DNA of 64,000 nucleotides from a virus: IMG/VR virus record IMGVR_UViG_3300025669_000020, positions 41,614 through 105,613 of that record; one strand, 5' to 3'. The translations under genes and the position numbers were made by a program. This document shows, piece after piece, positions 1-64,000 of this stretch; the first letter of the stretch is position 1, and every line of letters begins with the position of its first letter. A model generated the notes under the pieces. It did no database searches and had not been told where the DNA came from. It saw only the letters and a list, made by a program, of their open reading frames with translations.

Positions 1-270
1 CCCATCGAGGGTACGGATGAGGTGGAGAGTGGTGTGGAGTGGGTGGACTGCACCCGTGAGGACATCCAGGGTCTTGCCCAGCGTGCGGTAAAGGTTCGGA
101 AGGGTCTCTACAGGCAAAAATTCGAGCCGACCCCTACCCCGAGCGGATGCCGGTTCTGCGATTACGAGACCGTGTGCGAAGCTCGCATTGCCCAGAAGGC
201 TGCCAATTCCAAGGGACGCCGGAAAAAGTCTGTGGAACTTCCCGCAGATGGTCTGTTGGAGATTTTCTAG
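1..270 (+). CDS. PD-(D/E)XK (RecB/Cas4-like) nuclease, C-terminal end
   Basis: The frame is open from base 1, so the start lies outside the window. The tail contains GCRFCDYETVC, a C-x2-C-x5-C cluster like the Fe-S cysteines at the C-terminus of RecB/AddB/Cas4-type nucleases (PD-(D/E)XK superfamily). The catalytic part is not in the window. It sits just upstream of the clamp and an SMC/Rad50-like half ATPase, which suits recombination or replication-end processing. The nuclease call rests on the cysteine pattern and the context only. Confidence 0.55.
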   Translation, partial: PIEGTDEVESGVEWVDCTREDIQGLAQRAVKVRKGLYRQKFEPTPTPSGCRFCDYETVCEARIAQKAANSKGRRKKSVELPADGLLEIF

Positions 271-323
271 GGGGGTTCCGAACTACGGGAACCGGGTAGA
301 AAGGAAAACGGAAAGGAGTCCTC

Positions 324-593
324 ATGTCAGATCTTGATGCACGGTTGACGCAGGCGGTTAGCCGTCGTGACCAGGTAGCCAAAGATGTCCAGCGGCTTCA
401 GGGCAAGCAGGAAGCTGCCAAGGCCAACTTGACAGCCGTTGAGGATGAGTGCCGTAGCAAGGGTGTAGAGCCCGAAAACATCGCTGTGACCATCACGACT
501 CTGGAAGACAGATACCGTGAGAAGGTCGAAAACCTGGAGCGGGACGTGGCGGCTGCTGAAGCCGCCCTGGCCCCATTCACCAAGGAGTCATAA
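324..593 (+). CDS. Small coiled-coil protein, unknown function
   Basis: An 89-aa protein starting with ATG after a gaaaggag ribosome site. It is rich in Arg, Lys, Glu and Ala with heptad-like spacing over most of its length, consistent with one long coiled coil. It lies 4 nt upstream of the clamp gene. Such a coiled coil next to an SMC/Rad50 half-gene could be a partner of that ATPase, but nothing in the sequence proves it. Confidence 0.6.
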   Translation: MSDLDARLTQAVSRRDQVAKDVQRLQGKQEAAKANLTAVEDECRSKGVEPENIAVTITTLEDRYREKVENLERDVAAAEAALAPFTKES

Positions 594-597
594 CCCC

Positions 598-1725
598 ATG
601 CAGATCACCGTTGACAGAGAGATCCTGCAGAGTGCCATCGATAGCGTCAATGCCGCCGTCGAGGATTCTGCGGAAGACATCCACTCCCATTTCCTGTTCA
701 GGGTTCGGGAGGGTAAGGGTGACATCCTTGCCAGTAACGGAACCCGTGTCTTTGCGGGTGTTCTCGTAAATGACGGTTTCGAGTGCGACACCGACAGTGG
801 GATGTTCAGCGTCAAGGCATGGCGTATCCGCCAGCTTCTGAAGTCCATGAAGAGCGAGAAGGTCACCTTCAAGGTGGATGGGTTCAACATCACGGTGCCT
901 GACAGCAGGGGCGAGGTCACCTACTCTTCCCTGGATCCCTCCAGCTTCCCCTTCTGGGATCAGCAGTTCGAGGATGCCAAGCTGGTCGCCAAGATCACCG
1001 CGTCTCGGCTCCATGCTGCTTTCGGGTACACCAAGAACTTCATCTCTGACCGTGAGAACCAGACCCCTGCTCTGGCTGCCATGGAGGCCCGTGAGGGTGC
1101 TCTGTGGGCTACGGATCAGGTTGCTGTGTCCATGGTCTCTGTCAAGGGCATGGAGGAATCGGGCCTGTCCATCCATCGGAACGATGTGGGCAAGGTCATG
1201 AATTTCCTCCAGGCCAATGCCTCCGATGAGGTAGAGGTGCGTGAGCATGACCGCTGCACCCTTTTCGTGCGGGCTGATGGTGGTGTCCTGGGTGTGACTC
1301 GGTGGCAGTATGCGTTCCCAGCTCTGAAGCTCCAGAAGGACGGCCCCGTGAAGTGCTCCTTCACCGTGGATGCCGAAGAATTGAAGCGCCAGATCAACTT
1401 CCTGACATCTGCTGCCAAGAAGAACGATCCCCGCATCACTTTCAAGTACAAGCAGGGCGAGGACGCCCTCATCCTGGAAGTGGCCTCAGCCTTTGCGGGC
1501 AAGGTTGGTCGTACCACCCTGGACATCACTGCCCAGGACGGGATGGGAGAATTCCCAGAGGCGGGCTTCATCCTGAACCATGGCTACATCTCCAAGATCA
1601 TGACCCACTTCGGGGAAGAGTCCCTGAACATGGGCATCAACTGGACAAACAAGAATGGTTGGGTGGTCTTCCGCCACAAGCAGGAAGAGGATGACTACCT
1701 CACGGTCGTGGTGTGGCTGAAGTAG
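598..1725 (+). CDS. DNA polymerase sliding clamp (DnaN/beta-like)
   Basis: A 375-aa protein of the size of bacterial beta clamps (about 370 aa). The start MQITVDREILQSAIDSV, the segment HSHFLFRVREGKGDILASN near residues 30-50 and the three-part beta-rich layout are typical of DnaN. The frame stays open upstream, but ATG 598 directly follows the previous stop and gives the normal N-terminus. A clamp holds the polymerase on DNA and, in T4, also activates late transcription. A clamp loader (5217) and a sigma-like factor (7173) are encoded nearby. The 3' end overlaps the next gene. Confidence 0.85.
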   Translation: MQITVDREILQSAIDSVNAAVEDSAEDIHSHFLFRVREGKGDILASNGTRVFAGVLVNDGFECDTDSGMFSVKAWRIRQLLKSMKSEKVTFKVDGFNITVPDSRGEVTYSSLDPSSFPFWDQQFEDAKLVAKITASRLHAAFGYTKNFISDRENQTPALAAMEAREGALWATDQVAVSMVSVKGMEESGLSIHRNDVGKVMNFLQANASDEVEVREHDRCTLFVRADGGVLGVTRWQYAFPALKLQKDGPVKCSFTVDAEELKRQINFLTSAAKKNDPRITFKYKQGEDALILEVASAFAGKVGRTTLDITAQDGMGEFPEAGFILNHGYISKIMTHFGEESLNMGINWTNKNGWVVFRHKQEEDDYLTVVVWLK

Positions 1726-2351
1726 CCGCCAGAATCCCGGCTCTCCGGTCACGGCTGGATCGCGTTCTCGGTGTTCGGGATGGGGTAGCAACCCGTCTGC
1801 AGAGCACCGAGACTGAGATCGCACGTCTGGAAAAGGAAGAGCAGCTGCTGGACATGGTATCCAACCTGTTCCGCACCCTCATTGACACTGAAGTCACCGA
1901 GGGGGTCAAGGCTGTAGAGCAGCTCCTGACGGAAGGGCTTCAAGCTGTTTTCGATGACCAAGACCTCAGTGTGCGTTCCGAGGTCAGCATCAAGAAGGGC
2001 AAGGTCAGTGTGGATTTCATCACTGTGCAGCGGCATCCTGATGGGTCTGTCACAGAAGGGCTCAGCAGGGAGGCTTTCGGCGGTGCTGTGACCACGGTGC
2101 AATCCGTGCTCCTTCGGATCCTGGTGGTTCTCCGCCGTGGTATGCGTCCTTTGCTGCTACTGGATGAGAGCCTTCCCGCTTTCGACCCCAACTATGTTCA
2201 CAACATGGGTAGATTCATACAGCTTCTCTGCAAGCGGCTTCAGGTAGATCTTCTCTTGGTCACCCATAATCCCGCTCTAGTGGAAGCCTCCAACGTCGGG
2301 TATGAGATACAGAAGCGGGGCGGTGCTGCTCAGTTTCGCAAGACCCGATAG
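1713..2351 (+). CDS. SMC/Rad50/SbcC-type ATPase, C-terminal lobe only
   Basis: A 212-aa protein with GTG start overlapping the clamp stop by 13 nt. A short coiled-coil N-terminus (about residues 1-50) is followed by an ABC-type C-lobe: a signature-like FGGAVTTV stretch, Walker B LLLLDESLPAFD (about 158-169) and an H-loop-like LLVTHNP (about 190-196). No Walker A P-loop is present, and the frame is closed upstream, so the N-lobe must be a separate gene, if it exists. In Rad50/SbcC one chain carries both lobes. Likely role: DNA repair or replication with the nearby nuclease. Confidence 0.7.
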   Translation: MAEVAARIPALRSRLDRVLGVRDGVATRLQSTETEIARLEKEEQLLDMVSNLFRTLIDTEVTEGVKAVEQLLTEGLQAVFDDQDLSVRSEVSIKKGKVSVDFITVQRHPDGSVTEGLSREAFGGAVTTVQSVLLRILVVLRRGMRPLLLLDESLPAFDPNYVHNMGRFIQLLCKRLQVDLLLVTHNPALVEASNVGYEIQKRGGAAQFRKTR

Positions 2352-2360
2352 AGGTGCTGT

Positions 2361-2921
2361 ATGAAGAACTCTGGTGAGATCAGGCAGAAGGTCAAGCAAG
2401 TCCGCTACCGCTATCTGAAGAAGGCGTTGGATCGGAAGCTCCGCACATCCCCCGATACATGCCGCTTCAATGGGCAGCATGAGGACTGCGGGTATCAGTG
2501 TTGCCAGCACCGGATGGCAGATGAGGGGTGGAATGGCATCGTCTGTGATGAGAAGTTGGATGGTAGGGAGCGCTCTTTGCTGTGCCTCCACTTTGAGTTG
2601 AAGCACAGCAAAGAAGCCATCAAGGAGGCTTTGGACAGTTTCCTCAAGACAGCTCCTATTCAGGAGATCGCTTTCCATTTCCCCGACCTTGCGGCCCTTC
2701 TCTGGGTGCTGGATGGGGAGAGTGGTTTGCGGAATACTGAGGTAGAGCTGGACTTCCAGGACTCCGAGCCCAATCCCAAGCCCGACATGGAACCTGAAAA
2801 CGAGCAAACCCCCGCACTTCTCCCCGTAGATGACACCTCTATCCTGCATGTGCAGGATGTGGTGGAGCCCGTGTCAGGGTGGAAGGGGTGGTTCCGCCAA
2901 ATCTTTGGAGGTGGCTCATGA
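2361..2921 (+). CDS. Cys-rich hypothetical protein
   Basis: A 186-aa protein not recognised as a family. Residues 33-80 carry several Cys and His (C-x8-C-x3-CC-x-H, then two further Cys and a His), which could bind zinc. The C-terminal third is acidic and low in complexity. It lies between the half ATPase and the primase in a chain of overlapping genes: its stop overlaps the start of the next gene (ATGA at 2918). Confidence 0.6.
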   Translation: MKNSGEIRQKVKQVRYRYLKKALDRKLRTSPDTCRFNGQHEDCGYQCCQHRMADEGWNGIVCDEKLDGRERSLLCLHFELKHSKEAIKEALDSFLKTAPIQEIAFHFPDLAALLWVLDGESGLRNTEVELDFQDSEPNPKPDMEPENEQTPALLPVDDTSILHVQDVVEPVSGWKGWFRQIFGGGS

Positions 2922-3481
2922 AGGGTCCATCCGGTCTGCTGTCTGTGGCCAATTTCGACCAAGAGAACTTGAAAGAGCACACGCTTCTCCTGATGGAATT
3001 CCAGGTGAACCCGGAGACAGCTCCCTACCTTGTGTCCTCATCCGCATCCGTGATGTGGCTTCGCAGGGCTCATGGGGGTCGTGTGCGTGCCGCTGTCCGT
3101 GAGGTGTCTGTCTCTGATTACTACCGGGAGGTAGTGACAGAGGTGTACACCATGGGCACAGAGGCAGAGTGGGGCAACACTGCACCGCTGACCTTGGAAG
3201 GGGTGGAGACCTGTGTACAGCACTTGCACTCCTATGACCTGGCGAAGGTCACTGTGCTCTCCCACGAGGATGTCCCGTGGGAGTCCTGGGGAGTGCCTGT
3301 GGATGAGCCCTGGAACGGGGCCGAGATCGTGCTGACCTCTTGGATGCCACCTGGGATGGTGGTAGTCGTGCCAGAGGATCGCGGTTTTGTGGGGACCATC
3401 TGGAAGGTTGGGACACACAAGATCCTCTCTGTCATCCACAACGCCAGTCGTGGCATGGCCGTGGCTTGGGATGGGAAATGA
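2918..3481 (+). CDS. Hypothetical protein upstream of the primase
   Basis: A 187-aa protein. ATG 2918 is chosen because it overlaps the preceding stop (ATGA); the frame is open a little further up. No motif is recognised; it has many Trp and Val and no obvious membrane segment. Its own stop overlaps the primase start in the same ATGA fashion, so it is translationally linked to replication genes. Confidence 0.65.
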   Translation: MKGPSGLLSVANFDQENLKEHTLLLMEFQVNPETAPYLVSSSASVMWLRRAHGGRVRAAVREVSVSDYYREVVTEVYTMGTEAEWGNTAPLTLEGVETCVQHLHSYDLAKVTVLSHEDVPWESWGVPVDEPWNGAEIVLTSWMPPGMVVVVPEDRGFVGTIWKVGTHKILSVIHNASRGMAVAWDGK

Positions 3482-4206
3482 AAAAGTGGCTCCAGGAGAG
3501 AACCCGAGAGGCATTGGAACTCTCGGATGCCCTGGAGGGTCATCTCATGGGTCGGGGGATCAAGTACAAGACCATCAAGGACTTGTTCTTGGGAGAGTGG
3601 GGCAGGGACAGGGATGACGCTGAGACGGCACCTGACCCCGTGTTCCGTGAGCGGTACGGGCGGAAGGGTAAACCTCTTGCGGGCTCTCTGGTGTGCCCTC
3701 TGTTCAGCCCCAGGGGTTACCTGATAGGGGCGGAATTCCGTGCATGGCAGGGGCCAAAGGCTCTTTCCCGCTACCTCCTTCCTGAAGCGGCTTGGAACCC
3801 TATCCTGGTGGGGTTCCCGAAGGCGATGTCCAAGATATGGGATGGTGGGGATGTGTGGGTTGGAGAGGGCATCTTCGACATGTGTGCCTTGGAGCATGTC
3901 GTACCCCCACAGGATGCCCTGGTGGCTACGGTCAGAGCCAAGCTGACCAACAAGCACGTCGAGTTTCTGCGTCGGCATGTACGGGGGACGGTGTATATGG
4001 TCTATGATCGGGACGAAACAGGCAGGAGGGCGACAAAGGGGTGGGTAGATGACACGGGGAAGCGTCGTTGGGGGGCTCTGGATGTGCTGAACCGGGTAGG
4101 GGTCTCATGTAGGGATGTCCCCTACATCGGTGGAAAGGATCCCGGTGAAATCTGGGAGCGCTCTGGCACAGAGGGTCTCAGAGATGCTTTCGGCGGGATT
4201 TTCTAA
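3478..4206 (+). CDS. DnaG-like primase, TOPRIM catalytic domain
   Basis: A 242-aa protein; ATG 3478 overlaps the previous stop. The middle has a TOPRIM signature: VWVGEGIFDMCAL (acidic Glu after Gly), then YMVYDRDETGRRAT (DxD metal site) and GVSCRDVPYIGGKDPGEIW, the usual DnaG/Toprim ending. It should make RNA primers for replication. It is much shorter than DnaG (about 600 aa) and has no CHC2 zinc domain or helicase domain. The zinc-like Cys protein at 2361 might substitute for the former, which is inference. Confidence 0.75.
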   Translation: MKKWLQERTREALELSDALEGHLMGRGIKYKTIKDLFLGEWGRDRDDAETAPDPVFRERYGRKGKPLAGSLVCPLFSPRGYLIGAEFRAWQGPKALSRYLLPEAAWNPILVGFPKAMSKIWDGGDVWVGEGIFDMCALEHVVPPQDALVATVRAKLTNKHVEFLRRHVRGTVYMVYDRDETGRRATKGWVDDTGKRRWGALDVLNRVGVSCRDVPYIGGKDPGEIWERSGTEGLRDAFGGIF

Positions 4207-4221
4207 TTACGGGAGTCTGTT

Positions 4222-4725
4222 ATGGAAATGTGGAAGGCCAGCAAGGAAGTCGTGGATCGTGTTCAGGAGATGATCCGGGAATACCACCCTGACCTGGTGA
4301 TCGTCATGGACGAGATCGCCATCGTGTTCAAGGAGAAGGCTGCCAAGCGTGGTGGCAAGGTCATCCTGGGCAAGGCCAGCAAGGCGAACCCTTTGTTCTC
4401 CAGTGGTGTCCTCTCGGAGCAGCCCTGGAAGTTCATCATCGAGCTGCCCGCCGATGAGTGGGAGACCCTGGGCAACCGGAAGCAGTCGGCCCTCCTGGAC
4501 CGTCATCTGTGCGCGTGCCGCACCGAAGAGAACGCCGAAACGGGCGAGCTGAAGTGCAGCATCGCGCCTCCCGACGTGGCCTACTACTGGGATGAGCTGG
4601 ATCGCTGGGGCGACTGGCACCCCCGTGAGGAAGGCGACGAGGACAAGCCCAACATCATCAACGTGCTCTCGGGAGCCACCGATGGTGCAGCTGCCGTGGT
4701 CGTTGCTGAAGAGGCAGAGGAGTAG
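4222..4725 (+). CDS. Putative phage metallopeptidase (PF18894-like)
   Basis: A 167-aa protein. It has the linear features of the family annotated as putative phage metallopeptidase: an early LVIVMDEIAIVFK stretch, GGKVILGKASK, WKFIIELPADEWETL, then KQSALLDRHLCACR and a late SIAPPDVAYYWDELDRWG. The family lacks a classical HEXXH site; the HLCAC segment occupies that place. Substrate unknown. The last 15 residues are acidic and Ala-rich. Confidence 0.65.
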   Translation: MEMWKASKEVVDRVQEMIREYHPDLVIVMDEIAIVFKEKAAKRGGKVILGKASKANPLFSSGVLSEQPWKFIIELPADEWETLGNRKQSALLDRHLCACRTEENAETGELKCSIAPPDVAYYWDELDRWGDWHPREEGDEDKPNIINVLSGATDGAAAVVVAEEAEE

Positions 4726-4728
4726 ACG

Positions 4729-4970
4729 ATGCCCGCCGCTGTCAAGCCCGGCTGGAAGCTGCCTCCGCCCCCTGTGGCGGGGCACTGCCCTCCTACTATT
4801 TCGATAATGGGGACTGTCAGCTCTGGTGGGTGATCCCTACTGTGGATGCCTACGATCTTGTCCAGCAGGATGGGGAGATCGAGTGGCCTTTCACGGATGA
4901 CTATGCACACAAGTGCGATCTTGACCCGCTCGGGTTCTACGATCTGGAAGACCTCCCCGAGGTTGTGTGA
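4729..4970 (+). pseudogene. Frameshifted small gene (or -1 frameshift gene)
   Basis: ATG 4729 opens MPAAVKPGWKLPPPP and stops at 4833. From about 4785 the frame one base back is open to TGA 4970 and reads as a normal protein (SYYFDNGDCQLWWVIP, later FYDLEDLPEVV). That second frame has no ATG, GTG or TTG start after its stop at 4707. Joining the frames near 4789-4794 gives an 80-aa protein. Either one base is missing in the C- or G-rich run at 4767-4790, or translation slips by -1. The product is not recognised. Confidence 0.5.
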
Positions 4971-5216
4971 ATGATGCTCCCCACGACTGCCGCGCAACTT
5001 CTACGAGAACAAGCCCGGCTGAGTGCGGCGGAGACGAAACAACGTGCTGAGGGAAAGGCCAAGAAGTGTCTTTTCCTCGCACAGTTGCTCCTTCCTCATG
5101 TCGAACTCCCTCTGGTCGAAGACCAGGCAGTGGATTTGATGGATGTCCCCGATGATGTGATGGAGAGGACCCTTCACAGAATAGCCGCTCAAAGGTGCGT
5201 TATAGAGGAAACATAG
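4971..5216 (+). CDS. Small protein sharing a helical motif with the capsid scaffold
   Basis: An 81-aa protein directly upstream of dnaX (stop and next ATG abut). Its C-terminal half (KKCLFLAQLLL...VEDQAVDLMDVPDDVMERTLHRI) closely matches residues near 110-155 of the acidic protein encoded at 40395 (AKCIRIAQTLL...IEDQALELMDLPDVSLDATLRRM). The function is unknown in either protein. The shared unit suggests a common binding partner or an old duplication. Confidence 0.6.
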   Translation: MMLPTTAAQLLREQARLSAAETKQRAEGKAKKCLFLAQLLLPHVELPLVEDQAVDLMDVPDDVMERTLHRIAAQRCVIEET

Positions 5217-6692
5217 ATGGCATTGGATACTAAATATCGCCCCCTGACGTTCTCCGAGGTTGTGGGGCAAGAGTCCCACGTCCGAGTGCTGAGGCAGATT
5301 GTCCTCCAGGGGACAGGGTTTCATCAGAGCTATGTGTTCTGTGGTGGACATGGGTCAGGCAAGACCACGTTGGGTCGTATCCTAGCCCGTGCCCTTCTGT
5401 GTGAGAGCCCCGTAGAGGGCAACCCCTGTGACGAGTGTGCCTCTTGCCTGGAGATCCTGGAGACGGGTTCCAGTGAGTGCTTCACCGAGTTCGATGCCGC
5501 AACGAACTCCGGTAAGGACGACATCAAGCAGTTGGTGGAGGCCGTCCAGTACGACACCCTCTCGGGCAAACAGCGGCTGTACCTCATTGATGAGTCTCAC
5601 CGGCTCTCCAAGCAGGCATTGGATGCCCTCCTCAAGCCCATGGAGGACACGGTTGCAAAGAGTGGGAACAAGAGGCTGGTCTGCATCTTCTGCACCACCG
5701 AGCCTGAGAGGATGGTCGGCACCATTTTCTCCCGTTGTGCCCCTGCCTTCGTGATCCGTAATGTTGACCCGCAGAGCATTGCGAAGCGGTTGGAGTACAT
5801 CTGTGAGCATGAGGGGATCACCTATGATCCTGCTTCTTTGGTGCTCATCGCGGAGATCACGGAGTCCCATATCCGCGATGCCATCAAGACCATGGCGGGT
5901 GTGGCAACGCTGGGGTCGGTGAATGTCGAAAACACCAAGGTGTACCTGAGACTGGATACCCATGGGACATATCTCCAGATCCTGGCTGCCATCGGCAAAG
6001 ACCTGCCCCAAGTTCTTAGGTTGGCAGACACCTTGAGTGAGGCAGTGTCTCCCTCCACCTGTTACAAAAAGCTGGCCGAGTTTTCTATGCTGGCCTACAA
6101 GGTTTCATTGGGTGCGGTGGCACCCCCGACGTACATCAAGGCTGAGCATCTGAAGAAGATTGGGCAGTACCATGGTGAGAAGCTCCTGTGGTTCTGCAAG
6201 GTGTTCTCTTCCAAGATGGGGCACCCTACTCCGTATGTGCTGGCCTGTGATCTGGCCATGCTCCACCACCAGCGGTGCGGCTCTTGGGCATCGGCTACAG
6301 CGGTGCAATTGCCAACGGCGGGAAGTCGTGCCAAAGTGACTACAAGCACGATCCCCTCTACTACTGAAGAGAATTCTGGGACGGAACCCGATCCGGTCGA
6401 AGAATCCACTGCAGTTTTGGAAAATTCCGGTAAGGTAGAGGAACCAGTTTTCCCTAACCCTACTGGGAGTTCTGCCCGCACCACCAAGGGTGGTGTTTTT
6501 CTGGAGCAGAAAGCCGTTAAGAGGAAGAATGCCCCTGAAACAACCCCGGAAGGTTCTTTGCCTCCTTTGGGCGTTCCCGTTTTTCGGGATCTCCTGCAAC
6601 GTCGTGTGAACGAGCTTCGTAAGAATGCCCAGCAATACAGATCAGCGGGACGAACAGACATGGGTGGTCCTGGAACTGACCCGAACGGGTGA
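5217..6692 (+). CDS. DNA polymerase III gamma/tau-like clamp loader ATPase
   Basis: A 491-aa DnaX-type protein that would load the clamp encoded at 598. Features: the YRPLTFSEVVGQ start typical of DnaX, Walker A GGHGSGKT (residues 43-50), zinc-binding cysteines at 62, 71, 74 and 77, Walker B LYLIDESH (121-128), sensor TTEP (160-163) and an arginine finger in FSRC (172-174). Residues about 370-470 form a low-complexity linker, then a short C-terminal tail. ATG 5217 follows the previous stop with no gap. The 3' end overlaps the NusG-like gene by 68 nt. Confidence 0.9.
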   Translation: MALDTKYRPLTFSEVVGQESHVRVLRQIVLQGTGFHQSYVFCGGHGSGKTTLGRILARALLCESPVEGNPCDECASCLEILETGSSECFTEFDAATNSGKDDIKQLVEAVQYDTLSGKQRLYLIDESHRLSKQALDALLKPMEDTVAKSGNKRLVCIFCTTEPERMVGTIFSRCAPAFVIRNVDPQSIAKRLEYICEHEGITYDPASLVLIAEITESHIRDAIKTMAGVATLGSVNVENTKVYLRLDTHGTYLQILAAIGKDLPQVLRLADTLSEAVSPSTCYKKLAEFSMLAYKVSLGAVAPPTYIKAEHLKKIGQYHGEKLLWFCKVFSSKMGHPTPYVLACDLAMLHHQRCGSWASATAVQLPTAGSRAKVTTSTIPSTTEENSGTEPDPVEESTAVLENSGKVEEPVFPNPTGSSARTTKGGVFLEQKAVKRKNAPETTPEGSLPPLGVPVFRDLLQRRVNELRKNAQQYRSAGRTDMGGPGTDPNG

Positions 6693-7176
6693 GGCTCGTG
6701 TAGAAGAGGGGGACCTGGGCGGGGTCTTGCAGGATGCACTCAAGGTGGGGAAGAACCACCCTGTTTTCATTCCTGCAATGGTCTATGCACGGGGGAACCG
6801 TAGAGTGGTCATTCACTTGATGGAGGGGTACGCATTTATAGCCAGTGGCCTCCCAGATGTGGAGTATTTCAAGCTGGAGCATCATTGCCCCCATGTGCGG
6901 CAAGTCCTCACTGTAGAAGACCCTCACAAGATGCGTGTCCTCAGTGTGGTTCCCAACTCCAGCATTCAGGATATGCGACGCAGCCTGCACGAGCAGATCG
7001 CGTCCGACATCAAGAGGGGGATGCACGTGAACATCACAGAGGGGCTCTACTCAGCTCTGGACGGCGAGGTTTTGGAGGTGGGCGAGCAAAACGCCCATGT
7101 CCGTATCACCCTTCGATCCTTGGATTTGATAGTGCGGATCCCAAGGGTGTTCTTGTCTCCGGAGGATCCAGAATGA
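6625..7176 (+). CDS. NusG-like transcription elongation factor
   Basis: A 183-aa protein of about NusG length (180 aa). The N-terminal part fits an NGN domain (WVVLELTRTG start; VIHLMEGYAFIAS matching the NusG 'pgYvFv' strand). Residues about 132-175 fit a KOW domain (MHVNITEGLYSALDGEVLEV). NusG-type factors bind the RNA polymerase clamp and control pausing or termination. It sits between the clamp loader and a sigma-like gene, so phage control of host polymerase is plausible. Its stop overlaps the next start (ATGA). Confidence 0.7.
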   Translation: MPSNTDQRDEQTWVVLELTRTGEARVEEGDLGGVLQDALKVGKNHPVFIPAMVYARGNRRVVIHLMEGYAFIASGLPDVEYFKLEHHCPHVRQVLTVEDPHKMRVLSVVPNSSIQDMRRSLHEQIASDIKRGMHVNITEGLYSALDGEVLEVGEQNAHVRITLRSLDLIVRIPRVFLSPEDPE

Positions 7177-7787
7177 GTCGTAATTGGTGGTCAGGCCACA
7201 AAGTTATCGATCCCGCCGAAATGGAGGCACGCTTTGCCAACGAAGACGGGATGGCTTTTCTGGATGCCGTGGTCAATGAGGAGTTGTCCAAAGAAGGCCA
7301 GGAGATGCTGGATAGGGTGAAGGGTGTCCTGGACTCCCTCCCCGCACGAGAAGCAGACTTCATTGACCTCTACTACTTCAAGCGTCTCAAACAGACAGAC
7401 ATCGCTACCATCTTCAAGGTATCCCAACCCACTGTCTGCTACAGGCTCCAACGAGCAGCCCACCGCATCCGCTTCCTGTTGTCGCTCCCAGAGATTGAAG
7501 AGCAAGCCCTGGTCGATGCTGTGCAGGAAAACCTGGAAGACCCCCTGGACTCGAACATCATGGTGCTCATGTACCACACCACCTGCCAGTCCGAGGTGGC
7601 AAAACGACTCGGTGTCAGCCAGGGCCTGGTACGCCACCGCTTCATTCGTTCTATCGGGAGGCTCTCCAAGATCGAGGGCTTGGAGGACTATGTGGAGCTG
7701 TTCCAAGCCATCTCCACCAACCTGAACATCCTCCGCGAAGTTCAGCGCCCCACCTGGGGTGCCCAGGTCACGCATATCCTGGGGTAG
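7173..7787 (+). CDS. Sigma-70 region 4-like DNA-binding protein
   Basis: A 204-aa protein; ATG 7173 overlaps the NusG-like stop. Residues about 52-100 (LPAREADFIDLYYF...QTDIATIFKVSQPTVCYRLQR) match sigma-70 region 4 helix-turn-helix. A second helix-turn-helix follows at about 138-160 (SEVAKRLGVSQGLVRHRFIRS). Region 2 is not visible, so it may be a sigma-like activator rather than a full sigma factor, comparable in role to T4 gp55. Co-location with the clamp genes and a NusG-like gene supports a transcription role. Confidence 0.7.
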   Translation: MSRNWWSGHKVIDPAEMEARFANEDGMAFLDAVVNEELSKEGQEMLDRVKGVLDSLPAREADFIDLYYFKRLKQTDIATIFKVSQPTVCYRLQRAAHRIRFLLSLPEIEEQALVDAVQENLEDPLDSNIMVLMYHTTCQSEVAKRLGVSQGLVRHRFIRSIGRLSKIEGLEDYVELFQAISTNLNILREVQRPTWGAQVTHILG

Positions 7788-7833
7788 TCGGTTATCCTTC
7801 TATGTCCTCGCAGGGGTAGTACCTTGTGAGGAA

Positions 7834-8154
7834 ATGATGTCTGAACAGAACCTAGCACCAGAGAGCAGAATCGTGATGGCCAAGGATTTGGCCACGCGAT
7901 GGTTGCAAGCCCGAACACGCCCTGAGTACCGCATGCAGGTGTACTACGGGGCGCGTGAGGTGAAGGGCATCCCCAACCTTCTGAAGAGCTTCCGCGATGG
8001 GAAGATTCGCATGGGGTCTGTGGAACCCCTGGGAGATCTCGGAATCGATGAGCACTTCGACTCGATCACCGTGTGGTCGTCCAACCGTGTAGCCCTGATG
8101 GGCCTCAAGGACTGGTTCGAGACACGGGGGTTCGAGACAACAGGGGTGTGGTAG
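7834..8154 (+). CDS. Hypothetical protein with RVA-type N-terminal tag
   Basis: A 106-aa protein; ATG 7834 is preceded by a gtgagga ribosome site. Residues 18-27 (DLATRWLQAR) fit the tag that recurs in this window (compare KVAARWLEAR at 32915). The rest (about 30-106) is a compact alpha/beta domain of unknown function. A CTATG box lies at 7800. It begins the fibre/structural stretch. Confidence 0.6.
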   Translation: MMSEQNLAPESRIVMAKDLATRWLQARTRPEYRMQVYYGAREVKGIPNLLKSFRDGKIRMGSVEPLGDLGIDEHFDSITVWSSNRVALMGLKDWFETRGFETTGVW

Positions 8155-8586
8155 ATGGCAGCCACCAGGCTCGGACTCGAATCCACCTACCGTTCCCCCT
8201 CCACGGGGTCGGTCTACTACACCTTCATTATCACCTCCGACGTGTCGGGGAACGTGTCGGTACGGGACATCCAAGGCCCCTATGGGCTCATTGTGGACAC
8301 CCTGACCGATGTTCCCTCCTCCGTCATTGCGGACATCACAACCGCTATCAACGCAGTGGAGGCCATTTTGGCTGGCATCTCTTCCACCAGTGGCAGCGTG
8401 ACGTTCGCAGCCGAGACTTCCCAGGCAGTGGTGTTCAGCACCGCTCTGGCTGACGCCACCTACCGCGTCTACACCAATACGGCGGAGTTCGTGCCTGTGA
8501 AGATCACGAGCAAGGCTACCACTGGGTTCACCATCGAAATCGGTGTGACCTTCACCGGAACCGTCTACTACGACGTGCTCGTGTAG
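8155..8586 (+). CDS. Virion protein, fibre-type C-terminal beta domain
   Basis: A 143-aa protein with start codon immediately after the previous stop. It is Thr/Ser/Val-rich. Its last 65 residues (VVFSTALADATYRVY...TTGFTIEIGVTFTGTVYYDVLV) resemble the small beta-sandwich that ends many tail and head fibres. The next gene ends in a related segment (ITFAVDQPDTDYAVF...FVITTSGNITGSLFYTV). Likely exposed on the virion. Confidence 0.6.
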   Translation: MAATRLGLESTYRSPSTGSVYYTFIITSDVSGNVSVRDIQGPYGLIVDTLTDVPSSVIADITTAINAVEAILAGISSTSGSVTFAAETSQAVVFSTALADATYRVYTNTAEFVPVKITSKATTGFTIEIGVTFTGTVYYDVLV

Positions 8587-8596
8587 AGAGGGCCTG

Positions 8597-9799
8597 ATGG
8601 CACAAACCCCATTCCAAGTAGATGCACTCCAGATCGAGCCGGGCTCTGGTGATACCCTGACAATCAGTCGGGATGCCACTGCAGGAGCGATGAAGCTCCT
8701 CGATGCGGTCCTCACCTCGGGGATCCTACTCCCCGATCTTTCGGGACTGCGGAACATCACGGGTGTTCATATCGTCGGTTCAGCTGGGACAGGAGCCAAG
8801 TACACCGCAATCCAAGACGGTGTCGACGCCGTGGCTGTTACGGCGGACGTGGATGCCCCTGAGCTGGTCCTGGTCCTCACCGGGGTCTACACCGAGAACC
8901 TGCTCATCCAGAAGGATGGGGTCGTCATCATGGGCCAGGGCCTGGTCCGGGTCACCCCCGACAACACCGCCAGTCCTACTGTGACCATCTCGACAGCGGT
9001 CGGCACGACACCGAACTACACGATGTTGAAGAACCTCACCGTGGAGCATCCCACCGCCGGCGAGGTTTGTGTCTCTATCGCGGGGGGAGCCGCCTCCGTT
9101 GTGGGCTCCACAGGCATCTACATCGATGGCTGCAACATCGTGGCCTCAGGGGTAGGCACCTATCAGGTGGATGCAGACACCGTGAACAACGTCTACATCC
9201 GGGGTGGCACCTGGGCAGGTTCCAGTTCCAGTGCTGTCTGTCAGGCTGCCAACTGTGCCCTCTTCTATGTGTCCAACGTGGAAGAGACACAGAACTTCCA
9301 GGTCAGCTACGACACCGCTGCTGCCCGCCCGCTGACCACCACGTCGGCTTACCGGCTGTGGAACCTGGGGTCTGCAACAGACCTCCTCTCCAGCCTCTCC
9401 GGTGCAGGTAGCCTGACCATCAGTGGCTGCCCCTCCATGGGGAATGTGGCCCAGGCAGGGGACAGAGCCCTGACCCTCAACTACAGCCGCGTTGGAACCC
9501 TCACCCTGGACGACACTACCGCAGGAACCTTGTTGGGTTCGACACGGGGTGTGGCTGCTGGAAACGGCACCCTCCAAGAGGACTCCCTGACCAGCACCTC
9601 GGTGTTTGCGGCAGAGGGGGTGGCAGGCAAGACCATCACCTTCGCAGTGGATCAGCCTGACACGGACTACGCTGTGTTCCTGGACTGGACGGGCACAGAA
9701 TCCGTGCGTGTGTCCAGCAAGACAGCTGCCAACTTCGTCATCACCACATCTGGCAACATCACCGGGTCGTTGTTCTACACCGTCAACCGGGAGATCTGA
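8597..9799 (+). CDS. Beta-helix fibre/spike-like virion protein
   Basis: A 400-aa protein. After a 50-aa head, residues about 60-310 show repeating short beta strands with turns (VVIMGQGLVRVT, MLKNLTVEHP, GIYIDGCNIV, NVYIRGGTW), the pattern of right-handed parallel beta-helix tailspikes. The C-terminal 75 residues resemble the fibre tip domain of the upstream gene. Such proteins bind or degrade host surface glycans; no catalytic residue can be assigned here. Good ribosome site agagagggcctg upstream. Confidence 0.6.
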   Translation: MAQTPFQVDALQIEPGSGDTLTISRDATAGAMKLLDAVLTSGILLPDLSGLRNITGVHIVGSAGTGAKYTAIQDGVDAVAVTADVDAPELVLVLTGVYTENLLIQKDGVVIMGQGLVRVTPDNTASPTVTISTAVGTTPNYTMLKNLTVEHPTAGEVCVSIAGGAASVVGSTGIYIDGCNIVASGVGTYQVDADTVNNVYIRGGTWAGSSSSAVCQAANCALFYVSNVEETQNFQVSYDTAAARPLTTTSAYRLWNLGSATDLLSSLSGAGSLTISGCPSMGNVAQAGDRALTLNYSRVGTLTLDDTTAGTLLGSTRGVAAGNGTLQEDSLTSTSVFAAEGVAGKTITFAVDQPDTDYAVFLDWTGTESVRVSSKTAANFVITTSGNITGSLFYTVNREI

Positions 9800-9801
9800 T
9801 C

Positions 9802-10092
9802 ATGAGCCTTCGCAAGAACCTCATTCGCCTCGCACACACCAACCCTGAGTTGCGCCCCCAGCTGCTCCCCATTCTGAAGGGCTCCGCCTATGATGGGAAC
9901 GCTGACGGCAAGCCTATCTATGACCACGATATCGATCATGGGTACGGGCAGCCTTTGGCTGGTGGCACCGACGTGATGCGTCGTCTGCAGAACCAGTACC
10001 GGAAGGAGCAGGGTCGCCCCGAGCGCCCTGCAAACCCCGAAATCCCCAAGATGGCTTCCCGTGTTGCTCTGCGGCATCTCGACAGGAAGTAG
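9802..10092 (+). CDS. Small protein with both recurring tags
   Basis: A 96-aa protein directly behind the spike gene. Residues 7-26 (LIRLAHTNPELRPQLLPILK) match tags in the genes at 50763 and 61732. The last 13 residues contain SRVALRHLDRK, the RVA-type tag. The middle is Gly/Asp/Pro-rich. No enzyme motif. It is the only protein here with one tag at each end. Confidence 0.65.
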   Translation: MSLRKNLIRLAHTNPELRPQLLPILKGSAYDGNADGKPIYDHDIDHGYGQPLAGGTDVMRRLQNQYRKEQGRPERPANPEIPKMASRVALRHLDRK

Positions 10093-10101
10093 GAGAACAC
10101 C

Positions 10102-10683
10102 ATGTCCAACAACGATGAATTCTGGGACGGTCTGATTATGGCTAGTTCCGATGTGGGGATTGGGGATGTGCACCTCCCCAATCTCAGTGAGACCACCATG
10201 AAGGGGAAGGAGATGGGGAAGGGGTTCTTCGAATCCGTCCAGAGCCTAACTCAGGCGGGAGCCGCTAAGAACGCACTCCAGCTGCCCATCGCAGCTGGTA
10301 GTCGTGTGCGGTTCAAGGCCAACACGGGTTCCCTGTTGACCTACGAGAACCCCCCCGAGCCGAACGCCGAGGGTGATGTGGTGACTGTGCGTTCTGCCTC
10401 TGGCAACATCACTTCCCATGACGGGTTGGTGTTTGTCCAGTGGAAGGACAGGTTCATGCCTATTCACGCGGAGCACCTGGAGAAGGTGGCCAACCAGATG
10501 CGGCAGGGTAGCCCCCACCGTGTCCGCGTCGCCTGTCTCGGGGACCTCCAGGACTTCCTGAAGGTCAGCCAGGACACCCTGGTGCACAAGGCCACCAAGG
10601 ATCTGTGGTCGCTCCGTGCAGACGGAGAAGGCTTCGTTATCGAGCGGCTCTTCGACACGGAAGGGAACGCTCTACAGGTGTGA
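10102..10683 (+). CDS. Hypothetical phage protein, KOW/SH3-like
   Basis: A 193-aa protein with aggag ribosome site. Residues 65-120 (GSRVRFKANTG...GDVVTVRSASG...VFVQWKDRFMPIHAEHL) look like a small SH3/KOW-type barrel. The C-terminal part (LKVSQDTLVHKATKDLWSL...FVIERLFD) resembles a conserved phage segment with no known role. Context between fibre and packaging genes suggests a virion or assembly protein. Confidence 0.6.
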   Translation: MSNNDEFWDGLIMASSDVGIGDVHLPNLSETTMKGKEMGKGFFESVQSLTQAGAAKNALQLPIAAGSRVRFKANTGSLLTYENPPEPNAEGDVVTVRSASGNITSHDGLVFVQWKDRFMPIHAEHLEKVANQMRQGSPHRVRVACLGDLQDFLKVSQDTLVHKATKDLWSLRADGEGFVIERLFDTEGNALQV

Positions 10684-10714
10684 GACACACGGACTGTGCG
10701 CGTCATTTATATGG

Positions 10715-10720
10715 CTATAG
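10715..10720 (+). promoter_or_regulatory. CTATAG box, possible late-type -10 element
   Basis: ctatag 35 nt upstream of ATG 10750 in a 66-nt gap between genes. The same box recurs before other gapped genes. No -35 hexamer is seen at the right distance. Confidence 0.35.
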
Positions 10721-10749
10721 GCTGGCCTGGGTAGAACAGGGAGTCGCCC

Positions 10750-11361
10750 ATGGTTGAGAAGCCCCTTGCAGCCCGTGTTGCTTCCAGGCACCTGGAAGGA
10801 CACCACAATCCGCAGACGCGGACGGCGGGTGAAGTACGCTTCATCAAGGACCGTGGTTCTGATCACAACGAGTGGGGCTGGGGAACTCCGGGCCCTTCGG
10901 AACGTGAGATCAACCATGAGTTTGTCTTCAACGCCAAGTACCTGAAGCCCCTCGCTCAGTCCCTCCGCGCTGCCCTCATGGCTCTTGGCCACACCACCAG
11001 TGCCCACACCCAGTTCGTGAAGCTCAAGAGCCGCAACGTGTCCCCTGATGGGAACCTGGGTGGCAAGGGCTACATCCAGAAGATTGCTGACATGCGCCGC
11101 CAGTTGATGAACTGCATCGAGGCGTTGTCCTCTTTCACGGATACCGTGTACGATGAGCTGGCTGCCCCTCACTGGGATCCCGCCGAAGATGTGCTCTCTC
11201 CCCGTGATCGTGATGAGGTCAAGGAAATCATCGATGATGCCGAGGAGATCAAGCTGGATCCCAAGGAATGGGCAGAGGATGAAGAGGCGGAGATGGACAG
11301 TGCCAAGGGGAACGGCGTCGGCAAAGTCGCAGCCCTCTACATGGCTCGGAGGAACGCATGA
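10750..11361 (+). CDS. Hypothetical helical protein with RVA tags at both ends
   Basis: A 203-aa protein. Residues 8-17 (ARVASRHLEG) and the C-terminus (GKVAALYMARR) both fit the RVA-type tag. The body is mainly helical and charged, without recognised motif. Its stop overlaps the next start (ATGA at 11358), tying it to the 926-aa protein. Likely virion-associated by position. Confidence 0.6.
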   Translation: MVEKPLAARVASRHLEGHHNPQTRTAGEVRFIKDRGSDHNEWGWGTPGPSEREINHEFVFNAKYLKPLAQSLRAALMALGHTTSAHTQFVKLKSRNVSPDGNLGGKGYIQKIADMRRQLMNCIEALSSFTDTVYDELAAPHWDPAEDVLSPRDRDEVKEIIDDAEEIKLDPKEWAEDEEAEMDSAKGNGVGKVAALYMARRNA

Positions 11362-14138
11362 GCAATGACAAGCACCTCGATGTGCTGGGCGAATCCCATC
11401 TCCCGGATGACATCTGGACCCCTACAGAGGGTGAGAACTATGGGCTCGATGGATACCCTGACATGGACTACGGTTCAGGGGTACTCCACGGGAATCCCAA
11501 CGTCTCCGAGACAGTCCCCCGTATGGACGAGGGTGTTCTTGCAGACATCGTAGACGGTGCTCCTGATGGGCAGGTGTTTGGCCCCTTGGGTGACATCGCG
11601 GATATGATGAAGCAATCCTCTCTCCCAGACCTGACTTGGCTGGAAGTAGATGAGCAGGATGCCACCAGGCTCCCCGTCAATCCCGTTGACCAGAGCATCC
11701 CCGAGCTGGAAGAGGCTTGGGGTGTAGACCGCCGTTCTGATGGTGTCCACCTGATCCCCAATGTGGATCTGGAGAAGGCAGCCTATGAAAAGGCTCTCAA
11801 GGATGGCGATGTACGCCCTGTCCGCACCAGAGCCGCACTCCTGAACATTGTGCGGAAGGCCATGCGACGCTCCGCCGCCGGCGTCCCCTTCGAGGACATC
11901 GAGGCAGAGGTTCAGGAGACCCTGGGAGACGATCTCCCCCTGGTGCAGAAGCACCTCCAGCTCATCCGTGATGGGCATGACCTCTCAGGGCGTGTCTTCA
12001 TCCATGCAGACGCCTACCCGGGTTGTGCCAATGGGGACTGGACAGAGGCAGTCAAGAAGGTGGCTTCGGGCTCCCGCTATGTGGTAGCCGGTTCCTCCTG
12101 TGCCAACTGCGTTCAGAACCTCAGTGGTTCCTGCTCTGTGTTCAAGAAGAAGCTCGTAGCTTCTGTCCCCTGGGACGATGCCTTGGAGCATTACAGTCCT
12201 GAGCTGGAAGCAGCAGGCCGCAAGGTCGCTTCCGGCAACCCCAAGGCAGCCTTGAGGGCAGCCTTCGCCCAGGCCCCCGAGGGCATGGGATTCATCCAGA
12301 GGCACAAGCCTGTACACGTCACCCCCTCCGAGCGTATCTCCGCAGAGGAGGCTCACCGTGAGGTGCAGGCTGCCAAGACTGAGCGCCGGGTCTACACCCC
12401 CGCTGACAAGCAAGAAGCTCGGAAACTCCATGCTGCCCGTATCCGGGTAGCTCGCTGGGTTCAGCAGGGCCTCTTGGACAAGACGGCAGCTACCCGGATC
12501 GTGGCCCAGGCCAACCCCAAGGTCATGCTGGAGCAGGCAGTTTCCCGCATGGTGGCTTCCAACGGTTCCGCTGCGTACTCGGGCCTGGTGAATGACACCC
12601 GTGCTCCTGACATGGCGGGAGACGAGGCGTGGGAGCGTCTTGGTTCCGTGGCACCTCTCCCAGCGGTCAAGCTGTCCCGTGCTCAGGTGCACAAGCAGAT
12701 CGCAAGGTGGGCTCGCACTGGACTCCTGGACAAGGGCTCTGTGCAGAAGCTGGCCCGCTCCCTGGCAGAACCCCGTGATGTCCTGCGGACAGCGGCGATC
12801 CTGGCCTCCGCAACTACCACAGGTGAATACTCGGGTGCGGTCAACAACATGCACGGCACCGAGGTCTCACAGGACCATGCGTGGAAGCTTCTCCGTGAAG
12901 CAGAGGACCATGCAGCCAAGGCAACAGCAGCCATCGTGGCTGAAGTTGAGCGCCGCGAGTTCCAGGCGTCCCGCGCTGGGAAGCACATGGCCCGTGTGCA
13001 GGTGAAGGTGGCGAAGATCGAGGAAGCCATCAACCGTGGTGTGGTGGGAAGAAATCTCCTGAATCTCATTCAGGAGACCATCCGTCCCGACGATCACGAC
13101 ATGGCAATCCCTCTCCTGGATCCCATCCTTCAGCGGACTGGTGCTCTGGAGAAGGAGATCCAGACCGTCCATGACTACTCCGGTGTGGATAACAAGCGGG
13201 CATCCGAGGATGTCACCTCCGCGGATGCCTGGAAGCATTTGTTCACGACTGCCGATGTGGCTCAGCAGAAGGCAGCCAGGATTCAGGAGTCCCGTACCGC
13301 GAGGGTTTCTCTCACCATCGAACGCAAGGTCGTCCAGGTCAAGGAGGCTATCGAGCGTGGTGCAAGAGGGCAGGCCCTCCGTAAGATCATCGCCCGCACC
13401 TTCCTGAAGGATGAGATTCCCCAGGCAGCCACTTTGCTGAACCCTCTCCTTGAGAAGACGGGGGCTCTGTCGGAGTCCTCTACTCAGGAATACCAGGGTG
13501 CCAAGTTCGAGCGGGCTGTGGGTCGTAAGGCCGAAGCTGTCCCACTCCCGAAGGAAGTGCGCGGTGTGCTTCGCTGGGCCCGGCAGAAGATGTCGGAAGG
13601 CAACGTCGGAAACCAGCTGGATGAGCTGTTGTCGATGCGGTTCTCTCCCCGTGTGCTCACAGCCGCGCAGGGAGCCCTCCAGGATGCCCGTGGGCGTCAC
13701 GAAGGGCTCGCAGGCATACTCTATGTGGATGCGTCCGCCTATGCCTCAGAGAGGGGCACAAAGGGTTGTGAGCACGGTGCCGTCAAGCACCGCGCCAATA
13801 CCCTGAAGGCTGTTCTGCAGATGGACAGGTGTGCTTCCTGCTCCCTGCGGAATGTAGGCTCCGATGGCACACCCCGTTGCCAGACCTACAAGAAGGCTCT
13901 GATCTCCGAGCTTACACCAGAGGAAGCCTCGGGTCTCCAGGCGGAGAACATCCGCATGGCCAATGCCCCTGACCAGGAAGTCACAGCCTCTCTGTTCACT
14001 CCCATGGGCAACCTGTTCAACCAGGCGGAGTTCAGCTTGAGCAGCGGTGAGTATGACGACATTTCGGTCGAAGATGCTCCTGACATCAAGAAGCTGGGTG
14101 ACGTGCTCTTTGGTGGTTTGCACCTGTCAGAGGACTGA
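11358..14138 (+). CDS. 926-aa internally duplicated protein, unknown function
   Basis: It contains several internal repeats. A Cys module occurs twice: residues 211-268 (C223, C248, C251, C259) and 785-849 (C804, C825, C828, C841), each starting with an xVxxDAxAY strand and ending KKxL. A helical unit occurs twice (about 548-598 and 657-705, AKIEEAINRGVVGRNLL versus VQVKEAIERGARGQALR). A YSG/AWK unit occurs about four times (407-428, 490-514, 606-630, from 711). Another pair is RVARWVQQGLLDK / IARWARTGLLDK. It lies upstream of terminase; role unknown, probably structural or internal. Confidence 0.65.
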   Translation: MSNDKHLDVLGESHLPDDIWTPTEGENYGLDGYPDMDYGSGVLHGNPNVSETVPRMDEGVLADIVDGAPDGQVFGPLGDIADMMKQSSLPDLTWLEVDEQDATRLPVNPVDQSIPELEEAWGVDRRSDGVHLIPNVDLEKAAYEKALKDGDVRPVRTRAALLNIVRKAMRRSAAGVPFEDIEAEVQETLGDDLPLVQKHLQLIRDGHDLSGRVFIHADAYPGCANGDWTEAVKKVASGSRYVVAGSSCANCVQNLSGSCSVFKKKLVASVPWDDALEHYSPELEAAGRKVASGNPKAALRAAFAQAPEGMGFIQRHKPVHVTPSERISAEEAHREVQAAKTERRVYTPADKQEARKLHAARIRVARWVQQGLLDKTAATRIVAQANPKVMLEQAVSRMVASNGSAAYSGLVNDTRAPDMAGDEAWERLGSVAPLPAVKLSRAQVHKQIARWARTGLLDKGSVQKLARSLAEPRDVLRTAAILASATTTGEYSGAVNNMHGTEVSQDHAWKLLREAEDHAAKATAAIVAEVERREFQASRAGKHMARVQVKVAKIEEAINRGVVGRNLLNLIQETIRPDDHDMAIPLLDPILQRTGALEKEIQTVHDYSGVDNKRASEDVTSADAWKHLFTTADVAQQKAARIQESRTARVSLTIERKVVQVKEAIERGARGQALRKIIARTFLKDEIPQAATLLNPLLEKTGALSESSTQEYQGAKFERAVGRKAEAVPLPKEVRGVLRWARQKMSEGNVGNQLDELLSMRFSPRVLTAAQGALQDARGRHEGLAGILYVDASAYASERGTKGCEHGAVKHRANTLKAVLQMDRCASCSLRNVGSDGTPRCQTYKKALISELTPEEASGLQAENIRMANAPDQEVTASLFTPMGNLFNQAEFSLSSGEYDDISVEDAPDIKKLGDVLFGGLHLSED

Positions 14139-14189
14139 GTTCCCCAAGGGCTCCCAGTTTCCTTTCAAACGCCTTGAAATTACGGGTAA

Positions 14190-14219
14190 TTGCAGGTTTG
14201 TAAGGTTTCGCGGTAGAAT
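14190..14219 (+). promoter_or_regulatory. Sigma-70-like promoter before the 14253 gene
   Basis: ttgcag (14190-14195), an 18-nt spacer and tagaat (14214-14219). It is 34 nt upstream of ATG 14253, in a 114-nt gap, and close to a bacterial -35/-10 pair. Confidence 0.4.
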
Positions 14220-14252
14220 CTCTATCTACAAAGGTAGGTGGAGGCTTCCATC

Positions 14253-15137
14253 ATGGCCAAGCAGATTTCAGCACAGCCCGAGTTCAACATCCTGGTAGCA
14301 AACCTTGAGGGTGGGGGTGATCCCAGCCAGGGTACTACGGGAAACCCCGTAAAGATTCGGACGGGGTTCACACGGCAGCTGTTCCCCGAGCGGGGAGCAG
14401 GCAGCCAGGAGCCTCGTGCTCTGAGTCTCAAGACTCCGGGTTTGGGGACGAAGCAGGGTCTTGTGGAGTACACCACCGCGGGCATCCCCGTTCCCTGCTC
14501 CGCCACGGTCACGGTTTCCAGCTCAGTGTTCACGGACCCCGCGATTCTCTATGTAGGGGACTACACCGTCACCTCCGGTGAGGACTTCGCTGTTGCGGGG
14601 ACTGCATATGTAGGTGAGGACATCACCAACACGCCTCCTAATGGTGCCTTGGTGGTCTTCTCAACAGCGGGGCCCAACCTCATCAACGTCCCCGCCAACC
14701 TTCCCATCACACCAGGTTCCGTAACTATCCGCTGGACTTCAGGTGCGGGCAGGACTCAGCTCGATGATGGTGCAGGTGGGTTCACGGGTGATGGAGTTCC
14801 TGGTAGCTCTACCATTGACTACGTCACAGGAGCAATTACCGTGGACACCACGGGTCTTCCTCCTGCCGGCGGTACATTCATCCTCGTCAACTACACCGCT
14901 CTGACAGCAGGCGACACCGCTCTTTTGTTGGCAGCCGCCATCACCGCTCTTCCCAGTTTCACAGCCACGGCTCTTGCTGCTGTCGTCACTGTGGTGGGCC
15001 CCGCTGGACCCTCCGGGAACAACCTCCTGTTGGAGGGGTACTACACAGGGGTGGTGACCAACTACACATTCAATCCCACCAACGGCTTCTTTGGGTCGGC
15101 GGAGCCCACGATTGGGCCCCCCACCATTCTGACGTAG
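14253..15137 (+). CDS. Virion structural protein, beta-rich
   Basis: A 294-aa protein; ATG 14253 has a ggtggagg site 9 nt upstream. It is rich in Thr, Gly, Ala and Val. The C-terminal half contains a domain (DTALLLAAAITALPSF...AVVTVVGPAG...NNLLL) of the kind repeated in phage tail and baseplate proteins, where short helices alternate with strands. A similar segment is inserted in the terminase. No function beyond virion structure can be given. Confidence 0.6.
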   Translation: MAKQISAQPEFNILVANLEGGGDPSQGTTGNPVKIRTGFTRQLFPERGAGSQEPRALSLKTPGLGTKQGLVEYTTAGIPVPCSATVTVSSSVFTDPAILYVGDYTVTSGEDFAVAGTAYVGEDITNTPPNGALVVFSTAGPNLINVPANLPITPGSVTIRWTSGAGRTQLDDGAGGFTGDGVPGSSTIDYVTGAITVDTTGLPPAGGTFILVNYTALTAGDTALLLAAAITALPSFTATALAAVVTVVGPAGPSGNNLLLEGYYTGVVTNYTFNPTNGFFGSAEPTIGPPTILT

Positions 15138-15145
15138 GAGGTTTC

Positions 15146-15799
15146 ATGCCTACCACTCAGCAGATTCTTGCTACGCTCCCCTCGGACACTACTCGTGTCC
15201 AGGTGCAGAACACTATGGGCAAGACCAAGTACAAGGCCCCTTCCGAGGTGCTGCCTTCTGATACGATCCAGTTCAACAGTGCTGGTGACCCCATTGTGAT
15301 GACTAGCCTCCCTGGTCGCCGCCCGCAGGCTGCCCCGCAGGCTATCAATACTGCCACCGCAGCGGTAGTGCAGCACAAGGAAGACAGCATGAAGAAGGAC
15401 CCCCTTCTTCGGTCTGTCACGGACGACCCACACAGTCTAGAAGTGCTGGACGGCATCATCACGGGCATCTCCGAGGAAGCTGCCTCCTTGCACTTCGAGC
15501 GTCAGGAAGCAGACCGTCGCGGGAATGAAACCAGCAAGATTTCCTTGCGGCGTGTCAATGCCCTGAAGGCAGCAGCCGACGTGTACCTGAAGCGTCGTGA
15601 ACAGCTGTCCTCCGGGGTGGTGGATCTGGATGGGCCCGCTTTCGAGAAGGTCTTCCTGTTCATCATCGAGACCATCCGTAACAGCATGACTGAGTCAGGA
15701 GTGCCCTACGAGCAGGTGGATGCTCTGTTCTCCAAGGTTGCCAAGCAGTTCGATGCAGGGTGGCAGGCGGAGGCCCGAGTCCGCATGGCTCAGAAGTAG
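15146..15799 (+). CDS. Possible terminase small subunit
   Basis: A 217-aa protein with a taggagg ribosome site, directly upstream of the large terminase. The N-terminal 75 residues are low-complexity. Residues 90-215 are helical (SLRRVNALKAAADVYLKRR, then a helix pair around VFLFIIETIRNSM). Position and helix-rich build suit a DNA-recognition small subunit, but no clear helix-turn-helix is seen. Confidence 0.4.
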   Translation: MPTTQQILATLPSDTTRVQVQNTMGKTKYKAPSEVLPSDTIQFNSAGDPIVMTSLPGRRPQAAPQAINTATAAVVQHKEDSMKKDPLLRSVTDDPHSLEVLDGIITGISEEAASLHFERQEADRRGNETSKISLRRVNALKAAADVYLKRREQLSSGVVDLDGPAFEKVFLFIIETIRNSMTESGVPYEQVDALFSKVAKQFDAGWQAEARVRMAQK

Positions 15800-15807
15800 G
15801 CTACACC

Positions 15808-18159
15808 ATGGCACTTTCTGATCTGGTTCTAGGCGCAGGGCGCATGAAAACCGGGGAGTCCCGTACTCCCACGGACATCATCACGTTTATCGAGGCCCCT
15901 TGGGGCCTCGATATGAAGCTGTACCCTGTGCAGAGGGTCATCCTCAAAGCCCACTACGGCATGGGTTTGGATGACAACCCTTTGGGGTTCCCTCTTGACG
16001 ATCCGATCCCCGAGGATCACCCGCACTACGACCCCAAGTGGTTTGACATCAATCCCCGTGCGGCACAGAACACCATCGAGATCACGAACCCGTTGACGAT
16101 CCCTGACGGGGCAGACATCACCCTGGTAGACCACACAGGTGCTGCCATCTTTTTCAGGGAGGGTGTCCACTGGTCCCGCCAGGGGTCTGTTGCTGATGTG
16201 ACAGCATCCATCATACAGACGCTGAGGGACAATGTCCCGGACACATTCACGGTAGATGATACGGATTACGGGCGTATCAAGGTGCTAAGCAAGGGGTATA
16301 GCATCGAAGGGAATGCTGCGGATATGCAGCTGACGCCTTGTGCTGGTTGGAGGGTGGGGCTCCCCGCCTTGGAGACGGATCAGGAGGGGTATGAGCAGCA
16401 CCACCACCGCTTCTTTGCGGGTGAGGGCGGCTTCTACAAGTACCGCATCCCCATCTCTGACTGGCGTCGTGAGAACGCTCGTGTGTACACGGAGGCAGGG
16501 TATCTCAAGTACCTGCATAGTGAGAATCGCTGCAACGTAGCAGAGATCATCCCGGGGCAGGAACGTCGTGAGATGGTTCTTTCCATTGGGCGTCGTTCTG
16601 GCAAGACGCTCCTGACTTCCTGCATCCTGGCCTATGAGACATACAAGCTGTTGCTCAAGGGCAACCCGCAGAAGCATTACGGCTCCAGCCAGTCCAACGT
16701 CATCCAGCTCATCAGTGTTGCTACTGACAAGGATCAGGCAGGGCTTCTCTACCAGGAGGCCGCCGGACATTTTGGAAAATGCGATTTCTTTGCAGCCTAT
16801 ATGGCGAACGCCACCCAGAGCTTCGCTACGTTCCAGACCCCTTTCGACATTGAACGCTACGGCTCCTACGCGGAGAACCAGAAGGCCCGCTACTCGGTCA
16901 AGGTCACCTTCAAGAGCTGTGTGGCCAAGGGGCTTCGCGGTGGTGCCAACATCCTGGTTGCCTTGGATGAGGTTGCTCACTTCACAGACAAGGGTCAGTC
17001 CTCCGCAGAATCTGTCTACCAGGCAGTAGAGCCCTCTACCCGAACCTTCTCTCCGAAGGACCCCAACAACGCCACCCGTTCCGTGGGCCAGAACGAGGGT
17101 CGGATCATCATGATCTCGTCCCCTCTGGGCAAGCAGGGGCTCTTCTACAAGAGCTACCAGATCGGCTACACCAGTGGTCGTGCTGCCAAGAACATGCTCT
17201 GTATCCAGGCACCAACATGGGAGGTCAACCCCACGGTGCCCGCAGGGACGTTTGAGTCTTCCTACCTCAAGGATGCCCGTGTGTTCGACACGGAGTTCGG
17301 GGCGAAGTTCACGGACAGGTCTTCAGGCTGGATCGAGGACAAGAGAGATCTCCTTGACTGTGTGACCCCATCGCTGAGACCCAAGCAGAAGGCCCGTCCT
17401 CGTGAGCCTCACTTCCTGGGACTCGATGTGGGTCTTGTAGGGGATGGTTCCGCTGTGGCTATCGGGCATGTGGATGATAATAAGAATGTCGTCCTGGATT
17501 TCATTGAACAGATCAAGGCTGGGGAAGGGCGGTTCGAGCACTTGGAGCGGTTGGAGTTCACGGATGTTGCGGACTGGGTTTATGACCTCTCCCGGAGGTT
17601 CTACATCTCGGAGGGGATCTTTGACCAGTGGGCAGGTATTCCCATGGAGCAGGCACTGGCTGCCCGCGGTCTCAAGCAGCTGAAGTCTGTGTTTTTCACG
17701 AAGCCCAAGAGCAGTGAGATATTCCAGAACTTCAAGAACATGATGTACGACAAACGGCTTTCACTGTTCAACTACCCTCTCAAAGAGGGGGAGGAACATT
17801 GTGACTACCTCAAGGAACTGCTGACCCTCCAGGCTGAATACCAGTCCAAGTACATCACGGTGGTGGCTGCTCCCAACACTCAAGGCATGCACGATGATAT
17901 GTCCGATGCCCTTGTTCGTATGGTGTGGGTTGGTTCCCAGCACATGGGCAAGATGTTGGCGGTTGGCAATTACATCGGTGGGCAAATGGGTGGGAAGGGT
18001 CCGAGGCGTAGTTCACTCACGGATCGGATGGCCACCCGGCAGAAAGCTCTTTTGGGTGGGAGCCATCCAGATCGTCAGGTGCGTCGTAGCAAGAAAAACA
18101 TCATGGGCATGCCCGTGGGTGCGACACGGGGTGTGAACCCCAGAACACGTCGGGGATAA
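15808..18159 (+). CDS. Terminase large subunit (ATPase and nuclease), with inserted domain
   Basis: A 783-aa packaging motor. N-terminal YPVQ (39-42) is the adenine-binding motif. Walker A GRRSGKT lies at 261-267, Walker B ILVALDE at 382-388, and coupling SSPLGK around 437-442. The RNase H-like nuclease has LGLDVGLVGDGSA (540 region) and a late HDDMSDALVR. ATG 15808 is chosen over upstream codons because it follows the previous stop. About 110 residues (82-190) between the Q-like motif and Walker A form an extra beta-rich domain resembling phage tail-protein modules. The C-terminal 60 residues are basic. Confidence 0.9.
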   Translation: MALSDLVLGAGRMKTGESRTPTDIITFIEAPWGLDMKLYPVQRVILKAHYGMGLDDNPLGFPLDDPIPEDHPHYDPKWFDINPRAAQNTIEITNPLTIPDGADITLVDHTGAAIFFREGVHWSRQGSVADVTASIIQTLRDNVPDTFTVDDTDYGRIKVLSKGYSIEGNAADMQLTPCAGWRVGLPALETDQEGYEQHHHRFFAGEGGFYKYRIPISDWRRENARVYTEAGYLKYLHSENRCNVAEIIPGQERREMVLSIGRRSGKTLLTSCILAYETYKLLLKGNPQKHYGSSQSNVIQLISVATDKDQAGLLYQEAAGHFGKCDFFAAYMANATQSFATFQTPFDIERYGSYAENQKARYSVKVTFKSCVAKGLRGGANILVALDEVAHFTDKGQSSAESVYQAVEPSTRTFSPKDPNNATRSVGQNEGRIIMISSPLGKQGLFYKSYQIGYTSGRAAKNMLCIQAPTWEVNPTVPAGTFESSYLKDARVFDTEFGAKFTDRSSGWIEDKRDLLDCVTPSLRPKQKARPREPHFLGLDVGLVGDGSAVAIGHVDDNKNVVLDFIEQIKAGEGRFEHLERLEFTDVADWVYDLSRRFYISEGIFDQWAGIPMEQALAARGLKQLKSVFFTKPKSSEIFQNFKNMMYDKRLSLFNYPLKEGEEHCDYLKELLTLQAEYQSKYITVVAAPNTQGMHDDMSDALVRMVWVGSQHMGKMLAVGNYIGGQMGGKGPRRSSLTDRMATRQKALLGGSHPDRQVRRSKKNIMGMPVGATRGVNPRTRRG

Positions 18160-18165
18160 TAGACA

Positions 18166-18411
18166 ATGCGGCAGTCACCCACCTCTCCAGTCAACGCACA
18201 TCATCGGATGATGCTCTCTCTGCTCAAGGGCACAGTTTTCGCGCCTACCCCGGAGGAGTTGGAGAAGGTTTCCAGGGTGTTTGTGCGTGCTGGGGGCTCC
18301 TGGGAGCATTTGTTCAAGGGTGCTGTGAAGGACACGACACTCCTACGTAAGGTTTTGAAGATTGCCCGTAAGAAGGGTCTCCTAAGCAAAACGTCCAATT
18401 GGGCTGAGTGA
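18166..18411 (+). CDS. Small helical hypothetical protein
   Basis: An 81-aa protein between terminase and portal genes. It is basic and helical, with no recognised motif. The spacing of 6 nt from terminase suggests the same transcript. Confidence 0.55.
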   Translation: MRQSPTSPVNAHHRMMLSLLKGTVFAPTPEELEKVSRVFVRAGGSWEHLFKGAVKDTTLLRKVLKIARKKGLLSKTSNWAE

Positions 18412-18448
18412 TGGGTATGGTCTTGGATACGTCTGAGAGGTTTCATAC

Positions 18449-18832
18449 ATGGCACGACTTCGCAAAGGCTCCTTGGCATCTCCCGCTGATAGGGAGATTC
18501 TGGGCCATGTGGCAGCAGCGGAGAGGGCCCTTCGCAAGGCTTTGGATGCTTGTGTCCTAGCTAAGAGGCAATCTCGGTCCCCAGGCAGCAATCTCCGTAT
18601 GGCCCGCGTGATCAGAACACAGCGGGATCTACATCGGGTGATGGCGGCTCTGTCAAATGTGCATCGCATCGTACCCCTTCATGACATGGGCGAGCAGGAT
18701 CCGGGTGAGCTGGATCGTGATCTCATGTCCCCAGAAGAGCGTGCAGCCTTTGATGCTGTGGAAGACCAGCGAGAGGACTTGTTGGCAGCAGTAGCAGAGA
18801 AGTTGACGGCAGCCTGGGAGAGTGCTGAATGA
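18449..18832 (+). CDS. Helical hypothetical protein upstream of portal
   Basis: A 127-aa protein with a gagagg ribosome site. Two charged helical stretches (about 10-60 and 95-125), the second acidic. Its stop overlaps the portal start (ATGA at 18829), so it may be an assembly partner of the portal; this is inferred from gene order only. Confidence 0.55.
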   Translation: MARLRKGSLASPADREILGHVAAAERALRKALDACVLAKRQSRSPGSNLRMARVIRTQRDLHRVMAALSNVHRIVPLHDMGEQDPGELDRDLMSPEERAAFDAVEDQREDLLAAVAEKLTAAWESAE

Positions 18833-20601
18833 CCAAGAACACACTTGAGAAACCTCCGTTCCCGGAGAAGGCCCCCACTTCACAGAAGCGATTGGCCTCT
18901 ACCTCCATGTCAGAACCCCAGGAAGGTCGTGTAGTGGCCAAGGTGCGCCCGCGCCCCAAGGTCAAGACAGGAAAGCCCAAGCGGCTGGACAAGGTCGCTG
19001 CAATGCGGGTGGCCTCCTGTGGTGGCGGCGGTCTTTCAACCTCTGGCTCGGAAAGTGCCTCCTTCGGCAACTTCTACAGCCCAGAGCTGTCCACGGACTT
19101 CTTGGAGCTGGCACAGTCCAAGACTGAGCAGTGGGCCTACTACCGCTTCTTCTACAACGCCGATCCCTTTGTGGGACAAGCCATCGATCTCCATACGGAG
19201 CTGCCCCTCTCCCGTGTACGCTTGGACATCCCCGAGGCCAAGAGCCGTGAATTGGCGATGAAGTCCACCCGGTTCTGTAAGCACTGGGCGAAGGACATTC
19301 AGCTCTTGCGGAAGCTGTGGGGTGTGCTCCATGAGTATCACCTCATTGGGGTCGTCAACATCTACATCGAGGACAACAACCCGGAGATGCCGGAAGAGGT
19401 CCGAATCGAAAGGGTGCGGGAACTCCAGGAGGACGGCACCCTGGTAGAAGAGGAGCAGGAGCTGGAGGACGCTGACGAAAGGTCCGTGGCATGGCTCAAG
19501 AAGAACTACAAGGGTTGGACAGGGTTCCGTGTCATCCCCCCAGAGCAGGTGCATGTTGAGGGGTTCCCCTCCACAGATCTGAAGCTGGTGGAGATGATCC
19601 CCGATGCCAAGACCCGCAAGCTCGTCATGGCAGCAGACAGCGGGGACGCTCGTTCCGCATCCATCGTCAACACGATGGCTCCTGAGATCGTAGAAGCCGC
19701 ACGCACAGGTCAGAATGTTCCCCTGAACACCGACCCAGATGCAGGCAGCTTCGTCCATGTCCTCGAAAACAAGAAGTGCCCCTACCAGGATGGTGGGCAG
19801 TCCATCTTGGAGCGGTGTATCCGCACCCTGGTGTTCTGGGACAAGCTCCGCCAGGCCAACACCTCCATCGCTTCCCGGCACATGACCCCTATTCGGGTTG
19901 TGTACGCAGAGGACATGGACATGGCCGACGTGGAGAACCTGCGTGACCAGGTGGACATGGCCCTGCAGGATCCCGATTTCTCCATCATCGCCAACTTCCA
20001 GATCACCTGGGACGAGATGGGGTCGGATCAGCGTCTGCTAGACCTGTCCAGTGAATACGAGTTCGTGCGGCAACAGCTGTTCGCGGGTTTGGGAGTCACG
20101 GAAGGTCTGCTCACAGGTGAGTCCAGCTACTCCGGTGACCGCATCCATCTGGATGTGATCAACACTCGGTACATGCTGCTCCGTGAGGTCATTCAGGAGT
20201 TCGTGGAAGAGCAGCTCCTGAAGCCGATGTGCAGGCGCATGGGCTTTATCGAGGAGGATGAGGACGGCCGTGATGTCGTCATCTACCCGAAGTTCAGCTT
20301 CACACGGTTGGCTCTGCGGGACAACGCGGACACTTTCGATGCCATGCTCAACCTCTACCAGAAGGGGAGCCTGGACATTGATGCCATCCTGGAACTGCTG
20401 AATATCGATCCGGTGGCCACGAAGGAGAAGCTGGACAGGGACAAGTTCACCCTGAACGATGCTGCCTTCAGCGAGGTGCTTCGAGGCATCTACGGTGAGG
20501 CAGGACGTGCATTGGCGGCAGATTCCGACGTGTTGGAGATCATTGCCAAGAACCTGGGGCTGAAATATGAGAAGCCCAAGGAAGAAGGCGGAAGGTACTA
20601 G
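18829..20601 (+). CDS. Portal protein
   Basis: A 590-aa protein in the usual place after terminase. Portal-like features include the FFYNADPFVGQAIDLHTELPL start of the core (about 103-125), a long clip region, and the helical stem/crown with EYEFVRQQLFAGLGVTEGLLTG (about 410-431), the typical portal stretch. It forms the dodecameric ring for DNA entry. The N-terminal 80 residues are basic and low-complexity and include KVAAMRVAS, a weak match to the RVA tag. Residues about 503-545 are repeated in the next gene. Confidence 0.85.
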   Translation: MTKNTLEKPPFPEKAPTSQKRLASTSMSEPQEGRVVAKVRPRPKVKTGKPKRLDKVAAMRVASCGGGGLSTSGSESASFGNFYSPELSTDFLELAQSKTEQWAYYRFFYNADPFVGQAIDLHTELPLSRVRLDIPEAKSRELAMKSTRFCKHWAKDIQLLRKLWGVLHEYHLIGVVNIYIEDNNPEMPEEVRIERVRELQEDGTLVEEEQELEDADERSVAWLKKNYKGWTGFRVIPPEQVHVEGFPSTDLKLVEMIPDAKTRKLVMAADSGDARSASIVNTMAPEIVEAARTGQNVPLNTDPDAGSFVHVLENKKCPYQDGGQSILERCIRTLVFWDKLRQANTSIASRHMTPIRVVYAEDMDMADVENLRDQVDMALQDPDFSIIANFQITWDEMGSDQRLLDLSSEYEFVRQQLFAGLGVTEGLLTGESSYSGDRIHLDVINTRYMLLREVIQEFVEEQLLKPMCRRMGFIEEDEDGRDVVIYPKFSFTRLALRDNADTFDAMLNLYQKGSLDIDAILELLNIDPVATKEKLDRDKFTLNDAAFSEVLRGIYGEAGRALAADSDVLEIIAKNLGLKYEKPKEEGGRY

Positions 20602-20610
20602 GAGTAGACC

Positions 20611-20796
20611 ATGACCGACAACCGTGAGACATTTGATGCCCTGTACGACCTGTACCAGAAAGGAGCACTGGACAGCGATCAAGTCCTGCAGGCGCTCGAC
20701 ATCGACCCCGAAGCCGTCAGGGGAAAGATGGTTCGGGGTGGGGATATTGATGCTCTGGCAGCGATAGACAAGTACATCGCGTCGTTGGAGAGCTAA
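20611..20796 (+). CDS. Small protein copied from the portal C-terminus
   Basis: A 61-aa protein 9 nt after the portal stop with an ggagtag site. Residues 3-34 (DNRETFDALYDLYQKGALD...ALDIDP) match portal residues about 505-536 (DNADTFDAMLNLYQKGSLD...LLNIDP). It looks like a partial duplication retained as its own gene. It could cap or modulate portal assembly, which is inference. Confidence 0.65.
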   Translation: MTDNRETFDALYDLYQKGALDSDQVLQALDIDPEAVRGKMVRGGDIDALAAIDKYIASLES

Positions 20797-21161
20797 GCCG
20801 CTCCCCCGTAGCTGCCGCTCATCAACCGTGCATGGTACTCCTGTGTGTACAGGTGGTAGGCTGCTTCATAGCCTGCGTTTTTGATCATCCGGAGCCCTTC
20901 CTCATCGGCTTCCCGTTCGTTGTTGGTACGGGCAATGATGTGGCCTGTCTCGTGGGCCAAGATCACCAACAGGTGTTCCTCTGTGAACCAGTCCTCTGAC
21001 AGAATACGGCCGTCCACAACGATGATCGGGGTTTTGATATCCTCACCAAACAAGGCGCAGGCATAGGTGTGGTCAAAGCGGCTGGGCTCATCCCCTGGAT
21101 CAATGACCAGGACAGGGATGCTCTTATCGAAGGGGCTCCACGGGGGGCATGTAATTGACAC
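20793..21161 (-). CDS. Reverse-strand zinc metalloprotease-like protein
   Basis: A 122-aa protein on the minus strand, sharing its stop with the end of the previous gene. HLLVILAHETGHIIA (about 74-88) is an HExxH zinc site and NEREADEE follows with candidate third ligands, as in small gluzincin or ImmA-like peptidases. An aaggagg site lies 15 nt upstream of the ATG. It is one of few reverse genes, so it may be expressed at a different time. The substrate is unknown. Confidence 0.65.
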   Translation of the reverse strand: MSITCPPWSPFDKSIPVLVIDPGDEPSRFDHTYACALFGEDIKTPIIVVDGRILSEDWFTEEHLLVILAHETGHIIARTNNEREADEEGLRMIKNAGYEAAYHLYTQEYHARLMSGSYGGAA

Positions 21162-21300
21162 AGGGCCTCCTTTTTTACTAAGCGTGCCTCTACCTAATTG
21201 ACTCAGGTATCAACCCATTCCCTGAGTTTCCGCCCAAAGAGCAGGGGCCACCGTGGGTCGGTATTTCCTCTATGGCTATGGGGGGTCAGAGGTTTAGAAG

Positions 21301-24300
21301 ATGCCAAAGCCACTGCCAGCACAGACGGGTTCTCTAAAAACCGCTGCCGATGTAGGGACAGACACGGCGGAGATTTATGCAATCTCCCCGGAAATGCTCT
21401 ACAGGGTTCTCCAACGCAAGACGTGGGAAGAGACTGCCCGTGGGGTGTGGGGTGACAGCGATCACGGGAACATGCCCGGCCAGTGGGAGAAGATGCAGAG
21501 GATCATCCGGGAACATGGCGGGGCAGTGTTCCAGACAGGCAGGGATGGCTATTTCGATGTGAAGGTGCATGGGGGGGTTTCCGAGGGAGGGGCTATGGCT
21601 CCCTATGGGACTCTCAGTACGGAACGTGTGGCCTCGATGCACAGGGAGGCACTACGGGCCCAGGAGATGCTCAAGTGGGTGGTGCAGCCCCTCTCCTTCC
21701 TCTCCAAGCACCACAAGGACTTCATCAACGGTCCTGTAGACGACGTGATGGATCAGGCGTTCCGCGAGATCGCCCCCCATGTGGTCAAGGCTGTGGGGGA
21801 GGCAGAGATCGATGCCGACGTGGATGAATTCCACGATGGGGCCATTCGGGGGAAGTGGGACTATGATCGTGAGCTTCTGTCAGACCCCCCTCGCAGAGAG
21901 ACCGAGGACTTCATCGAGGGGTACACTTGGGGGTTCCAGCACCCTGACATGGTGGGCACCAGGGAGCTGCCTGCTCGGGTCAAGAAGCAGGTGGTCGAGG
22001 ATGCCATCCAAGAATTCCGCCACAAGGTGACGGAGAAGGTTGTCCTGAAGGCACTCCGCTCTGTCTGGGGCAGAGTCAATCCCCTGGAGACATTCAGGAC
22101 CATCATCCGCATGACCAAGAAGCACGGGTGGAAGCTCGGCCTGTTCATCGCCAGTGTGGAGATCCTGGAAACCTTCGTGATGCCCGCCGTGCTCATTCAC
22201 ATCACGGGTAATGCAGCTCTGGCGGTTACGGGTCAACTCCCCTTGAGCGAGATCCTGTACGCCATCATTTTCCCCATCATGTTCCGAGGGAAGGCCGTGG
22301 ACACGTTCACACCTGACGGCCACCTGGACTGGTATGAAGCCTTGTATGGAATGGTGCGGGTGGCAGAGCGGACACCGCAGTCAAACAAACTTCAGGCGAC
22401 GATGGCGGTTTTTGAGGATGTTGTGGGGAACGCTGCCCGGGCTACAGGTCACCTTGGGTGGACGCGAAAAGTCCTGTCGCCAGAGCAGCAGCAGAAAATG
22501 GTGGTGGACTTGAATGGCAGTGCTAGGAACCTGCTTCCTTTGCTCACTTTCAAGTTTGAGAATCCTGCTCAAGAGGCTGGGTACAAGAAGTATCTGAACA
22601 GGATGCGGAACTACCGCAAGATGGTGAAGTCCTTCACGGTTGTGAAGGACTGGGATGACGTTGTAGCTGTGTGCGACAAAATATCTACCAAGTCCAAGGG
22701 GGTCTGGGAGAAGGTGCGGGAGTATGGCAGGGAAGTTCAGGGCGTGCTTGACACCGTGGACACGGAGGTCCAGGGCTCCTTTGCTGTGGGGAAATTCCGG
22801 GTGATCCTGATGTCCTCCGCAAATGGTGTGTGGGATAACGAGATGCTGGAGCGCACCCGGCACGTGTTGCACAAGACCTCCCAGCTTATGGGCAAACACG
22901 GCATGGGGAAGCTCGCAGCAGGCAATGTCTGGGCGTACTCGTCACCCTCCATTCCAGGCAGGAGCAGTGTCGTTGCGTGGTATCGGATGGCAGACGATGC
23001 CTTGTGCCTTGCTTGTGGGTCCGGATGGTGGATGAGGCGCAGTATGGATGACATCCTCAAGACCCTGGTGCATGAGCTGGGGCATCGGGCCTATTTCAAG
23101 ATCCTGGGTGGCAGCGGCCGTAAGGCGTGGGCTGACTTTTTCGAGCTGTCCCAGGAAGTCCCTGATGTGCAGGGTATGATCTCCCGCTGGGAGCGTTATG
23201 TGGAGGGCGCAGGCTCTGACCTGGAGGAATTCCGGCGTGGGCATCTGCAGCGGTATCTTCCCATTGTGAAGAAACGAGATGCCAAAGAGAAATACGACTC
23301 CTACCGCGGGTACCCCACCAAGACATCGATTTCGGGTCTGCAAGCCCTGAAGGACAAGGCCAACAGCATCAAGGTGTTCATGCACCCCGTGACGGTCTAC
23401 TCTGCCTCCAACGAGGCAGAGCTGTTTGCTGAGGTGTTCTCCCATTACATCGTATATGGGCCACAGGCCATTGCACCCGTGGTGCAAGATCAATTCAAGA
23501 GGGCACTCCCCATGGCACGACTAGGCAAAGAAAAAATCCCCGGTGGCCTCTCGGAAGGCAAGGACACCAGCGACCTCGATCCCAAAGAGATGGCGATGGG
23601 GGTCAAGGTTGAAATGGAGCATACTGGAGATCCCGCCCTGGCAAAAGAGATCGCTTCTGATCACCTTGTGGAAATCTCCGACTACTACACTCGTCTGAAG
23701 AAGATGGAGGCTGAAGCCGAGAAGCCTGGCAAGAAGGCCGCTGCCCAGAATGGCAAGAGCACCGGCAACCGCAAGTCCGTGGGCTTCTTCATCCCTCTCC
23801 CCAAGGAGCTGGCGGCGCAGTATCCGAGCAGGGCTCCTGTGGACAAATCCGCACCCCATGTGACCTTGCTCTATGTGGGTGAAGTGACTGCAGCACGGGA
23901 GAAGGAATTCCTGGCTGTGGTGACCAAGGTGATGGCTTCGGAGCCTGGCCCCATCAAGGCTGCCATCGGAGGGGTGGACTACTTCCGGCAGCCTGACAAG
24001 GACCAGTCGGTAGCCATCCAGACGATCAAGTTCTCTCGGGACGTGGGCGAGATGAAGAAGCGTCTGAGGGGTGCCTTGGAGGATGCGGACTTCGTGGTGG
24101 AGGACTCGTTCCCCGGTGCCTACAGGAGCCACACGACCCTGGCCTACCTGGACGGTACGGACTCCGTGTATGAGGGGCCTGTGCCTGTGGGTTCCTGGGA
24201 GTTCGACAGTGTCCCTGTGTGGGGGTTGCCCTCCAACCATGACATTCCCCTGGGGGAGTGGACGCAAGAGGCCCCTGTCAACCGCACGGCTGCTCTGGTT

Positions 24301-24336
24301 GAGGCCTGGGGTTCAATTCTGTGCCGTGAGGTGTAG
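21301..24336 (+). CDS. 1011-aa fusion: metallopeptidase, DUF5661-like and 2H phosphoesterase
   Basis: ERVASMHREAL near residue 110 is an RVA-type tag. A hydrophobic stretch lies around 278-330. A zincin domain has HELGH at 591-595 and NEAELFAEVFSHYI at 704-717 as likely third ligand region. Residues about 757-805 (MGVKVEMEHTGDPALAKEI...DYYTRL) match the phage DUF5661 segment. The end (824-985) is a 2H phosphoesterase with HVT at 853-855 and HTT at 944-946. 2H enzymes cleave or ligate 2'-5' or cyclic phosphodiesters in RNA or nucleotides. One protein combining these suggests a virion cargo polyprotein. Confidence 0.75.
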   Translation: MPKPLPAQTGSLKTAADVGTDTAEIYAISPEMLYRVLQRKTWEETARGVWGDSDHGNMPGQWEKMQRIIREHGGAVFQTGRDGYFDVKVHGGVSEGGAMAPYGTLSTERVASMHREALRAQEMLKWVVQPLSFLSKHHKDFINGPVDDVMDQAFREIAPHVVKAVGEAEIDADVDEFHDGAIRGKWDYDRELLSDPPRRETEDFIEGYTWGFQHPDMVGTRELPARVKKQVVEDAIQEFRHKVTEKVVLKALRSVWGRVNPLETFRTIIRMTKKHGWKLGLFIASVEILETFVMPAVLIHITGNAALAVTGQLPLSEILYAIIFPIMFRGKAVDTFTPDGHLDWYEALYGMVRVAERTPQSNKLQATMAVFEDVVGNAARATGHLGWTRKVLSPEQQQKMVVDLNGSARNLLPLLTFKFENPAQEAGYKKYLNRMRNYRKMVKSFTVVKDWDDVVAVCDKISTKSKGVWEKVREYGREVQGVLDTVDTEVQGSFAVGKFRVILMSSANGVWDNEMLERTRHVLHKTSQLMGKHGMGKLAAGNVWAYSSPSIPGRSSVVAWYRMADDALCLACGSGWWMRRSMDDILKTLVHELGHRAYFKILGGSGRKAWADFFELSQEVPDVQGMISRWERYVEGAGSDLEEFRRGHLQRYLPIVKKRDAKEKYDSYRGYPTKTSISGLQALKDKANSIKVFMHPVTVYSASNEAELFAEVFSHYIVYGPQAIAPVVQDQFKRALPMARLGKEKIPGGLSEGKDTSDLDPKEMAMGVKVEMEHTGDPALAKEIASDHLVEISDYYTRLKKMEAEAEKPGKKAAAQNGKSTGNRKSVGFFIPLPKELAAQYPSRAPVDKSAPHVTLLYVGEVTAAREKEFLAVVTKVMASEPGPIKAAIGGVDYFRQPDKDQSVAIQTIKFSRDVGEMKKRLRGALEDADFVVEDSFPGAYRSHTTLAYLDGTDSVYEGPVPVGSWEFDSVPVWGLPSNHDIPLGEWTQEAPVNRTAALVEAWGSILCREV

Positions 24337-24339
24337 TAG

Positions 24340-26983
24340 ATGCATCCCAACCACTACAGAGTCGCCCAGATGCACCTGGAAGCTACCAGCCACAAGAAGT
24401 CCATCGTCCTCATGACGTTCCTGGCAGACCTTGCCCGGAGCCTCGGGGTCGGTCGGCATGTCTACGTCGTGGGTGGGGCAGTGCGGAATTTCGTGATCGA
24501 TGAGCCCATCAAGGACATCGATGTGGTCATCGACTCCCTGGCTCTCGGGGGAGGCAGGGACTCCGAGTGGTTCGCCAAGAAGGTCGTCAAGGCCATCCCC
24601 GTTCCCGTCAACATGGAGACCAACCAGTACGGTGTGGCCCTCCTCCATGTGAAGGGGGACTGGATTCTGGATGGGGACAACCTCAAGGGTGAGGACATCG
24701 AGATCGCCAACGCCCGCAAAGAGTCCTACGGCGGGGCCGAAGGGAAGGGCTACCGAGCCCCACATGGTAGAGCCCGCGACCATCGAGGAAGATGTGGTTC
24801 GAAGGGAATTCACCTTCAATTGTGTTGCGGGGGACACCCTTATCCCCACTGCGCAGGGCATTCTCCGAATCGATCAAATTGCTTCCCGTGAGGTTGGGGA
24901 TCAACAGGACATTCAAATCATGGTGGCAGGGCAGGAGGGTCCTGCTGAAGCTGTGGGGTGGCAGTACAGTGGGTTTGCTCCTACCTTGAGGGTAACAACG
25001 GGGTGGGGTCACACCCTCTCCTGTACGCATCACCATCCATTTCTGGTCCTTCGGGGGCATGGCCATGAGTGGATACAGGCGGATCAGCTTGATGAGGGGG
25101 ATCTGCTTTGTGTGCCTGTGCAGCAAATGATCCGTAGTACCTCATTGATCCTGGGGTTACCTGATCCTCCGAAACCCCGGACAGGTAAACTCAAGGAGGG
25201 GGTGGTAAAACCTGATGTGATGACACCTGAGCTGGCATTCGTGATCGGGTGTGTGGTGGCCGAAGGATCAAACACCCCTACTCGGGTCTCTTTCAGCAAT
25301 TCAGACCCCGCTTTCATTTCCCGGTATATCGAGTGCTTCAACGCTGTGTTCGGGTTCGTGCCCTCACGGAACAAGGTGGTTGAGAAGGGTTCTGTCCGTA
25401 CCCTGCGAGGTGTGGATTTTGTCGCCACTGCTGATGGTTACGACATCCTCGCTAACAGCAAGGCTGTGGTAGGATGGCTGCAAGACCTCGGCCTTTATTG
25501 CGGGGGATCCAAGGGGGGGAAATCTGCATCCCACCACAAGGTTGTGCCGTGGTCTATCCTCCAAGCCGACGAACAGAGCCAACGAGCGTTCCTTGCAGCT
25601 TATCTGGAGGGGGATGGGTGTCTCCACCACACGGGTCGCATCACATACTGTTCGGCATCTCATCAGGTGCGACAGCAGTTGCAGGTGCTTCTGGGCTCCC
25701 ACGGCATCTTGTCCAAGGTTAAGGACAGGTTCGTGTACATCAATGCTGTGGATTCCTCGCGGCTATGGGAGAAGATTCATCCGTGGATGGTCACCAAGAA
25801 ATTCGACTACACAGGCCGCGTGTTCAAGAGCCGCAACCGTTATGGCATTCCAGTGGACTACATTGCAGGGTTCCTCTCGGGCCGTAGACAGGCATCAGCG
25901 GGTAAGGCAGGGGTCGCCTACACAACAGATTCCGGGGATGCACAACCCCTTCGTGGGATGCACGACCCTGTCCGGTTAGTTCGCCGTCTTCTCCATGACG
26001 CATATGCTCGCGGGGATTTCAACGATTTCCTGGATGGTCTTAGGGTCATTAGTCCCAAGGAACACCTCAATCTCCAACGGTTGTTTGATCTCAGCTACCA
26101 ATATGTAGAGGTCACCTCTGTAGAAGATGCGGGCAAACAGGATGTATTCGACATCTCGATGGAAGAGGGGATGGAACCTGCATTTGTGGCGAATGGGGTG
26201 GTAGTACACAACACCCTCATGTGGCGGCTGCACGACCTGGCCCGAGGGCCGGACAAGGCAGAGATCATTGACCTCACCGGGTGCGGTCTGCGGGATTTGA
26301 AGAACCGCGAGCTGCGGTGCCCCTCGGACCCCGACAAGACCTTCTCGGATGACCCGACACGGCTGCTCCGTGTGGTCAAGTTCACCACGAAGTACGGGAT
26401 CAAGATTCCTGCTGACGTGAAGGCTTCCATCAAGCGGAATGCCCCCAAGCTGCGGAAGGCACCTCACAGTGCCCTGTCCAACCTGCTGATCAACACCGTG
26501 CTGGTGGAGCCATACGCCAAAAAGGCTCTCCATCAGATGAAGGACTTGGGTCTGCTGGACGTGCTGGCAGACATGGTGCGAGAGGTGAAGCCTTTCAGGG
26601 AGGCACTGCAGAGCTGGGTGTCCAACCAGCGGGTGCTCCTGATGTTCGACATCATGGACGTGGGGCTTCCCATGAACACCCCCATCGGGTGGCTGGACAA
26701 GGACCAGCAGAAGCGTCTGCGGGAGATCGCCCTTGGGATGGAGCCTGGTGAGGCCACGAAGTTCCTGGCTGTTTTGAAGCAGACTGGAAAGCTCTGGGGG
26801 GACAAGACCTTCTTCCACACCCTGGCTCAAGAGATGGGTGTAGAGCGGACTGGGATGGCAGTGTTCGGCAAGGCTCTTCAGGAAGTCGCCCGTGACATCA
26901 TTCTGTTTGACCCGACTCTGGCGTGGAAGCCCAAGGATATGCGGCAGTGGGCCCGTGAGCGGATGCGGGAAAAGCGGTTCTAG
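24340..26983 (+). CDS. CCA/poly(A)-polymerase-type nucleotidyltransferase, intein-split and frameshifted
   Basis: The head domain reads from ATG 24340 (VYVVGGAVRNFVIDEPIKDIDVVID has the GG and DxD motifs) to about 24753, then continues one base ahead (+1) as EPHMVEPATIEEDVVRREFTFN. An intein (24821-26212) interrupts the conserved RRxFTxN motif. The C-extein resumes TLMWRLHDL, then IDLTGCGLRDLKNRELR and FSDDPTRLLRVVKF, as in tRNA nucleotidyltransferases. Residues 6-17 carry an RVA-type tag (YRVAQMHLEATS). The HD partner follows at 27077. Product: tRNA CCA repair or another nucleotidyl transfer. Confidence 0.75.
24821..26212 (+). mobile_element. Intein with LAGLIDADG homing endonuclease
   Basis: 464 codons from Cys (TGT 24821) to Asn (AAC 26210-26212). 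Block A is CVAGDTLIPTAQGILRIDQI; block B includes the THHHPF histidine stretch. The endonuclease has two LAGLIDADG-like helices (LAFVIGCVVAEG and FLAAYLEGDG). The end is DVFDISMEEG...FVANGVVVHN, followed by Thr as the +1 extein residue. It inserts in the active-site motif of the nucleotidyltransferase, a usual choice for inteins. All splicing residues look intact. Confidence 0.9.
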
Positions 26984-27076
26984 GTCCCCCGCCGAACAAA
27001 TTGTGTTTTCGTGGGTGGGCTTCTGGCTGTCCGAGCGTAGTAGGTTTGTGCGTCTACCTACCACGGAGTGACCTTC

Positions 27077-27982
27077 ATGCAGCCTTCCCCCCACAGCGTA
27101 GCCCAGCAGCATCGCAAGCTCCTGTCCAAGCTGGACGTGTCTGCCGACACCCTGGAAGCACAGCTCCAGGATCTGATCGACGGCGTCGAAGACCTGGATG
27201 AGGCTTCCAAGTCCCTGGGGTTCGATCTCCGTGAACTCCCCAAGCTGCTGAAGGAGCACAAGCACTCCGACGACGCGTACCACCGTGGTGAGACCATCAT
27301 GGAGCACATGCGGTGGGTGCTGGAGGATGTGGAGGCAGTCACCGTTGGGATGGATGAGCCCCGGCGTCGGATTCTGCGTGTGGTGGCTCTCCTGCACGAC
27401 GTGGGCAAGGCATGCACCTACGCCTGGGACGGCGAGAGGTGCAAGGCGACCTTCCACAACCACGACAAGAAGTCTGTGGAGATCGCCAAGGTGCTCCTGG
27501 CTCGGTTCGATGAAGATGTGGAGGACTACAAGCAGCATATCCTCGACATCGTGGCCAACCACGACAAGTTCTTCCAGCTGGGTGATGTGCGCCCCCTCAA
27601 CGGCGGCACCAAGTACCTGCGGAAGTTCACGGAGAAGGCAGTCAGCGTGGGTGAGCAGCTGGAGAACCTTGCGATGTTCGCCCGTGCGGACAGCTCCCGT
27701 GCCCGCACCATCCAGCAGACCCTGGACGAGATCCGTCTCGTCATGGCTGATGTGGTGGAGTACCGGGCCAAGGCCGAGCAGCAGAAGCTGGAGAAAGAAG
27801 AGGCAGCCATCAAGCTCCAGGAGAACATCGTCAAGTACCACGATGAGATCGCCGCTCTGGTGGATGCTGTCGTGCCTGGGCTGTCCAGCGAGCTTCCCGA
27901 CATCAAGGCAGTGAACAAGGGGCTCGGTACTGCTCGGGAGTACAGGGTGCTCAAGCAGCTGCAGGCTATCCTCACTCGCTAG
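27077..27982 (+). CDS. HD-domain phosphohydrolase, partner of the nucleotidyltransferase
   Basis: A 301-aa protein. ATG 27077 has ggag 8 nt upstream; a GTG at 27068 overlaps that site and is rejected. HD motifs in order: HRGETIMEHM (about 69), ALLHDVGK (H107 D108), NHDKKSVEIA and VANHDKF. This is the HD layout fused behind many bacterial CCA-adding enzymes, where it has phosphatase/phosphodiesterase activity on 2',3'-cyclic or 2' phosphates. Here it is a separate gene after the nucleotidyltransferase. The C-terminus is a coiled coil. Confidence 0.75.
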   Translation: MQPSPHSVAQQHRKLLSKLDVSADTLEAQLQDLIDGVEDLDEASKSLGFDLRELPKLLKEHKHSDDAYHRGETIMEHMRWVLEDVEAVTVGMDEPRRRILRVVALLHDVGKACTYAWDGERCKATFHNHDKKSVEIAKVLLARFDEDVEDYKQHILDIVANHDKFFQLGDVRPLNGGTKYLRKFTEKAVSVGEQLENLAMFARADSSRARTIQQTLDEIRLVMADVVEYRAKAEQQKLEKEEAAIKLQENIVKYHDEIAALVDAVVPGLSSELPDIKAVNKGLGTAREYRVLKQLQAILTR

Positions 27983-27987
27983 CCTGT

Positions 27988-27992
27988 CTATA
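27988..27992 (+). promoter_or_regulatory. CTATA box before the 28023 gene
   Basis: gtctatacc with ctata 35 nt upstream of ATG 28023, in a 40-nt gap. It matches the boxes at 37409 and 61693 (gtctata). Confidence 0.35.
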
Positions 27993-28022
27993 CCTCCGGG
28001 TGTGTGACACCTGGAGTAGTTG

Positions 28023-29834
28023 ATGCCCCGCGTAGCTGGAATCTTCGAGGCACCCCCCGCCATGCTCAAGTCATTCTTGGGCTGGGCGGTGCCTTTGTAT
28101 GCGGGGCACGTGCTGGCCCAGACAGAAGCCCGCCTTCAGCTCCTGCGGAACCAAGAACAAATCTACTTGGATGCCGTGAAGGAGATGGAGCGCACCCAGC
28201 GGAATCTGGAACATATTGTGGATGCTTTGGAGGTGGGTGGGGAATTCACTTTCCACACCTACAGAGTGCTGCCGAGTGGGAAGCTCTACTCGTTTATCCA
28301 CGGGGCTCAGCGTCGTCTTGATGGGATTCCTGATTCAACGGGGAAGCCTGTACGGTTCTATGCGGTAGGGAAGGGCAGGAAGCGGCTGAAGTACCCCCGC
28401 TGGAGTAACAACACTCGCAAGAATGCCCTGTACTACTTGAGGGGTGATTTGCAGAGCGGCCTCGCTTTCATGGAGGCGGGGATCACGCAGTTCCGTGAGA
28501 GGGGGGACGACCCCGGCTCGGCTTTGGTAGACAATATTCTTCTTCGGCGTGAGTGCCTCAAGCACACATCCAAGGCCAAGGAATACGCCACTAAGACCAA
28601 GCGCAAGCTCCCCGTAAATCTCTCTGGGTGGAGGTATGCTCAGGCCACAGCCAAGGAACTGGCTGCAATCGAGTACAAGAACATCACGGTGATTCTGGAC
28701 TTCAAGGGGCACAGCACTCGTGGTGGTATTTGGAGGCCCGGCCAGAAAGAGTTGCAGGTGGACGTGCTCCACCCCATCCCCTTGACGGTAGCCGAGTTCC
28801 GGGTGGGTCTGGAAAGCATCCAGGAAGTAGCCCGTCATGAGCTACAGCATGTAGGTCAATTCCTGCTGAAAGAGCTGCGGGGTTTGGGGGAGATTGGTGG
28901 TATCCCAGGTGCTTCCGTGCGGGACACCTCTCGGGATGTGTATGGGTTCCCGGCAGATCCCAAGTATGTGCGCCGCCAAGACGAACATGAGCTTCGAGAT
29001 GTGGAGTTCTACACGGACCTCGCGGACGAGGTTCCCAATTTCATGCGGGCTATCCGCAAGGTCTCTCCTGAGGATCAGCAGGTGGCTTTCCGCACTTGGA
29101 CAGGGTTGCAAAAATGGGAACGTACCATGAGCCCCAAGGTGGGGGAGAGCACCTTCTTCCGCAGGTTGCACACATGGAACAAGGCAAAATGGGTGAGAGC
29201 TGTGGGTGAATTCCTGAAGGCCGTTGAGAAGAAAGGCTACCGAGCCCCCTCAGCCTTCCGTGTGGCCTCCCGTCACGTGGCATCGTATTTCAGCATCGGG
29301 GACCATGTCCTCTTTGGGAAGTACAAGAACAAGAAGGGCAAAGTCATTGCTGCCTACCTGGATGAGAAGGGTCACCCCGTGGTGGAGATTGAGCCTGTCC
29401 CCAAGGGCAGGAAGCAGAACAAGATCGTCCAGCTCTACCGCATTTGGCATGCACCCGCGTCCCCCAAGATGGCCAACCAAGACTGGTCCCGACCCTCTGC
29501 TGTGCGCGTAGCCCAGGCTCGCGATGAGGGCTCCAAGGATTTCTTCGACAACCCCATGCGGTCATCGGTGAGGGACTTTGCCCTGTCCAATGCCATCACC
29601 AACGAGCCGGCTGTGGCTCAGCAGTCCCTGGATGATGGGCTCATCACAGAGACTGAAGAAGAGCGGGTGGATGACGCCCCTCTCACCCCATCGGAATCGG
29701 TACAGGAGCCTGGTGGGAAAGAGTTCTCTACCCTGGCGCAGTACCTGATCGAGACCGACACCCCCACCGTAGAGCCCGTGTCCCAGGGGTTTGCCGATAT
29801 TCCTAAGTCCAAGAACTTGGCGGAGGAGGGGTAG
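28023..29834 (+). CDS. 603-aa metallopeptidase-like protein with RVA tags
   Basis: ATG 28023 has ctggag upstream. The start MPRVAGIF and residues 412-418 (FRVASRH) fit the recurring tag. Residues 200-330 contain a zincin-type site HELQH (272-276), with EHELRDVEFYTDLADE (321-336) as likely third-ligand region. After the second tag comes a small KOW/SH3-like barrel (about 425-475) and an acidic, Thr/Pro-rich tail. The tag thus marks the border between enzyme and barrel. Substrate unknown. Confidence 0.65.
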   Translation: MPRVAGIFEAPPAMLKSFLGWAVPLYAGHVLAQTEARLQLLRNQEQIYLDAVKEMERTQRNLEHIVDALEVGGEFTFHTYRVLPSGKLYSFIHGAQRRLDGIPDSTGKPVRFYAVGKGRKRLKYPRWSNNTRKNALYYLRGDLQSGLAFMEAGITQFRERGDDPGSALVDNILLRRECLKHTSKAKEYATKTKRKLPVNLSGWRYAQATAKELAAIEYKNITVILDFKGHSTRGGIWRPGQKELQVDVLHPIPLTVAEFRVGLESIQEVARHELQHVGQFLLKELRGLGEIGGIPGASVRDTSRDVYGFPADPKYVRRQDEHELRDVEFYTDLADEVPNFMRAIRKVSPEDQQVAFRTWTGLQKWERTMSPKVGESTFFRRLHTWNKAKWVRAVGEFLKAVEKKGYRAPSAFRVASRHVASYFSIGDHVLFGKYKNKKGKVIAAYLDEKGHPVVEIEPVPKGRKQNKIVQLYRIWHAPASPKMANQDWSRPSAVRVAQARDEGSKDFFDNPMRSSVRDFALSNAITNEPAVAQQSLDDGLITETEEERVDDAPLTPSESVQEPGGKEFSTLAQYLIETDTPTVEPVSQGFADIPKSKNLAEEG

Positions 29835-30386
29835 ATGGCTTCCATTACAGGCTCCTTGAGCAATGACGTAGAGCTGATGTTCCCAGGGGACAGGTTCCCC
29901 GTTTCGGCAGGCCCCACCATGATCGCCAATGGTTGGCGTGGAGGCATCTGGGTCATGTATGTCACCTCCGCCCTGGGTGATTTCGTGGTGGAGACCAGCG
30001 ATGGCACAATGACCTGTGGGTTCCTCCTGTTCCAGAGTGAGCAGTACCCCGCGACCCACATCCTGGAAGGCTCCCCCGGCAACTGGCTGGCTGGCCAGCC
30101 ACGGAGCTGTCAGGCAACCAGTGTGGTCACCCTGATCAGTGGTGGCACCCGTGCCTATTTCCGCAGATACGAGACCATCGCTCTCGCTGCTGGCACCAGG
30201 TCAGGTGGGCCAATCACCTATGCGCTGCAGGACACGTTGAAGGTGTCCGAGAACGGGTTGCTCTGCAATGACTCTGATGCCGCCTTGGCAGCGGCGGGTA
30301 TTGCCACTCCTGTCGTGGTCGGCATTGTGAGTGCAACACCCTCCACAGCCAATGAGGTCCGCCTAGGGGCGGACGTTAAGTACTGA
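29835..30386 (+). CDS. Capsid decoration-like virion protein
   Basis: A 183-aa protein that starts after the previous stop. Its C-terminal half (PITYALQDTLKVSENGLLC...VVVGIVSATP) aligns with the protein at 41799 (PITYTTGLALAASRNGFLC...IIGILKMP), which precedes the major capsid gene. The two look like paralogous decoration or head-associated proteins. It sits inside the enzyme island, between two tagged proteins. Confidence 0.6.
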   Translation: MASITGSLSNDVELMFPGDRFPVSAGPTMIANGWRGGIWVMYVTSALGDFVVETSDGTMTCGFLLFQSEQYPATHILEGSPGNWLAGQPRSCQATSVVTLISGGTRAYFRRYETIALAAGTRSGGPITYALQDTLKVSENGLLCNDSDAALAAAGIATPVVVGIVSATPSTANEVRLGADVKY

Positions 30387-32395
30387 TGCCCTCTGCTCCC
30401 ACCCGCGTTGCAGGACGGTTCCTGGAGGCCACCAGGCCCGTGTGCAGGACCAAGGAGGGGTGGGACATCACGTTCAAGGTACTTGTTGATGACCCCCATG
30501 ATCAGATGGGGGTGAAGAAGGGGCACAAGAACCAGCGGGTGGTGGCTTTCATAGAGGGGCAGGAAGTGGGCTACCTCAAGTGGTCCTACATCCCCGAGCA
30601 GGTGTGGGAGCGCCGCTACCCTACGGTGTGGCACTACAGGCGTGATTTTGTAGGGTCCTGGTACGACGCAGAAGGCCAGGACTTGAATGATCTGGAGACC
30701 CTCTGGACACTACTGTTCCAGCATCCCCGCTACTACGGCGAGCCCCGTGAGAAGCCTGACGTGCGGGGCATGAAGAGGGACATCAAGCGGTATCTCAAAC
30801 AGCACCCACAGCTCTCTCCAGCATATGTCAAGTCACGGGAGTTCTGGGTAGATCGGCCCCTGGTCACATATGTGCATGTGGAACCAGCTTGGAGACGACA
30901 CAAGGTAGGGCTTGCCCTTTACACATACGCAGCACGGTGGTTGGCGAAGAAGGGTTTTCCTCTCTATGGGGACACTCTCCAGACAGCAGATGCCAAGGGG
31001 GTTTGGAAGAAGATGCGGAAGCTCAAGCGTATTCCCGTGAAGAACACGGAGTTCGAGCATGGCGGCAAACCTCGTGATCGGATTGATTATCGTCGCGTTG
31101 CCTCCCGGTTCATCTCCAAGCACGCGTGCATCATCGCAGTTGGTGACTGGGAGGGGAGCCGTTGTCTACTGAAGGTGCGGGATCGGAACTACCGTCCTGA
31201 CCTGGACGTGATCCACAAGGTCAAGGCCGGGGTGGAGCTGCTCTATGTCCACGACAAGAAGACGGGCTGGGTAGAGGGGCTGAATGAACACGGGATCGGG
31301 ATCGTGAACACCTCCCTCCTGGTGATCCGGGATGAGAACGAGGTTGACCTGACCACCTCGGAGGGGAAGAAGCTCAAGGACGGCACTCGTATCCGTGAGG
31401 CTCTGACCAAGAAGACCCTGGATGATGCGGTGGACTCCATCTGCAACTACGAGGGTGGGCTCATGGGCCACACCTTCCTCAGTGATGGGGAGACCACCAT
31501 CGTTGTGGAGCACACCATCAAGCACGATTGCAAGACCACGGTGCTCACGGGGGCAGATGTTGTTGTCCGAACGAACCATGGTGTCTCCCATGAGGACGCC
31601 GGGTACACAGACGGGAAGGACGCGGAGTCCTCTCACAAGCGGTCTGATGATGCAGAAGCTGCGCTCTCTGGGGTCAAGAAGATCGAGGATTTGGCTCCTA
31701 CCTTGATGGAGGCTCGGGGTCGGAAGAAGGACCCCAACAACATGGTGCGGAACACCGCCAACATGCGTACCACGTCCCAGATGCTGCTCGACCTGGACAA
31801 CCTGACATTGTACCTCTACCTGATCCCAGGGAAGGTGCAGTGGAAGGGGTACGTGAACAAGATGCCCAAGGGTCGGAAGCCGAAGCTCAAGCTTCAGGTG
31901 CTCCGGTACAAGGACGGGGACAGCCTTGATCTCGAACCAGTCCTGAAACAGGCCCACGTGGAGCCCATGGTGCAGATGGAAGACCATGGCTCTGATGAGG
32001 TGATATTCTACCTGAGGGACAGGAACACCGATAAGGTGTTGGCCGACCTCATCCTCACCGCTATGGATCCCCCCGGCTACTGGTTCGTGGGTCATTCCGG
32101 AGCCCTTGTGCGGGGACAGGGGTATGGCACCGAGCTGTACATGGCTGCCATCAAGTACGCCACGGAACAGGGACACGGGGTGGTGTCCGATGAGGAAGCC
32201 ATTGCCTCAGCCAAGGCAGCACGCAGGTATGTGCGGCGACGCGGGGTGCATTTTCAGGACGGCTCCGTGTACAAGACACGCAGATCCTTCCTGACCTTCT
32301 GCCTGGGGTATCCAGAGGAGGAGGATGCTCACGACATCAGGGACGCGGTGGTGATGACCTCTCGCAAGGGTGCTGCCTACCCCTCGGAGAGATGA
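30386..32395 (+). CDS. 669-aa fusion: GNAT, Ntn-hydrolase-like, GNAT
   Basis: ATG overlaps the previous stop. Residues 6-17 (TRVAGRFLEATR) are an N-terminal tag. A GNAT acetyltransferase domain spans about 20-215 (VTYVHVEPAWRRHKVGLALYTYA). A second tag (RRVASRF, 236-242) is followed at Cys248 by a domain like C45/acyl-CoA:6-APA acyltransferase Ntn hydrolases (CIIAV, VRDRNYRPDLD, GLNEHGIGIVNTS), where the nucleophile Cys becomes N-terminal after self-cleavage. A second GNAT-like domain follows (about 530-620, GALVRGQGYGTELYMAA). The tag placement suggests processing between domains. Confidence 0.7.
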   Translation: MPSAPTRVAGRFLEATRPVCRTKEGWDITFKVLVDDPHDQMGVKKGHKNQRVVAFIEGQEVGYLKWSYIPEQVWERRYPTVWHYRRDFVGSWYDAEGQDLNDLETLWTLLFQHPRYYGEPREKPDVRGMKRDIKRYLKQHPQLSPAYVKSREFWVDRPLVTYVHVEPAWRRHKVGLALYTYAARWLAKKGFPLYGDTLQTADAKGVWKKMRKLKRIPVKNTEFEHGGKPRDRIDYRRVASRFISKHACIIAVGDWEGSRCLLKVRDRNYRPDLDVIHKVKAGVELLYVHDKKTGWVEGLNEHGIGIVNTSLLVIRDENEVDLTTSEGKKLKDGTRIREALTKKTLDDAVDSICNYEGGLMGHTFLSDGETTIVVEHTIKHDCKTTVLTGADVVVRTNHGVSHEDAGYTDGKDAESSHKRSDDAEAALSGVKKIEDLAPTLMEARGRKKDPNNMVRNTANMRTTSQMLLDLDNLTLYLYLIPGKVQWKGYVNKMPKGRKPKLKLQVLRYKDGDSLDLEPVLKQAHVEPMVQMEDHGSDEVIFYLRDRNTDKVLADLILTAMDPPGYWFVGHSGALVRGQGYGTELYMAAIKYATEQGHGVVSDEEAIASAKAARRYVRRRGVHFQDGSVYKTRRSFLTFCLGYPEEEDAHDIRDAVVMTSRKGAAYPSER

Positions 32396-32892
32396 TGCCC
32401 ACTCTGACCCCTACCGGGCAGTCCGCCATGATGGATGGTGTTGTGTGGCTGGGTGATGTGCGGAAAGACCTCTTCATCCACTTCACCACACAGGAGAGGG
32501 CGGATCAGATCCTGGCAGCAGGCAAGCTCCTGATGAACCCTCCCTACAAGAAGTTCGGGACGGATGCCGTCAACGCAGTCTCCCTCAAGTGGGGGTGGTG
32601 GTCACCTGGGGTGCAGATGAAGCACCTGGGTTCCAAGGCTGACCTTGTGGGGATCGTGTTCCAGACATCCGTGGTCCCCGAGCGGGGGTATGTGGAAGAG
32701 ATCATCTGGAAGCGGGACGTACCCCTCAGGGGTGCCAAGGTGGTGCCTTTGTCCCAGGGTGCCTCGATGCTCCGGCGCACCCCAGAGCGCATCGCGGAAG
32801 ACGACATGGTGGTCTACAAGGAATCCCAGCTCCGTACAGCCGGGCTGGAGGTTGCCTGGGGGATGTGCTGTCGCGGTAATCCCTCTATTTAG
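32392..32892 (+). CDS. Possible ADP-ribosyltransferase-fold protein
   Basis: A 166-aa protein overlapping the previous stop (ATGATG). FIHFTTQERADQILAAGKLLM (about 27-47) resembles the opening of ART-fold proteins such as DarT or RNA 2'-phosphotransferase (hHxTxxxxxxxIL..G). A late Glu-rich strand could supply the catalytic acid, but cannot be assigned. It would modify protein or nucleic acid with ADP-ribose. No tag is seen. Confidence 0.4.
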   Translation: MMPTLTPTGQSAMMDGVVWLGDVRKDLFIHFTTQERADQILAAGKLLMNPPYKKFGTDAVNAVSLKWGWWSPGVQMKHLGSKADLVGIVFQTSVVPERGYVEEIIWKRDVPLRGAKVVPLSQGASMLRRTPERIAEDDMVVYKESQLRTAGLEVAWGMCCRGNPSI

Positions 32893-32914
32893 TCACCGCT
32901 GGTAGAGGAACCCT

Positions 32915-35900
32915 ATGCCCACTGTCGATAAAGTAGCTGCCCGTTGGCTGGAAGCGCGCCAGGATCCCCTGGACGAGAAGTACATCCAGAAGCTCCGCAA
33001 GGAGTTCCTGATGCTCCTTCGGAACGCGGACAGGGCCAAGACTTTCGACACCCCCACAGCGGAGAAGTACCGCAAGGCTGTGGTTCGGTGGCGGGAGATG
33101 TTCGAGCTTTATGGGGGGCAGATTCGGGAGGACCTGAAGGGTAGAGAGCGTGCAGCCAAGAGCGGTTATGGGAAGAACACCAAGGCCAATGAACAGTGGG
33201 CACATTGGTATCTGGAACACATGAAGCCTTTCTGGGAAATGCACTATGAGCTGGGTAATGTTCCCGCGGTGCCAGACCTGCGCGCTGGTACTTCAGGAGG
33301 GCCTTTCGAAGACCCCGAGGTGGTGGAGGCCCGGCTTGTAGATTTTTATGAGACGCGCTATCCAGAGAGGGATGCCAAGAGGGAGGTTGAGCGGTATCTC
33401 TGGAGTTCCCCGCTCTGGACACGGAAGCAGGCAGAGGCGGATTCTCTGGAGCGTTGGGCGGAAATCACTCGCAAGTGGGCTGCACGGGCTCGGAGCAAGG
33501 CTCGTGCAACGTGGAAGTATCTCACTGATCTGGGCAACTGGGCTGCAGAGTCCGGTGGGGGTGGGGAGGCCATTGCATTGACCACGACCCAGGATGAGAG
33601 GGTGAGCCTGGAAGGTTTCTCCCTGCTTTTCCGGGGGTTCGATGATGCTGGCTCGAACCAGGAGTATTTGGAGGCACTGAAGGCAGCCCTGGCCAAGTAC
33701 AAGCAGAAGGCACGTAAGCACCTGCCTCTTCTTCTGAAGAAACAACTCCCATTCGTGGTGAACTGGTCCTGGGCCAAAGACCATGGAAGCGCCGCCGCCA
33801 CCTACAACGGCGACCACATCGAGATCACTCCTTGGGGGTTGACTTCCAACACTGACAACATGGTGCGGACATTGGCTCATGAGATGGGCCACCACCTCTA
33901 CGACATCCTGGGTCGGGAGAAGCAGCACTTCTGGGAAAGTGCCCTCCGTGGGGACTACAAGAAGCTGGATTTGCGGCATGCAGTCAAGGTCATGAAGTCT
34001 GTGGGGGCTAGCACCACCATCAGTGACAAGCTGGCTCAGAAGGACCCCATCCTCTATCTGCAGTTGGGCACCCTCCTGAACCATCATGGCTACAAGGGTT
34101 TGGACTTGTTCGGGCTGAAATCCATTGAGGAGTATTTGGCAGATCCGGAGAACAGTCCCATTGTTATAGTGCCTGCCTCTCCAATCTCAGCGTATGCGGG
34201 AACGAGTGCCTCAGAGGCTTTCTGTGAGGCTGTCGGGCACCTGGTGGCCTACGGCAAGAACCGGCTGCCTGACAAGGTGTTGGGTTGGATGAAGATCATG
34301 CTTCCCCATGTGAAGTTCGGGGCAGAGCGGCTTGGCCCCAACACCCCGCTGATGGAACACGGCAAGGTCAAGGTCAAGTACCGGGTGAAGAGCAGTGGCA
34401 AGGGCGTCGCTGTGACGGTCTATTATGGCCGTGGGAAAATTGGTGGGATGAATGCTTTTGTCACCAAATACCCCGAACGGGATTACTGCGGAGATGACGT
34501 TTGGAAGCTCCTGAAGAAGTACCCACAGGTTGAGGACACCAGCCGTGGTAGGTGGACACCAAATGGCGGGGAAGAGCGCACCAACACGAGGGGTCTCCAA
34601 GTCTACAAGGCATTCCTCACCGATGAAAGCAAGCAGGGGTTGGGCATTGGCAGGGCGATGTACCTGGCGATGATGGCGGAGTGGTTCGATAAGGTTGGGC
34701 CCTTCCTGTTCATGCCTATGGTCTGTGGGTTGGGTACATCGGGGACATCTGCCGCAGCTTTCCGTGTGTGGAAGTCTCTGGCACGGGATTTCCCCTCCAG
34801 CGGCAATGTGATTGCAGTGCTTCGGCGTCCTCGGTTGCCTTCCCCCTCCAAGGTAGCACACAGGTTCATGGGAGATTCTTCTCTTCACCCTGTGAGGGGT
34901 ATCTCCACGCATGACGGGGACGGGCGTCCTCTGCGGCAGCCCTCTGGTTTGTTGCGTATGATGCCTGACTATGGAGAGGGCGGAGCCAATCTCCCTCGTG
35001 GGAATCCTGGTGAGGTCGAAGAGGTGTGCGAGGAACTGCAGGCTATGGGGATGCGGGTGGCAGCATATGATCTGATTACAGACCTCATGCCTAAAGAGAT
35101 GGACACATTCAGAATCGGACCTTTGCACATCAGTATTTCTCCTGGGTATGACAAGTTCCAACGCCTGTTCACCCGGCAGATGGCTGCTGCCCTCCAGCAG
35201 CACAAGAAGCTCCTCCCAGAAATGCAAATCCGAGCAGCAAATGTGGTGCTTGTACACTCCCGAGGTTGGGGTGAGGATCTGGCGGGCGACTATGACGACG
35301 GGACGATCCGGATCCTATTCAAGAACAGCCCTGCCGCTGTGGAGACCGCCTTGCACGAGATCGGGCATCAGCTGTGGGATCACAACAGTGGTTTGCGGAG
35401 CCAGTGGCGTATTTTTGACTCGGTTGCATGGGATACCAAGGGGTATCGGATCAATGCTGTAGCTTCGGAGAGCATGGAGGAGCACTTCTGCGAGGCATAC
35501 GCCCTTGTGGTGGGTGGTTCTCTCCGGGGTTGGCGGAAGGAGGCTATTCTGATGGCTATCGAAGGAAAGACCCACCCCAGGATGCAGGCATCCAGAGTGG
35601 CCACACGGTTGGCGGATCGGTTCCTCAGTGCAGCAGCCAAGTACCAGAAGAAGAAGGAAGTCCCCAAGGCTGATGGCAAGGGGACCATGACCGTCTACGA
35701 GTACAGCGACGGGCAGGTTCAGCACCGGAACCGGGAGAAGGCCGAGCGCGTAGAGAAACTACGGGGGAACCTCGACAAGCTCCGTGGCCAGGTGAAGAAA
35801 GACCTCAAGTCCAAGGACCCAAGCACAAGGCTCAGTGCTTTGGCTGTGGGGCTCATGAACGACACCTACGAGCGTGTAGGCAATGCAGGCTCCGCCAAGG

Positions 35901-37318
35901 AAGGACACTTCGGTGTCACCGTGTGGCAGGCCCAGCATGTAACCCTGGGCAAGGGGAAGGCCACCTTCAGCTATGTAGGCAAGAGCGGGGTCAAGCAGAA
36001 GAAGGTCACCTCCGACAAGGCTTTGATCTCTGTGCTGCGTGAAGCCATGAAGGGGAAGTCCGGTACGGATAATGTGTTCTCACTGGACGATGTTTCCGTG
36101 GGTGCTAGCGGGGTGAACGAGTACCTCAAGCAGTTCAACATCACCGCGAAGGACATCCGAGGGCTGCATGCCAACAGGGAGATGCAGACCCGGCTCAAGA
36201 GCGTTCGTTCCAAGGGCGGCAAGCTCCCAGCTGACAAGAAAAAGCGGGATGAGAAGCTCAAGGCGGAGTTCAAGAAGGCTCTGGAGGGAGCTGCAGAGGC
36301 TGTGGGCCATGAGCCCACTACCCTGAAGGGTCAGTACCTCGTGCCTGGGTTGGAGGACAGCTACATCAAGGACGGCACTGTGATGGACAAGCTGCACAAG
36401 AAGGCTCGTGTGGCACTTCCCCCAAGCAAGTGGGTGGATGCGGTGTCTACGGAGCTGGACAGGGCTCAGAAGGAACAGGTCTGGACCGTTTACCACATGA
36501 CCTATGCGACTATCGGAGAACACATTGGGAGCTTGGGGCAGCTCCTGTCCAAGTACAAGCTCCTGTGGTTGATGGATGTCGATGGTGACCAGGAGATCGA
36601 TGCCTTCATCGCCTACAAGAAGACTCCTTTTGGCTACAAGATCGCCCTGGGAGGAACAGACGGCACCAGGGCTGCTGTGAGGGCATTTGTGCGGAAGCAC
36701 CAAGAGTTGATGGTGCGTCCAGGGTGGTATGCAGAGGCATCCGGCAAGCCCGATAAGCTGATGTCCAAGATGGGCCTGCGCCCTCTGGAAGATGAGAGTG
36801 CTGTGCGTGGGGTACTGGTAGGCAAGGACATCGAGTGGGGGCAGGATGGTTGGTACACCCGAACCCTGGGTGGTCTTGGGAAGGTTAAGAAGCGGATGTA
36901 CGGACACCCCATAGTGAGGGGTCGTGCGCTCATGGCCTCCGATGTGGAGTGGGAAGACCTCACAGGGAGGACGCTTACGGGTGAGGTGGTAGACACGGAC
37001 TCCAACGTGTGGATCGTGGCAGATGCCACTGGCAGAGAGCATCACCTGGAAGATGGGTGGGACTTTGTGCGGAGGGTGGCAACCAAGACCCCCGCAGAGC
37101 GTGAGGATGCAGAGGTGGAGCGGCTCAGTCGCAAGGAGCCCAAAGTCAAACCTCCCCGCAAGGATCTCCGCAGGCAGCGTATGGAAGTGGATCAGGAAGA
37201 CGATCCCGACATGAAACAGGACAAAAAGAATCAGTCCCACAATTACAAGGACATAGGGGCAAGCGTGCTTTCTGTGCTGGAACGACAGTACAAATTCAGC
37301 GCCTGGACGGTATGGTAG
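32915..37318 (+). CDS. 1467-aa multi-enzyme protein with type IB topoisomerase
   Basis: Residues 5-16 are a tag (DKVAARWLEARQ). Zincin domain 1 has HEMGH (322-326) and a later SASEAFCEAVGH. A GNAT-like domain spans about 500-640. A second tag (SKVAHRF, 645-651) precedes zincin domain 2 with HEIGH (814-818) and SMEEHFCEAYA. A third tag (SRVATRLADRFL, 893-904) precedes a full type IB topoisomerase (905-1160): R987, K1023, R1082, H1132 and Y1141, spaced like the vaccinia enzyme. A second GNAT-like domain (about 1188-1330) and an acidic/basic tail follow. It could be cleaved to four or five enzymes. Confidence 0.8.
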   Translation: MPTVDKVAARWLEARQDPLDEKYIQKLRKEFLMLLRNADRAKTFDTPTAEKYRKAVVRWREMFELYGGQIREDLKGRERAAKSGYGKNTKANEQWAHWYLEHMKPFWEMHYELGNVPAVPDLRAGTSGGPFEDPEVVEARLVDFYETRYPERDAKREVERYLWSSPLWTRKQAEADSLERWAEITRKWAARARSKARATWKYLTDLGNWAAESGGGGEAIALTTTQDERVSLEGFSLLFRGFDDAGSNQEYLEALKAALAKYKQKARKHLPLLLKKQLPFVVNWSWAKDHGSAAATYNGDHIEITPWGLTSNTDNMVRTLAHEMGHHLYDILGREKQHFWESALRGDYKKLDLRHAVKVMKSVGASTTISDKLAQKDPILYLQLGTLLNHHGYKGLDLFGLKSIEEYLADPENSPIVIVPASPISAYAGTSASEAFCEAVGHLVAYGKNRLPDKVLGWMKIMLPHVKFGAERLGPNTPLMEHGKVKVKYRVKSSGKGVAVTVYYGRGKIGGMNAFVTKYPERDYCGDDVWKLLKKYPQVEDTSRGRWTPNGGEERTNTRGLQVYKAFLTDESKQGLGIGRAMYLAMMAEWFDKVGPFLFMPMVCGLGTSGTSAAAFRVWKSLARDFPSSGNVIAVLRRPRLPSPSKVAHRFMGDSSLHPVRGISTHDGDGRPLRQPSGLLRMMPDYGEGGANLPRGNPGEVEEVCEELQAMGMRVAAYDLITDLMPKEMDTFRIGPLHISISPGYDKFQRLFTRQMAAALQQHKKLLPEMQIRAANVVLVHSRGWGEDLAGDYDDGTIRILFKNSPAAVETALHEIGHQLWDHNSGLRSQWRIFDSVAWDTKGYRINAVASESMEEHFCEAYALVVGGSLRGWRKEAILMAIEGKTHPRMQASRVATRLADRFLSAAAKYQKKKEVPKADGKGTMTVYEYSDGQVQHRNREKAERVEKLRGNLDKLRGQVKKDLKSKDPSTRLSALAVGLMNDTYERVGNAGSAKEGHFGVTVWQAQHVTLGKGKATFSYVGKSGVKQKKVTSDKALISVLREAMKGKSGTDNVFSLDDVSVGASGVNEYLKQFNITAKDIRGLHANREMQTRLKSVRSKGGKLPADKKKRDEKLKAEFKKALEGAAEAVGHEPTTLKGQYLVPGLEDSYIKDGTVMDKLHKKARVALPPSKWVDAVSTELDRAQKEQVWTVYHMTYATIGEHIGSLGQLLSKYKLLWLMDVDGDQEIDAFIAYKKTPFGYKIALGGTDGTRAAVRAFVRKHQELMVRPGWYAEASGKPDKLMSKMGLRPLEDESAVRGVLVGKDIEWGQDGWYTRTLGGLGKVKKRMYGHPIVRGRALMASDVEWEDLTGRTLTGEVVDTDSNVWIVADATGREHHLEDGWDFVRRVATKTPAEREDAEVERLSRKEPKVKPPRKDLRRQRMEVDQEDDPDMKQDKKNQSHNYKDIGASVLSVLERQYKFSAWTVW

Positions 37319-37346
37319 GGAGTTTCCCACAACCCCCACTGAGTTT

Positions 37347-37393
37347 CCCCTGGGCTGTCCAAGTTTCGACATACGGGAATTTCAGGGGTTTTT
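37347..37393 (+). terminator. Weak hairpin with T-run after the enzyme island
   Basis: cccctg (37347-37352) can pair with caggggttttt (37383-37393). The loop is long (30 nt), so termination strength is uncertain. Confidence 0.3.
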
Positions 37394-37408
37394 AGGCAAA
37401 TAGTCTGT

Positions 37409-37413
37409 CTATA
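37409..37413 (+). promoter_or_regulatory. CTATA box in the gap before the capsid module
   Basis: tgtctatacc 95 nt upstream of ATG 37508, in the 189-nt gap that separates the enzyme island from the capsid genes. It probably starts the capsid transcript. Confidence 0.35.
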
Positions 37414-37507
37414 CCCTCCCCTTATGAGCGACAGGCAGACTCCCAAGTGATCTGTCTTGCGCCGCTACAGACAGTCTCACTACAACCCCAGCAACAGGAG
37501 TCGCCCC

Positions 37508-38197
37508 ATGGCCAGGATTACACGCCGAGGTGCCCGCAACGTCACGCTGGATCTCGACAAGATCGCTTCTCTGTTCCAGGATCACCACGAGCTGATGGGC
37601 ATCCCCCAGAAGATCGCTGCTGATTTCGCATATCGCTGTGACCTCATCTCCGACCATGTGGAGAGGCATGTCCTCGCCATGGAGAAGTCCGCAAGCGAAG
37701 AGGAAGAGGGAAAGGAAGCAACTGAGGCCGAGAAGCCTCAGACCCAGATCGATGATGATCCCGCATCCGACGACCAGAACAAGCCCGAGCACTACTACCA
37801 CGGGAAGAACGCCGAGGACGAGACCGGACTTTCGGTCGAGCCTACTGGCGGCTTTGACCCCAATGAGATCGCTGACAAGAAAAGCGGTCCCCTTGAGGCA
37901 CCTCCCGCAGAGGAAGGCGTCGAAGGCCACTTCACCCAGGTTAACTTCCAGCAGCTTTGCGACAAGGAAGAAGGCCCCGGTGTCGGAACCCAGGTCGACA
38001 AGTTCGCCGCCGAAGAAGCTGTACTTGCCGCCATGCTGGAAGAAGAAGGCATGACTGGCAAGGCCGCTGGCGACGACGATGACGAAGATGAGGAAGAGGA
38101 CTCCGATGAGGATGTCGAGAAGGAAGCCTCCGAGACGGAAGCCTCCGAGACGGAAGCCTCTACCGAGACCTTCCACGGCTACAACCTTTTCGCATAG
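37508..38197 (+). CDS. Acidic prohead core/scaffold-like protein
   Basis: A 229-aa protein; ATG 37508 has an aacaggag site. The N-terminal 55 residues are basic then helical. The remainder is very acidic (runs of Glu and Asp, with EASETEASETEAS near the end). Acidic, low-complexity proteins beside a prohead protease are typical of phage internal core or scaffold. Probably cleaved and lost on maturation, which is inferred. Confidence 0.6.
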   Translation: MARITRRGARNVTLDLDKIASLFQDHHELMGIPQKIAADFAYRCDLISDHVERHVLAMEKSASEEEEGKEATEAEKPQTQIDDDPASDDQNKPEHYYHGKNAEDETGLSVEPTGGFDPNEIADKKSGPLEAPPAEEGVEGHFTQVNFQQLCDKEEGPGVGTQVDKFAAEEAVLAAMLEEEGMTGKAAGDDDDEDEEEDSDEDVEKEASETEASETEASTETFHGYNLFA

Positions 38198-38206
38198 GGG
38201 ATCACC

Positions 38207-38788
38207 TTGACCCATTCCCGTACCGCCGTGAACTACCAGGAGCGTGCAGCTGAATTTGCTGTGGGTGAAGAGGTGGAGACCGTCAACGGTACGCATGGGC
38301 GCATTGTGGCCCTCTGGCCTGCCATTGGCATGGCTGATGTGGAGTTCCCCAACGGGAGCCGTCGTATCCCTGTAGAAGAGATGTACCGGGCTCCTGGTAG
38401 CTGGGTAGCCTCTCCCCAGGGCGAGACTGTTCCAGGGGGACTCCCCACCGTTTCTGTTCCTGGTGGCTCTGTCGCTCCTATCCCCCCTCCCGTCAAGAAG
38501 ACCGCTTCCCCACAGTCCCAAGAGCGCGTTGCTCGGGCTTTTGTGAAGAGGGCTCTCTACTGGGCAGGGAAGGACAGGCAGTACAGGGCTTCTGGTGATG
38601 AGGTCGATTCAGGACTCTACTGCTGCCCCAAGTGCAAGGCACGGGGGGAAGAAATCCCAATGAGACGTGCGATCTACAAGCGGCGCAATGGTTGTAGTGA
38701 TCGGCTCTTGGGATGTCCCTCCTGCATGTTCTTGATCAAGCGGTCGGATGTCCTGAATGACCCCACATACCAGGTAGAGGTTGTCTGA
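38207..38788 (+). CDS. KOW plus zinc-ribbon hypothetical protein
   Basis: A 193-aa protein; TTG 38207 is the only plausible start after the previous stop. Residues 18-60 form a small SH3-like barrel (VGEEVETVNGTHGRIVALWP). A Pro-rich linker leads to SQERVARAFVKRAL (about 105), a tag-like helix. The C-terminal part has C-P-K-C and C-P-S-C knuckles (about 145-170), a zinc ribbon. Function unknown; it lies between scaffold and protease genes. Confidence 0.6.
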   Translation: MTHSRTAVNYQERAAEFAVGEEVETVNGTHGRIVALWPAIGMADVEFPNGSRRIPVEEMYRAPGSWVASPQGETVPGGLPTVSVPGGSVAPIPPPVKKTASPQSQERVARAFVKRALYWAGKDRQYRASGDEVDSGLYCCPKCKARGEEIPMRRAIYKRRNGCSDRLLGCPSCMFLIKRSDVLNDPTYQVEVV

Positions 38789-40395
38789 TGGCGTTCCTTC
38801 GCACAGCCTCCGCCTTGGTAGTACAGCCATCCATCAGCCCCAAGGGCTGGGGGAGGGTTCGTACAGCTTCCAAGGTAGAGGGAGCACCCTCCAAGAATCT
38901 GTCGGCACAAGCCAGCGAGATTCTCGGCACAGATTTTGACCCGTCCAAGTACCTGCTGACCCATTGCACCATCGTCGCCTCCGTGAATGTCGAGTCTGTC
39001 CCCAACGTGAAGTTGGGTTCTCTCACAGAGGATGGTCACAAGGTCAACCGCAAGTACGTTGACTACCGTGTCAGCTCCGACACGGACAAGTACATCAACA
39101 ACAACCTGGACTGCTTCGGGCGGGACGTGCTGCTGGACAGCTACTCCACGTTCATCGGGGCACAGAACTATCAGGAACATGTTCAGGTCGAAGCCATGTC
39201 CAAGGGCCGCATCATCGATGCCGTAGCCCGTGACATTGGCGACTCCATCTATGTCGATATCCTGGTGGCCACGGATCGGAAGCATACCGAGCTGGTCAAG
39301 GATATCGAAGCAGGCAAACTCGGCACACTCTCCATGGGTTGCAGTGTAGATGAGACCATCTGCACCAAGTGCGGCAACGTCGCCGTGGACGAGACCGAGC
39401 TTTGCCATCATGTCCGCTACGAGAAGGGCAACATCTTCTATGACGACAAGGGGCATCAGCACCGTGTCGCGGAGCTGTGCGGACACCCCTCTATCGAGCC
39501 CCATGGTGGAGTGACCTTCATCGAGGCTTCCTGGGTTGCAGCACCCGCTTTCACTGGCGCGGTCTTGCGGAACATCATCCACCCCGGCGATCTGACAGAC
39601 AAGCAGGCTTCCCGAATCCAGGAAATCCTGAACACCCCTCCCTGTGACTGGACTGACAGCTGTGGTATCGCCAAGGCTGCCTCCGAGACCACGAGTGAGC
39701 GGGTTGTCGGCAAGGTCGCAAATCCTGCTGTTCAACACACCCTGGTCCTTGACCCCCATCGTCAGGCAGGCACCCCCGTGGATGCTTTCAACTTCGATGA
39801 GCCGGGCGGTGACGAAGGCGGCGGTGACGAAGGCGGCGGTGAAGAGGCTGAGAAGCCCAAGGAAGAGAGCCCTCTGCACCAACTAGAGGATGATGTCCTC
39901 CATGAGGTAGTGGACAGGGTCAAGACCCGTGTCCGTGAGGACTTGGAGCGGGACAAGGATAAGGATGCCCCTGTAGTGGCTCCCACCTTTGCTCCTAACG
40001 ATACTCTCATCAAGGAAGCTCGTAAGAAAGCAGCACGCTCTTTGCAGCGTGTCCGTGTTGCGGCAGCCAAGCAAGCCTACAGGCAGGCATATTGGGCAGC
40101 CACAGCTACGTTGACGAAGACTGCTACTTCCGATGCAGACCTTGTGAACAGTGTGGCAGTACTGGACGGCAACTTTGGGATTAACGTCCCTGTGGATGTC
40201 TACCAGGCAGCCCTTTCGGTCGGTTCTGCCGATAACTACCCTACTGTGGGGAAATTCCTGACCGCGTGTAAGAGCACGGTGAGGCGTCCTATCAGTCTCC
40301 AGGATGCCAAGGCGTTCATCCGCCTCGGTAAAATCCTATCCCACGCGGAGGCAGTTTCCTCCGTTTGCCTACCCCCAAAAAGCAGGAGTGTGTGA
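38788..40395 (+). CDS. Prohead (capsid maturation) protease
   Basis: A 535-aa protein. NYQEHVQVEAMSKGRIIDA holds the likely catalytic His131, and GTLSMGCSVD the Ser182, as in prohead proteases of the T4 gp21/HK97 type. A Cys cluster (C192, C195, C206 with His207) follows. The end of the core (FIEASWVAAPAFTGAVLRNI) is typical. Beyond about 330 is an acidic Gly-rich linker, a coiled coil and a basic helix, perhaps a fused core protein. It would cleave scaffold and any targeted internal proteins in the prohead. Start overlaps the previous stop. Confidence 0.75.
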   Translation: MAFLRTASALVVQPSISPKGWGRVRTASKVEGAPSKNLSAQASEILGTDFDPSKYLLTHCTIVASVNVESVPNVKLGSLTEDGHKVNRKYVDYRVSSDTDKYINNNLDCFGRDVLLDSYSTFIGAQNYQEHVQVEAMSKGRIIDAVARDIGDSIYVDILVATDRKHTELVKDIEAGKLGTLSMGCSVDETICTKCGNVAVDETELCHHVRYEKGNIFYDDKGHQHRVAELCGHPSIEPHGGVTFIEASWVAAPAFTGAVLRNIIHPGDLTDKQASRIQEILNTPPCDWTDSCGIAKAASETTSERVVGKVANPAVQHTLVLDPHRQAGTPVDAFNFDEPGGDEGGGDEGGGEEAEKPKEESPLHQLEDDVLHEVVDRVKTRVREDLERDKDKDAPVVAPTFAPNDTLIKEARKKAARSLQRVRVAAAKQAYRQAYWAATATLTKTATSDADLVNSVAVLDGNFGINVPVDVYQAALSVGSADNYPTVGKFLTACKSTVRRPISLQDAKAFIRLGKILSHAEAVSSVCLPPKSRSV

Positions 40396-41573
40396 TGAGC
40401 ACGCGTAACCGCATGACGTGGGACGGTGAGGAAAAGCGCGCCTCCCTCCCGGTCGAAGAAGCCGACAAGAGGGCATCCGCCCCCCCCGCCGTCCCCATGG
40501 ACCCTGACCACCCCGCCGCCAAGCCCGACCCCGATGAGCATCACTACGAGAATGGTGACACCTCCTCATGGGCCGAAGACCCGACGACTGGTCCCTACCC
40601 CAACAGCGAGGCCCCCGCGGTTCCCACCGATACGGGCCACCCCGCTGCCAAGCAGGCTGCTGACATTCGTGTCGCCGCTGAGAAGAAGGCTGCCAAGTGC
40701 ATCCGCATCGCGCAGACCCTTCTCGTTGGCTTGGATGTCCCCACCATCGAAGACCAGGCCCTTGAGCTGATGGATCTCCCCGATGTCTCCCTGGACGCTA
40801 CCCTCCGCCGGATGGAAGCTGCCCATGAGGACGAGGAAGTCCTGCTCCGCAAGATGCTGGCTGGTGATGAGGATGAGGAAGAGGAAGAGGGCAAGGAAGC
40901 CACCGATGTGGAAGCAGCCGATGAGTCCGACAAGGACGCCTCGACTGACCGCATGGCCGAAGTCCTGACCGCTCTCCGCGACCTCCAGGGTCAGCTCGAC
41001 ACCCTCCGCAACCCCGTGGTCGCTGGCGAAGACGCCGATGACGATGAGGATGAGGATGGGGACAAGGCTGCCGAAGTCGTGGAAGAGGACGAAGAGGAAG
41101 TCCTCTTGGCCCAGATGTTGGCGGAGCTGGACTCCGGCTGCGAAGGCTGCAACGAGAACGCCATGGAAGAGGAAATGGTCGAAGAGGTGGCAGAGGTCGC
41201 CCCCGAAGCCATGATGGACATCGTGGATGATGAGATGATCATCGAAGACGATCCCATGATGGACGCCGAGACTGACATCAGCCTGGAAATGATGGATGAC
41301 CCCATGGGTCTGGGCGGCACCAACGACATCCTCCCCGAGGACGAGATGGCACTGGCCAATCTGTTCCACCAGGCAGACGACAAGGTCGCTGGCGAAGAGG
41401 CCAAGGACGACAAGGACGACAAGGAAGCTGCCGAGCGTCCCCAGCCCAAGAAGGCAGGCACTGGCCCCAAGACTCTGGGCAACCAGACCATGACCAAGAG
41501 CGCCTCCAACGAGATGAACGAACTCGGCAAGCTCTGGGAGACCGCTCCCGACGTGACCAAGTTCTTCGAGTAG
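40395..41573 (+). CDS. Acidic prohead core/scaffold protein
   Basis: A 392-aa protein overlapping the protease stop (TGATG). After a Pro/Ala-rich head, residues about 100-150 carry the helical unit AKCIRIAQTLL...IEDQALELMDLPD that is shared with the 81-aa protein at 4971. The rest is strongly acidic with coiled-coil parts and Met/Glu/Asp-rich runs. It sits immediately before the decoration and major capsid genes, as scaffolds do. Likely the main prohead core protein. Confidence 0.65.
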   Translation: MSTRNRMTWDGEEKRASLPVEEADKRASAPPAVPMDPDHPAAKPDPDEHHYENGDTSSWAEDPTTGPYPNSEAPAVPTDTGHPAAKQAADIRVAAEKKAAKCIRIAQTLLVGLDVPTIEDQALELMDLPDVSLDATLRRMEAAHEDEEVLLRKMLAGDEDEEEEEGKEATDVEAADESDKDASTDRMAEVLTALRDLQGQLDTLRNPVVAGEDADDDEDEDGDKAAEVVEEDEEEVLLAQMLAELDSGCEGCNENAMEEEMVEEVAEVAPEAMMDIVDDEMIIEDDPMMDAETDISLEMMDDPMGLGGTNDILPEDEMALANLFHQADDKVAGEEAKDDKDDKEAAERPQPKKAGTGPKTLGNQTMTKSASNEMNELGKLWETAPDVTKFFE

Positions 41574-41627
41574 CACAGTGACTTTCCAGTAGTGGGGGTT
41601 TGTTCCCCCCTCTACAGGAACAAATAT

Positions 41628-41660
41628 CGGCCCGGTAGGACTTTTCTTCCTACCGGGCCG
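41628..41660 (+). terminator. Strong hairpin between scaffold and capsid genes
   Basis: Perfect 13-bp stem cggcccggtagga / tcctaccgggccg (41628-41640, 41648-41660), 7-nt loop, followed by aagttcttctc. It may end the scaffold transcript or separate its level from that of the capsid genes. The gap 41574-41798 has no gene; it also holds a smaller ggggg/ccccc hairpin near 41594-41610. Confidence 0.65.
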
Positions 41661-41798
41661 AAGTTCTTCTCAATATCCCTTCAATAACGCGGGGACTTAG
41701 TGACGGAACAAGTTTGGATGAGGTTGTCTCACCCAACAGTTTCCGCGCCCCCCCCCACCGTCCCTGTAAACAGGGAGCGGTCGCATGAAGGAGACAAC

Positions 41799-42464
41799 AT
41801 GCCTCTGCTTGGACAGGCGAGTGGTGCATGGACTGAATCTTCCTCCGCGCTGCGGATTCTCCACCTTGGTGTTCGTAACACCGTGGGAATCCTGACGGAC
41901 GACAGTTTCACCCAGACCAATCCGCCCACCGTCGTGGTGACCACCACTATCTCTACCCAGGTTGACACTAGTGTCCTGGGCGTGATGAGTGGTTCCATCG
42001 CGTTCACGCGCCCAGACCAGGGTGCCAACTACGTCGGCGGTAACGCCGAGACCCTCGCTGTCGCCGCACAGGAGCGCCTCGTGCGTCCCCTGGGCTGCTT
42101 CATCAACTCGGCTGCTGGCAACGCATACGAGAACCTCCCCGCCTCCGCTTCTGGCAAGGGCCCCTACGTTTCGGCGCAGGGCACCTACGGAAATGCTCTC
42201 TTCGAGACGCAGTTCCTGGCCAACCCGGTCGCAGGTGCTGGCGCTGCAGGTGACCCCATCACCTACACCACGGGCCTCGCGCTCGCGGCTTCCAGGAATG
42301 GCTTCCTCTGTCCCACTTGGGACGTGGTGAACGGTCAGACCCTGGATGACGCTGGCATCATGGCTGAAATCGAACACGGTTGGGCTGCGTCCACCATCAT
42401 CGGCATCCTCAAGATGCCTGCTGATGCAACGCAGGGCGAAATCGTCTACGACCAGCGGATCTAG
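41799..42464 (+). CDS. Capsid decoration-like protein
   Basis: A 221-aa protein. ATG 41799 has aaggag 9 nt upstream; a GTG at 41700 in frame lacks a ribosome site and gives a Pro-rich, non-conserved head, so it is rejected. Composition (Ala, Thr, Gly, Val) and place directly before the major capsid gene suit a head decoration protein. Its C-terminus aligns with the protein at 29835. Confidence 0.6.
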   Translation: MPLLGQASGAWTESSSALRILHLGVRNTVGILTDDSFTQTNPPTVVVTTTISTQVDTSVLGVMSGSIAFTRPDQGANYVGGNAETLAVAAQERLVRPLGCFINSAAGNAYENLPASASGKGPYVSAQGTYGNALFETQFLANPVAGAGAAGDPITYTTGLALAASRNGFLCPTWDVVNGQTLDDAGIMAEIEHGWAASTIIGILKMPADATQGEIVYDQRI

Positions 42465-42473
42465 GAGAAGATC

Positions 42474-43349
42474 ATGAGCAACGTATCCAACGCTGCAAAG
42501 CAGCAGATCATCTCCGAGTTCATCAAGACCCCCCAGGGTCGCGCTAAGCTCGCAGCCTCGATGACCCAGCCTCTGCGCCTCCGCCGGGACTACACCGCAG
42601 TCGGTCGTAAGACCTTCCTCGTGGAACAGCTCCCTGACGGCGCACTGCCCATCTACGACAAGGACCCCGATGTGACGGCATACGTCGTTGGTGAAGAAGG
42701 CGAGAACATCCTCGCAGTCACCAAGCCTCGCCGTGTCATCTTCCCCCTCTTCGAGATCGCATCCAACCCCGAGATCCCGCTCACGCAGATCAAGGAACGT
42801 CGGTTCGACCTCATCGAGCGCGCCCAGGACTTGGCCCGTGCCCAGATCCAGGCAGCAGAAGACGAGCGTGTCTTCGCAGTGCTCGACAGCATCGCCACCA
42901 ACGGCTTCGACTCCGTGGCTGGCGGCACCAACCCTGACATCCCCGTGGTCGCTCCGATCTCTGGTGCTGTCCTGGCTGATGCCTTCGCACTGATCGAGCG
43001 TCATGACCTTCATGTCGCTCGCGTGTTCATGAACGCTCGGGACTACGCGGACCTCCGCAAGTTCGGTCGCGACATCCTGGACATCGAATCCCAGCGCGAT
43101 TTGTTGAAGACCGGCCTGATGGCAACCCTCTGGGGAGCACAGATCATCGTCAGCCGCCTCGTGCCTGTCGGAACGGTCTATGTGTGTTGCGAACCGGAAA
43201 TGTTCGGCCGCATCCCCGTTCGCATTGAGCTGACAGTTCTCAGCGCAGACGACCCGAAGGCTCGCACCATCGGCTTCTCCTGCTTCGAGAACCTCGGTAT
43301 CGGCGCGTTCAACCCCCGTGGTCTGACCCGTCTGACGATCACCCGTTAG
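42474..43349 (+). CDS. Major capsid protein (HK97 fold)
   Basis: A 291-aa protein. The build fits small HK97-type capsid proteins: helical N-terminus, E-loop-like strands (VGRKTFLVEQLPDGALPIYDK), long spine helix (RFDLIERAQDLARAQIQAAEDERVF split by turns) and P-domain ending. Codon use is highly biased toward C-ending codons, fitting high expression. A strong terminator follows. It is the best capsid candidate; no direct motif proves it. Confidence 0.75.
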   Translation: MSNVSNAAKQQIISEFIKTPQGRAKLAASMTQPLRLRRDYTAVGRKTFLVEQLPDGALPIYDKDPDVTAYVVGEEGENILAVTKPRRVIFPLFEIASNPEIPLTQIKERRFDLIERAQDLARAQIQAAEDERVFAVLDSIATNGFDSVAGGTNPDIPVVAPISGAVLADAFALIERHDLHVARVFMNARDYADLRKFGRDILDIESQRDLLKTGLMATLWGAQIIVSRLVPVGTVYVCCEPEMFGRIPVRIELTVLSADDPKARTIGFSCFENLGIGAFNPRGLTRLTITR

Positions 43350-43377
43350 TCATAGTAGAACCTCGGTTCTCAACGAG

Positions 43378-43399
43378 CCCTCGGCCTTCGGGTCGGGGG
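43378..43399 (+). terminator. Terminator with UUCG tetraloop after the capsid gene
   Basis: ccctcggcc - ttcg - ggtcggggg gives a 9-bp stem (two wobble pairs) closed by the stable UUCG loop and followed by ttctgtg. Placed 29 nt after the capsid stop. Confidence 0.7.
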
Positions 43400-43481
43400 T
43401 TCTGTGCATTCGGGGGTTGCTGTCGTGCCCTCTCTTCCTTTGCTCTTGCTTTATTTTCTTTGCCTTGTGTCCTGAACCCTG

Positions 43482-43510
43482 TTGAAAACCTGTTGGCTTG
43501 TAGGTATAGT
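43482..43510 (+). promoter_or_regulatory. Sigma-70-like promoter of the homing endonuclease
   Basis: ttgaaa (43482-43487), a 17-nt spacer and tatagt (43505-43510), 34 nt upstream of ATG 43545. Among the best bacterial-type promoters in the window. The surrounding DNA (43410-43540) is T-rich compared with the rest, suggesting foreign origin. Confidence 0.6.
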
Positions 43511-43544
43511 AGGTTACCCCTAAACACCGACAAGGCTAAAGGTT

Positions 43545-44696
43545 ATGGCATCTGACAAAACAAACACACCTAAAGTATATGGGGCTTTCCGCAGGGTGGT
43601 CACACCAGAGGTCTTGCGAAAGCTGTATTTGGAGCAGAATGATGCCGAGATCGCTGCCCTCTATGGTGTCTCAGATGCCCTGGTCTCCCGGTACAGAAAG
43701 CAGTGGGGGATCCAAACACTGAATCCCAGACAACGAAGGGACCAAGTACGGGAAGCACAGGGTTTGCCCACAATTGAGGATCTGACACCTGTGGTCCTTG
43801 CAGACATCTATTCCAGAATGGGGGATGCCCAGATCGGGAAGATGTATGGGGTGAGCAAGCCTGTGATCGTGAGGTTGCGGCAGAGGTGGGGTATCCACAC
43901 CTTGACCAAAACACAGAGGGCTACACAGGAGGGGCCTTTGTCAGAGGGGCAGCAGGAGACATTGATAGGTGTTCTGCTCGGGGATGGACATGTCACAGCA
44001 CGGGGCTCTTTTCAGGTGGGGCACTCCCATTCCCAGGTGGGGTACGTCCACCATCTGTATGACCTGTGGGCTCCTTTGAGCAGGCCTGTTCAGTTTGGGG
44101 AGAAGATCATGGACAGCGGCACTGTGGCGTACACGTTCCTTCTGCGGACAGCACCACACAAATGGCTCCAGTACCTTCGCAAGCTGTTTTATCCACAGGG
44201 AGTCAAGGTCTTCCCAGAGAGCATCCTGACACACCTGAGTGCCCGGTCCTTGGCCTACTGGTACTTTGATGATGGCCACTTGGATTCAGGGTTGCCTTCA
44301 ATTGCACTGGGGGACATCACGGTAGCCGCTGCCGATGATGTGGCACGGCGGGTAGGGAAGCGGTTTGGGTTGGATGCCTACATCCGCCCACAGTCCACAG
44401 AGACCTGTAAAATCCTCGGGGTGCGAGCTGGGAGTACGGATCTGTTCTTTTCCCTTGTCCGCTCTTACCTGATCCCCGAGATGGCCCACAAGTACCCTGC
44501 CAAACAGCGTCCCGTGGGCACTGTTCCTGTACGCCCCCGCTTGACATTGGAACCTGTGAAGATGCCCCTAGACCTGACAACACGCTCCAAAGAATGGGGG
44601 CATCTGGGAGAAGAGGGGCAGGAGCATCTGTTGGATGATCTGGTGGCTTTCTGGCACCAGCAAGGGTTTCCGTACCGTTTAACAAAACTTAGGTGA
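43545..44696 (+). CDS. Free-standing LAGLIDADG homing endonuclease
   Basis: A 383-aa protein. Two N-terminal helix-turn-helix units (about 34-57 and 94-117, each xxIAxLYGVSxxLVxRxRxxWGI) would add DNA binding. Two LAGLIDADG helices (LIGVLLGDG 140-148, LAYWYFDDG 236-244) carry the catalytic acids. It has its own promoter and lies behind the capsid gene, a common site for homing genes. The last codons (KLR stop) come from the end of the IS element, so the natural C-terminus may be lost. Confidence 0.85.
   Translation: MASDKTNTPKVYGAFRRVVTPEVLRKLYLEQNDAEIAALYGVSDALVSRYRKQWGIQTLNPRQRRDQVREAQGLPTIEDLTPVVLADIYSRMGDAQIGKMYGVSKPVIVRLRQRWGIHTLTKTQRATQEGPLSEGQQETLIGVLLGDGHVTARGSFQVGHSHSQVGYVHHLYDLWAPLSRPVQFGEKIMDSGTVAYTFLLRTAPHKWLQYLRKLFYPQGVKVFPESILTHLSARSLAYWYFDDGHLDSGLPSIALGDITVAAADDVARRVGKRFGLDAYIRPQSTETCKILGVRAGSTDLFFSLVRSYLIPEMAHKYPAKQRPVGTVPVRPRLTLEPVKMPLDLTTRSKEWGHLGEEGQEHLLDDLVAFWHQQGFPYRLTKLR
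44686..44696. repeat. Left terminal inverted repeat of the IS element
   Basis: aacttaggtga; exact inverted copy at 46867-46877. It overlaps both the TnpB stop (44689-44691, minus) and the endonuclease stop (44694-44696, plus). Confidence 0.7.
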
Positions 44697-45990
44697 TCCT
44701 ATGCTCTGTTACCGTCTCTTGCGAGATCGGCCCCCGGTCTGACTCTCCCCGAAGGGAAATGCCGGGTTCCTGCTTCACCGAGGTCTGCCTCCGTATCGCA
44801 AGCGATACGGAAGGTCTCACGTCCTCTCCACAGGCGTTTTTAGTGAGGTCCGACGAACTGGCGGCCCTCAAGATGTTGATCGCAGCATTGAGGTCAGCAT
44901 TGGCCTCGTGCCCGCAAGACAAGCAGCAGAACTCGCTCTGCGAAGTCCGATTGTCCTTCTCGACGTGCCCACACGCTGAACACCGCTGGCTGGTGTAGTG
45001 GGGTGGAACAGCCACGACTTCACAGCCGTAGAGTTTCCCTTTGTACTCCAACAACCTACGGAACTCCCCGAAGGCGGCATCCAGCACGACCCGGTTGAGG
45101 CCACGTTTTCGCGAGCCTCCCCCAGCCGTCATGTTCCGCACCTTCAAGTCCTCGATCACAACCTTGCCGTGGCTTTTGGCAAGCATAGTCGTGGCCTTGT
45201 GGAGTACATCACGTCGAACATTCCGAACCCGAGCATGGGCACGGGCGAGCTTCGCCCTAGCCTTGCCCCGGTTCTTCGACCCCCTCTTCTTTCTGCTCAC
45301 CTCCTGTTGAAGCCTCTTGATCTTCTTTTGCCCTTTCTGGAGGGCTCTCGGATTCTCGATGACCGTCCCGTCCGACAAGGCAGCCAACCGAGCCACGCCG
45401 AGATCCAGTCCCACAGGGGGGTTCCCGTTCGGCACTGCCGCTCCCACAACTTCGGGCCCGACGACGGAAACGAACCATCGTCCTGCCTTCTCGGTCACAG
45501 AGACCTGAGCATGCTTCCCCCATGGGAGGTAGCCACGCTCTCCCGGCTGGAACTTCACCTTCCCGATGACTGGGAGCTGGACGGTCCTGTGATCAACCTT
45601 GATGGTGCCGGTCAGGCGGAACCCGCCGACGCCCCTGCTCCTCGACTTGAACCTTGGGTACTTGGCTCGTCCTGACAGGAAGTTCTTGAAGGCCCGGTCG
45701 AGATCACGAAGGGCTTCCTGCGGTGCCGCTTTGCTAGCCTCGTACATCCAAGGGATGCCGCCCTCTTCGGGGCTGGCTTTCTTCAAGACGTTGAGGTCGC
45801 GGTGGAGAGAGATGGCGTTCAGCCATCCTTTCCACTTCTTCGGCTTGCCCTCAGTCACCCATTGCTCGTAGGCGTCCCGATGCTGACGGAGCCCCCAGTT
45901 ATACGCCCACCGAGCGTTGCCCGCATGTTGGAGAAGGGCCTGCCTCTGGCGAGGAGTCGGCCTGATCTCCGCTCGGTAGGCGAGCCTCAC
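44689..45990 (-). CDS. tnpB: TnpB RNA-guided endonuclease
   Basis: A 433-aa protein of usual TnpB length. GTG start overlaps the TnpA stop (GTGA). RuvC motifs are complete: VGLDLGVARLAAL (Asp), KVVIEDLKVRNM (Glu) and ANADLNAAINIL (Asp). The zinc finger between the last two has CSACG and CLSCG pairs. TnpB cuts DNA guided by an omega RNA made from the right end of the element and so preserves the transposon at its site. Residues after the last RuvC motif overlap the predicted omega RNA. It looks active. Confidence 0.9.
   Translation of the reverse strand: MRLAYRAEIRPTPRQRQALLQHAGNARWAYNWGLRQHRDAYEQWVTEGKPKKWKGWLNAISLHRDLNVLKKASPEEGGIPWMYEASKAAPQEALRDLDRAFKNFLSGRAKYPRFKSRSRGVGGFRLTGTIKVDHRTVQLPVIGKVKFQPGERGYLPWGKHAQVSVTEKAGRWFVSVVGPEVVGAAVPNGNPPVGLDLGVARLAALSDGTVIENPRALQKGQKKIKRLQQEVSRKKRGSKNRGKARAKLARAHARVRNVRRDVLHKATTMLAKSHGKVVIEDLKVRNMTAGGGSRKRGLNRVVLDAAFGEFRRLLEYKGKLYGCEVVAVPPHYTSQRCSACGHVEKDNRTSQSEFCCLSCGHEANADLNAAINILRAASSSDLTKNACGEDVRPSVSLAIRRQTSVKQEPGISLRGESDRGPISQETVTEHRIT
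44791..44810 (-). ncRNA. Hairpin of the likely omega RNA at the tnpB 3' end
   Basis: Perfect ccgtatcg/cgatacgg stem with a 4-nt loop inside the tnpB 3' coding end; a second ccctt/cgggg element lies near 44748. Omega RNAs of TnpB overlap the gene 3' end and run to the element end (44686), so the guide would be the sequence just below 44686. Extent not determinable here. Confidence 0.45.
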
Positions 45991-46628
45991 TGGTCGGCCT
46001 CGACTTCTGCCTTCGCTCGTTTCCGGTTTTCGGCTGAGCGTCGCCCGTAGATACGAGCGGAGAACGATGCCATCAGCGAGAGGATGTCTTCGACAAGCTC
46101 CTCCTGATAGGACTTCCCGAGAGTCTCCTGTACCCACTCGATCTCGACGCCGTGGCTGTCGAAGTAGGCCGCGAGGAGGCCACCTCCGAACCGGGAAAGC
46201 CGATCTTTGTGTTCGACCACCACCCGGTCGATCTTGTGTTCGTTGACGAGCTTGAACAGCTTGCGGAGTCGAGGGCGGTTCTCCGACATGCCCGAGCCCA
46301 CGTCTTCCAGGACGGCGACCAGCTTGTAGCCTTGTTTGACACAGTGGGTCGTGACCCGCCCGACCTGACGTTCTAAATCGCCTTTCTTCTTTTGGTCGTG
46401 GCTGCTCACCCGACAGTAGATGGCGGCACGAACCTCGGTGGCTCCTTCCCCTGACACGTCTTGCCCTTGTAGAGCCTCGATGACCGAGAGCTTGTAGCGA
46501 CGGTGGTTCCCAAGAGTTCGTTCGGCCACTAGGCGGCCTTCCTCGTCCCAACGACGTAAGGTGTCGGGATGGACACCGAGCATCTCTGCTGCGGCACGGA
46601 CACGGAGGAGTCGGTCAGCCTTCGGCAT
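45987..46628 (-). CDS. tnpA: IS607-type serine recombinase (TnpA)
   Basis: A 213-aa protein. The N-terminal MerR-like helix-turn-helix (LLRVRAAAEMLGVHPDTLRRWDEEGR) is followed by a resolvase-type catalytic domain starting AAIYCRVSSHDQ, where the Ser after RV is the nucleophile, and including DRVVVEHKDRLSRFG. It catalyses excision and insertion of the element. ATG 46628 gives the standard MPKADRLLRV start; the frame is open further upstream. Stop overlaps the tnpB GTG. Confidence 0.9.
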   Translation of the reverse strand: MPKADRLLRVRAAAEMLGVHPDTLRRWDEEGRLVAERTLGNHRRYKLSVIEALQGQDVSGEGATEVRAAIYCRVSSHDQKKKGDLERQVGRVTTHCVKQGYKLVAVLEDVGSGMSENRPRLRKLFKLVNEHKIDRVVVEHKDRLSRFGGGLLAAYFDSHGVEIEWVQETLGKSYQEELVEDILSLMASFSARIYGRRSAENRKRAKAEVEADQ

Positions 46629-46815
46629 CGGACTCCCCGTCGGGACCGAGAAGACCTTCTGCCTGGAAGACGGAGTGCCATCGGTCGTACCACTCTTGGA
46701 ACTCCTCGACGGTCGGCACTTCATCTTTGTCAAAGGGGATCGCGTGCGGGACGGTTCTTCCATCCTCGGTCTTGAATTCGGTTTCGGTGACTTGGGTGAT
46801 CACGGTCGGGGCCAT
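46615..46815 (-). CDS. Small acidic ORF upstream of tnpA
   Basis: A 66-aa protein with an ataggag site before its ATG and a 14-nt overlap with tnpA. It is acidic with two Trp (EFQEWYDRWHSVF). It lies inside the element, so it may be an accessory gene that couples tnpA translation. Not recognised. Confidence 0.45.
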   Translation of the reverse strand: MAPTVITQVTETEFKTEDGRTVPHAIPFDKDEVPTVEEFQEWYDRWHSVFQAEGLLGPDGESDAEG

Positions 46816-46866
46816 CCTCTACTCCTATGGCGGTCGTATAAACGAACTACCGTAGAATACCCGCGT

Positions 46867-46877
46867 TCACCTAAGTT
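46867..46877. repeat. Right terminal inverted repeat of the IS element
   Basis: tcacctaagtt, the exact inverted copy of 44686-44696. The flanking phage DNA resumes with cctcgctact. Confidence 0.7.
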
Positions 46878-46931
46878 CCTCGCTACTGTTCAAGAACCCC
46901 TACGAGAAGCCGCATGTCTTCGGTCATGGTC

Positions 46932-48107
46932 TTACCCTCGCACAAGGTAGCGGCGTGCCCAGCCGGGCTTGCAGGACTCGTCCTGTTCCAGCATGGTGGC
47001 CTTGACCCACAGGGTGTTGGCGTAGCGGTTGCGGTTCTTGGTGTTGTCCACGGCGATGCCCACGAGCCCATCGCTCAGGCGGAAGAAGAAGGCCAGGCCC
47101 TCGGCTCCAGCGTTGGCACCCTCAGTGATTCGCACCCAGGCATTCTTGGGGATGTCCGTGGCGGCTTCCACCGCTGCCTCGCGGGCAACCTCGCGGGCGT
47201 CGGCACGGCGCTGGCACTCAGCCAGGATATCCAAGGCCCACTGCGGGCGGGCATCCCAGCCTTCCTCATCTTCGAGGACGGCCCACAGATTGTCCACTCC
47301 GCTGCTGGTTTCCGTGTCCACGAACACGAGGTTCATGCGATCCTGGGCGGTCTTGGAACCGTCCACGGAGATGCCCACGCGGCCCCCTTCCTGACTGACC
47401 CACAGCACCAGCCCTGACATACCCTTGGGGAACTTGCGGGAGCGGGGGTTGATGCCCTTGACCCAGGAGCCCTTCACGGGGGCGTGTTGTGCCTTGTAGG
47501 TGTCCTTGAGCTGCCGGATGTAGCGGCTACGGCGGTGGGCGAGGTCACGGGCCTTCTGCCACGCTGCATATGCTTCCCGCACTTCGGGGGTAGCGTCGGG
47601 GGTGGCGCTGTTGGGGTACGTCCATCCACGGGTGGAGGCGTAGATGAAGGTGTCGATGCCGTCACCGTCCCACACACCCACGGTGAAGTCGGAGTCATGG
47701 TAGCCGTTCCGCTCGCCCGTGTGGAGCACGAGGCCCACATGGGAGGTTTCCATGTAGAGGGGGCCCATGGTGCGGCAGGCTTCCGTGTAGCGGTCAACCT
47801 TGGTGGGCTGGCCCTCAGCGTCCAGCACCCATTCGCCGTCAGCGTTGACCTGGGCGTCGTACCGGCTTTCCTTGTGGTAGCGGGTCAGTACACACTCAGG
47901 GGTGAGGGTCAGGTCGGCACCGGCACGCCGGGTCTTGGAGTGGGCGCAAAGGCGACCGTGATGGACACCTTCTTCATGTCCATGGTAGTTGGAGACTCTC
48001 TCCACCTTCTTGCCGTTGACGAGCCCACGCTCGTCGGCCTCACCCGCCGCGACGGCGGCATTGTAGGCTTCGTAGGTAGCTTCATTGGTCATTTGACGGA
48101 CGGCCAT
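46932..48107 (-). CDS. Reverse-strand hypothetical protein, 391 aa
   Basis: Start MAVRQMTNEATYEAYNAAV with a ccggag site. No domain recognised. The middle (residues 120-170) has HSDFTVGVWDGDG-like Asp/Gly strands and aromatic residues. Two related segments (around 230-260 and 325-365) contain GLVLWVSQEGGRVGISVDGSKT and FFFRLSDGLVGIAVDNTKN, an internal duplication of a small beta unit. High C/G third positions like the capsid genes. It is transcribed away from the hairpin-rich gap 48108-48965. Confidence 0.65.
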   Translation of the reverse strand: MAVRQMTNEATYEAYNAAVAAGEADERGLVNGKKVERVSNYHGHEEGVHHGRLCAHSKTRRAGADLTLTPECVLTRYHKESRYDAQVNADGEWVLDAEGQPTKVDRYTEACRTMGPLYMETSHVGLVLHTGERNGYHDSDFTVGVWDGDGIDTFIYASTRGWTYPNSATPDATPEVREAYAAWQKARDLAHRRSRYIRQLKDTYKAQHAPVKGSWVKGINPRSRKFPKGMSGLVLWVSQEGGRVGISVDGSKTAQDRMNLVFVDTETSSGVDNLWAVLEDEEGWDARPQWALDILAECQRRADAREVAREAAVEAATDIPKNAWVRITEGANAGAEGLAFFFRLSDGLVGIAVDNTKNRNRYANTLWVKATMLEQDESCKPGWARRYLVRG

Positions 48108-48108
48108 T

Positions 48109-48137
48109 TTGTTTTCTCCGGTGAGGACACCTATACT
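48109..48137 (+). promoter_or_regulatory. Possible divergent promoter for the hairpin-rich region
   Basis: ttgttt (48109-48114), 17-nt spacer, tatact (48132-48137) on the plus strand. The 12-mer tatactacgcag (48132-48143) occurs again at 51874-51885, also upstream of a reverse-strand gene, so it may instead be the promoter or operator of the minus gene. Confidence 0.4.
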
Positions 48138-48853
48138 ACGCAGGCTCCTTCAGAAATGAACCAAAAAGAATCTGATCTTTTTTGTTGCGCGATCTAGCCG
48201 GCCGGTTATTTAGCGGGGGCCTGGAAACAGGTTCTCTTTGAAGGCGCAAAAAAGCAACCTCATCCCAACCGGGAGACAGGACGTACCGTGAACCCGCAAG
48301 GGGGAGTGGAAGCGGCCCAGACCCAGGGGGAGATGAGGAGGCAGTGTCCTCCACGGCACATTTCGGGCTGACCCGCCAGGGTTTCAGTAATTAAGAAGTG
48401 TGTTGACAGAGGGCCTTTGGCGGAGTCCTCCAATCCGCCCATTTCGGAATCCATAGGCCATGGGTTGTGAAAGGGCAAGAGCGGGAGACAGAAGTCAAGG
48501 CACGTTGCAAGGGTAAGGAAAAGGGTTCGTGTGCTCTCACCAGTACGGAACCCTTGGTGAACCCCGCGTAGCAAGCTGTCCCAGGATAAGAGTCTACAGC
48601 TCTTGTCGGCGGTCATGTCTGTAGGACATGGTAGGTGTACCTGGACGCACCATTGGTCTGGTAGTGAGGTGTTAGGAGTCCGCTGCTCCCTTGAACGACA
48701 CCAAAATGGAGTCCCGACAGGTTGATAAACCGAGAAGGGCCCCGACCCCCCAAACCTTCGGGTAGAAGGGGAGGCAAAAACGCAGTTCCGACCAAATTGG
48801 GTGCCCCGTGGCTAACGCTTCGGGGTGCTTCAATTTGGGGGGCTGCGGTTTTT
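48138..48853 (+). ncRNA. Candidate large structured RNA, about 0.7 kb
   Basis: No convincing ORF in this stretch (48108-48965). It has many short stems: cctg-gaaa-cagg (48220-48231) and ccc-gcaa-ggg (48293-48302) with GNRA loops; ggcgga/tccgcc (48419-48424, 48434-48439); aagggttc/gaaccctt (48521-48528, 48548-48555); catgtc/gacatg (48614-48619, 48625-48630); ccttc/gaagg (48755-48769); and a long 3' hairpin ending in T5 (48776-48853). A promoter-like pair lies at its 5' side. Large phage RNAs such as GOLLD or ROOL have this style, but family membership cannot be decided by eye. Confidence 0.45.
48776..48853 (+). terminator. 3' hairpin and T-run of the candidate RNA
   Basis: Outer stem aaaaacgcag / ctgcggttttt (48776-48785, 48843-48853) with one mismatch or bulge, inner stem ccaaattg / caatttgg (48792-48799, 48831-48838), then gccccg / cggggt. 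The run of five T at the end resembles intrinsic termination. Confidence 0.5.
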
Positions 48854-48965
48854 CAATTGTGTTTGTCTAAGGGGGGTGCTCAGTGATGTTATGGGGGTAG
48901 CTCTCTGTTATGATGACATTCCTTGGCCCTTCTGAAGGCGTCCCCTGCGTGATTGTGGAGCTTGC

Positions 48966-49331
48966 ATGTCCGATTTCCATAGCCGTTACCGAAACACCCC
49001 CACATTGGAGTGCTCCTCTGGAACGGCAGGTGGGGATATTTGGAAGCGGTACTATGAGGATCTGTCTGTTGGTGAGCGGGCCACAATGTTGTTGTGGGCT
49101 CGGATGTACTTGCGTCCGATCAAGACCACAAACTGGCATTGTGACTGTGCTGTCATCAAGGAGCTGTTCGAGGGTAGCTCTGACGGCTTCAAGGTGACCG
49201 TCGACATGGTGCGGGGTGCACTGCTGGAATCTGGCTACACTCCCCATGATCACCGCCGTAAGCTCTGGTACTACAATGTGGGCCAGCGTGGTCTGAATGC
49301 CATGAAAAAGGAGTTGTCCAAGGGGGTCTAG
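48966..49331 (+). CDS. Hypothetical protein, 121 aa
   Basis: Start preceded by gtggag. Contains IWKRYYEDLSVGERATMLLWARMYL and a late winged-helix-like segment (VTVDMVRGALLESGYTPHDHRRKLWYYN). Could be a small DNA-binding protein, but no family is recognised. First gene after the hairpin-rich region. Confidence 0.6.
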   Translation: MSDFHSRYRNTPTLECSSGTAGGDIWKRYYEDLSVGERATMLLWARMYLRPIKTTNWHCDCAVIKELFEGSSDGFKVTVDMVRGALLESGYTPHDHRRKLWYYNVGQRGLNAMKKELSKGV

Positions 49332-49380
49332 ATCCGATCTCGGTTGCGTAGTTAGTAGTGTGCGAACAAGGAGTTTCCAC

Positions 49381-50550
49381 ATGTCTAAAGCGCAATTCAC
49401 TGAGAAGGAACAACAGGTTTGGGATAGCCTCCAGGGCACTCTGGGTAATGGTCTCACTACCTGGCAGCAGGAGAACATCGTCCGTGACTTGGATGTGTTG
49501 TTCGGGCTGCGACCCACCTACATCAACCTGGGTGGCAAGCTCGTGGGGTACGACTGGGATGTGTACAGTCGGAACGTGCACATCAGGGACGGGTTCTGCA
49601 CCGCGTACTACCATCCGCGGGACTGTGGTGTCATCACAGGAAGCAGCCCTGACAACTGGGGACAGTGGGCCCGCCTCCTGTTCGGGAAGAAGTCCCATGC
49701 CCATTCCCCCCGTCTGAGTCTCCCCCAGGATCTCTACCAGATGCTGCGGGACAGGGGCTACGCCAAGGTAGATGGTCCCCGTCGCCCCCATCGGTTCCTG
49801 TCTGTGGCCATGGTGTCCTTCTACATCGCGGCACAGACCGACGCATGGGACACCCCCCAGCAGATCGCCATGATGAGCGACATGAAGAAGATGCTGAAGC
49901 TGCACCGTGTCCAGGTCATCGACCTCGTGGTCAATGATGAGGGCGTTCAGCGGGTGCTGTCGGGTCCTCCCAAGGCAGACATCCTGGGTGCCTCCCCTGC
50001 CCCCATCGCCCCCTCTGGTCCCATCGCCCCCTCTGGTCTCATCGTGGTTGACTTGTTGGCTGATGAGATCAAGCTGCGCCGGGATCGGGAGCAGGCTGCC
50101 CATGTCGCCCTGGCATCCTTTGTGGATGATGTCACGGGGCCAGTGGCAGCCCAGGCACCGGAGTCCAGCCTTCTGGATCTCCTGGGTAGCAACGAGCCCC
50201 TTCTCCTGGATGAGCGGGACGATGCCGTGCCTGTCCCCAACCAGGACATCCAGGACTTGTTGGGGGGTTCCCCCGCTGTGGAACAGGACGACATCCCCAG
50301 TGAGTCCCTCCAGATGGATCTCAGCCAGATGAACCCCCAGCAGCTCCAGGAGATGGTGACAGCCATGGAGCAGGAGCTGGAGAAGCGCAAGATGGCAGAC
50401 ATGGAGAGCTACTGCTCCAAGGCTATGATCACCGAGGGTGCCATCAACCCCATCCTGCGGACATATGAGACCCTGACGGTGCGCTACCCTGATGGGACAT
50501 GTCAGGAGTACGAGAGGGTACGGGAGAACCTCCTGCGGGATATCGGGTAA
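49381..50550 (+). CDS. Hypothetical protein, 389 aa
   Basis: ATG 49381 has aaggag 8 nt upstream; an upstream GTG at 49360 overlaps that site and is rejected. The N-terminal 170 residues look globular (YDWDVYSRNVHIRDGF). The middle has a short APIAPSGPIAPSG repeat, then an acidic helical region with Leu-rich segments (SSLLDLLGSNEPLLLDE, IQDLLGGSP). No function recognised. Confidence 0.6.
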   Translation: MSKAQFTEKEQQVWDSLQGTLGNGLTTWQQENIVRDLDVLFGLRPTYINLGGKLVGYDWDVYSRNVHIRDGFCTAYYHPRDCGVITGSSPDNWGQWARLLFGKKSHAHSPRLSLPQDLYQMLRDRGYAKVDGPRRPHRFLSVAMVSFYIAAQTDAWDTPQQIAMMSDMKKMLKLHRVQVIDLVVNDEGVQRVLSGPPKADILGASPAPIAPSGPIAPSGLIVVDLLADEIKLRRDREQAAHVALASFVDDVTGPVAAQAPESSLLDLLGSNEPLLLDERDDAVPVPNQDIQDLLGGSPAVEQDDIPSESLQMDLSQMNPQQLQEMVTAMEQELEKRKMADMESYCSKAMITEGAINPILRTYETLTVRYPDGTCQEYERVRENLLRDIG

Positions 50551-50583
50551 TTCTCCTATAGGGATTGGGTGGTGAGGTGAAAG

Positions 50584-50727
50584 ATGTTCAAGAAAGAAAG
50601 CATCGCCATCACTACCCAGTCCCATAAGGTGGAGAGGGTGCCCCGGTCACAGACTCCTCAGGAGCGGCCACAGGCACCCAAGACCACGAGCCGTGTTCCT
50701 ACGGAGAAGATGGAATCGGGTAAGTAG
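50584..50727 (+). CDS. Small basic ORF, 47 aa
   Basis: MFKKESIAITTQSHK opens a Pro/Gln/Arg-rich, disordered-looking peptide. A gaggtgaaag site precedes it. It fills the gap between two genes; coding status rests on frame and site only. Confidence 0.4.
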   Translation: MFKKESIAITTQSHKVERVPRSQTPQERPQAPKTTSRVPTEKMESGK

Positions 50728-50728
50728 T

Positions 50729-50733
50729 CTATA
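50729..50733 (+). promoter_or_regulatory. CTATA box before the 50763 gene
   Basis: agtctataagg, 34 nt upstream of ATG 50763, same form as the boxes at 27988 and 61693. Confidence 0.35.
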
Positions 50734-50762
50734 AGGCAACCTGTGTAGTTACCGAGGTTGTC

Positions 50763-51341
50763 ATGCACGAAGCGAAAATGCGTTCCCGGCTCATCCGCCT
50801 GGCTTATGCACGCCCCGAGCACCGGGAGCGTTTGCTCCCTCTGCTGCGGAGTGGGGCTTCCACCCCTCGCTCCCAGGTGTCTCAGGCAGTGATGAAAGTC
50901 CGGAGCATCTTGGGGGAGATGGTCAAGGACATGTCGGTACACATCGAGGAGGCGGAGGCCAACAGCAAGGAGACGGGGGGGACGGTCTTCTACACCACCC
51001 GTGGTGAGGTCTGTAATGCGGGGAGGCAGTTGGCAGACGAGATCAGGGCAGCTGGTGTGCCGAAATTCAAGGGTGTGCGGCAATCTGTCGGGACGTACAG
51101 CAGCCCCAGCGATTGGGGTCTTCCCCGCACGGGGAGAGCCTCAGCCAAGAATCTCTGGAGACGCCTGCAGCGGCATCTGTTGAATGTGCAGGTGGTGTTG
51201 CAGAAAACCGCTGTGGAAATGCTCCCTCTCGTAGAGGATATGCCTTTGGAGGAGCGTGTGAGGTGGGCTCGTTTTGTGGAGGACACGTTCTGCGACATGG
51301 GAATGGCTGCAGGCCGACAGTTCGATCAGCTCGTGTCCTAA
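50763..51341 (+). CDS. Helical protein with LIRLA-type N-terminal tag
   Basis: A 192-aa protein. Residues 10-29 (LIRLAYARPEHRERLLPLLR) match the tags at 9802 and 61732. The remainder is helical (residues 40-70 and 135-190) with a Ser/Gly-rich loop between. No enzyme motif. Possibly an internal virion protein by its tag, which is inference. Confidence 0.6.
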   Translation: MHEAKMRSRLIRLAYARPEHRERLLPLLRSGASTPRSQVSQAVMKVRSILGEMVKDMSVHIEEAEANSKETGGTVFYTTRGEVCNAGRQLADEIRAAGVPKFKGVRQSVGTYSSPSDWGLPRTGRASAKNLWRRLQRHLLNVQVVLQKTAVEMLPLVEDMPLEERVRWARFVEDTFCDMGMAAGRQFDQLVS

Positions 51342-51382
51342 CAGGGGTAGAGTGGGCTATTACCAGCCCTGTGAGTTTAGAG

Positions 51383-51664
51383 ATGTCAGCCTATGACCGT
51401 GTAGATTGCGATGTCCGGGTGGGGGATCTGGGGCTTGGATCATTCTCCAATTCCCTACGGATTCTCCCCGAGTCGGGTTCCGAGTGCCTGCTGGACTTCT
51501 GCCTCTACTCCTCTGTGGAGGGGACTGCACAGGTTGTAGCCCGTGTGCGGGTGCACCGCAGTTTCCTCCCGCTGCTCAAACAGCGGATAGAGGATGCCAT
51601 GGGTGAAATGCTGTCCCAGGATGAAGACAGCTGGGTTCTGCTATGCACGCCTGCTGAGGGTTAG
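51383..51664 (+). CDS. DUF3467-like small protein, copy 1
   Basis: A 93-aa protein; ATG 51383 follows a CTATT box at 51357 and matches the start of the conserved core. FSNSLRI...LLDFCLYSSVE...AQVVARVRVHRSFLPLLKQRI fits the DUF3467 pattern. A paralogue is at 57974 (FANTFRI...LLDFCRLSAE...AKVVARIRI). Role unknown. Confidence 0.6.
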   Translation: MSAYDRVDCDVRVGDLGLGSFSNSLRILPESGSECLLDFCLYSSVEGTAQVVARVRVHRSFLPLLKQRIEDAMGEMLSQDEDSWVLLCTPAEG

Positions 51665-51858
51665 AACAGGGTGTCCACCACACTGCCGATCTCACTGCTG
51701 ATTTCGGTATAGCCCCTCTTGGCAGGTTCTTCCCGCTCGGGGCTTTCTGTGGAGTTGGGGGGGGTACAAGGGAAGGCGCAGGTAGGGGCGTTGGCGCTCG
51801 GCCTGCTCCTTTCCTGTTCCTGTTCCTGGATTTTCTCGATGACCCACGCGTCGAGCAT
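51661..51858 (-). CDS. Small reverse-strand protein, 65 aa
   Basis: Stop overlaps the end of the plus-strand gene. A gagagg site and a TATAAT hexamer lie upstream on the minus strand. The protein is Glu/Gln-rich at its start and Pro-rich in the middle. Not recognised. Confidence 0.5.
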   Translation of the reverse strand: MLDAWVIEKIQEQEQERSRPSANAPTCAFPCTPPNSTESPEREEPAKRGYTEISSEIGSVVDTLF

Positions 51859-51871
51859 ACTGCACCTCTCA

Positions 51872-51885
51872 ATTATACTACGCAG
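51872..51885 (-). promoter_or_regulatory. -10 region of the 51858 reverse gene
   Basis: On the minus strand ctgcgtagtataat. The 12-mer ctgcgtagtata is identical to the one upstream of the 48107 reverse gene. No good -35 is seen. Confidence 0.5.
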
Positions 51886-51941
51886 AATAGGAGGATTCTG
51901 AATCTCTTGGGTAGAGTAAGGCGATCTCCTAGGAGGAATAT

Positions 51942-52892
51942 ATGCCCCAGCCCATCGTTTTCAAGCCTGGCACCTTCCAAACATTCCGAGCAACTACCCA
52001 GATCGCGATGCCCGAGGGCCTCGACATCCCGAGTGGGTACATCAGCATGGATGCCATCATCCAGTACGATGGACAGACCCTCAAGTACGGCGGGGGCACC
52101 TACAATGTGTCACAGCTGCGGTCAGCCATCAAGGCTGGGTGGTTCGTGCCCGAGGCGGACACCACCACGAGCTATGTCCCCCAGCCCGCCAACGTGGCCA
52201 TCCACAAGGCCACGTCTGCCAATGAGCTGCGTGGGGAGCCCATGACGGTCTCCACCGTGGATGAGGAAGAGCGTGACCTGGGCAGCATCAAGTCCATCAT
52301 GGGGCGCGAGGCCCCGAAGGCTGTGAGTGCTACCGAGGATGGGCAGGTGGTCTCCACGATCAAGACGGCAGCCAAGCAGCACACTGTCCTCAAGGACAGC
52401 CATGCCGCCACCGCAGCCATCCGCAAGCTGGACAACACGCCTCCCCCCAGGGCGGAGGCTGTGAAGAGGGCTGTGGCCACTGGTGACGTTCAGGAAGCCA
52501 GGATGGGTGAGGGGCTGGAAGACATCCTGCCCGACGCCGAGTCCGCTGGAACTCCCGAGCCCGGTATGGCTGGTGAAGGCGACATGCCCCACCTGACAGC
52601 GGAAGAGAGGGCTGAAGCCCTGCGCCAGGCCCGCCTCTCCAAGATGGCAACCGCCAAGGCAGCTCCTGTGCCGGAGCCGGAGCCCGAGGCACCCGGTGAC
52701 AAGGCCCTTCGGGATGCCAAGATCGCCGCACTCCAGGCTGTCATTCCTGGGTTCAAGTGGGACATGAGCGTGCACTGGCGCACCCGCGTCAAGGTGGCCC
52801 TGACCCACAAGGACGATCCGGTCTACATGAACGGCATCATGGCTGTCGAGATAGACGCCGTGAAGAAGCACGTGCAGAAAGAACTGGCATAG
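51942..52892 (+). CDS. Hypothetical virion-type protein, 316 aa
   Basis: Strong aggagg site 7 nt before the ATG suggests high expression. N-terminal 70 residues are beta-rich (YISMDAIIQYDGQTLKYGG). The middle is Ala/Glu/Pro-rich and likely flexible. The last 50 residues (VIPGFKWDMSVHWRTRVKVAL) form another compact unit. Composition suits a head or internal protein; not recognised. Confidence 0.6.
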   Translation: MPQPIVFKPGTFQTFRATTQIAMPEGLDIPSGYISMDAIIQYDGQTLKYGGGTYNVSQLRSAIKAGWFVPEADTTTSYVPQPANVAIHKATSANELRGEPMTVSTVDEEERDLGSIKSIMGREAPKAVSATEDGQVVSTIKTAAKQHTVLKDSHAATAAIRKLDNTPPPRAEAVKRAVATGDVQEARMGEGLEDILPDAESAGTPEPGMAGEGDMPHLTAEERAEALRQARLSKMATAKAAPVPEPEPEAPGDKALRDAKIAALQAVIPGFKWDMSVHWRTRVKVALTHKDDPVYMNGIMAVEIDAVKKHVQKELA

Positions 52893-52910
52893 CCGTCCTC
52901 GGTCGCTGTC

Positions 52911-52915
52911 CTATA
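52911..52915 (+). promoter_or_regulatory. CTATA box before the 52955 gene
   Basis: tcctatagtt, 44 nt upstream of GTG 52955 and directly followed by the 12-bp hairpin at 52919. Confidence 0.35.
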
Positions 52916-52918
52916 GTT

Positions 52919-52950
52919 ATGCTCCGGTAGAGCTTTAGCTACCGGAGCAT
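52919..52950 (+). promoter_or_regulatory. Perfect hairpin in the 5' leader of the 52955 gene
   Basis: atgctccggtag / ctaccggagcat, 12-bp perfect stem with an 8-nt loop. No T-run follows and the start codon is 5 nt away, so it is likelier an operator or translation control element than a terminator. Confidence 0.6.
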
Positions 52951-52954
52951 TGCC

Positions 52955-53329
52955 GTGAGTGCAGAAAAAAACGCCAACAGCCAGGCAACTTGGGCTCTCC
53001 TCACGGAGAGCGTCTCGTCAGCACGGCTGAATGCTTACCGTCTAAGTCACCTTGTACAAAGGGCTCTCGCCTTGGTGGAGAAGTCCACCCACAAGGACCA
53101 TCTGTACCAGGTCGCGGGGGATGTCATCCAAGGGCTTCCAGAGCGCCTGGAGCGCCTGGAAGGGGACTTGGATAGGACTTCCTATACATTGTCCCGCCTT
53201 GCAGAGGATTCCTTGAGGGACCGCCTGCCTCTCGCAGACCGTGCCTTGGTGGATGAAGCCCTGCACAAGCCCAAGACGGCTTCTGCATCTCGGGTGGGTG
53301 CTCGCTTCTTGCAGAAGTTGGAGAGCTGA
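52955..53329 (+). CDS. Helical protein with C-terminal RVA tag
   Basis: A 124-aa protein; GTG 52955 follows the hairpin. It is helical throughout, with a coiled-coil-like ERLERLEGDLDRTSYTLSRL. The end SRVGARFLQKLES is an RVA-type tag. Stop overlaps the next ATG. Confidence 0.6.
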   Translation: MSAEKNANSQATWALLTESVSSARLNAYRLSHLVQRALALVEKSTHKDHLYQVAGDVIQGLPERLERLEGDLDRTSYTLSRLAEDSLRDRLPLADRALVDEALHKPKTASASRVGARFLQKLES

Positions 53330-55338
53330 TGGGGTACAGCCCACCCGTAGGAGACATGGCTGGGGTTCAGACTTTCGTGAGCCCTGAGTCCCATGCTAAC
53401 CTACCCTCCGGATGGGAGGGGGAGAAAAAGCAGGTTCTGCCTCCAGGGTCGGCTACCCCCAACACCCCCAACAAAGAATTCACCGACAAGGACCATGGTA
53501 GGAGTCTCCCCCACCCTGAGTACCAAGGCCCCGCATCTGGTAGTGGCACCGTAGAGAAGAAGCCCATCAAGCCGGAACAGGGTGAGGAGTACGGAGTCCC
53601 GGAGAAGAACGACTATTATGTGCCCAAGCGTCGTTCCATGACAGCTGATGGGTATCAGGCCCGTCGTCCCTGGGAGCGCCAACGCAGGCAGCATGTGGAT
53701 GAGCGCTTCGAGAGCAAACGGTACTACAAGCGGAACAAGAAGCGCATCCTGACCAAGGCCCGCGTGTACTACAAGAAACTGAAGCGGAATCCCATATACA
53801 AGAAACTGAAGGGGAAGCGACGGGACAACCCCGCCAAGTACAAGCGGCGGAAGCTCTCGATGGAGATCCCCTTCGTAACGGGACCCTCTCTCCATGAGGG
53901 CGTGTTCCTGGGTGTCTCTCCGCTGGGTGCCCACTACAGGGTGGGAGACACCACTGAGCAGTATGCCTCTGTGGATGTCTTTCTGGACAGCGTTGTGTTC
54001 CATTCCGATGAGGACATCCTGCGTGTGGCCCACATCCTTGCCCCGATGCCCTGTGAGGGTCAGGTTCGGGTGGCGGGGTTGACCCTCAATGATGAGTGGC
54101 TCCTCGATGAGAGGGAGGAAGCGGACAAGGAAGGCATCGGCAAGTACACGCCGCTGTCCCCTGGTAAGAGGCGTCGTAAGCAGAAGGGCAAGAAGCGCGT
54201 CACGCGGAAACGGCAGTACAAGAAGAACCGGCAGAAGGAACGTGTCCGGGCCAAGCTCTACTACAAGAAACGCAAGCACAGCCAACGCTTCAAGCGGCAG
54301 CAGACACGGCGTAGGTCACAACCCAGCCGGTACAAGCTCCGTCGTGGAACCCAGATGACAACTCCCGACATCGCATTTGTATGGGGAGCAGAGATGCTCC
54401 TGGGCTACGTCCAGGACATCTCCCCAGAATCCAACTCCGTGACGTTCTCCCTGGAGAACGAGAAGGGGGAGGAATCGGTGAGGACTCTCCCCTTGGAGGA
54501 CTTCCTGGATGAGATCACCTTCCTCTCGGAAGAGGACATCGAGGCTCTGTTCGCCCTGGTGGACGAAGTGCTGGGCCTGGAGGGGTACGACTTCGACCCC
54601 GGTGAGATCTATGAGACGGAGCAGGAGATCAAGGCCCTGATCGAACGTGTTGCCTCCCGCTATGCAGGGGACATCATTCTCTATGATCAGGAGGCTCCCA
54701 CGGATCAGGAGACTATCTATGGTCCCGAGCTGAGTTCAGGGAAGCCCGAGCGTGGGAAGGGCGACGACACCTACTACGACGTGGAGGGTGGCGGTCTGTC
54801 TTGGCGTGTGGTTTCTCCTGGTGATGGGAGCCAACTGGTGCGTTCTGCAGCCACGATGAAGGACATCTCCACCAAGACGGGGCCCAAGGTGCATGAACGT
54901 GCCCGTGGGGTGCAGCTCCAGCTCAACCGTGCGGATCCCAAGCGCGGCATCTGGAGTTTCAGGGCAGCCAGCTCCAAGGGTGCGCCCTACATCGTCCGCA
55001 TCAAGGGCATCAAGGAACGGGGAATCACGAAGCTCTCTACTGCTCGTGTACAGGTGAGCTGCACTTGCCCCTTCTTCCAGTGGCAGGGGCCTGAGCACTG
55101 GGCCAAGAAGAACGGCTACTTGTACGGGAAGACAGAGGGCACCGCCAGCATCCCTGATGTGAAAGACCCCAAGGGTCAGCACTGGGCTTGCAAACATGTC
55201 CTTGCCGTCCTCAACCAGGTGCGAACATACAGAATGGCCTCTGCCGAGTCTCTGCAGGCCCTTCTACAGAATGCCACCCTGGAACCAGTGTTCGAACCTT
55301 CTCCCGAGCGTGTTGCCTCTCTGCATCTGAAAGACTGA
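53329..55338 (+). CDS. 669-aa basic-repeat and SWIM zinc-finger protein
   Basis: After a Pro-rich head come two copies of a unit: a very basic Tyr/Lys/Arg stretch (about 120-180 and 280-345; RYYKRNKKR, QYKKNRQKER) followed by a beta domain (IPFVTGPSLHEGVFLGVSP and IAFVWGAEMLLGYVQDISP). ERVASRYAGD near 440 and the terminal ERVASLHLKD are RVA-type tags. Residues about 575-625 have C-x-C...C-x-H, a SWIM zinc finger that binds DNA or protein. Strong DNA binding is likely; it may be an internal, packaged protein. Confidence 0.65.
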   Translation: MGYSPPVGDMAGVQTFVSPESHANLPSGWEGEKKQVLPPGSATPNTPNKEFTDKDHGRSLPHPEYQGPASGSGTVEKKPIKPEQGEEYGVPEKNDYYVPKRRSMTADGYQARRPWERQRRQHVDERFESKRYYKRNKKRILTKARVYYKKLKRNPIYKKLKGKRRDNPAKYKRRKLSMEIPFVTGPSLHEGVFLGVSPLGAHYRVGDTTEQYASVDVFLDSVVFHSDEDILRVAHILAPMPCEGQVRVAGLTLNDEWLLDEREEADKEGIGKYTPLSPGKRRRKQKGKKRVTRKRQYKKNRQKERVRAKLYYKKRKHSQRFKRQQTRRRSQPSRYKLRRGTQMTTPDIAFVWGAEMLLGYVQDISPESNSVTFSLENEKGEESVRTLPLEDFLDEITFLSEEDIEALFALVDEVLGLEGYDFDPGEIYETEQEIKALIERVASRYAGDIILYDQEAPTDQETIYGPELSSGKPERGKGDDTYYDVEGGGLSWRVVSPGDGSQLVRSAATMKDISTKTGPKVHERARGVQLQLNRADPKRGIWSFRAASSKGAPYIVRIKGIKERGITKLSTARVQVSCTCPFFQWQGPEHWAKKNGYLYGKTEGTASIPDVKDPKGQHWACKHVLAVLNQVRTYRMASAESLQALLQNATLEPVFEPSPERVASLHLKD

Positions 55339-55376
55339 CCTGTACGGTAGAGTAGAGGCGTCCAAGGAGTTCCTGA

Positions 55377-55784
55377 ATGCCTACCTACGATTATACCTGC
55401 AACGACTGTGAAGAAGAATTCGAGATGATCCTTCGCGTCGCAGAGATGGATGATGTCCAGGAGTGTCCCGAGTGTGGTTCCACGGACACCAAACGTATGT
55501 TCATGGTTGGCAACTTTGTTCTCAAGGGTGACGGGTGGTCGGGGAAGAACATGCGGATCAAGAAGCAGATGGAGAAGAAAAACCGTGGCCTCCGCATGAA
55601 GGAAGAGGAGATGAGGCGGGATGCCCCAGGCATGAAGCTTGTCCCCAATGTGGAAGGTGAACGTGTAGATTCCTGGTCAGAGGCTAAGGATATGGCAATC
55701 AGCAAGGGGAAGGACACCGCTGGGTACGAGCGGATGGAGAGGAAGGAGAAGGGGCTCGCGGATAAGCCGACCCTGGCCTCCTAG
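55377..55784 (+). CDS. FmdB-type zinc-ribbon protein
   Basis: A 135-aa protein. The start MPTYDYTCNDCEEEFE and ECPECGS give the two CxxC knuckles of the FmdB regulatory family. The rest is a highly charged helix. A tccaaggag site precedes it. Possibly a transcription-related or assembly adaptor; unknown. Confidence 0.65.
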   Translation: MPTYDYTCNDCEEEFEMILRVAEMDDVQECPECGSTDTKRMFMVGNFVLKGDGWSGKNMRIKKQMEKKNRGLRMKEEEMRRDAPGMKLVPNVEGERVDSWSEAKDMAISKGKDTAGYERMERKEKGLADKPTLAS

Positions 55785-55838
55785 GTTCACGGTATTCTCC
55801 CTATGAGGCGCTAGGAGTGAGCTACCAAAGGTGAGCCC

Positions 55839-56531
55839 ATGTCCTCAGTCCCCCGCATTGTAGAGCGCTACCCCAACTTCGTAGACCTTGCCTTCCACAA
55901 CAAGGCGGGTGTCCAGGCCTACCGGGTGGGGACAGCCAACACCTTGGATACCGCTTATGCGGGTGTCACCGCTTTGTTCGATGTCACCCAGGACGCCGCG
56001 TTCCGTTCCCCGGCGCTCCGCCGGCGTCGGCTAGGGTTTCTCCACGAGTCCACCAGGGGGTTGACCAGGGCTCTCTTCGATCCCGAGGAGTATTTCACGG
56101 TGGGCGGCATAGTCCCCCATGACAACCAGCTCTCCTTCATGCGGATTCAAGAGCAGAACCTGGCAAGTGTATGGCGTCCAGCGGGCCCCATCATGCTGCT
56201 GCCTCCCCCGAACTTCTACGGCATCCCCAATCCGGGAATCCCTCTTGCGGGCACGGCTCCCAATGTGGCTGCCACGGTTACGGGAATCCCGGCCACGACT
56301 TGCATGCACATCGTCTTCCCGAAGGCTTGTCACATCGTCACGGTCAGGAACTTGGATGCGGCTAACGCTCTGTTCTTCTGCAACGACCCTGGTGTTCCGA
56401 TGATGGAGCTGCCCTCGGATACAGAGAGTATGTACATCGAGGGTGGTGTGGATACCCAGCTGTTTATCAGGGGCGACGGTGCCCCTGTGAGCTTCGTGGT
56501 CTACATCGCACTCAACACCGGACATTATTAG
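55839..56531 (+). CDS. Virion structural protein, 230 aa
   Basis: A CTATG box at 55802 and a ggtgag site precede it. Ser/Pro/Ala-rich with beta segments and a late VRNLDAANALFFCNDPGVP. The style is that of tail tube or head-tail joining proteins, but no family is recognised. Confidence 0.55.
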   Translation: MSSVPRIVERYPNFVDLAFHNKAGVQAYRVGTANTLDTAYAGVTALFDVTQDAAFRSPALRRRRLGFLHESTRGLTRALFDPEEYFTVGGIVPHDNQLSFMRIQEQNLASVWRPAGPIMLLPPPNFYGIPNPGIPLAGTAPNVAATVTGIPATTCMHIVFPKACHIVTVRNLDAANALFFCNDPGVPMMELPSDTESMYIEGGVDTQLFIRGDGAPVSFVVYIALNTGHY

Positions 56532-56559
56532 GCACTTTGGGGCCACTTTTCTTTCAATA

Positions 56560-56593
56560 CCTCCGGGTAGTAGATGAACAACTCACCCGGAGG
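56560..56593 (+). promoter_or_regulatory. Hairpin that hides the ribosome site of the 56599 gene
   Basis: cctccgggt (56560-56568) pairs perfectly with acccggagg (56585-56593). The ggagg of the right arm is the ribosome site, 5 nt before ATG 56599. Folding would block translation, so the element may be a control switch. Confidence 0.55.
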
Positions 56594-56598
56594 CATTT

Positions 56599-57276
56599 AT
56601 GCCTTATCTCTGCATGGTCCGCGCCGATATCCCTGACGGTACGCTTCAGGTTCTCGACCTCGATCCCAACACTTCCCAGCGGTCCCTGATCTATGATCCC
56701 CCTGGGCAGACCAAGTACGTCAACCGCACCCAGAACGACACCGTGGCTACCACGAACGTCGGTGGTGTCATCACCACGAACGCCGTCTACACTGGCGTCA
56801 CTGCCTACCTGATCGACAACTGTGAGTCCGCTGGTCTGGCTGCTGGTACAGGTGCCCTGACGGCTGCCTTCGCCAACACCATTGGCCTCGCCCTCATCGC
56901 TCGCATGGACGCTGGCAACACCCTGACCCTGGCTGCCGTGAATGCTGTCATTCAGGCCACCGCCGTCAACACCGAGCTGACCCCCGCTGGTGGTTCCCTC
57001 TCCACGGGCAGCATCACGGAGCTTCTCCAGATCATGGCTGGAGACACCTACACCGTCACCGCTGGTACCTCGGTGGAGGCTGCTGGTTCAGCCAACCTGG
57101 GCAACGGTGCCTTCGGCACCACCACCTACCGCTCCACCTACGACACTGGCGCTCTGAAGATCTCCTTCTCCGAGGGTGCCGTGTCCGAGATGATCGCCGC
57201 TACCTTCACCTACCTGGGCACCGCTGGTGCCGCCCTCGTCGCGTACTCCGACGCGGGTGCCATCTACACCGTCTAG
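56599..57276 (+). CDS. Virion structural protein, highly expressed type
   Basis: A 225-aa protein. Thr/Ala/Gly/Val-rich, strongly C-ending codons as in the capsid gene, hence probably abundant. Low in charged residues. It resembles tail tube or decoration proteins in composition. The ribosome site is inside a hairpin. Confidence 0.55.
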   Translation: MPYLCMVRADIPDGTLQVLDLDPNTSQRSLIYDPPGQTKYVNRTQNDTVATTNVGGVITTNAVYTGVTAYLIDNCESAGLAAGTGALTAAFANTIGLALIARMDAGNTLTLAAVNAVIQATAVNTELTPAGGSLSTGSITELLQIMAGDTYTVTAGTSVEAAGSANLGNGAFGTTTYRSTYDTGALKISFSEGAVSEMIAATFTYLGTAGAALVAYSDAGAIYTV

Positions 57277-57281
57277 TAGAC

Positions 57282-57304
57282 CCCCTCCAGGTTCCTGGTA
57301 GGGG
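57282..57304 (+). terminator. Hairpin after the abundant structural gene
   Basis: cccct-ccagg tt cctgg-t-agggg, 10 paired bases with one bulge, 6 nt after the stop. No T-run, so termination is uncertain. Confidence 0.4.
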
Positions 57305-57349
57305 CCACACGGTCCCTGCCAGGATGCCTTGGCTCTATATGGAGTTGAT

Positions 57350-57604
57350 ATGAACAGAAGCAAAACCACACCCGTGACAGGTGACTACCGCACTTCCGAT
57401 CTCTACTACGCGGCCTATCTGCGGGTGGCGGGAGTGCCTTTCCAGGAATCTCAGAGGGAAGGCAAACGTGTCTTCTTTGTCTTCGAGAACTCGGAAAGCA
57501 TCCGTGATTTGAAGAATCAGTACTTCAACAGAACCGCAAAGGTGCCTGCCATGACCTATGCGGACGAAATCAAAGCCATGAAGGCTCTGACACACATGCT
57601 GTAG
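57350..57604 (+). CDS. DUF5659-like small protein
   Basis: An 84-aa protein; ATG 57350 has tggag upstream. YRTSDLYYAAYLRVAG, then RVFFVFENSESI and a C-terminal helix with KAMKALTH match the DUF5659 phage family. Function unknown. Confidence 0.6.
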   Translation: MNRSKTTPVTGDYRTSDLYYAAYLRVAGVPFQESQREGKRVFFVFENSESIRDLKNQYFNRTAKVPAMTYADEIKAMKALTHML

Positions 57605-57629
57605 TTGCAGAAGTCCCAGGAGTGCCCCG

Positions 57630-57977
57630 ATGATGTACCCTCTCTACCTCCTGGCAGCTTTTGGACTCTGTTTTGGGTTCATGAACAAGGCCACACCCCT
57701 GTACGGGAAGATCGACTTCTTCGACAGGATGTGGGAGTGCTCCTACTGCACAGGCTTCCACTGCGGGTGGTTGATGTGGGTTCTCGCCTTCATACTGGAA
57801 GGCAAGCCACCTATGGGAGACTTCGGAAGTGCCCTGGGTGTTGTCCAGGTCGTAGGCTCCATCCCCCTGTGGGCGTTCGCCTCTTCGGCGTTCTGCTACA
57901 CGCTGGATATCACGACGAAACTCATGGAGTCCCACATACAGGTTCCCAACTATGATGAGGAGGAGGACTCCGAATGA
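57630..57977 (+). CDS. Membrane protein, DUF1360-like
   Basis: A 115-aa protein with three likely membrane segments (about 2-18, 45-60, 70-92). CSYCTGFHCGW is the DUF1360-type Cys motif. An acidic tail (DEEEDSE) ends it. It would sit in the host membrane. Stop overlaps the next start (ATGA). Confidence 0.6.
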   Translation: MMYPLYLLAAFGLCFGFMNKATPLYGKIDFFDRMWECSYCTGFHCGWLMWVLAFILEGKPPMGDFGSALGVVQVVGSIPLWAFASSAFCYTLDITTKLMESHIQVPNYDEEEDSE

Positions 57978-58207
57978 ACCCCAAGCTTCTCGAAAGTCAG
58001 GAGGATGGCGTCTTCGCCAACACTTTCCGCATCCAGCGGGACATCAACGGTGATTATCTGTTGGACTTCTGCAGGCTCTCAGCAGAGAAGGACTGTGCAA
58101 AGGTCGTGGCCAGGATTCGTATTCGGGGAAAGCTCCTGGTGGACATCCTGCAGCGCATCATTGCGATAGCCCGTGAAACCCTCCTACCCCAGGAGGAGGA
58201 GAACTGA
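57974..58207 (+). CDS. DUF3467-like small protein, copy 2
   Basis: A 77-aa protein with ATG overlapping the previous stop. It shares LLDFC and VVARIRIRG with the protein at 51383. Role unknown. Confidence 0.6.
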   Translation: MNPKLLESQEDGVFANTFRIQRDINGDYLLDFCRLSAEKDCAKVVARIRIRGKLLVDILQRIIAIARETLLPQEEEN

Positions 58208-58210
58208 ATC

Positions 58211-58384
58211 ATGTGTAATTGTCGTGGTGCTAATCGTGCACGGACATCGCCCGCTACCCAGAAGCCACGTAAGGCCCGCAGTGGCCCCGTGAGCACAAAG
58301 CCCAGCCCTACGCGGGTGGCAAGCCGGGCTACATCCAAGATGCCTACACCGACCCGCAAGAGCCCCAGGCGGAAGCTACGATAG
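58211..58384 (+). CDS. Small basic protein with Cys pair and RVA-like tag
   Basis: 57 aa beginning MCNCRGANRA. The rest is Thr/Pro/Arg/Lys-rich and disordered, with TRVASRATSK at 34-43. Basic charge suggests DNA binding. It starts 3 nt after the previous stop. Confidence 0.5.
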   Translation: MCNCRGANRARTSPATQKPRKARSGPVSTKPSPTRVASRATSKMPTPTRKSPRRKLR

Positions 58385-58435
58385 CCTGCCTATGAGCCCA
58401 GGGTAGGTAGAGACCTCTCGTAGGAGATCAAAACC

Positions 58436-59329
58436 ATGGCCGTAGCATTCAACCCAGGCGATACCACCTCTCGTGGAGACCTGGATCTGTTTTTGACGAC
58501 CTCCGGGGGTGCCCCCGCCAATGCCTACTCCATCTCCTATGCCATCTACTATGTAGACCCAGGCACAGGAGCAGAGACGCTCATTGGCTCCGCCACCCGG
58601 ACTCCAGTGAACCCCGCTGTGGGTGAGTATTATGCGGCCCTCACTGTCCCCACCTCCGCAACAGTGGGCACATACCGCATCCGGTGGACGTTCAGGGAAA
58701 CCTCCACGTCCACAGCTCAAACGGTGGTCATGGAGTGGGCAGTGGTATCCGTCTCAGGGGAGACAGCTACGACCTACACCCTCTACCAGCAGTCCATGAT
58801 CGATAAGCTGCGGATCCTTTTAAGAGACCAGAACCCTGACAAATTTTATAGATTCAGACCACCTGAGCATGAGGGCACCATCGGGTGCTTCAACCAGGTG
58901 TTCGGCTATATCTGGGAGGATGCAGAGCTGTTGGAGTACCTGGAACGGGCCTTGGACTGGTGGAACATGTTCCCACCCGAGACCGAATCCCTCTGCACCA
59001 TCGACAAGCTCGTCAGCATGAAACCAGCATGGAGAACCGCTATCCTCTGGGGTGCCATGATCCATGCCCTCATGGCTCTGGCAATTAATTGGACATCTGA
59101 GGAATTTGACTACTCCATCGGAGGCATCTCACTCTCCATCGACAAGTCCTCCAAGTACGAATCCCTCAAGCAGAATGCCGAAGGACAATTTGATAAGGCA
59201 ACAGATGCTAAGCACCGAACCACTAAGTTTTCGCGTGGCCTCCAGCAACCGCGCTATGGTATAGGCGTCAGAAGTTCCTTCGGGCCGCATGTGGGCAAAG
59301 GTGTGCTTTCACCGCGTAATTTCAGTTGA
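58436..59329 (+). CDS. Virion connector-type protein
   Basis: A 297-aa protein with a taggag site. Residues 1-110 form an Ig-like beta domain (AYSISYAIYYVDPGTG...GTYRIRWTF). Residues 115-260 are helical (MIDKLRILLRDQNPDKFYRF, ELLEYLERALDWWN, WRTAILWGAMIHALMALAINW), in the manner of head-tail adaptors. Exact role not established. Confidence 0.55.
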   Translation: MAVAFNPGDTTSRGDLDLFLTTSGGAPANAYSISYAIYYVDPGTGAETLIGSATRTPVNPAVGEYYAALTVPTSATVGTYRIRWTFRETSTSTAQTVVMEWAVVSVSGETATTYTLYQQSMIDKLRILLRDQNPDKFYRFRPPEHEGTIGCFNQVFGYIWEDAELLEYLERALDWWNMFPPETESLCTIDKLVSMKPAWRTAILWGAMIHALMALAINWTSEEFDYSIGGISLSIDKSSKYESLKQNAEGQFDKATDAKHRTTKFSRGLQQPRYGIGVRSSFGPHVGKGVLSPRNFS

Positions 59330-59379
59330 GGTTTTGCTTTTTTGGGGTGTGTTGAGATATAGTGTCTCCGAGCAAGGAG

Positions 59380-60223
59380 ATGACTATGGCTATATGCCCT
59401 CCATTGTGGACGTGAATTCAAAGGTTCCCGAGTCAACGCCCGCCATCTGGCGAAATGTAATCCCTCGGCGTCACCCCCGGTGCCACCTTGTCTTTGTGGG
59501 CATGAATCCACCAGTTTGACACAGATGAAGCGTCATCGGCGTACATGTGCGGTGTGGCAGAACCGGGACAGGAACGCAGTGAAAGTGGCAAGGCAACGAG
59601 CCACAAACTTGGAACGGCATGGGGTAGAGAATGCCGCGTGGGCTCCTGAGGTGGCTGCGCGTCGCCAGGAGACGGTACGAGAGAAGTACGGGGTGGAGAA
59701 CCTGTTCCAGTCCGAGTCCATTAAGGCCAAGTCCAGGGCTACAATGCGTGAACAGCATGGGGTGGAGCACAACAGCCAGGTGCCTGCGTTTGCAGAGAAG
59801 CGTCGCCAGACCAACCTGGAACGTCGTGGTGTGGAGAACCCCTTTGCCTCTCCGGAGGTACAGGAGAAAATCCGCAGCACGATGCAAGAGCGGTATGGAA
59901 CAGTGCGTCCTCAACAGGTGCCCGAGATCAGGGCTCGTACCAAAGCTACCTGTGAAGAGCGGTACGGGGGACAGTTGCTGGCTTCACCTCAGATACGGGC
60001 AAAGGCTGAGGCCACGAATCTGGCACGGTATGGAGCTGCTTTTGCAGGTGGGACGCCTGAGGTGCAGGCCAAGATCATCCAAACGAACATGGAGCGGTAT
60101 GGGGTTCCTCATACCTGCATGGACCCGGAGATTCGTCGGAAACAGTTAGAAACGATGGAGGCGCACTACGGTTCTCATTGCCTCCACTGGGGTCCTGGCC
60201 TCACCCCTTTGGACTACCTGTAG
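59380..60223 (+). pseudogene. Zinc-finger and YGVENPF-repeat protein, broken by +1 shift
   Basis: ATG 59380 (aaggag just before) reads MTMAICP and stops at 59415. Skipping one base near 59401 gives ICP-HCGREFKGSRVNARHLAKC and then CLCGHESTSLTQMKRHRRTC, two clean zinc fingers. The frame then runs to 60223 through about six repeats of the type NLERxGVENPFxxPEVxxK. Such repeats occur with phage homing-type proteins. It ends GPGLTPLDYL, the tail shared with the following small ORFs. Without a shift, only GTG 59480 is available. Confidence 0.6.
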
Positions 60224-60291
60224 AGGGTCACACCCCAGCCCGGATCGCGTAGAGGGTTGATGCACCCCCTGAGCCCTCTGGACTACCTGCA

Positions 60292-60504
60292 ATGATCCCT
60301 CTCCCTCCCTACATGTATGGGCAGAAATCCAAGACCCTGGATACGCTGTCGGTGTCGGTGTCAGAATCGGCGTCCGCATCGCTGTCCGTGTCGTGGTCGT
60401 TGTCGGCGTGGTCGCTGTCGGAGTCCATCTTGTGGAGAGGGCATTCTCGAACACGGCACGGTCCCCACGGCGGTCCTCCCCTGCAGCCTCTGGACTACAT
60501 CTGA
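60292..60504 (+). CDS. Array ORF 1, 70 aa
   Basis: MIPLPPYMYGQKSKT start, Ser/Val/Trp-rich core encoded by hexamer repeats, then PLQPLDYI. Stop overlaps the next start (TGATG). Function unknown. Confidence 0.5.
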   Translation: MIPLPPYMYGQKSKTLDTLSVSVSESASASLSVSWSLSAWSLSESILWRGHSRTRHGPHGGPPLQPLDYI

Positions 60505-60773
60505 TGATCCCTCTCCCTCCGATTTTCTGGGATGGCCAGAGATCCGAGACTCAAAACAAAACGGAGTCGGTATTGGCGATGTGGTCGGGGTCAAGGTCGA
60601 AGTTGGTGTCATGGTCGGTGTTGTCGTCAGGGACGTTATTGGGGGGGACTGGGTCATGGTCGGGGTCGGGATCGCGATTGACAGTGGGGTCGGTGTCGCT
60701 GCTGTGGCATTCCGAGACTGGGCATGGTCCTGAAAGTGGTCCTGGCCTAAGTCCTCTGGACTACCTGCGATGA
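60504..60773 (+). CDS. Array ORF 2, 89 aa
   Basis: MIPLPPIFWDGQRSE start, the most diverged copy; core Ser/Gly/Val-rich; tail GPGLSPLDYLR. Overlaps both neighbours. Confidence 0.5.
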   Translation: MIPLPPIFWDGQRSETQNKTESVLAMWSGSRSKLVSWSVLSSGTLLGGTGSWSGSGSRLTVGSVSLLWHSETGHGPESGPGLSPLDYLR

Positions 60774-60985
60774 TCCCTCTCCCTCCCTGCAGATATGGGC
60801 AGAAATCCAAGACCCAGGCTCAGACTGTTTCGGTGTCCGTGTTGGGGTGGTGGTCGCGGTCGGTGTCGTTGTCGCGGTCGCTGTCCGTGTCGCTGTCCGT
60901 GTCGTCGTCGTGGTCGTGGTGTTCCACCTGTGGGCATGGTCCTAAAGAAGGTCCTGGTCTCACTCCTTTGGACTACCTTCGATGA
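60770..60985 (+). CDS. Array ORF 3, 71 aa
   Basis: MIPLPPCRYGQKSKT start; core of Ser/Val/Leu repeats; tail GPGLTPLDYLR. ATGA overlaps on both sides. Confidence 0.5.
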   Translation: MIPLPPCRYGQKSKTQAQTVSVSVLGWWSRSVSLSRSLSVSLSVSSSWSWCSTCGHGPKEGPGLTPLDYLR

Positions 60986-61221
60986 TCCCTCTTCCTCCCT
61001 ACAGATATGGGCAGAAATCCATGACCCAAGACAAGAGGGTCTCGATGGCGGTGTCGTGGTCGGGGTTGAAGTGGGGATCGTTCTCGTGGTCAAGAGTGCT
61101 GTCGTTGTCGATGGCGGTGTCGTGGTCGGTGTATTCTCAAGCAGGTCATGGTCCTGAAGGGGGTCATCCCCTGAGCCCGCTGGACTACTTGGGGGGTTGT
61201 ACTCCTGCTCGGATCGCATAG
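60982..61221 (+). CDS. Array ORF 4, 79 aa
   Basis: MIPLPPYRYGQKSMT start; Ser/Trp/Val core; PLSPLDYL, then a short extra tail because the terminal stop is absent. Confidence 0.45.
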   Translation: MIPLPPYRYGQKSMTQDKRVSMAVSWSGLKWGSFSWSRVLSLSMAVSWSVYSQAGHGPEGGHPLSPLDYLGGCTPARIA

Positions 61222-61259
61222 TGGGGTAGAGCACCGTGCCGGTGCCTGGAGGTGTGCTG

Positions 61260-61670
61260 ATGTCTTTCGAGCATGTGGAGTACAAGACCGCTCGTGCTTT
61301 TTGGGAAGCTCACAAGGTGCTGGTGGCTGAGGGGTGCTCCTTGGCGGTGCTGACCCTCCCCCTATCCAGAACCGTTGGTTTCGTGGAGCAGGAGCGCCGG
61401 AGATACCACAGCATTGGGGTGTCCAAGTACAAGGCCACGAACGGACAGTACCTCCCTGGTGGGTGGGGGTTGCTGGCGAACTCGGTGGGTCCTGGGGATG
61501 CGGGGTTGTCGGACACCCTGGGCTGTCCTGTGATGCGATCAGGGGCTTTGCACCGACAGCAGCAGGTTCTGGAGTGGGAGCCCCAGGATTTGAGGAAGTT
61601 GCGAACTCTGATTGATGAGGCGCTCAAGGATCCAGACTGCAGCATCGTCATTTCGCCTGCCGCCGAGTAG
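61260..61670 (+). CDS. Hypothetical protein, 136 aa
   Basis: ATG 61260 has ggaggtg 9 nt upstream; an upstream GTG at 61236 is less likely. Mixed alpha/beta, with an N-terminal SFEHVEYKTARAFWEAH helix and a late QDLRKLRTLIDEAL helix. Not recognised. First gene after the array. Confidence 0.6.
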   Translation: MSFEHVEYKTARAFWEAHKVLVAEGCSLAVLTLPLSRTVGFVEQERRRYHSIGVSKYKATNGQYLPGGWGLLANSVGPGDAGLSDTLGCPVMRSGALHRQQQVLEWEPQDLRKLRTLIDEALKDPDCSIVISPAAE

Positions 61671-61692
61671 CTGCCATGCTGTGGTAGCTTGT

Positions 61693-61697
61693 CTATA
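61693..61697 (+). promoter_or_regulatory. CTATA box before the 61732 gene
   Basis: ttgtctatagcc, 39 nt upstream of ATG 61732. Same box as at 27988 and 37409. Confidence 0.35.
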
Positions 61698-61731
61698 GCC
61701 GGGCTCAGGTAGCAACCTACAGGAGTCCCAA

Positions 61732-62382
61732 ATGAACGCACGCCGGAACCGCAAGCCCGTTCAGGATCACCGTCGCCATCCCGCCTTCATCCGTGTCCTT
61801 GACGGGTTGGAGGATGTGGCTTCCGGGATCCGTGTTCTGAAGGTTCAGTACGAGCAAACGCCAGAGTACGATGGGGGCACCTACGTTGAGGTGTACGACT
61901 CCAACGATGATCTCCTGGATGACAGCTATGGGAAGCACAACGACCTCCGCAAGGCATTGGCAGAGGCTTTGGAGGATTTTGGAGAGGACTACAGCCATAA
62001 CGCCTCCCTCCGCAAGAGGGCCATCAAGCTGGCTCACGTCAATCCTGTGCTGCGCCCTCACCTGCTCCCTCTCTTGAAGGAAGCATACGGAAGGGATGTT
62101 GCGGGGAAGCACCTGATCTTCAGCCCCAATGACCCCCCTTTCAGCTTCCGCGAAGTCGCGCAGGATGCCCATGGGCAGGTGTATGACGCCGCGATCCTGA
62201 TGGACAAGCGTCGCACTGTCGTCCAGGCAGTTGCACAGGTTTGGCGGAAGTACCAGCGCGAGTTGGTGGGGATGAGGAAGCGCTACGAGGCTATCAAATT
62301 CATCGAGGCGAAGATCCCCGAGTTCGCCAGCCGTCCCATCAAGGGCTACATCAAGTGGCACATGTACTCGATGCCTGATTAG
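61732..62382 (+). CDS. Hypothetical protein with internal LIRLA-type tag
   Basis: A 216-aa protein with caggag site. An N-terminal domain (1-88) is followed by the tag RKRAIKLAHVNPVLRPHLLPLLK (94-116, shown here in part) and a second domain (120-216, helical). The tag thus sits between domains, as the RVA tags do in larger proteins. No function recognised. Confidence 0.65.
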   Translation: MNARRNRKPVQDHRRHPAFIRVLDGLEDVASGIRVLKVQYEQTPEYDGGTYVEVYDSNDDLLDDSYGKHNDLRKALAEALEDFGEDYSHNASLRKRAIKLAHVNPVLRPHLLPLLKEAYGRDVAGKHLIFSPNDPPFSFREVAQDAHGQVYDAAILMDKRRTVVQAVAQVWRKYQRELVGMRKRYEAIKFIEAKIPEFASRPIKGYIKWHMYSMPD

Positions 62383-62681
62383 CGCCTGCGCTGATCCCTG
62401 TGTTGATCCCTGCGCTGAGTCCAGTGTCCTGACACCCAATGGCCCCTGTGGTCACGGCGTCCCTGCACCCAGGTATGCCCCGCACGCTGCTGGGTGGCTT
62501 GCCAGTGCCCAGGGATCATCCGACCCTTGTGGTCCCTGTGGCGGGGAACCCATGCCCATCCCTGCTGCTGTTGCCGCTGGTGGTGAACCTGGGGCCTTGG
62601 GGGAGGCCCGAAGTGGATGATGATGTCTGCCTGTGCGGGGGAAGAGAGCAGGGTGAGAGCAAGGGCCAGGGTAGTGAGCAT
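62379..62681 (-). CDS. Secreted WVxGHW-repeat protein
   Basis: A 100-aa minus-strand protein. An N-terminal signal peptide (MLTTLALALTLLSSPAQA, cleavage after AQA) precedes repeats around WVPRHRDHKGRMIPGHW and WVQGRRDHRGHWVSGHW. A ccggagg site lies upstream. This type is common as secreted protein in Gram-negative bacteria, so it may be host-derived and act in the periplasm. Unusual in a phage operon. Confidence 0.65.
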   Translation of the reverse strand: MLTTLALALTLLSSPAQADIIIHFGPPPRPQVHHQRQQQQGWAWVPRHRDHKGRMIPGHWQATQQRAGHTWVQGRRDHRGHWVSGHWTQRRDQHRDQRRR

Positions 62682-62777
62682 GATTCTTTGACCTCCGGTT
62701 ACACGTTGACGGGGTGGCCCACCTGCTCATTCAGCGTTTCCCTCGGTAGAGTGTCCCGATACGAGGAGGCCCCAACC

Positions 62778-62903
62778 ATGTCCAACCCAGAAACCGTCCT
62801 GATCAATCATGACGGGTATCTGTTTCAAGACCCCGGCAACCTCCAGCCTTTGGAGGGTGACCTCAGTGCTGACACCAAGCTGGAAGAAAGCCTTCCTCTC
62901 TGA
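62778..62903 (+). CDS. Small acidic protein, 41 aa
   Basis: MSNPETVLINHDGYLFQD with a gaggagg site. Acidic and short; not recognised. It begins a group of small genes that continues to the window end. Confidence 0.5.
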   Translation: MSNPETVLINHDGYLFQDPGNLQPLEGDLSADTKLEESLPL

Positions 62904-62930
62904 ACTCCCCCCACGGCAAGGAGATGCCCC

Positions 62931-63143
62931 ATGGAAACCAACGCCAACCCCTGGACTGACAACAAGGATTGGGCTGAGAAGTGTGACGAGCTTCGCAAGC
63001 AGATCATCTACAAGGCTCTGAAGCATGCAGAGCATTCCACTACTGCGAATGCACCCGACAAGGCCCAGCACTACCTTGAGGTGGTGCGTATGGCTACCGA
63101 GACCCCTTCCTTCGATGCACTGCTCGCGGTGGCATCCCGGTGA
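62931..63143 (+). CDS. Small helical protein, 70 aa
   Basis: An aaggag site precedes the ATG. Helix-rich; ends FDALLAVASR. The stop overlaps the next start (GTGA). Unknown role. Confidence 0.55.
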   Translation: METNANPWTDNKDWAEKCDELRKQIIYKALKHAEHSTTANAPDKAQHYLEVVRMATETPSFDALLAVASR

Positions 63144-63559
63144 GAGAAATGACAGCCCTTGAATCCTACATAGAGCTGTTGAGGGAGATCCTTCAGTACA
63201 GGTGGTCAGTCGAGCCCGAGAAGGTGGATGTACACAGAAGGGCGCTTAGAGAGCTGGCGATGTGCCCCGTCTCCGATGCCCTGGATGCGTACATGAAAAT
63301 CGCGGTGCTGTATCTCCGGGCTATGAGGGAGAGGGAGAGGCGGGAGCCTGACATCTATGCAGGCTGCACGAGCCCTGTGTGGGAAGGGTGGAATGCAGAA
63401 GAGGACGCATGGCTCCTGCAAATGGAAGTGGCACACGAGAAACTGTCCGAGTCCGAGAAAAGATGGGCGGAGCGCCGTTTCAATGAATTCGACCACACCA
63501 GGGCGATGGACAAGGCTATGAAGTCCATACATCAGGAGAAGGTCGATGAAACTGCGTGA
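63140..63559 (+). CDS. Helical hypothetical protein, 139 aa
   Basis: GTG start overlaps the previous stop. Mainly charged helices (LYLRAMRERERRE, KLSESEKRWAERRF). Not recognised; overlaps the next gene by 14 nt. Confidence 0.55.
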   Translation: MREMTALESYIELLREILQYRWSVEPEKVDVHRRALRELAMCPVSDALDAYMKIAVLYLRAMRERERREPDIYAGCTSPVWEGWNAEEDAWLLQMEVAHEKLSESEKRWAERRFNEFDHTRAMDKAMKSIHQEKVDETA

Positions 63560-63854
63560 CCTGTTCACGGGTGATCCCGTCAGGAATCCCGAGCTTCAGG
63601 ACCTTGTCAACCCCGAGAACCCTGAGCCCCTCCAGCCTCGCAATGAGGCTGAGGACAAGGTTCGTGCCTGCCTCCCCGGGGATGATGTGACTCAGCACCC
63701 CCTCTACCAGGAGTCCAACCCCTATCTCACGAACCCCTTCACGATGGGGACGATGGAGAAGATGCGGCAGCTCCGAGCGGGCACCTTGCAGGTGAGCCGG
63801 GAGGAAGAGCAACAAATCCGTGCAGCATGGTCAATTCTGAATGGGGCGGGGTAG
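63546..63854 (+). CDS. Hypothetical protein, 102 aa
   Basis: MKLRDLFTGDPVRNPE start; Pro/Asn-rich first half and a C-terminal helix with EEEQQIRAAWSIL. No family recognised. Confidence 0.55.
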   Translation: MKLRDLFTGDPVRNPELQDLVNPENPEPLQPRNEAEDKVRACLPGDDVTQHPLYQESNPYLTNPFTMGTMEKMRQLRAGTLQVSREEEQQIRAAWSILNGAG

Positions 63855-63872
63855 GGGTTGTAGGAGGTGCTC

Positions 63873-64000
63873 ATGGAAGAGATCGTCGAATCCCGCAAGA
63901 CATCATTGGAAGACCTGGCAGAGAGGGTTCTACGGGCCTATCTGGATCGCATGGTGTCGGTCTGCAACAAGATGTGTGCTGATGACATGAAGAAGTACAT
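63873..64000 (+). CDS. Start of a gene cut by the window end
   Basis: ATG 63873 with a taggaggtg site. MEEIVESRKTSLEDLAERV then helix with two Cys (VCNKMC). Open to the last base; function unknown. Confidence 0.5.
   Translation, partial: MEEIVESRKTSLEDLAERVLRAYLDRMVSVCNKMCADDMKKY

What the first reader, a model, noticed from the sequence alone, without database searches (positions are those of the whole stretch)
32915..37318. Type IB topoisomerase embedded in a 1467-aa protein with two metallopeptidase and two GNAT domains
R987, K1023, R1082, H1132 and Y1141 have the order and near-exact spacing of the vaccinia topoisomerase pentad (His-Tyr spacing of 9 is identical). Two HExxH zincin sites and GNAT-like regions flank it, with tags at 5-16, 645-651 and 893-904. 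A topoisomerase inside such a polyprotein is unusual and would fit entry of a large genome into the cell.
Basis: partly seen in the sequence, partly recalled or inferred. Interest (0 to 1): 0.88.

Follow-up and report, generated by a model that had tools for sequence, protein, structure and literature searches.

The report
Topoisomerase-bearing multi-enzyme huge-phage protein
A very large bacterial virus makes one giant protein that strings together a DNA-untwisting enzyme, protein-cutting domains and other enzymes joined by short repeated tags; at least 50 distinct relatives keep the DNA-untwisting part with its active site intact, usually beside the genes for the virus head, so it is probably carried in the particle and acts when the viral DNA enters a cell.

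Summary
ORF 32915-37318 (1467 aa) carries a genuine type IB topoisomerase catalytic module: Pfam PF01028 3e-26; predicted fold matches solved TopIB structures; the pentad R987/K1023/R1082/H1132/Y1141 is invariant in 67 of 67 sequences. Two HExxH sites are real and enriched in the family. GNAT1 is weakly supported, GNAT2 unproven.

It is not a one-off. Viral metagenomes plus one MAG hold 50 further non-redundant proteins (321-3125 aa) with this module, fused in varying order to tRNA nucleotidyltransferase, 2H, HAD, RNA-ligase, NUDIX, InPase, GNAT, PAP2 and LPD1 domains, mostly between portal and prohead protease. The same modules are separate genes in other phages. The tag (RVAxR[YFW]L) recurs about 100 times above chance in sequences not used to define it. 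A contig otherwise 100% identical over 19.8 kb carries an extra 195-aa HAD module exactly at a tag-coding repeat.

This is a TopIB-centred branch of the 'polyvalent proteins' (Iyer 2017), which that paper does not describe. Most likely it is packaged in the head and injected, relaxing incoming DNA without ATP. Packaging, cleavage and activity are inferred, not shown.

The parts
32915..37318 (+). whole ORF, 1467 aa multi-domain protein
32930..32965 (+). tag 1, KVAARWLEARQD (aa 6-17)
32915..34354 (+). MP1 module (aa 1-480), zincin-like metallopeptidase; separate tagged gene in LR745208
33878..33892 (+). HExxH 1 (aa 322-326)
34355..34849 (+). GNAT1-like module (aa 481-645), weakly supported
34850..34873 (+). 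tag 2, KVAHRFMG (aa 646-653)
35055..35062 (+). GGGTGGCA junction (codes for RVA): the point where contig L003 has 585 extra bp, an in-frame HAD module
35150..35593 (+). MP2 module (aa 746-893) with a second HExxH
35354..35368 (+). HExxH 2 (aa 814-818)
35594..35629 (+). tag 3, RVATRLADRFLS (aa 894-905)
35651..36409 (+). type IB topoisomerase catalytic module (aa 913-1165; Pfam 936-1138)
35873..35875 (+). R987, pentad residue
35981..35983 (+). K1023, pentad residue
36158..36160 (+). R1082, pentad residue
36308..36310 (+). H1132, pentad residue
36335..36337 (+). Y1141, catalytic tyrosine
36950..37315 (+). C-terminal segment (aa 1346-1467), present inside the topoisomerase ORF of 28 of 50 relatives
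15760..18159 (+). context: terminase large subunit
18829..20601 (+). context: portal protein
30386..32395 (+). neighbouring tagged multi-enzyme protein: GNAT, C45/AAT acyltransferase; two tags
38788..40395 (+). context: prohead (head maturation) protease
42474..43349 (+). context: major capsid protein

Best explanation
This is a polyvalent-type cargo protein of a huge tailed phage whose constant part is a type IB topoisomerase. Inferred course: it is made with the head proteins; the repeated RVAxR[YFW]L tags dock it (and separately encoded tagged proteins) to the prohead core or scaffold; the prohead protease and/or its own zincin domains may cut it into units; it is packaged with the genome and ejected into the cell. 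There the TopIB module nicks and reseals DNA through a 3'-phosphotyrosine on Y1141 (R987, K1023, R1082, H1132 assisting), without ATP, and removes torsional stress from the incoming genome before phage genes are expressed. The peptidase, acetyltransferase and HAD modules act on host proteins or RNA ends at the same time. Shown here: TopIB fold and invariant active site, modular architecture, tags, gene position between portal and protease. Inferred: packaging, tag function, cleavage, injection, activity and target.
For: TopIB by Pfam, PDB profile search, fold and invariant pentad in 67/67. Same-strand portal upstream in 30/50 and prohead protease downstream in 34/50 relatives with only 8-kb flanks; from the protease side 26/39 have the module upstream. 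Companion modules are those of injected polyvalent proteins: zincin, GNAT, 2H, InPase, LPD1, and a tagged ART-PolyVal protein in LR745208; class definition and packaging argument in PMC5512222. Tags: 44 hits against 0.44 expected in 44 ORFs not used to define them, 0 in reversed sequences. Module gain/loss at a tag repeat between otherwise identical contigs. A TopIB without the N-terminal domain still relaxes DNA, and needs no ATP (PMC2666729).
Against: No virion peptide or activity data. About a third of the phages with the same protease lack the module upstream, so it is not essential for entry in this clade. Some family members lie in contigs where the 8-kb flanks show no portal or protease homologue. 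Cultured relatives by capsid protein (Tunturi_5, Bacillus phage G) show no TopIB match and no tagged cargo.
Confidence: 0.58

Rival explanations
1. The topoisomerase is a late intracellular enzyme: it relieves torsion while the terminase pumps concatemeric DNA through the portal, or in replicating DNA, and is not injected. Fusion to other late enzymes reflects co-expression only.
For: The gene lies next to terminase and portal; TopIB acts on any duplex DNA; stand-alone phage TopIBs such as that of PaBG sit near nucleotide-metabolism genes.
Against: The fused partners (zincin, GNAT, 2H, InPase, LPD1, HAD, CCA enzyme) have no evident role in packaging and are typical of injected effectors (PMC5512222); tags are shared with an ART-PolyVal protein.
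Confidence: 0.22
2. The module works mainly in nucleic-acid repair at entry, together with CCA-adding, 2H, HAD_SAK and RNA ligase modules, resealing nicks or processing ends made by host defences, rather than relaxing supercoils.
For: RNA-repair-type partners recur (PolyA_pol 10, 2H 7, HAD_SAK 5, RNA ligase 1 of 50).
Against: In many members the module stands without any of these partners, and a complete TopIB pentad is kept in all.
Confidence: 0.1
3. The module is a catalytically dead DNA-binding domain that anchors the protein to packaged DNA.
For: It sits in head-cluster proteins, and the N-terminal TopIB clamp domain is missing.
Against: All five catalytic residues are invariant in 67/67 sequences down to about 50% identity.
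Confidence: 0.05
4. The fusion is an assembly or annotation artefact.
For: Metagenomic contig; window and L003 differ by a 585-bp block.
Against: L003, a separate contig, reproduces the order of the other modules at 100% identity; dozens of independent contigs show comparable fusions; the 585-bp difference is in frame and exactly at a tag repeat.
Confidence: 0.02

Closest known systems
Polyvalent proteins (Iyer et al. 2017, PMC5512222)
   Same: Large multi-domain proteins of portal-terminase phages with zincin, GNAT, 2H, InPase, LPD1 and ART domains, encoded with head genes and thought to be injected
   Different: TopIB as the constant module (topoisomerase occurs in that paper only in a reference title); regular short RVAxR[YFW]L tags at domain borders; CCA-enzyme, HAD_SAK and RNA-ligase modules
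Stand-alone TopIB of jumbo phages (PaBG, Motura, RSL1 and others; Iyer et al. 2021, PMC7824862)
   Same: Phage-encoded type IB topoisomerase
   Different: About 27-33% identity over 9-11% of the query; single-function genes near nucleotide-metabolism or tail genes; not fused, not between portal and protease
Poxvirus and bacterial TopIB (vaccinia/variola, D. radiodurans, P. aeruginosa)
   Same: Catalytic fold and pentad; His-Tyr spacing of 9
   Different: N-terminal clamp domain replaced by tag and other modules; part of a 1467-aa protein
T4 capsid-targeting sequence / giant-phage propeptides (PMC5694885)
   Same: Short peptide on several head-cluster proteins with a prohead protease nearby
   Different: Tags here are also internal and C-terminal; no cleavage or targeting data; different sequence

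Membership tests
Type IB topoisomerase | Family profile above curated cut-off | tested here: met
   PF01028 92.5 bits against 23.7; 50/50 relatives
Type IB topoisomerase | R-K-R-H/N-Y catalytic pentad | tested here: met
   invariant in 67/67
Type IB topoisomerase | TopIB catalytic fold | tested here: met
   Foldseek: top 22 PDB hits all TopIB
Type IB topoisomerase | N-terminal clamp domain of poxvirus/bacterial enzymes (not required for chemistry) | tested here: not met
   match to 2f4q starts at its residue 70; the segment before it is tag and MP2
Type IB topoisomerase | ATP-independent relaxation | not testable with these tools
   needs assay
Polyvalent proteins | Several effector-type domains in one chain with variable architecture | tested here: met
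Polyvalent proteins | Domains specific to the class (LPD, polyvalent InPase, ART-PolyVal) | tested here: met
   met in relatives (LPD1 2/50, InPase 2/50; tagged ART-PolyVal in LR745208); the window protein itself has only zincin- and GNAT-like parts
Polyvalent proteins | Encoded with portal-terminase head genes | tested here: met
Polyvalent proteins | Packaged and injected | not testable with these tools
   needs virion proteomics
PaBG-type phage topoisomerase I | Stand-alone gene, close homology to that group | tested here: not met
   27-33% identity, fused, different neighbourhood
T4-type capsid-targeting sequence | N-terminal position only | tested here: not met
   tags also internal and C-terminal
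T4-type capsid-targeting sequence | Directs protein into prohead and is cleaved by the prohead protease | not testable with these tools
   needs packaging assay and virion mass spectrometry
Proteolytically processed viral polyprotein | Cleavage into mature units | not testable with these tools
   zincin motifs and a nearby prohead protease make it possible; no cleavage data

The most novel reading that the evidence does not exclude
Huge phages of this clade use a cassette system: a short peptide, RVAxR[YFW]L, is a general cargo tag for the prohead, and genes for injected enzymes are fused, split and swapped by recombination at the tag-coding DNA. A TopIB that needs no ATP is the commonest cargo because very large genomes need torsional relief on entry.
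Probability: 0.35. Interest if true: 0.85.

Novelty: new variant of a known kind. Interest (0 to 1): 0.64.

Why it matters
Huge phages must bring up to half a megabase of DNA into a cell, and how they manage DNA topology before making any protein is open. A TopIB conserved inside head-cluster multi-enzyme proteins gives a direct, testable candidate. The shared tag suggests a simple rule for what gets packaged, which would let injected effectors be predicted from sequence and might allow foreign proteins to be loaded into phage heads.

Tried and rejected
Megablast of 24 kb against known phages found nothing. NCBIfam gave nothing for the protein. The AlphaFold model of aa 1-900 was only moderately confident over MP1 and failed for GNAT1 and MP2; its Foldseek hits (zinc peptidases) are not significant. 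A tyrosine recombinase (integrase) was considered and rejected: all TopIB structures outrank XerH and the KDxR TopIB signature is present. Bacillus phage G and Tunturi_5 were examined as cultured relatives that might carry a tagged cargo: no TopIB match and only one tag hit in all control phage pieces, in the phage G portal. Literature searches for a TopIB polyprotein or such a tag in huge phages found none in the held library. The host, and the evolutionary origin of the TopIB module (tree), were not pursued.

Full report
What was checked. The ORF at 32915-37318 is real and open. The protein matches Pfam Topoisom_I at 3.2e-26 over aa 936-1138, and solved TopIB sequences by phmmer (D. radiodurans 4.6e-10) and by a profile of seven phage sequences (2f4q 4e-19, variola 7e-16). 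The AlphaFold model is confident over the module (pLDDT about 82-97 over most of aa 951-1160); the top 22 PDB fold matches are all TopIB and XerH recombinases come only after them. The N-terminal clamp domain of poxvirus and bacterial enzymes is missing: the match to 2f4q begins at its residue 70. The P. aeruginosa enzyme without that domain still relaxes DNA, and the enzyme needs no ATP (PMC2666729), so the module can plausibly work alone.

Other domains. Two HExxH sites exist, each with a downstream E-x-F-C-E-A. The first is conserved in homologues, including a separate 454-aa gene of LR745208 that begins with a tag. HExxH is found in 19 of 51 family ORFs against 2.3 expected. The zincin assignment is by motif and weak profiles only (SprT-like 0.0076). 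GNAT1 is supported by a homologue with Acetyltransf_1 E=0.011. The second GNAT claim (aa 1171-1345) has no profile support, though the segment has a homologue in a separate gene of LR745208.

A family, not a singleton. Searches with the module found 65 loci in IMG/VR and one in a MAG: 51 non-redundant including the window at <97% module identity, on contigs up to 618 kb. The ORF carrying the module is 321 to 3125 aa long. In 50 relatives Pfam finds TopIB in all, PolyA_pol (tRNA nucleotidyltransferase) in 10, 2H in 7, HAD_SAK_1 in 5, PAP2 in 4, GNAT in 4, DUF5661 in 4, LPD1 in 2, InPase in 2, and RNA ligase, NUDIX, C45/AAT, ChaC and phosphoribosyltransferase in one each. The same module is fused in one phage and separate in another: CCA-enzyme segments lie inside the topoisomerase ORF in 10 and upstream of it in 10; in the window the CCA enzyme is encoded separately.

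Position. In the window the order is terminase, portal, an island of such enzymes, the topoisomerase protein, two small conserved genes, prohead protease, another gene, major capsid protein. With only 8-kb flanks, relatives show the portal upstream in 30 of 50 and the protease downstream in 34 of 50, on the same strand. Starting instead from the protease, 26 of 39 loci with at least 9 kb upstream have the module there on the same strand. It is therefore common in, but not essential to, this clade. The capsid protein is 85-90% identical to those on the 105-kb, 223-kb, 436-kb and 485-kb records, so the window is probably a fragment of a huge phage.

Tags. A profile built from 31 tags in the first phages finds, in 44 ORFs not used to build it, 44 hits at a score where shuffled sequences give 0.44 and reversed sequences give 0; 30 of these are not next to the topoisomerase. 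The consensus is RVAxR[YFW]L. Tags also occur on other ORFs of the same loci, 30 against 1.35 expected, all 30 on the strand of the head genes. In LR745208 they occur on an ART-PolyVal protein, a 2H protein and a C39-like peptidase. One hit was seen in 93 ORFs of control phage pieces.

A module gained or lost at a tag. Contig L003 is 100% identical to the window over 10,148 and 9,622 bp on either side of one difference: L003 has 585 extra bp, in frame, coding for a HAD_SAK-like module, exactly at an 8-bp repeat GGGTGGCA that codes for the RVA of a tag. LR745208 has a HAD module directly before its TopIB, so loss in the window variant is the simpler reading. One of the two contigs could be misassembled, but an 8-bp repeat makes that unlikely.

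Mechanism. Best reading: a polyvalent-type protein packaged in the head and injected, in which TopIB relaxes incoming DNA at once, without ATP, while peptidase, GNAT and RNA-end enzymes act on host components. The class is described by Iyer et al. 2017 (PMC5512222), including likely zincin processing into units; topoisomerase appears there only in a reference title. Stand-alone TopIB in PaBG-type jumbo phages is known (PMC7824862) but is distant and unfused. Capsid-targeting propeptides exist in T4 and SPN3US (PMC5694885), but the tags here also sit internally and at C-termini. Packaging, tag function, cleavage, injection and activity remain inferred.

Verdict. Observation confirmed; interpretation right on the enzyme, partly right on the rest. 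New variant of a known kind: a TopIB-centred, tag-punctuated branch of the polyvalent proteins.

Noticed in passing
window 24340-26983: tRNA nucleotidyltransferase gene interrupted by an intein with a LAGLIDADG domain; the N-terminal part lies in a different frame (24340-24891) from the rest (24671-26983), so there may also be a frameshift.
   Followed up: partly
L047 10704-12056 (contig G002): A sequence similar to the window's tRNA-nucleotidyltransferase intein lies between pieces of the terminase gene of a related phage, suggesting the intein moves between different host genes.
   Followed up: no
window 21301-24336: 1011-aa ORF directly after the portal with a segment similar to MP1 (23.5%), DUF5661 and a 2H phosphoesterase: another multi-enzyme protein of the same kind.
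   Followed up: partly
window 30386-32395: Protein with two tags, a GNAT domain and a C45/AAT-type autoproteolytic acyltransferase.
   Followed up: no
window 43545-44696: LAGLIDADG homing endonuclease gene just after the major capsid gene.
   Followed up: no
window 15760-18159: Terminase has a stretch of about 150 aa (around aa 75-230) that the relatives' matches skip, possibly an insertion.
   Followed up: no
L110 3772-7860 (Tunturiibacter phage Tunturi_5 gp321): The nearest cultured relative by capsid protein has a 1362-aa head-cluster protein annotated as NUDIX that by eye shows an HExxH site and ART- and GNAT-like motifs but no tags; not tested with profiles.
   Followed up: partly
L154, L166, L169: Phages with the same prohead protease carry only a distant TopIB-like stretch (27-28% identity) upstream on the opposite strand.
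   Followed up: no

Follow-up and report, generated by a model that had tools for sequence, protein, structure and literature searches.

A candidate lineage-specific structured RNA in the largest non-coding gap of a phage record

The gap and its neighbours

The window analysed here is a stretch of 64,000 nucleotides corresponding to bases 41614-105613 of a virus record 105,613 bases long. The major capsid protein encoded at 42474-43349 shares 87% identity with that of LR745208, a 485-kb uncultured phage, 39% with that of Bacillus phage G, and approximately 90% with proteins of many environmental viral contigs, and because of these identities the record most likely represents part of a huge-phage genome. 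Reading rightward, the capsid gene is followed by a LAGLIDADG endonuclease gene, an IS607-type element with a resolvase and TnpB, a gene for a 391-aa protein, the gap studied here, and then further genes. This interval is variable, differing among relatives of this phage. At 43545-46815, the LAGLIDADG gene, which comes after the capsid gene, and the TnpB gene overlap at their ends, and the window has a mobile-element hotspot here, adjoining the capsid gene.

Two further observations were made in the surroundings. At 24764-26983 on the + strand, an intein that contains a LAGLIDADG domain (Pfam Intein_splicing and LAGLIDADG_3) is encoded in a gene that by eye looks like a tRNA nucleotidyltransferase, an identity for which Pfam gave no confirmation at the cut-off used. 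The contig of one relative (L041) carries several tRNA genes within large non-coding stretches beside its capsid gene, at 1096-2160 and 3022-4306, whereas ARAGORN detected no tRNA genes anywhere in the present record, inside or outside the window.

The gap itself, 48108-48965, is 858 bp long, has no gene on either strand according to a codon-usage gene call, and exceeds every other non-coding gap in the whole 105.6 kb record. The next largest gaps within the window measure 480, 357 and 228 bp, and all of those in the other 41.6 kb are below 300 bp. The first-pass annotation, made from the sequence of this region, had described it as a large gene-free stretch, and this description holds; it had also named a conserved ORF across the region, beside a lack of covarying stems in alignments, as an observation that would speak against a structured RNA, and no such ORF was seen. 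The four spurious ORFs inside the gap have no PHROG relative, and a coding remnant was rejected as the best reading. With regard to the neighbouring genes, searches of viral contigs and phages found no relatives of the 121-aa protein or of a 389-aa protein, and for the 391-aa protein they gave only partial matches, all in other phages. The second largest gap, the 480 bp at 6693-7172, lies between a gene resembling a DNA polymerase III clamp loader and a sigma-like gene; it folds weakly on both strands (z approximately -1.9 and -1.8) and has a promoter-motif match at 6695 (+). The coordinates of the features in and around the gap are collected in Table 1.

Table 1. Features of the gap and its flanks in window coordinates; all RNA elements are computational predictions, and p is that of the predicted helix.
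Feature	Coordinates	Strand	Remarks
Divergent flanking gene	46932-48107	-	391 aa; PHROG 30881 over residues 119-198
Candidate promoter of the RNA itself	47980-47995	+	Motif score 12.2; inside the divergent gene; weak
Structured core, multi-branched, with domains A-D and flanking hairpins	48126-48673	+	Predicted; z -5.54
Closing helix, 5' arm	48126-48146	+	Predicted; partner 48655-48673; p 0.90-0.97; shares bases with the divergent gene's - strand promoter
Promoter motif CCTGCGTAGTATAGGT	48129-48144	-	Score 13.4; points into the 391-aa gene 46932-48107
Hairpin, palindromic GGCC loop	48195-48208	+	Predicted; p 0.87
Hairpin, 9 bp, GAAA tetraloop	48215-48236	+	Predicted; p 0.99
Domain A	48258-48338	+	Outer helix p 0.99; GCAA tetraloop tip 48293-48302
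Domain B, 11-bp stem	48346-48414	+	p 0.99; GCCA loop tip 48372-48381
Domain C	48415-48500	+	Tip hairpin 48448-48466, p 0.98; loop AGGCC (second GGCC)
Domain D	48504-48572	+	Stem 48521-48555; inner stem p 0.99, outer p 0.34
Hairpin	48585-48607	+	Predicted
Hairpin	48614-48630	+	Predicted
Closing helix, 3' arm	48655-48673	+	Predicted; partner 48126-48146
Hairpin, GAUA loop	48720-48731	+	Predicted; p 0.99
Intrinsic terminator	48776-48853	+	A5, hairpin 48781-48847, T5 48849-48853; strong; putative 3' end of the RNA
Downstream flanking gene	48966-49331	+	121 aa; PHROG 9576

A strand-specific predicted fold with excess tetraloops

On the + strand, the segment 48120-48890 folds at -318.2 kcal/mol with a z of -5.08, a value that no shuffle equals, and on the - strand the same segment has a z of +0.06. 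Overall, z values for lengths of 735-771 nt run from about -4.3 to -5.1 on the + strand and from -0.3 to +0.1 on the - strand. When 735-nt windows were scored, in a scan covering 60 of 112 jobs, the region on the + strand was the best of the 59 scored (z -4.29, with a + strand background mean of -1.29 and standard deviation of 1.34). One coding window of this length reaches z -4.22, however, so z alone is not conclusive, and this window counts against a structured RNA, as does the modest stability of 240-nt windows inside the region (z -1 to -3.2).

The predicted core has a z of -5.54 on the + strand and -0.66 on the - strand. With its closing helix and the terminator left out (48147-48654), z is -3.66 and the fraction of well-paired positions is 0.378, versus 0.155 in shuffles, none of 25 of which equalled it. 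The closing helix that would join the ends of the core is weak evidence for an RNA because an equally good end-to-end duplex arises in 2.5% of shuffles and at 4.9% of genomic places.

The loops of the predicted structure also set the region apart from its background. Four of the 14 hairpins on the + strand end in GNNA tetraloops, compared with 0.42 +- 0.59 in shuffles and a mean of 0.38 in 61 other windows, and neither any of 60 shuffles nor any of those windows reaches four. Strict GNRA loops number two, versus 0.33 in shuffles, of which 2 in 60 have as many, and the adenine fraction at unpaired positions, 0.436, is matched by none of 60 shuffles and by one of the 61 windows. None of the other long gaps tested, either in this phage or among its relatives, joins strand asymmetry with an excess of tetraloops. 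Folding energy and its asymmetry between strands, together with the tetraloops and the A-rich loops, give good support on the + strand to the earlier proposal of a hairpin-rich candidate structured RNA. The specifics of that proposal recur in our prediction: both GNRA-closed stems (GAAA and GCAA) are present, alongside several stems of 6-11 bp with p >0.95, and the 3' stem-loop ending in T5 is borne out by the hairpin and T5 run of the terminator. The terminator region 48776-48860 has a z of -6.39, and a separate site search also placed a terminator-like site there. Two hairpins carry GGCC in their loops; these are the sole loops with a four-base complement among the loops, and each is self-complementary.

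Given that the coding window mentioned above folds nearly as well, one might regard the region as a non-functional spacer or a decayed insertion whose fold is due to chance, lying as it does in a hypervariable interval by the capsid gene with its LAGLIDADG gene and IS607-type element. The variability of this interval among relatives and the restriction of the region to the present lineage would both fit such an origin. We nevertheless consider it unlikely: decay gives no strand-specific stability, tetraloop excess or A-rich loops, and a protein remnant, looked for via PHROG, was not found.

An element acting at the DNA level, such as a replication origin, a packaging site or a regulatory region, appears very improbable. 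The region does hold the 391-aa gene's divergent promoter and a palindrome at 48188-48215, but there are no iteron arrays, with only two short two-copy repeats present, and a DNA element would not favour folding on one strand only. For these reasons, the absence of iteron arrays and the single-strand fold bias, a DNA origin was rejected as the best reading.

Promoters, termination and the downstream gene

Intergenic regions of this phage contain a recurring motif of the type CCNGGGTAGAA or CTGCGTAGTATA, also given as GCGTAGTATA and GNGTAGNA, which mostly lies 17-57 nt before gene starts and is probably the promoter of the phage. Its sites include 48129-48144 (-), 51906-51921 (+), 56562-56577 (+) and 10726-10741 (+), among others, and only 19 positions in the record score above 12. 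The phage's own sigma-like protein, a sigma-70 region 4 protein encoded at 7173-7787, perhaps reads this motif.

A promoter-like element had been reported at the 5' side of the region, and for the + strand this part of the first-pass annotation was not confirmed. A search of the 5' side for a sigma-70-like site on the + strand found none, and the TATACT at 48132-48137, which resembles a + strand -10 box, points the other way; because it is the reverse complement of the recurring motif GCGTAGTATA, present there as a - strand copy, the element most likely belongs to the divergent 391-aa gene. The motif match that could serve as the RNA's own promoter lies inside that gene, and other matches in coding DNA equal its score. 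If transcription were to start after about 48144, the closing helix could not form. We infer both that the region is transcribed as one unit and where its transcript would start. Transcription would proceed rightwards, opposite to that of the 391-aa protein gene, and would stop at the strong intrinsic terminator at 48781-48853, before the gene at 48966.

The position of the region directly upstream of a co-directional gene, with the terminator ending 112 nt before the gene start and only a weak promoter-motif match (5.9) in between, also suits a 5' leader, long and structured, or an attenuator for the genes from 48966, in which the terminator would be conditional and the upstream fold would sense a signal in the manner of a riboswitch. 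We assign this possibility a low probability. The next gene, at 49381, has its own copy of the motif just upstream (TTGCGTAGTTAGTA), leaders in this phage are short given the usual distance of the motif from gene starts, and no riboswitch or leader family was matched in Rfam.

Known RNA families, relatives and a possible role

GOLLD is an RNA whose expression is raised during phage lysis and for which proximity to a tRNA island is typical, not obligatory, and ROOL is a large structured phage RNA that forms a homo-oligomeric cage. Both are phage or prophage RNAs, often found near tRNA islands, that form cages; many GOLLD RNAs exceed 800 nt, the ROOL cage has kissing loops, and OLE, another RNA, possesses a symmetric kissing loop in which the four innermost bases vary between palindromes, GGCC among them (PMC12286853). 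OLE occurs in extremophilic bacteria (PMC11332333).

We scanned Rfam 15, as had been suggested earlier, both at the gathering threshold and at E<=10, and obtained no relevant match, only sub-threshold chance matches. Neither GOLLD nor ROOL was matched even at E<=10, and the OLE covariance model likewise gave no match at either setting. Thus, of the resemblance to GOLLD and ROOL noted at the outset, the likeness in size and style stands, but membership does not. GOLLD, whose model covers the conserved 3' region, was rejected for lack of a covariance-model match and of any tRNA in the record, and ROOL for lack of a match and of a tRNA island. Group I and group II introns were also rejected: at E<=10 Rfam matched neither a core nor domain V, and the region lies between two complete divergent genes.

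The candidate is similar to GOLLD in being phage-encoded, large and ornate, a single unit without an ORF; in contrast to GOLLD, it is somewhat shorter at approximately 550-730 nt. With ROOL it shares its nature as a predicted large structured RNA encoded by a phage, and its GGCC loops could conceivably kiss, whereas its predicted layout is unlike that of ROOL. OLE is likewise a large ornate RNA, and the two GGCC loops predicted here recall it, a likeness that is suggestive only; its occurrence in extremophilic bacteria sets OLE apart.

Searches for relatives returned the present lineage. By blastn and nhmmer over capsid loci, the sole relative is one near-identical contig (L002/L006) with 2 differences in 9354 bases, none of them within the RNA. 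Of the other hits, a match of 26 bp in L051/L055 falls inside an ORF, and in L083 a weak nhmmer match falls within an endonuclease ORF; both were rejected. The gap of LR745208 at the corresponding place (L083:24770-25392) was also dismissed, its fold being no better than chance (z -1.0). No relative of the region was found by blastn in phages and plasmids, and no homologue by a DNA search of the whole records of 31 relatives; two covariance models (157-158 nt) run over 32 records, our own included, matched only the region itself. The remaining loci gave sub-threshold matches only, the best with E of about 0.1. Exact-pattern scans, of which four covered viral contigs and a fifth genome contigs, recovered only the phage's own species and isolated matches of 16-29 bp, those in genome contigs being within coding DNA, and the use of neighbouring proteins as bait recovered its own species only. 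The collections searched thus contained a near-identical copy but no diverged relative in which stems could covary, and this counts against a structured RNA.

Taking these lines of evidence together, we consider it probable that a stand-alone, lineage-specific structured RNA of several domains is encoded on the + strand from about 48126 or 48147 to 48853. The region has what large structured phage ncRNAs have, namely a long gene-free stretch, a stable strand-specific fold and a terminator, and the best reading of the predicted structure is a large structured phage ncRNA forming its own family. This RNA may work like GOLLD and ROOL but belongs to neither. Our leading guess as to its role, a tentative one drawn by analogy with those two RNAs, is that it would act through its fold, as a scaffold or in assembly, and not via pairing with a target. 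The two self-complementary GGCC-loop hairpins would then be natural candidates for a kissing contact, either within one molecule or between molecules. A bolder proposal, and one we hold to be rather unlikely, is that the RNA represents a new class among large phage RNAs, with no sequence relationship to GOLLD, ROOL or OLE, and that its compact multi-domain body self-associates via its two palindromic GGCC loops.

With a compact size of approximately 0.55-0.73 kb and a terminator at its end, the candidate RNA would be suited to chemical probing and cryo-EM. To our knowledge, few classes of large structured phage RNA have been described. If the proposal of self-association is true, an RNA associating through GGCC loops would mean that RNA-only assemblies arose independently one more time in phages, and another unrelated RNA of this kind in a huge-phage lineage would suggest that phages have evolved such RNAs repeatedly.
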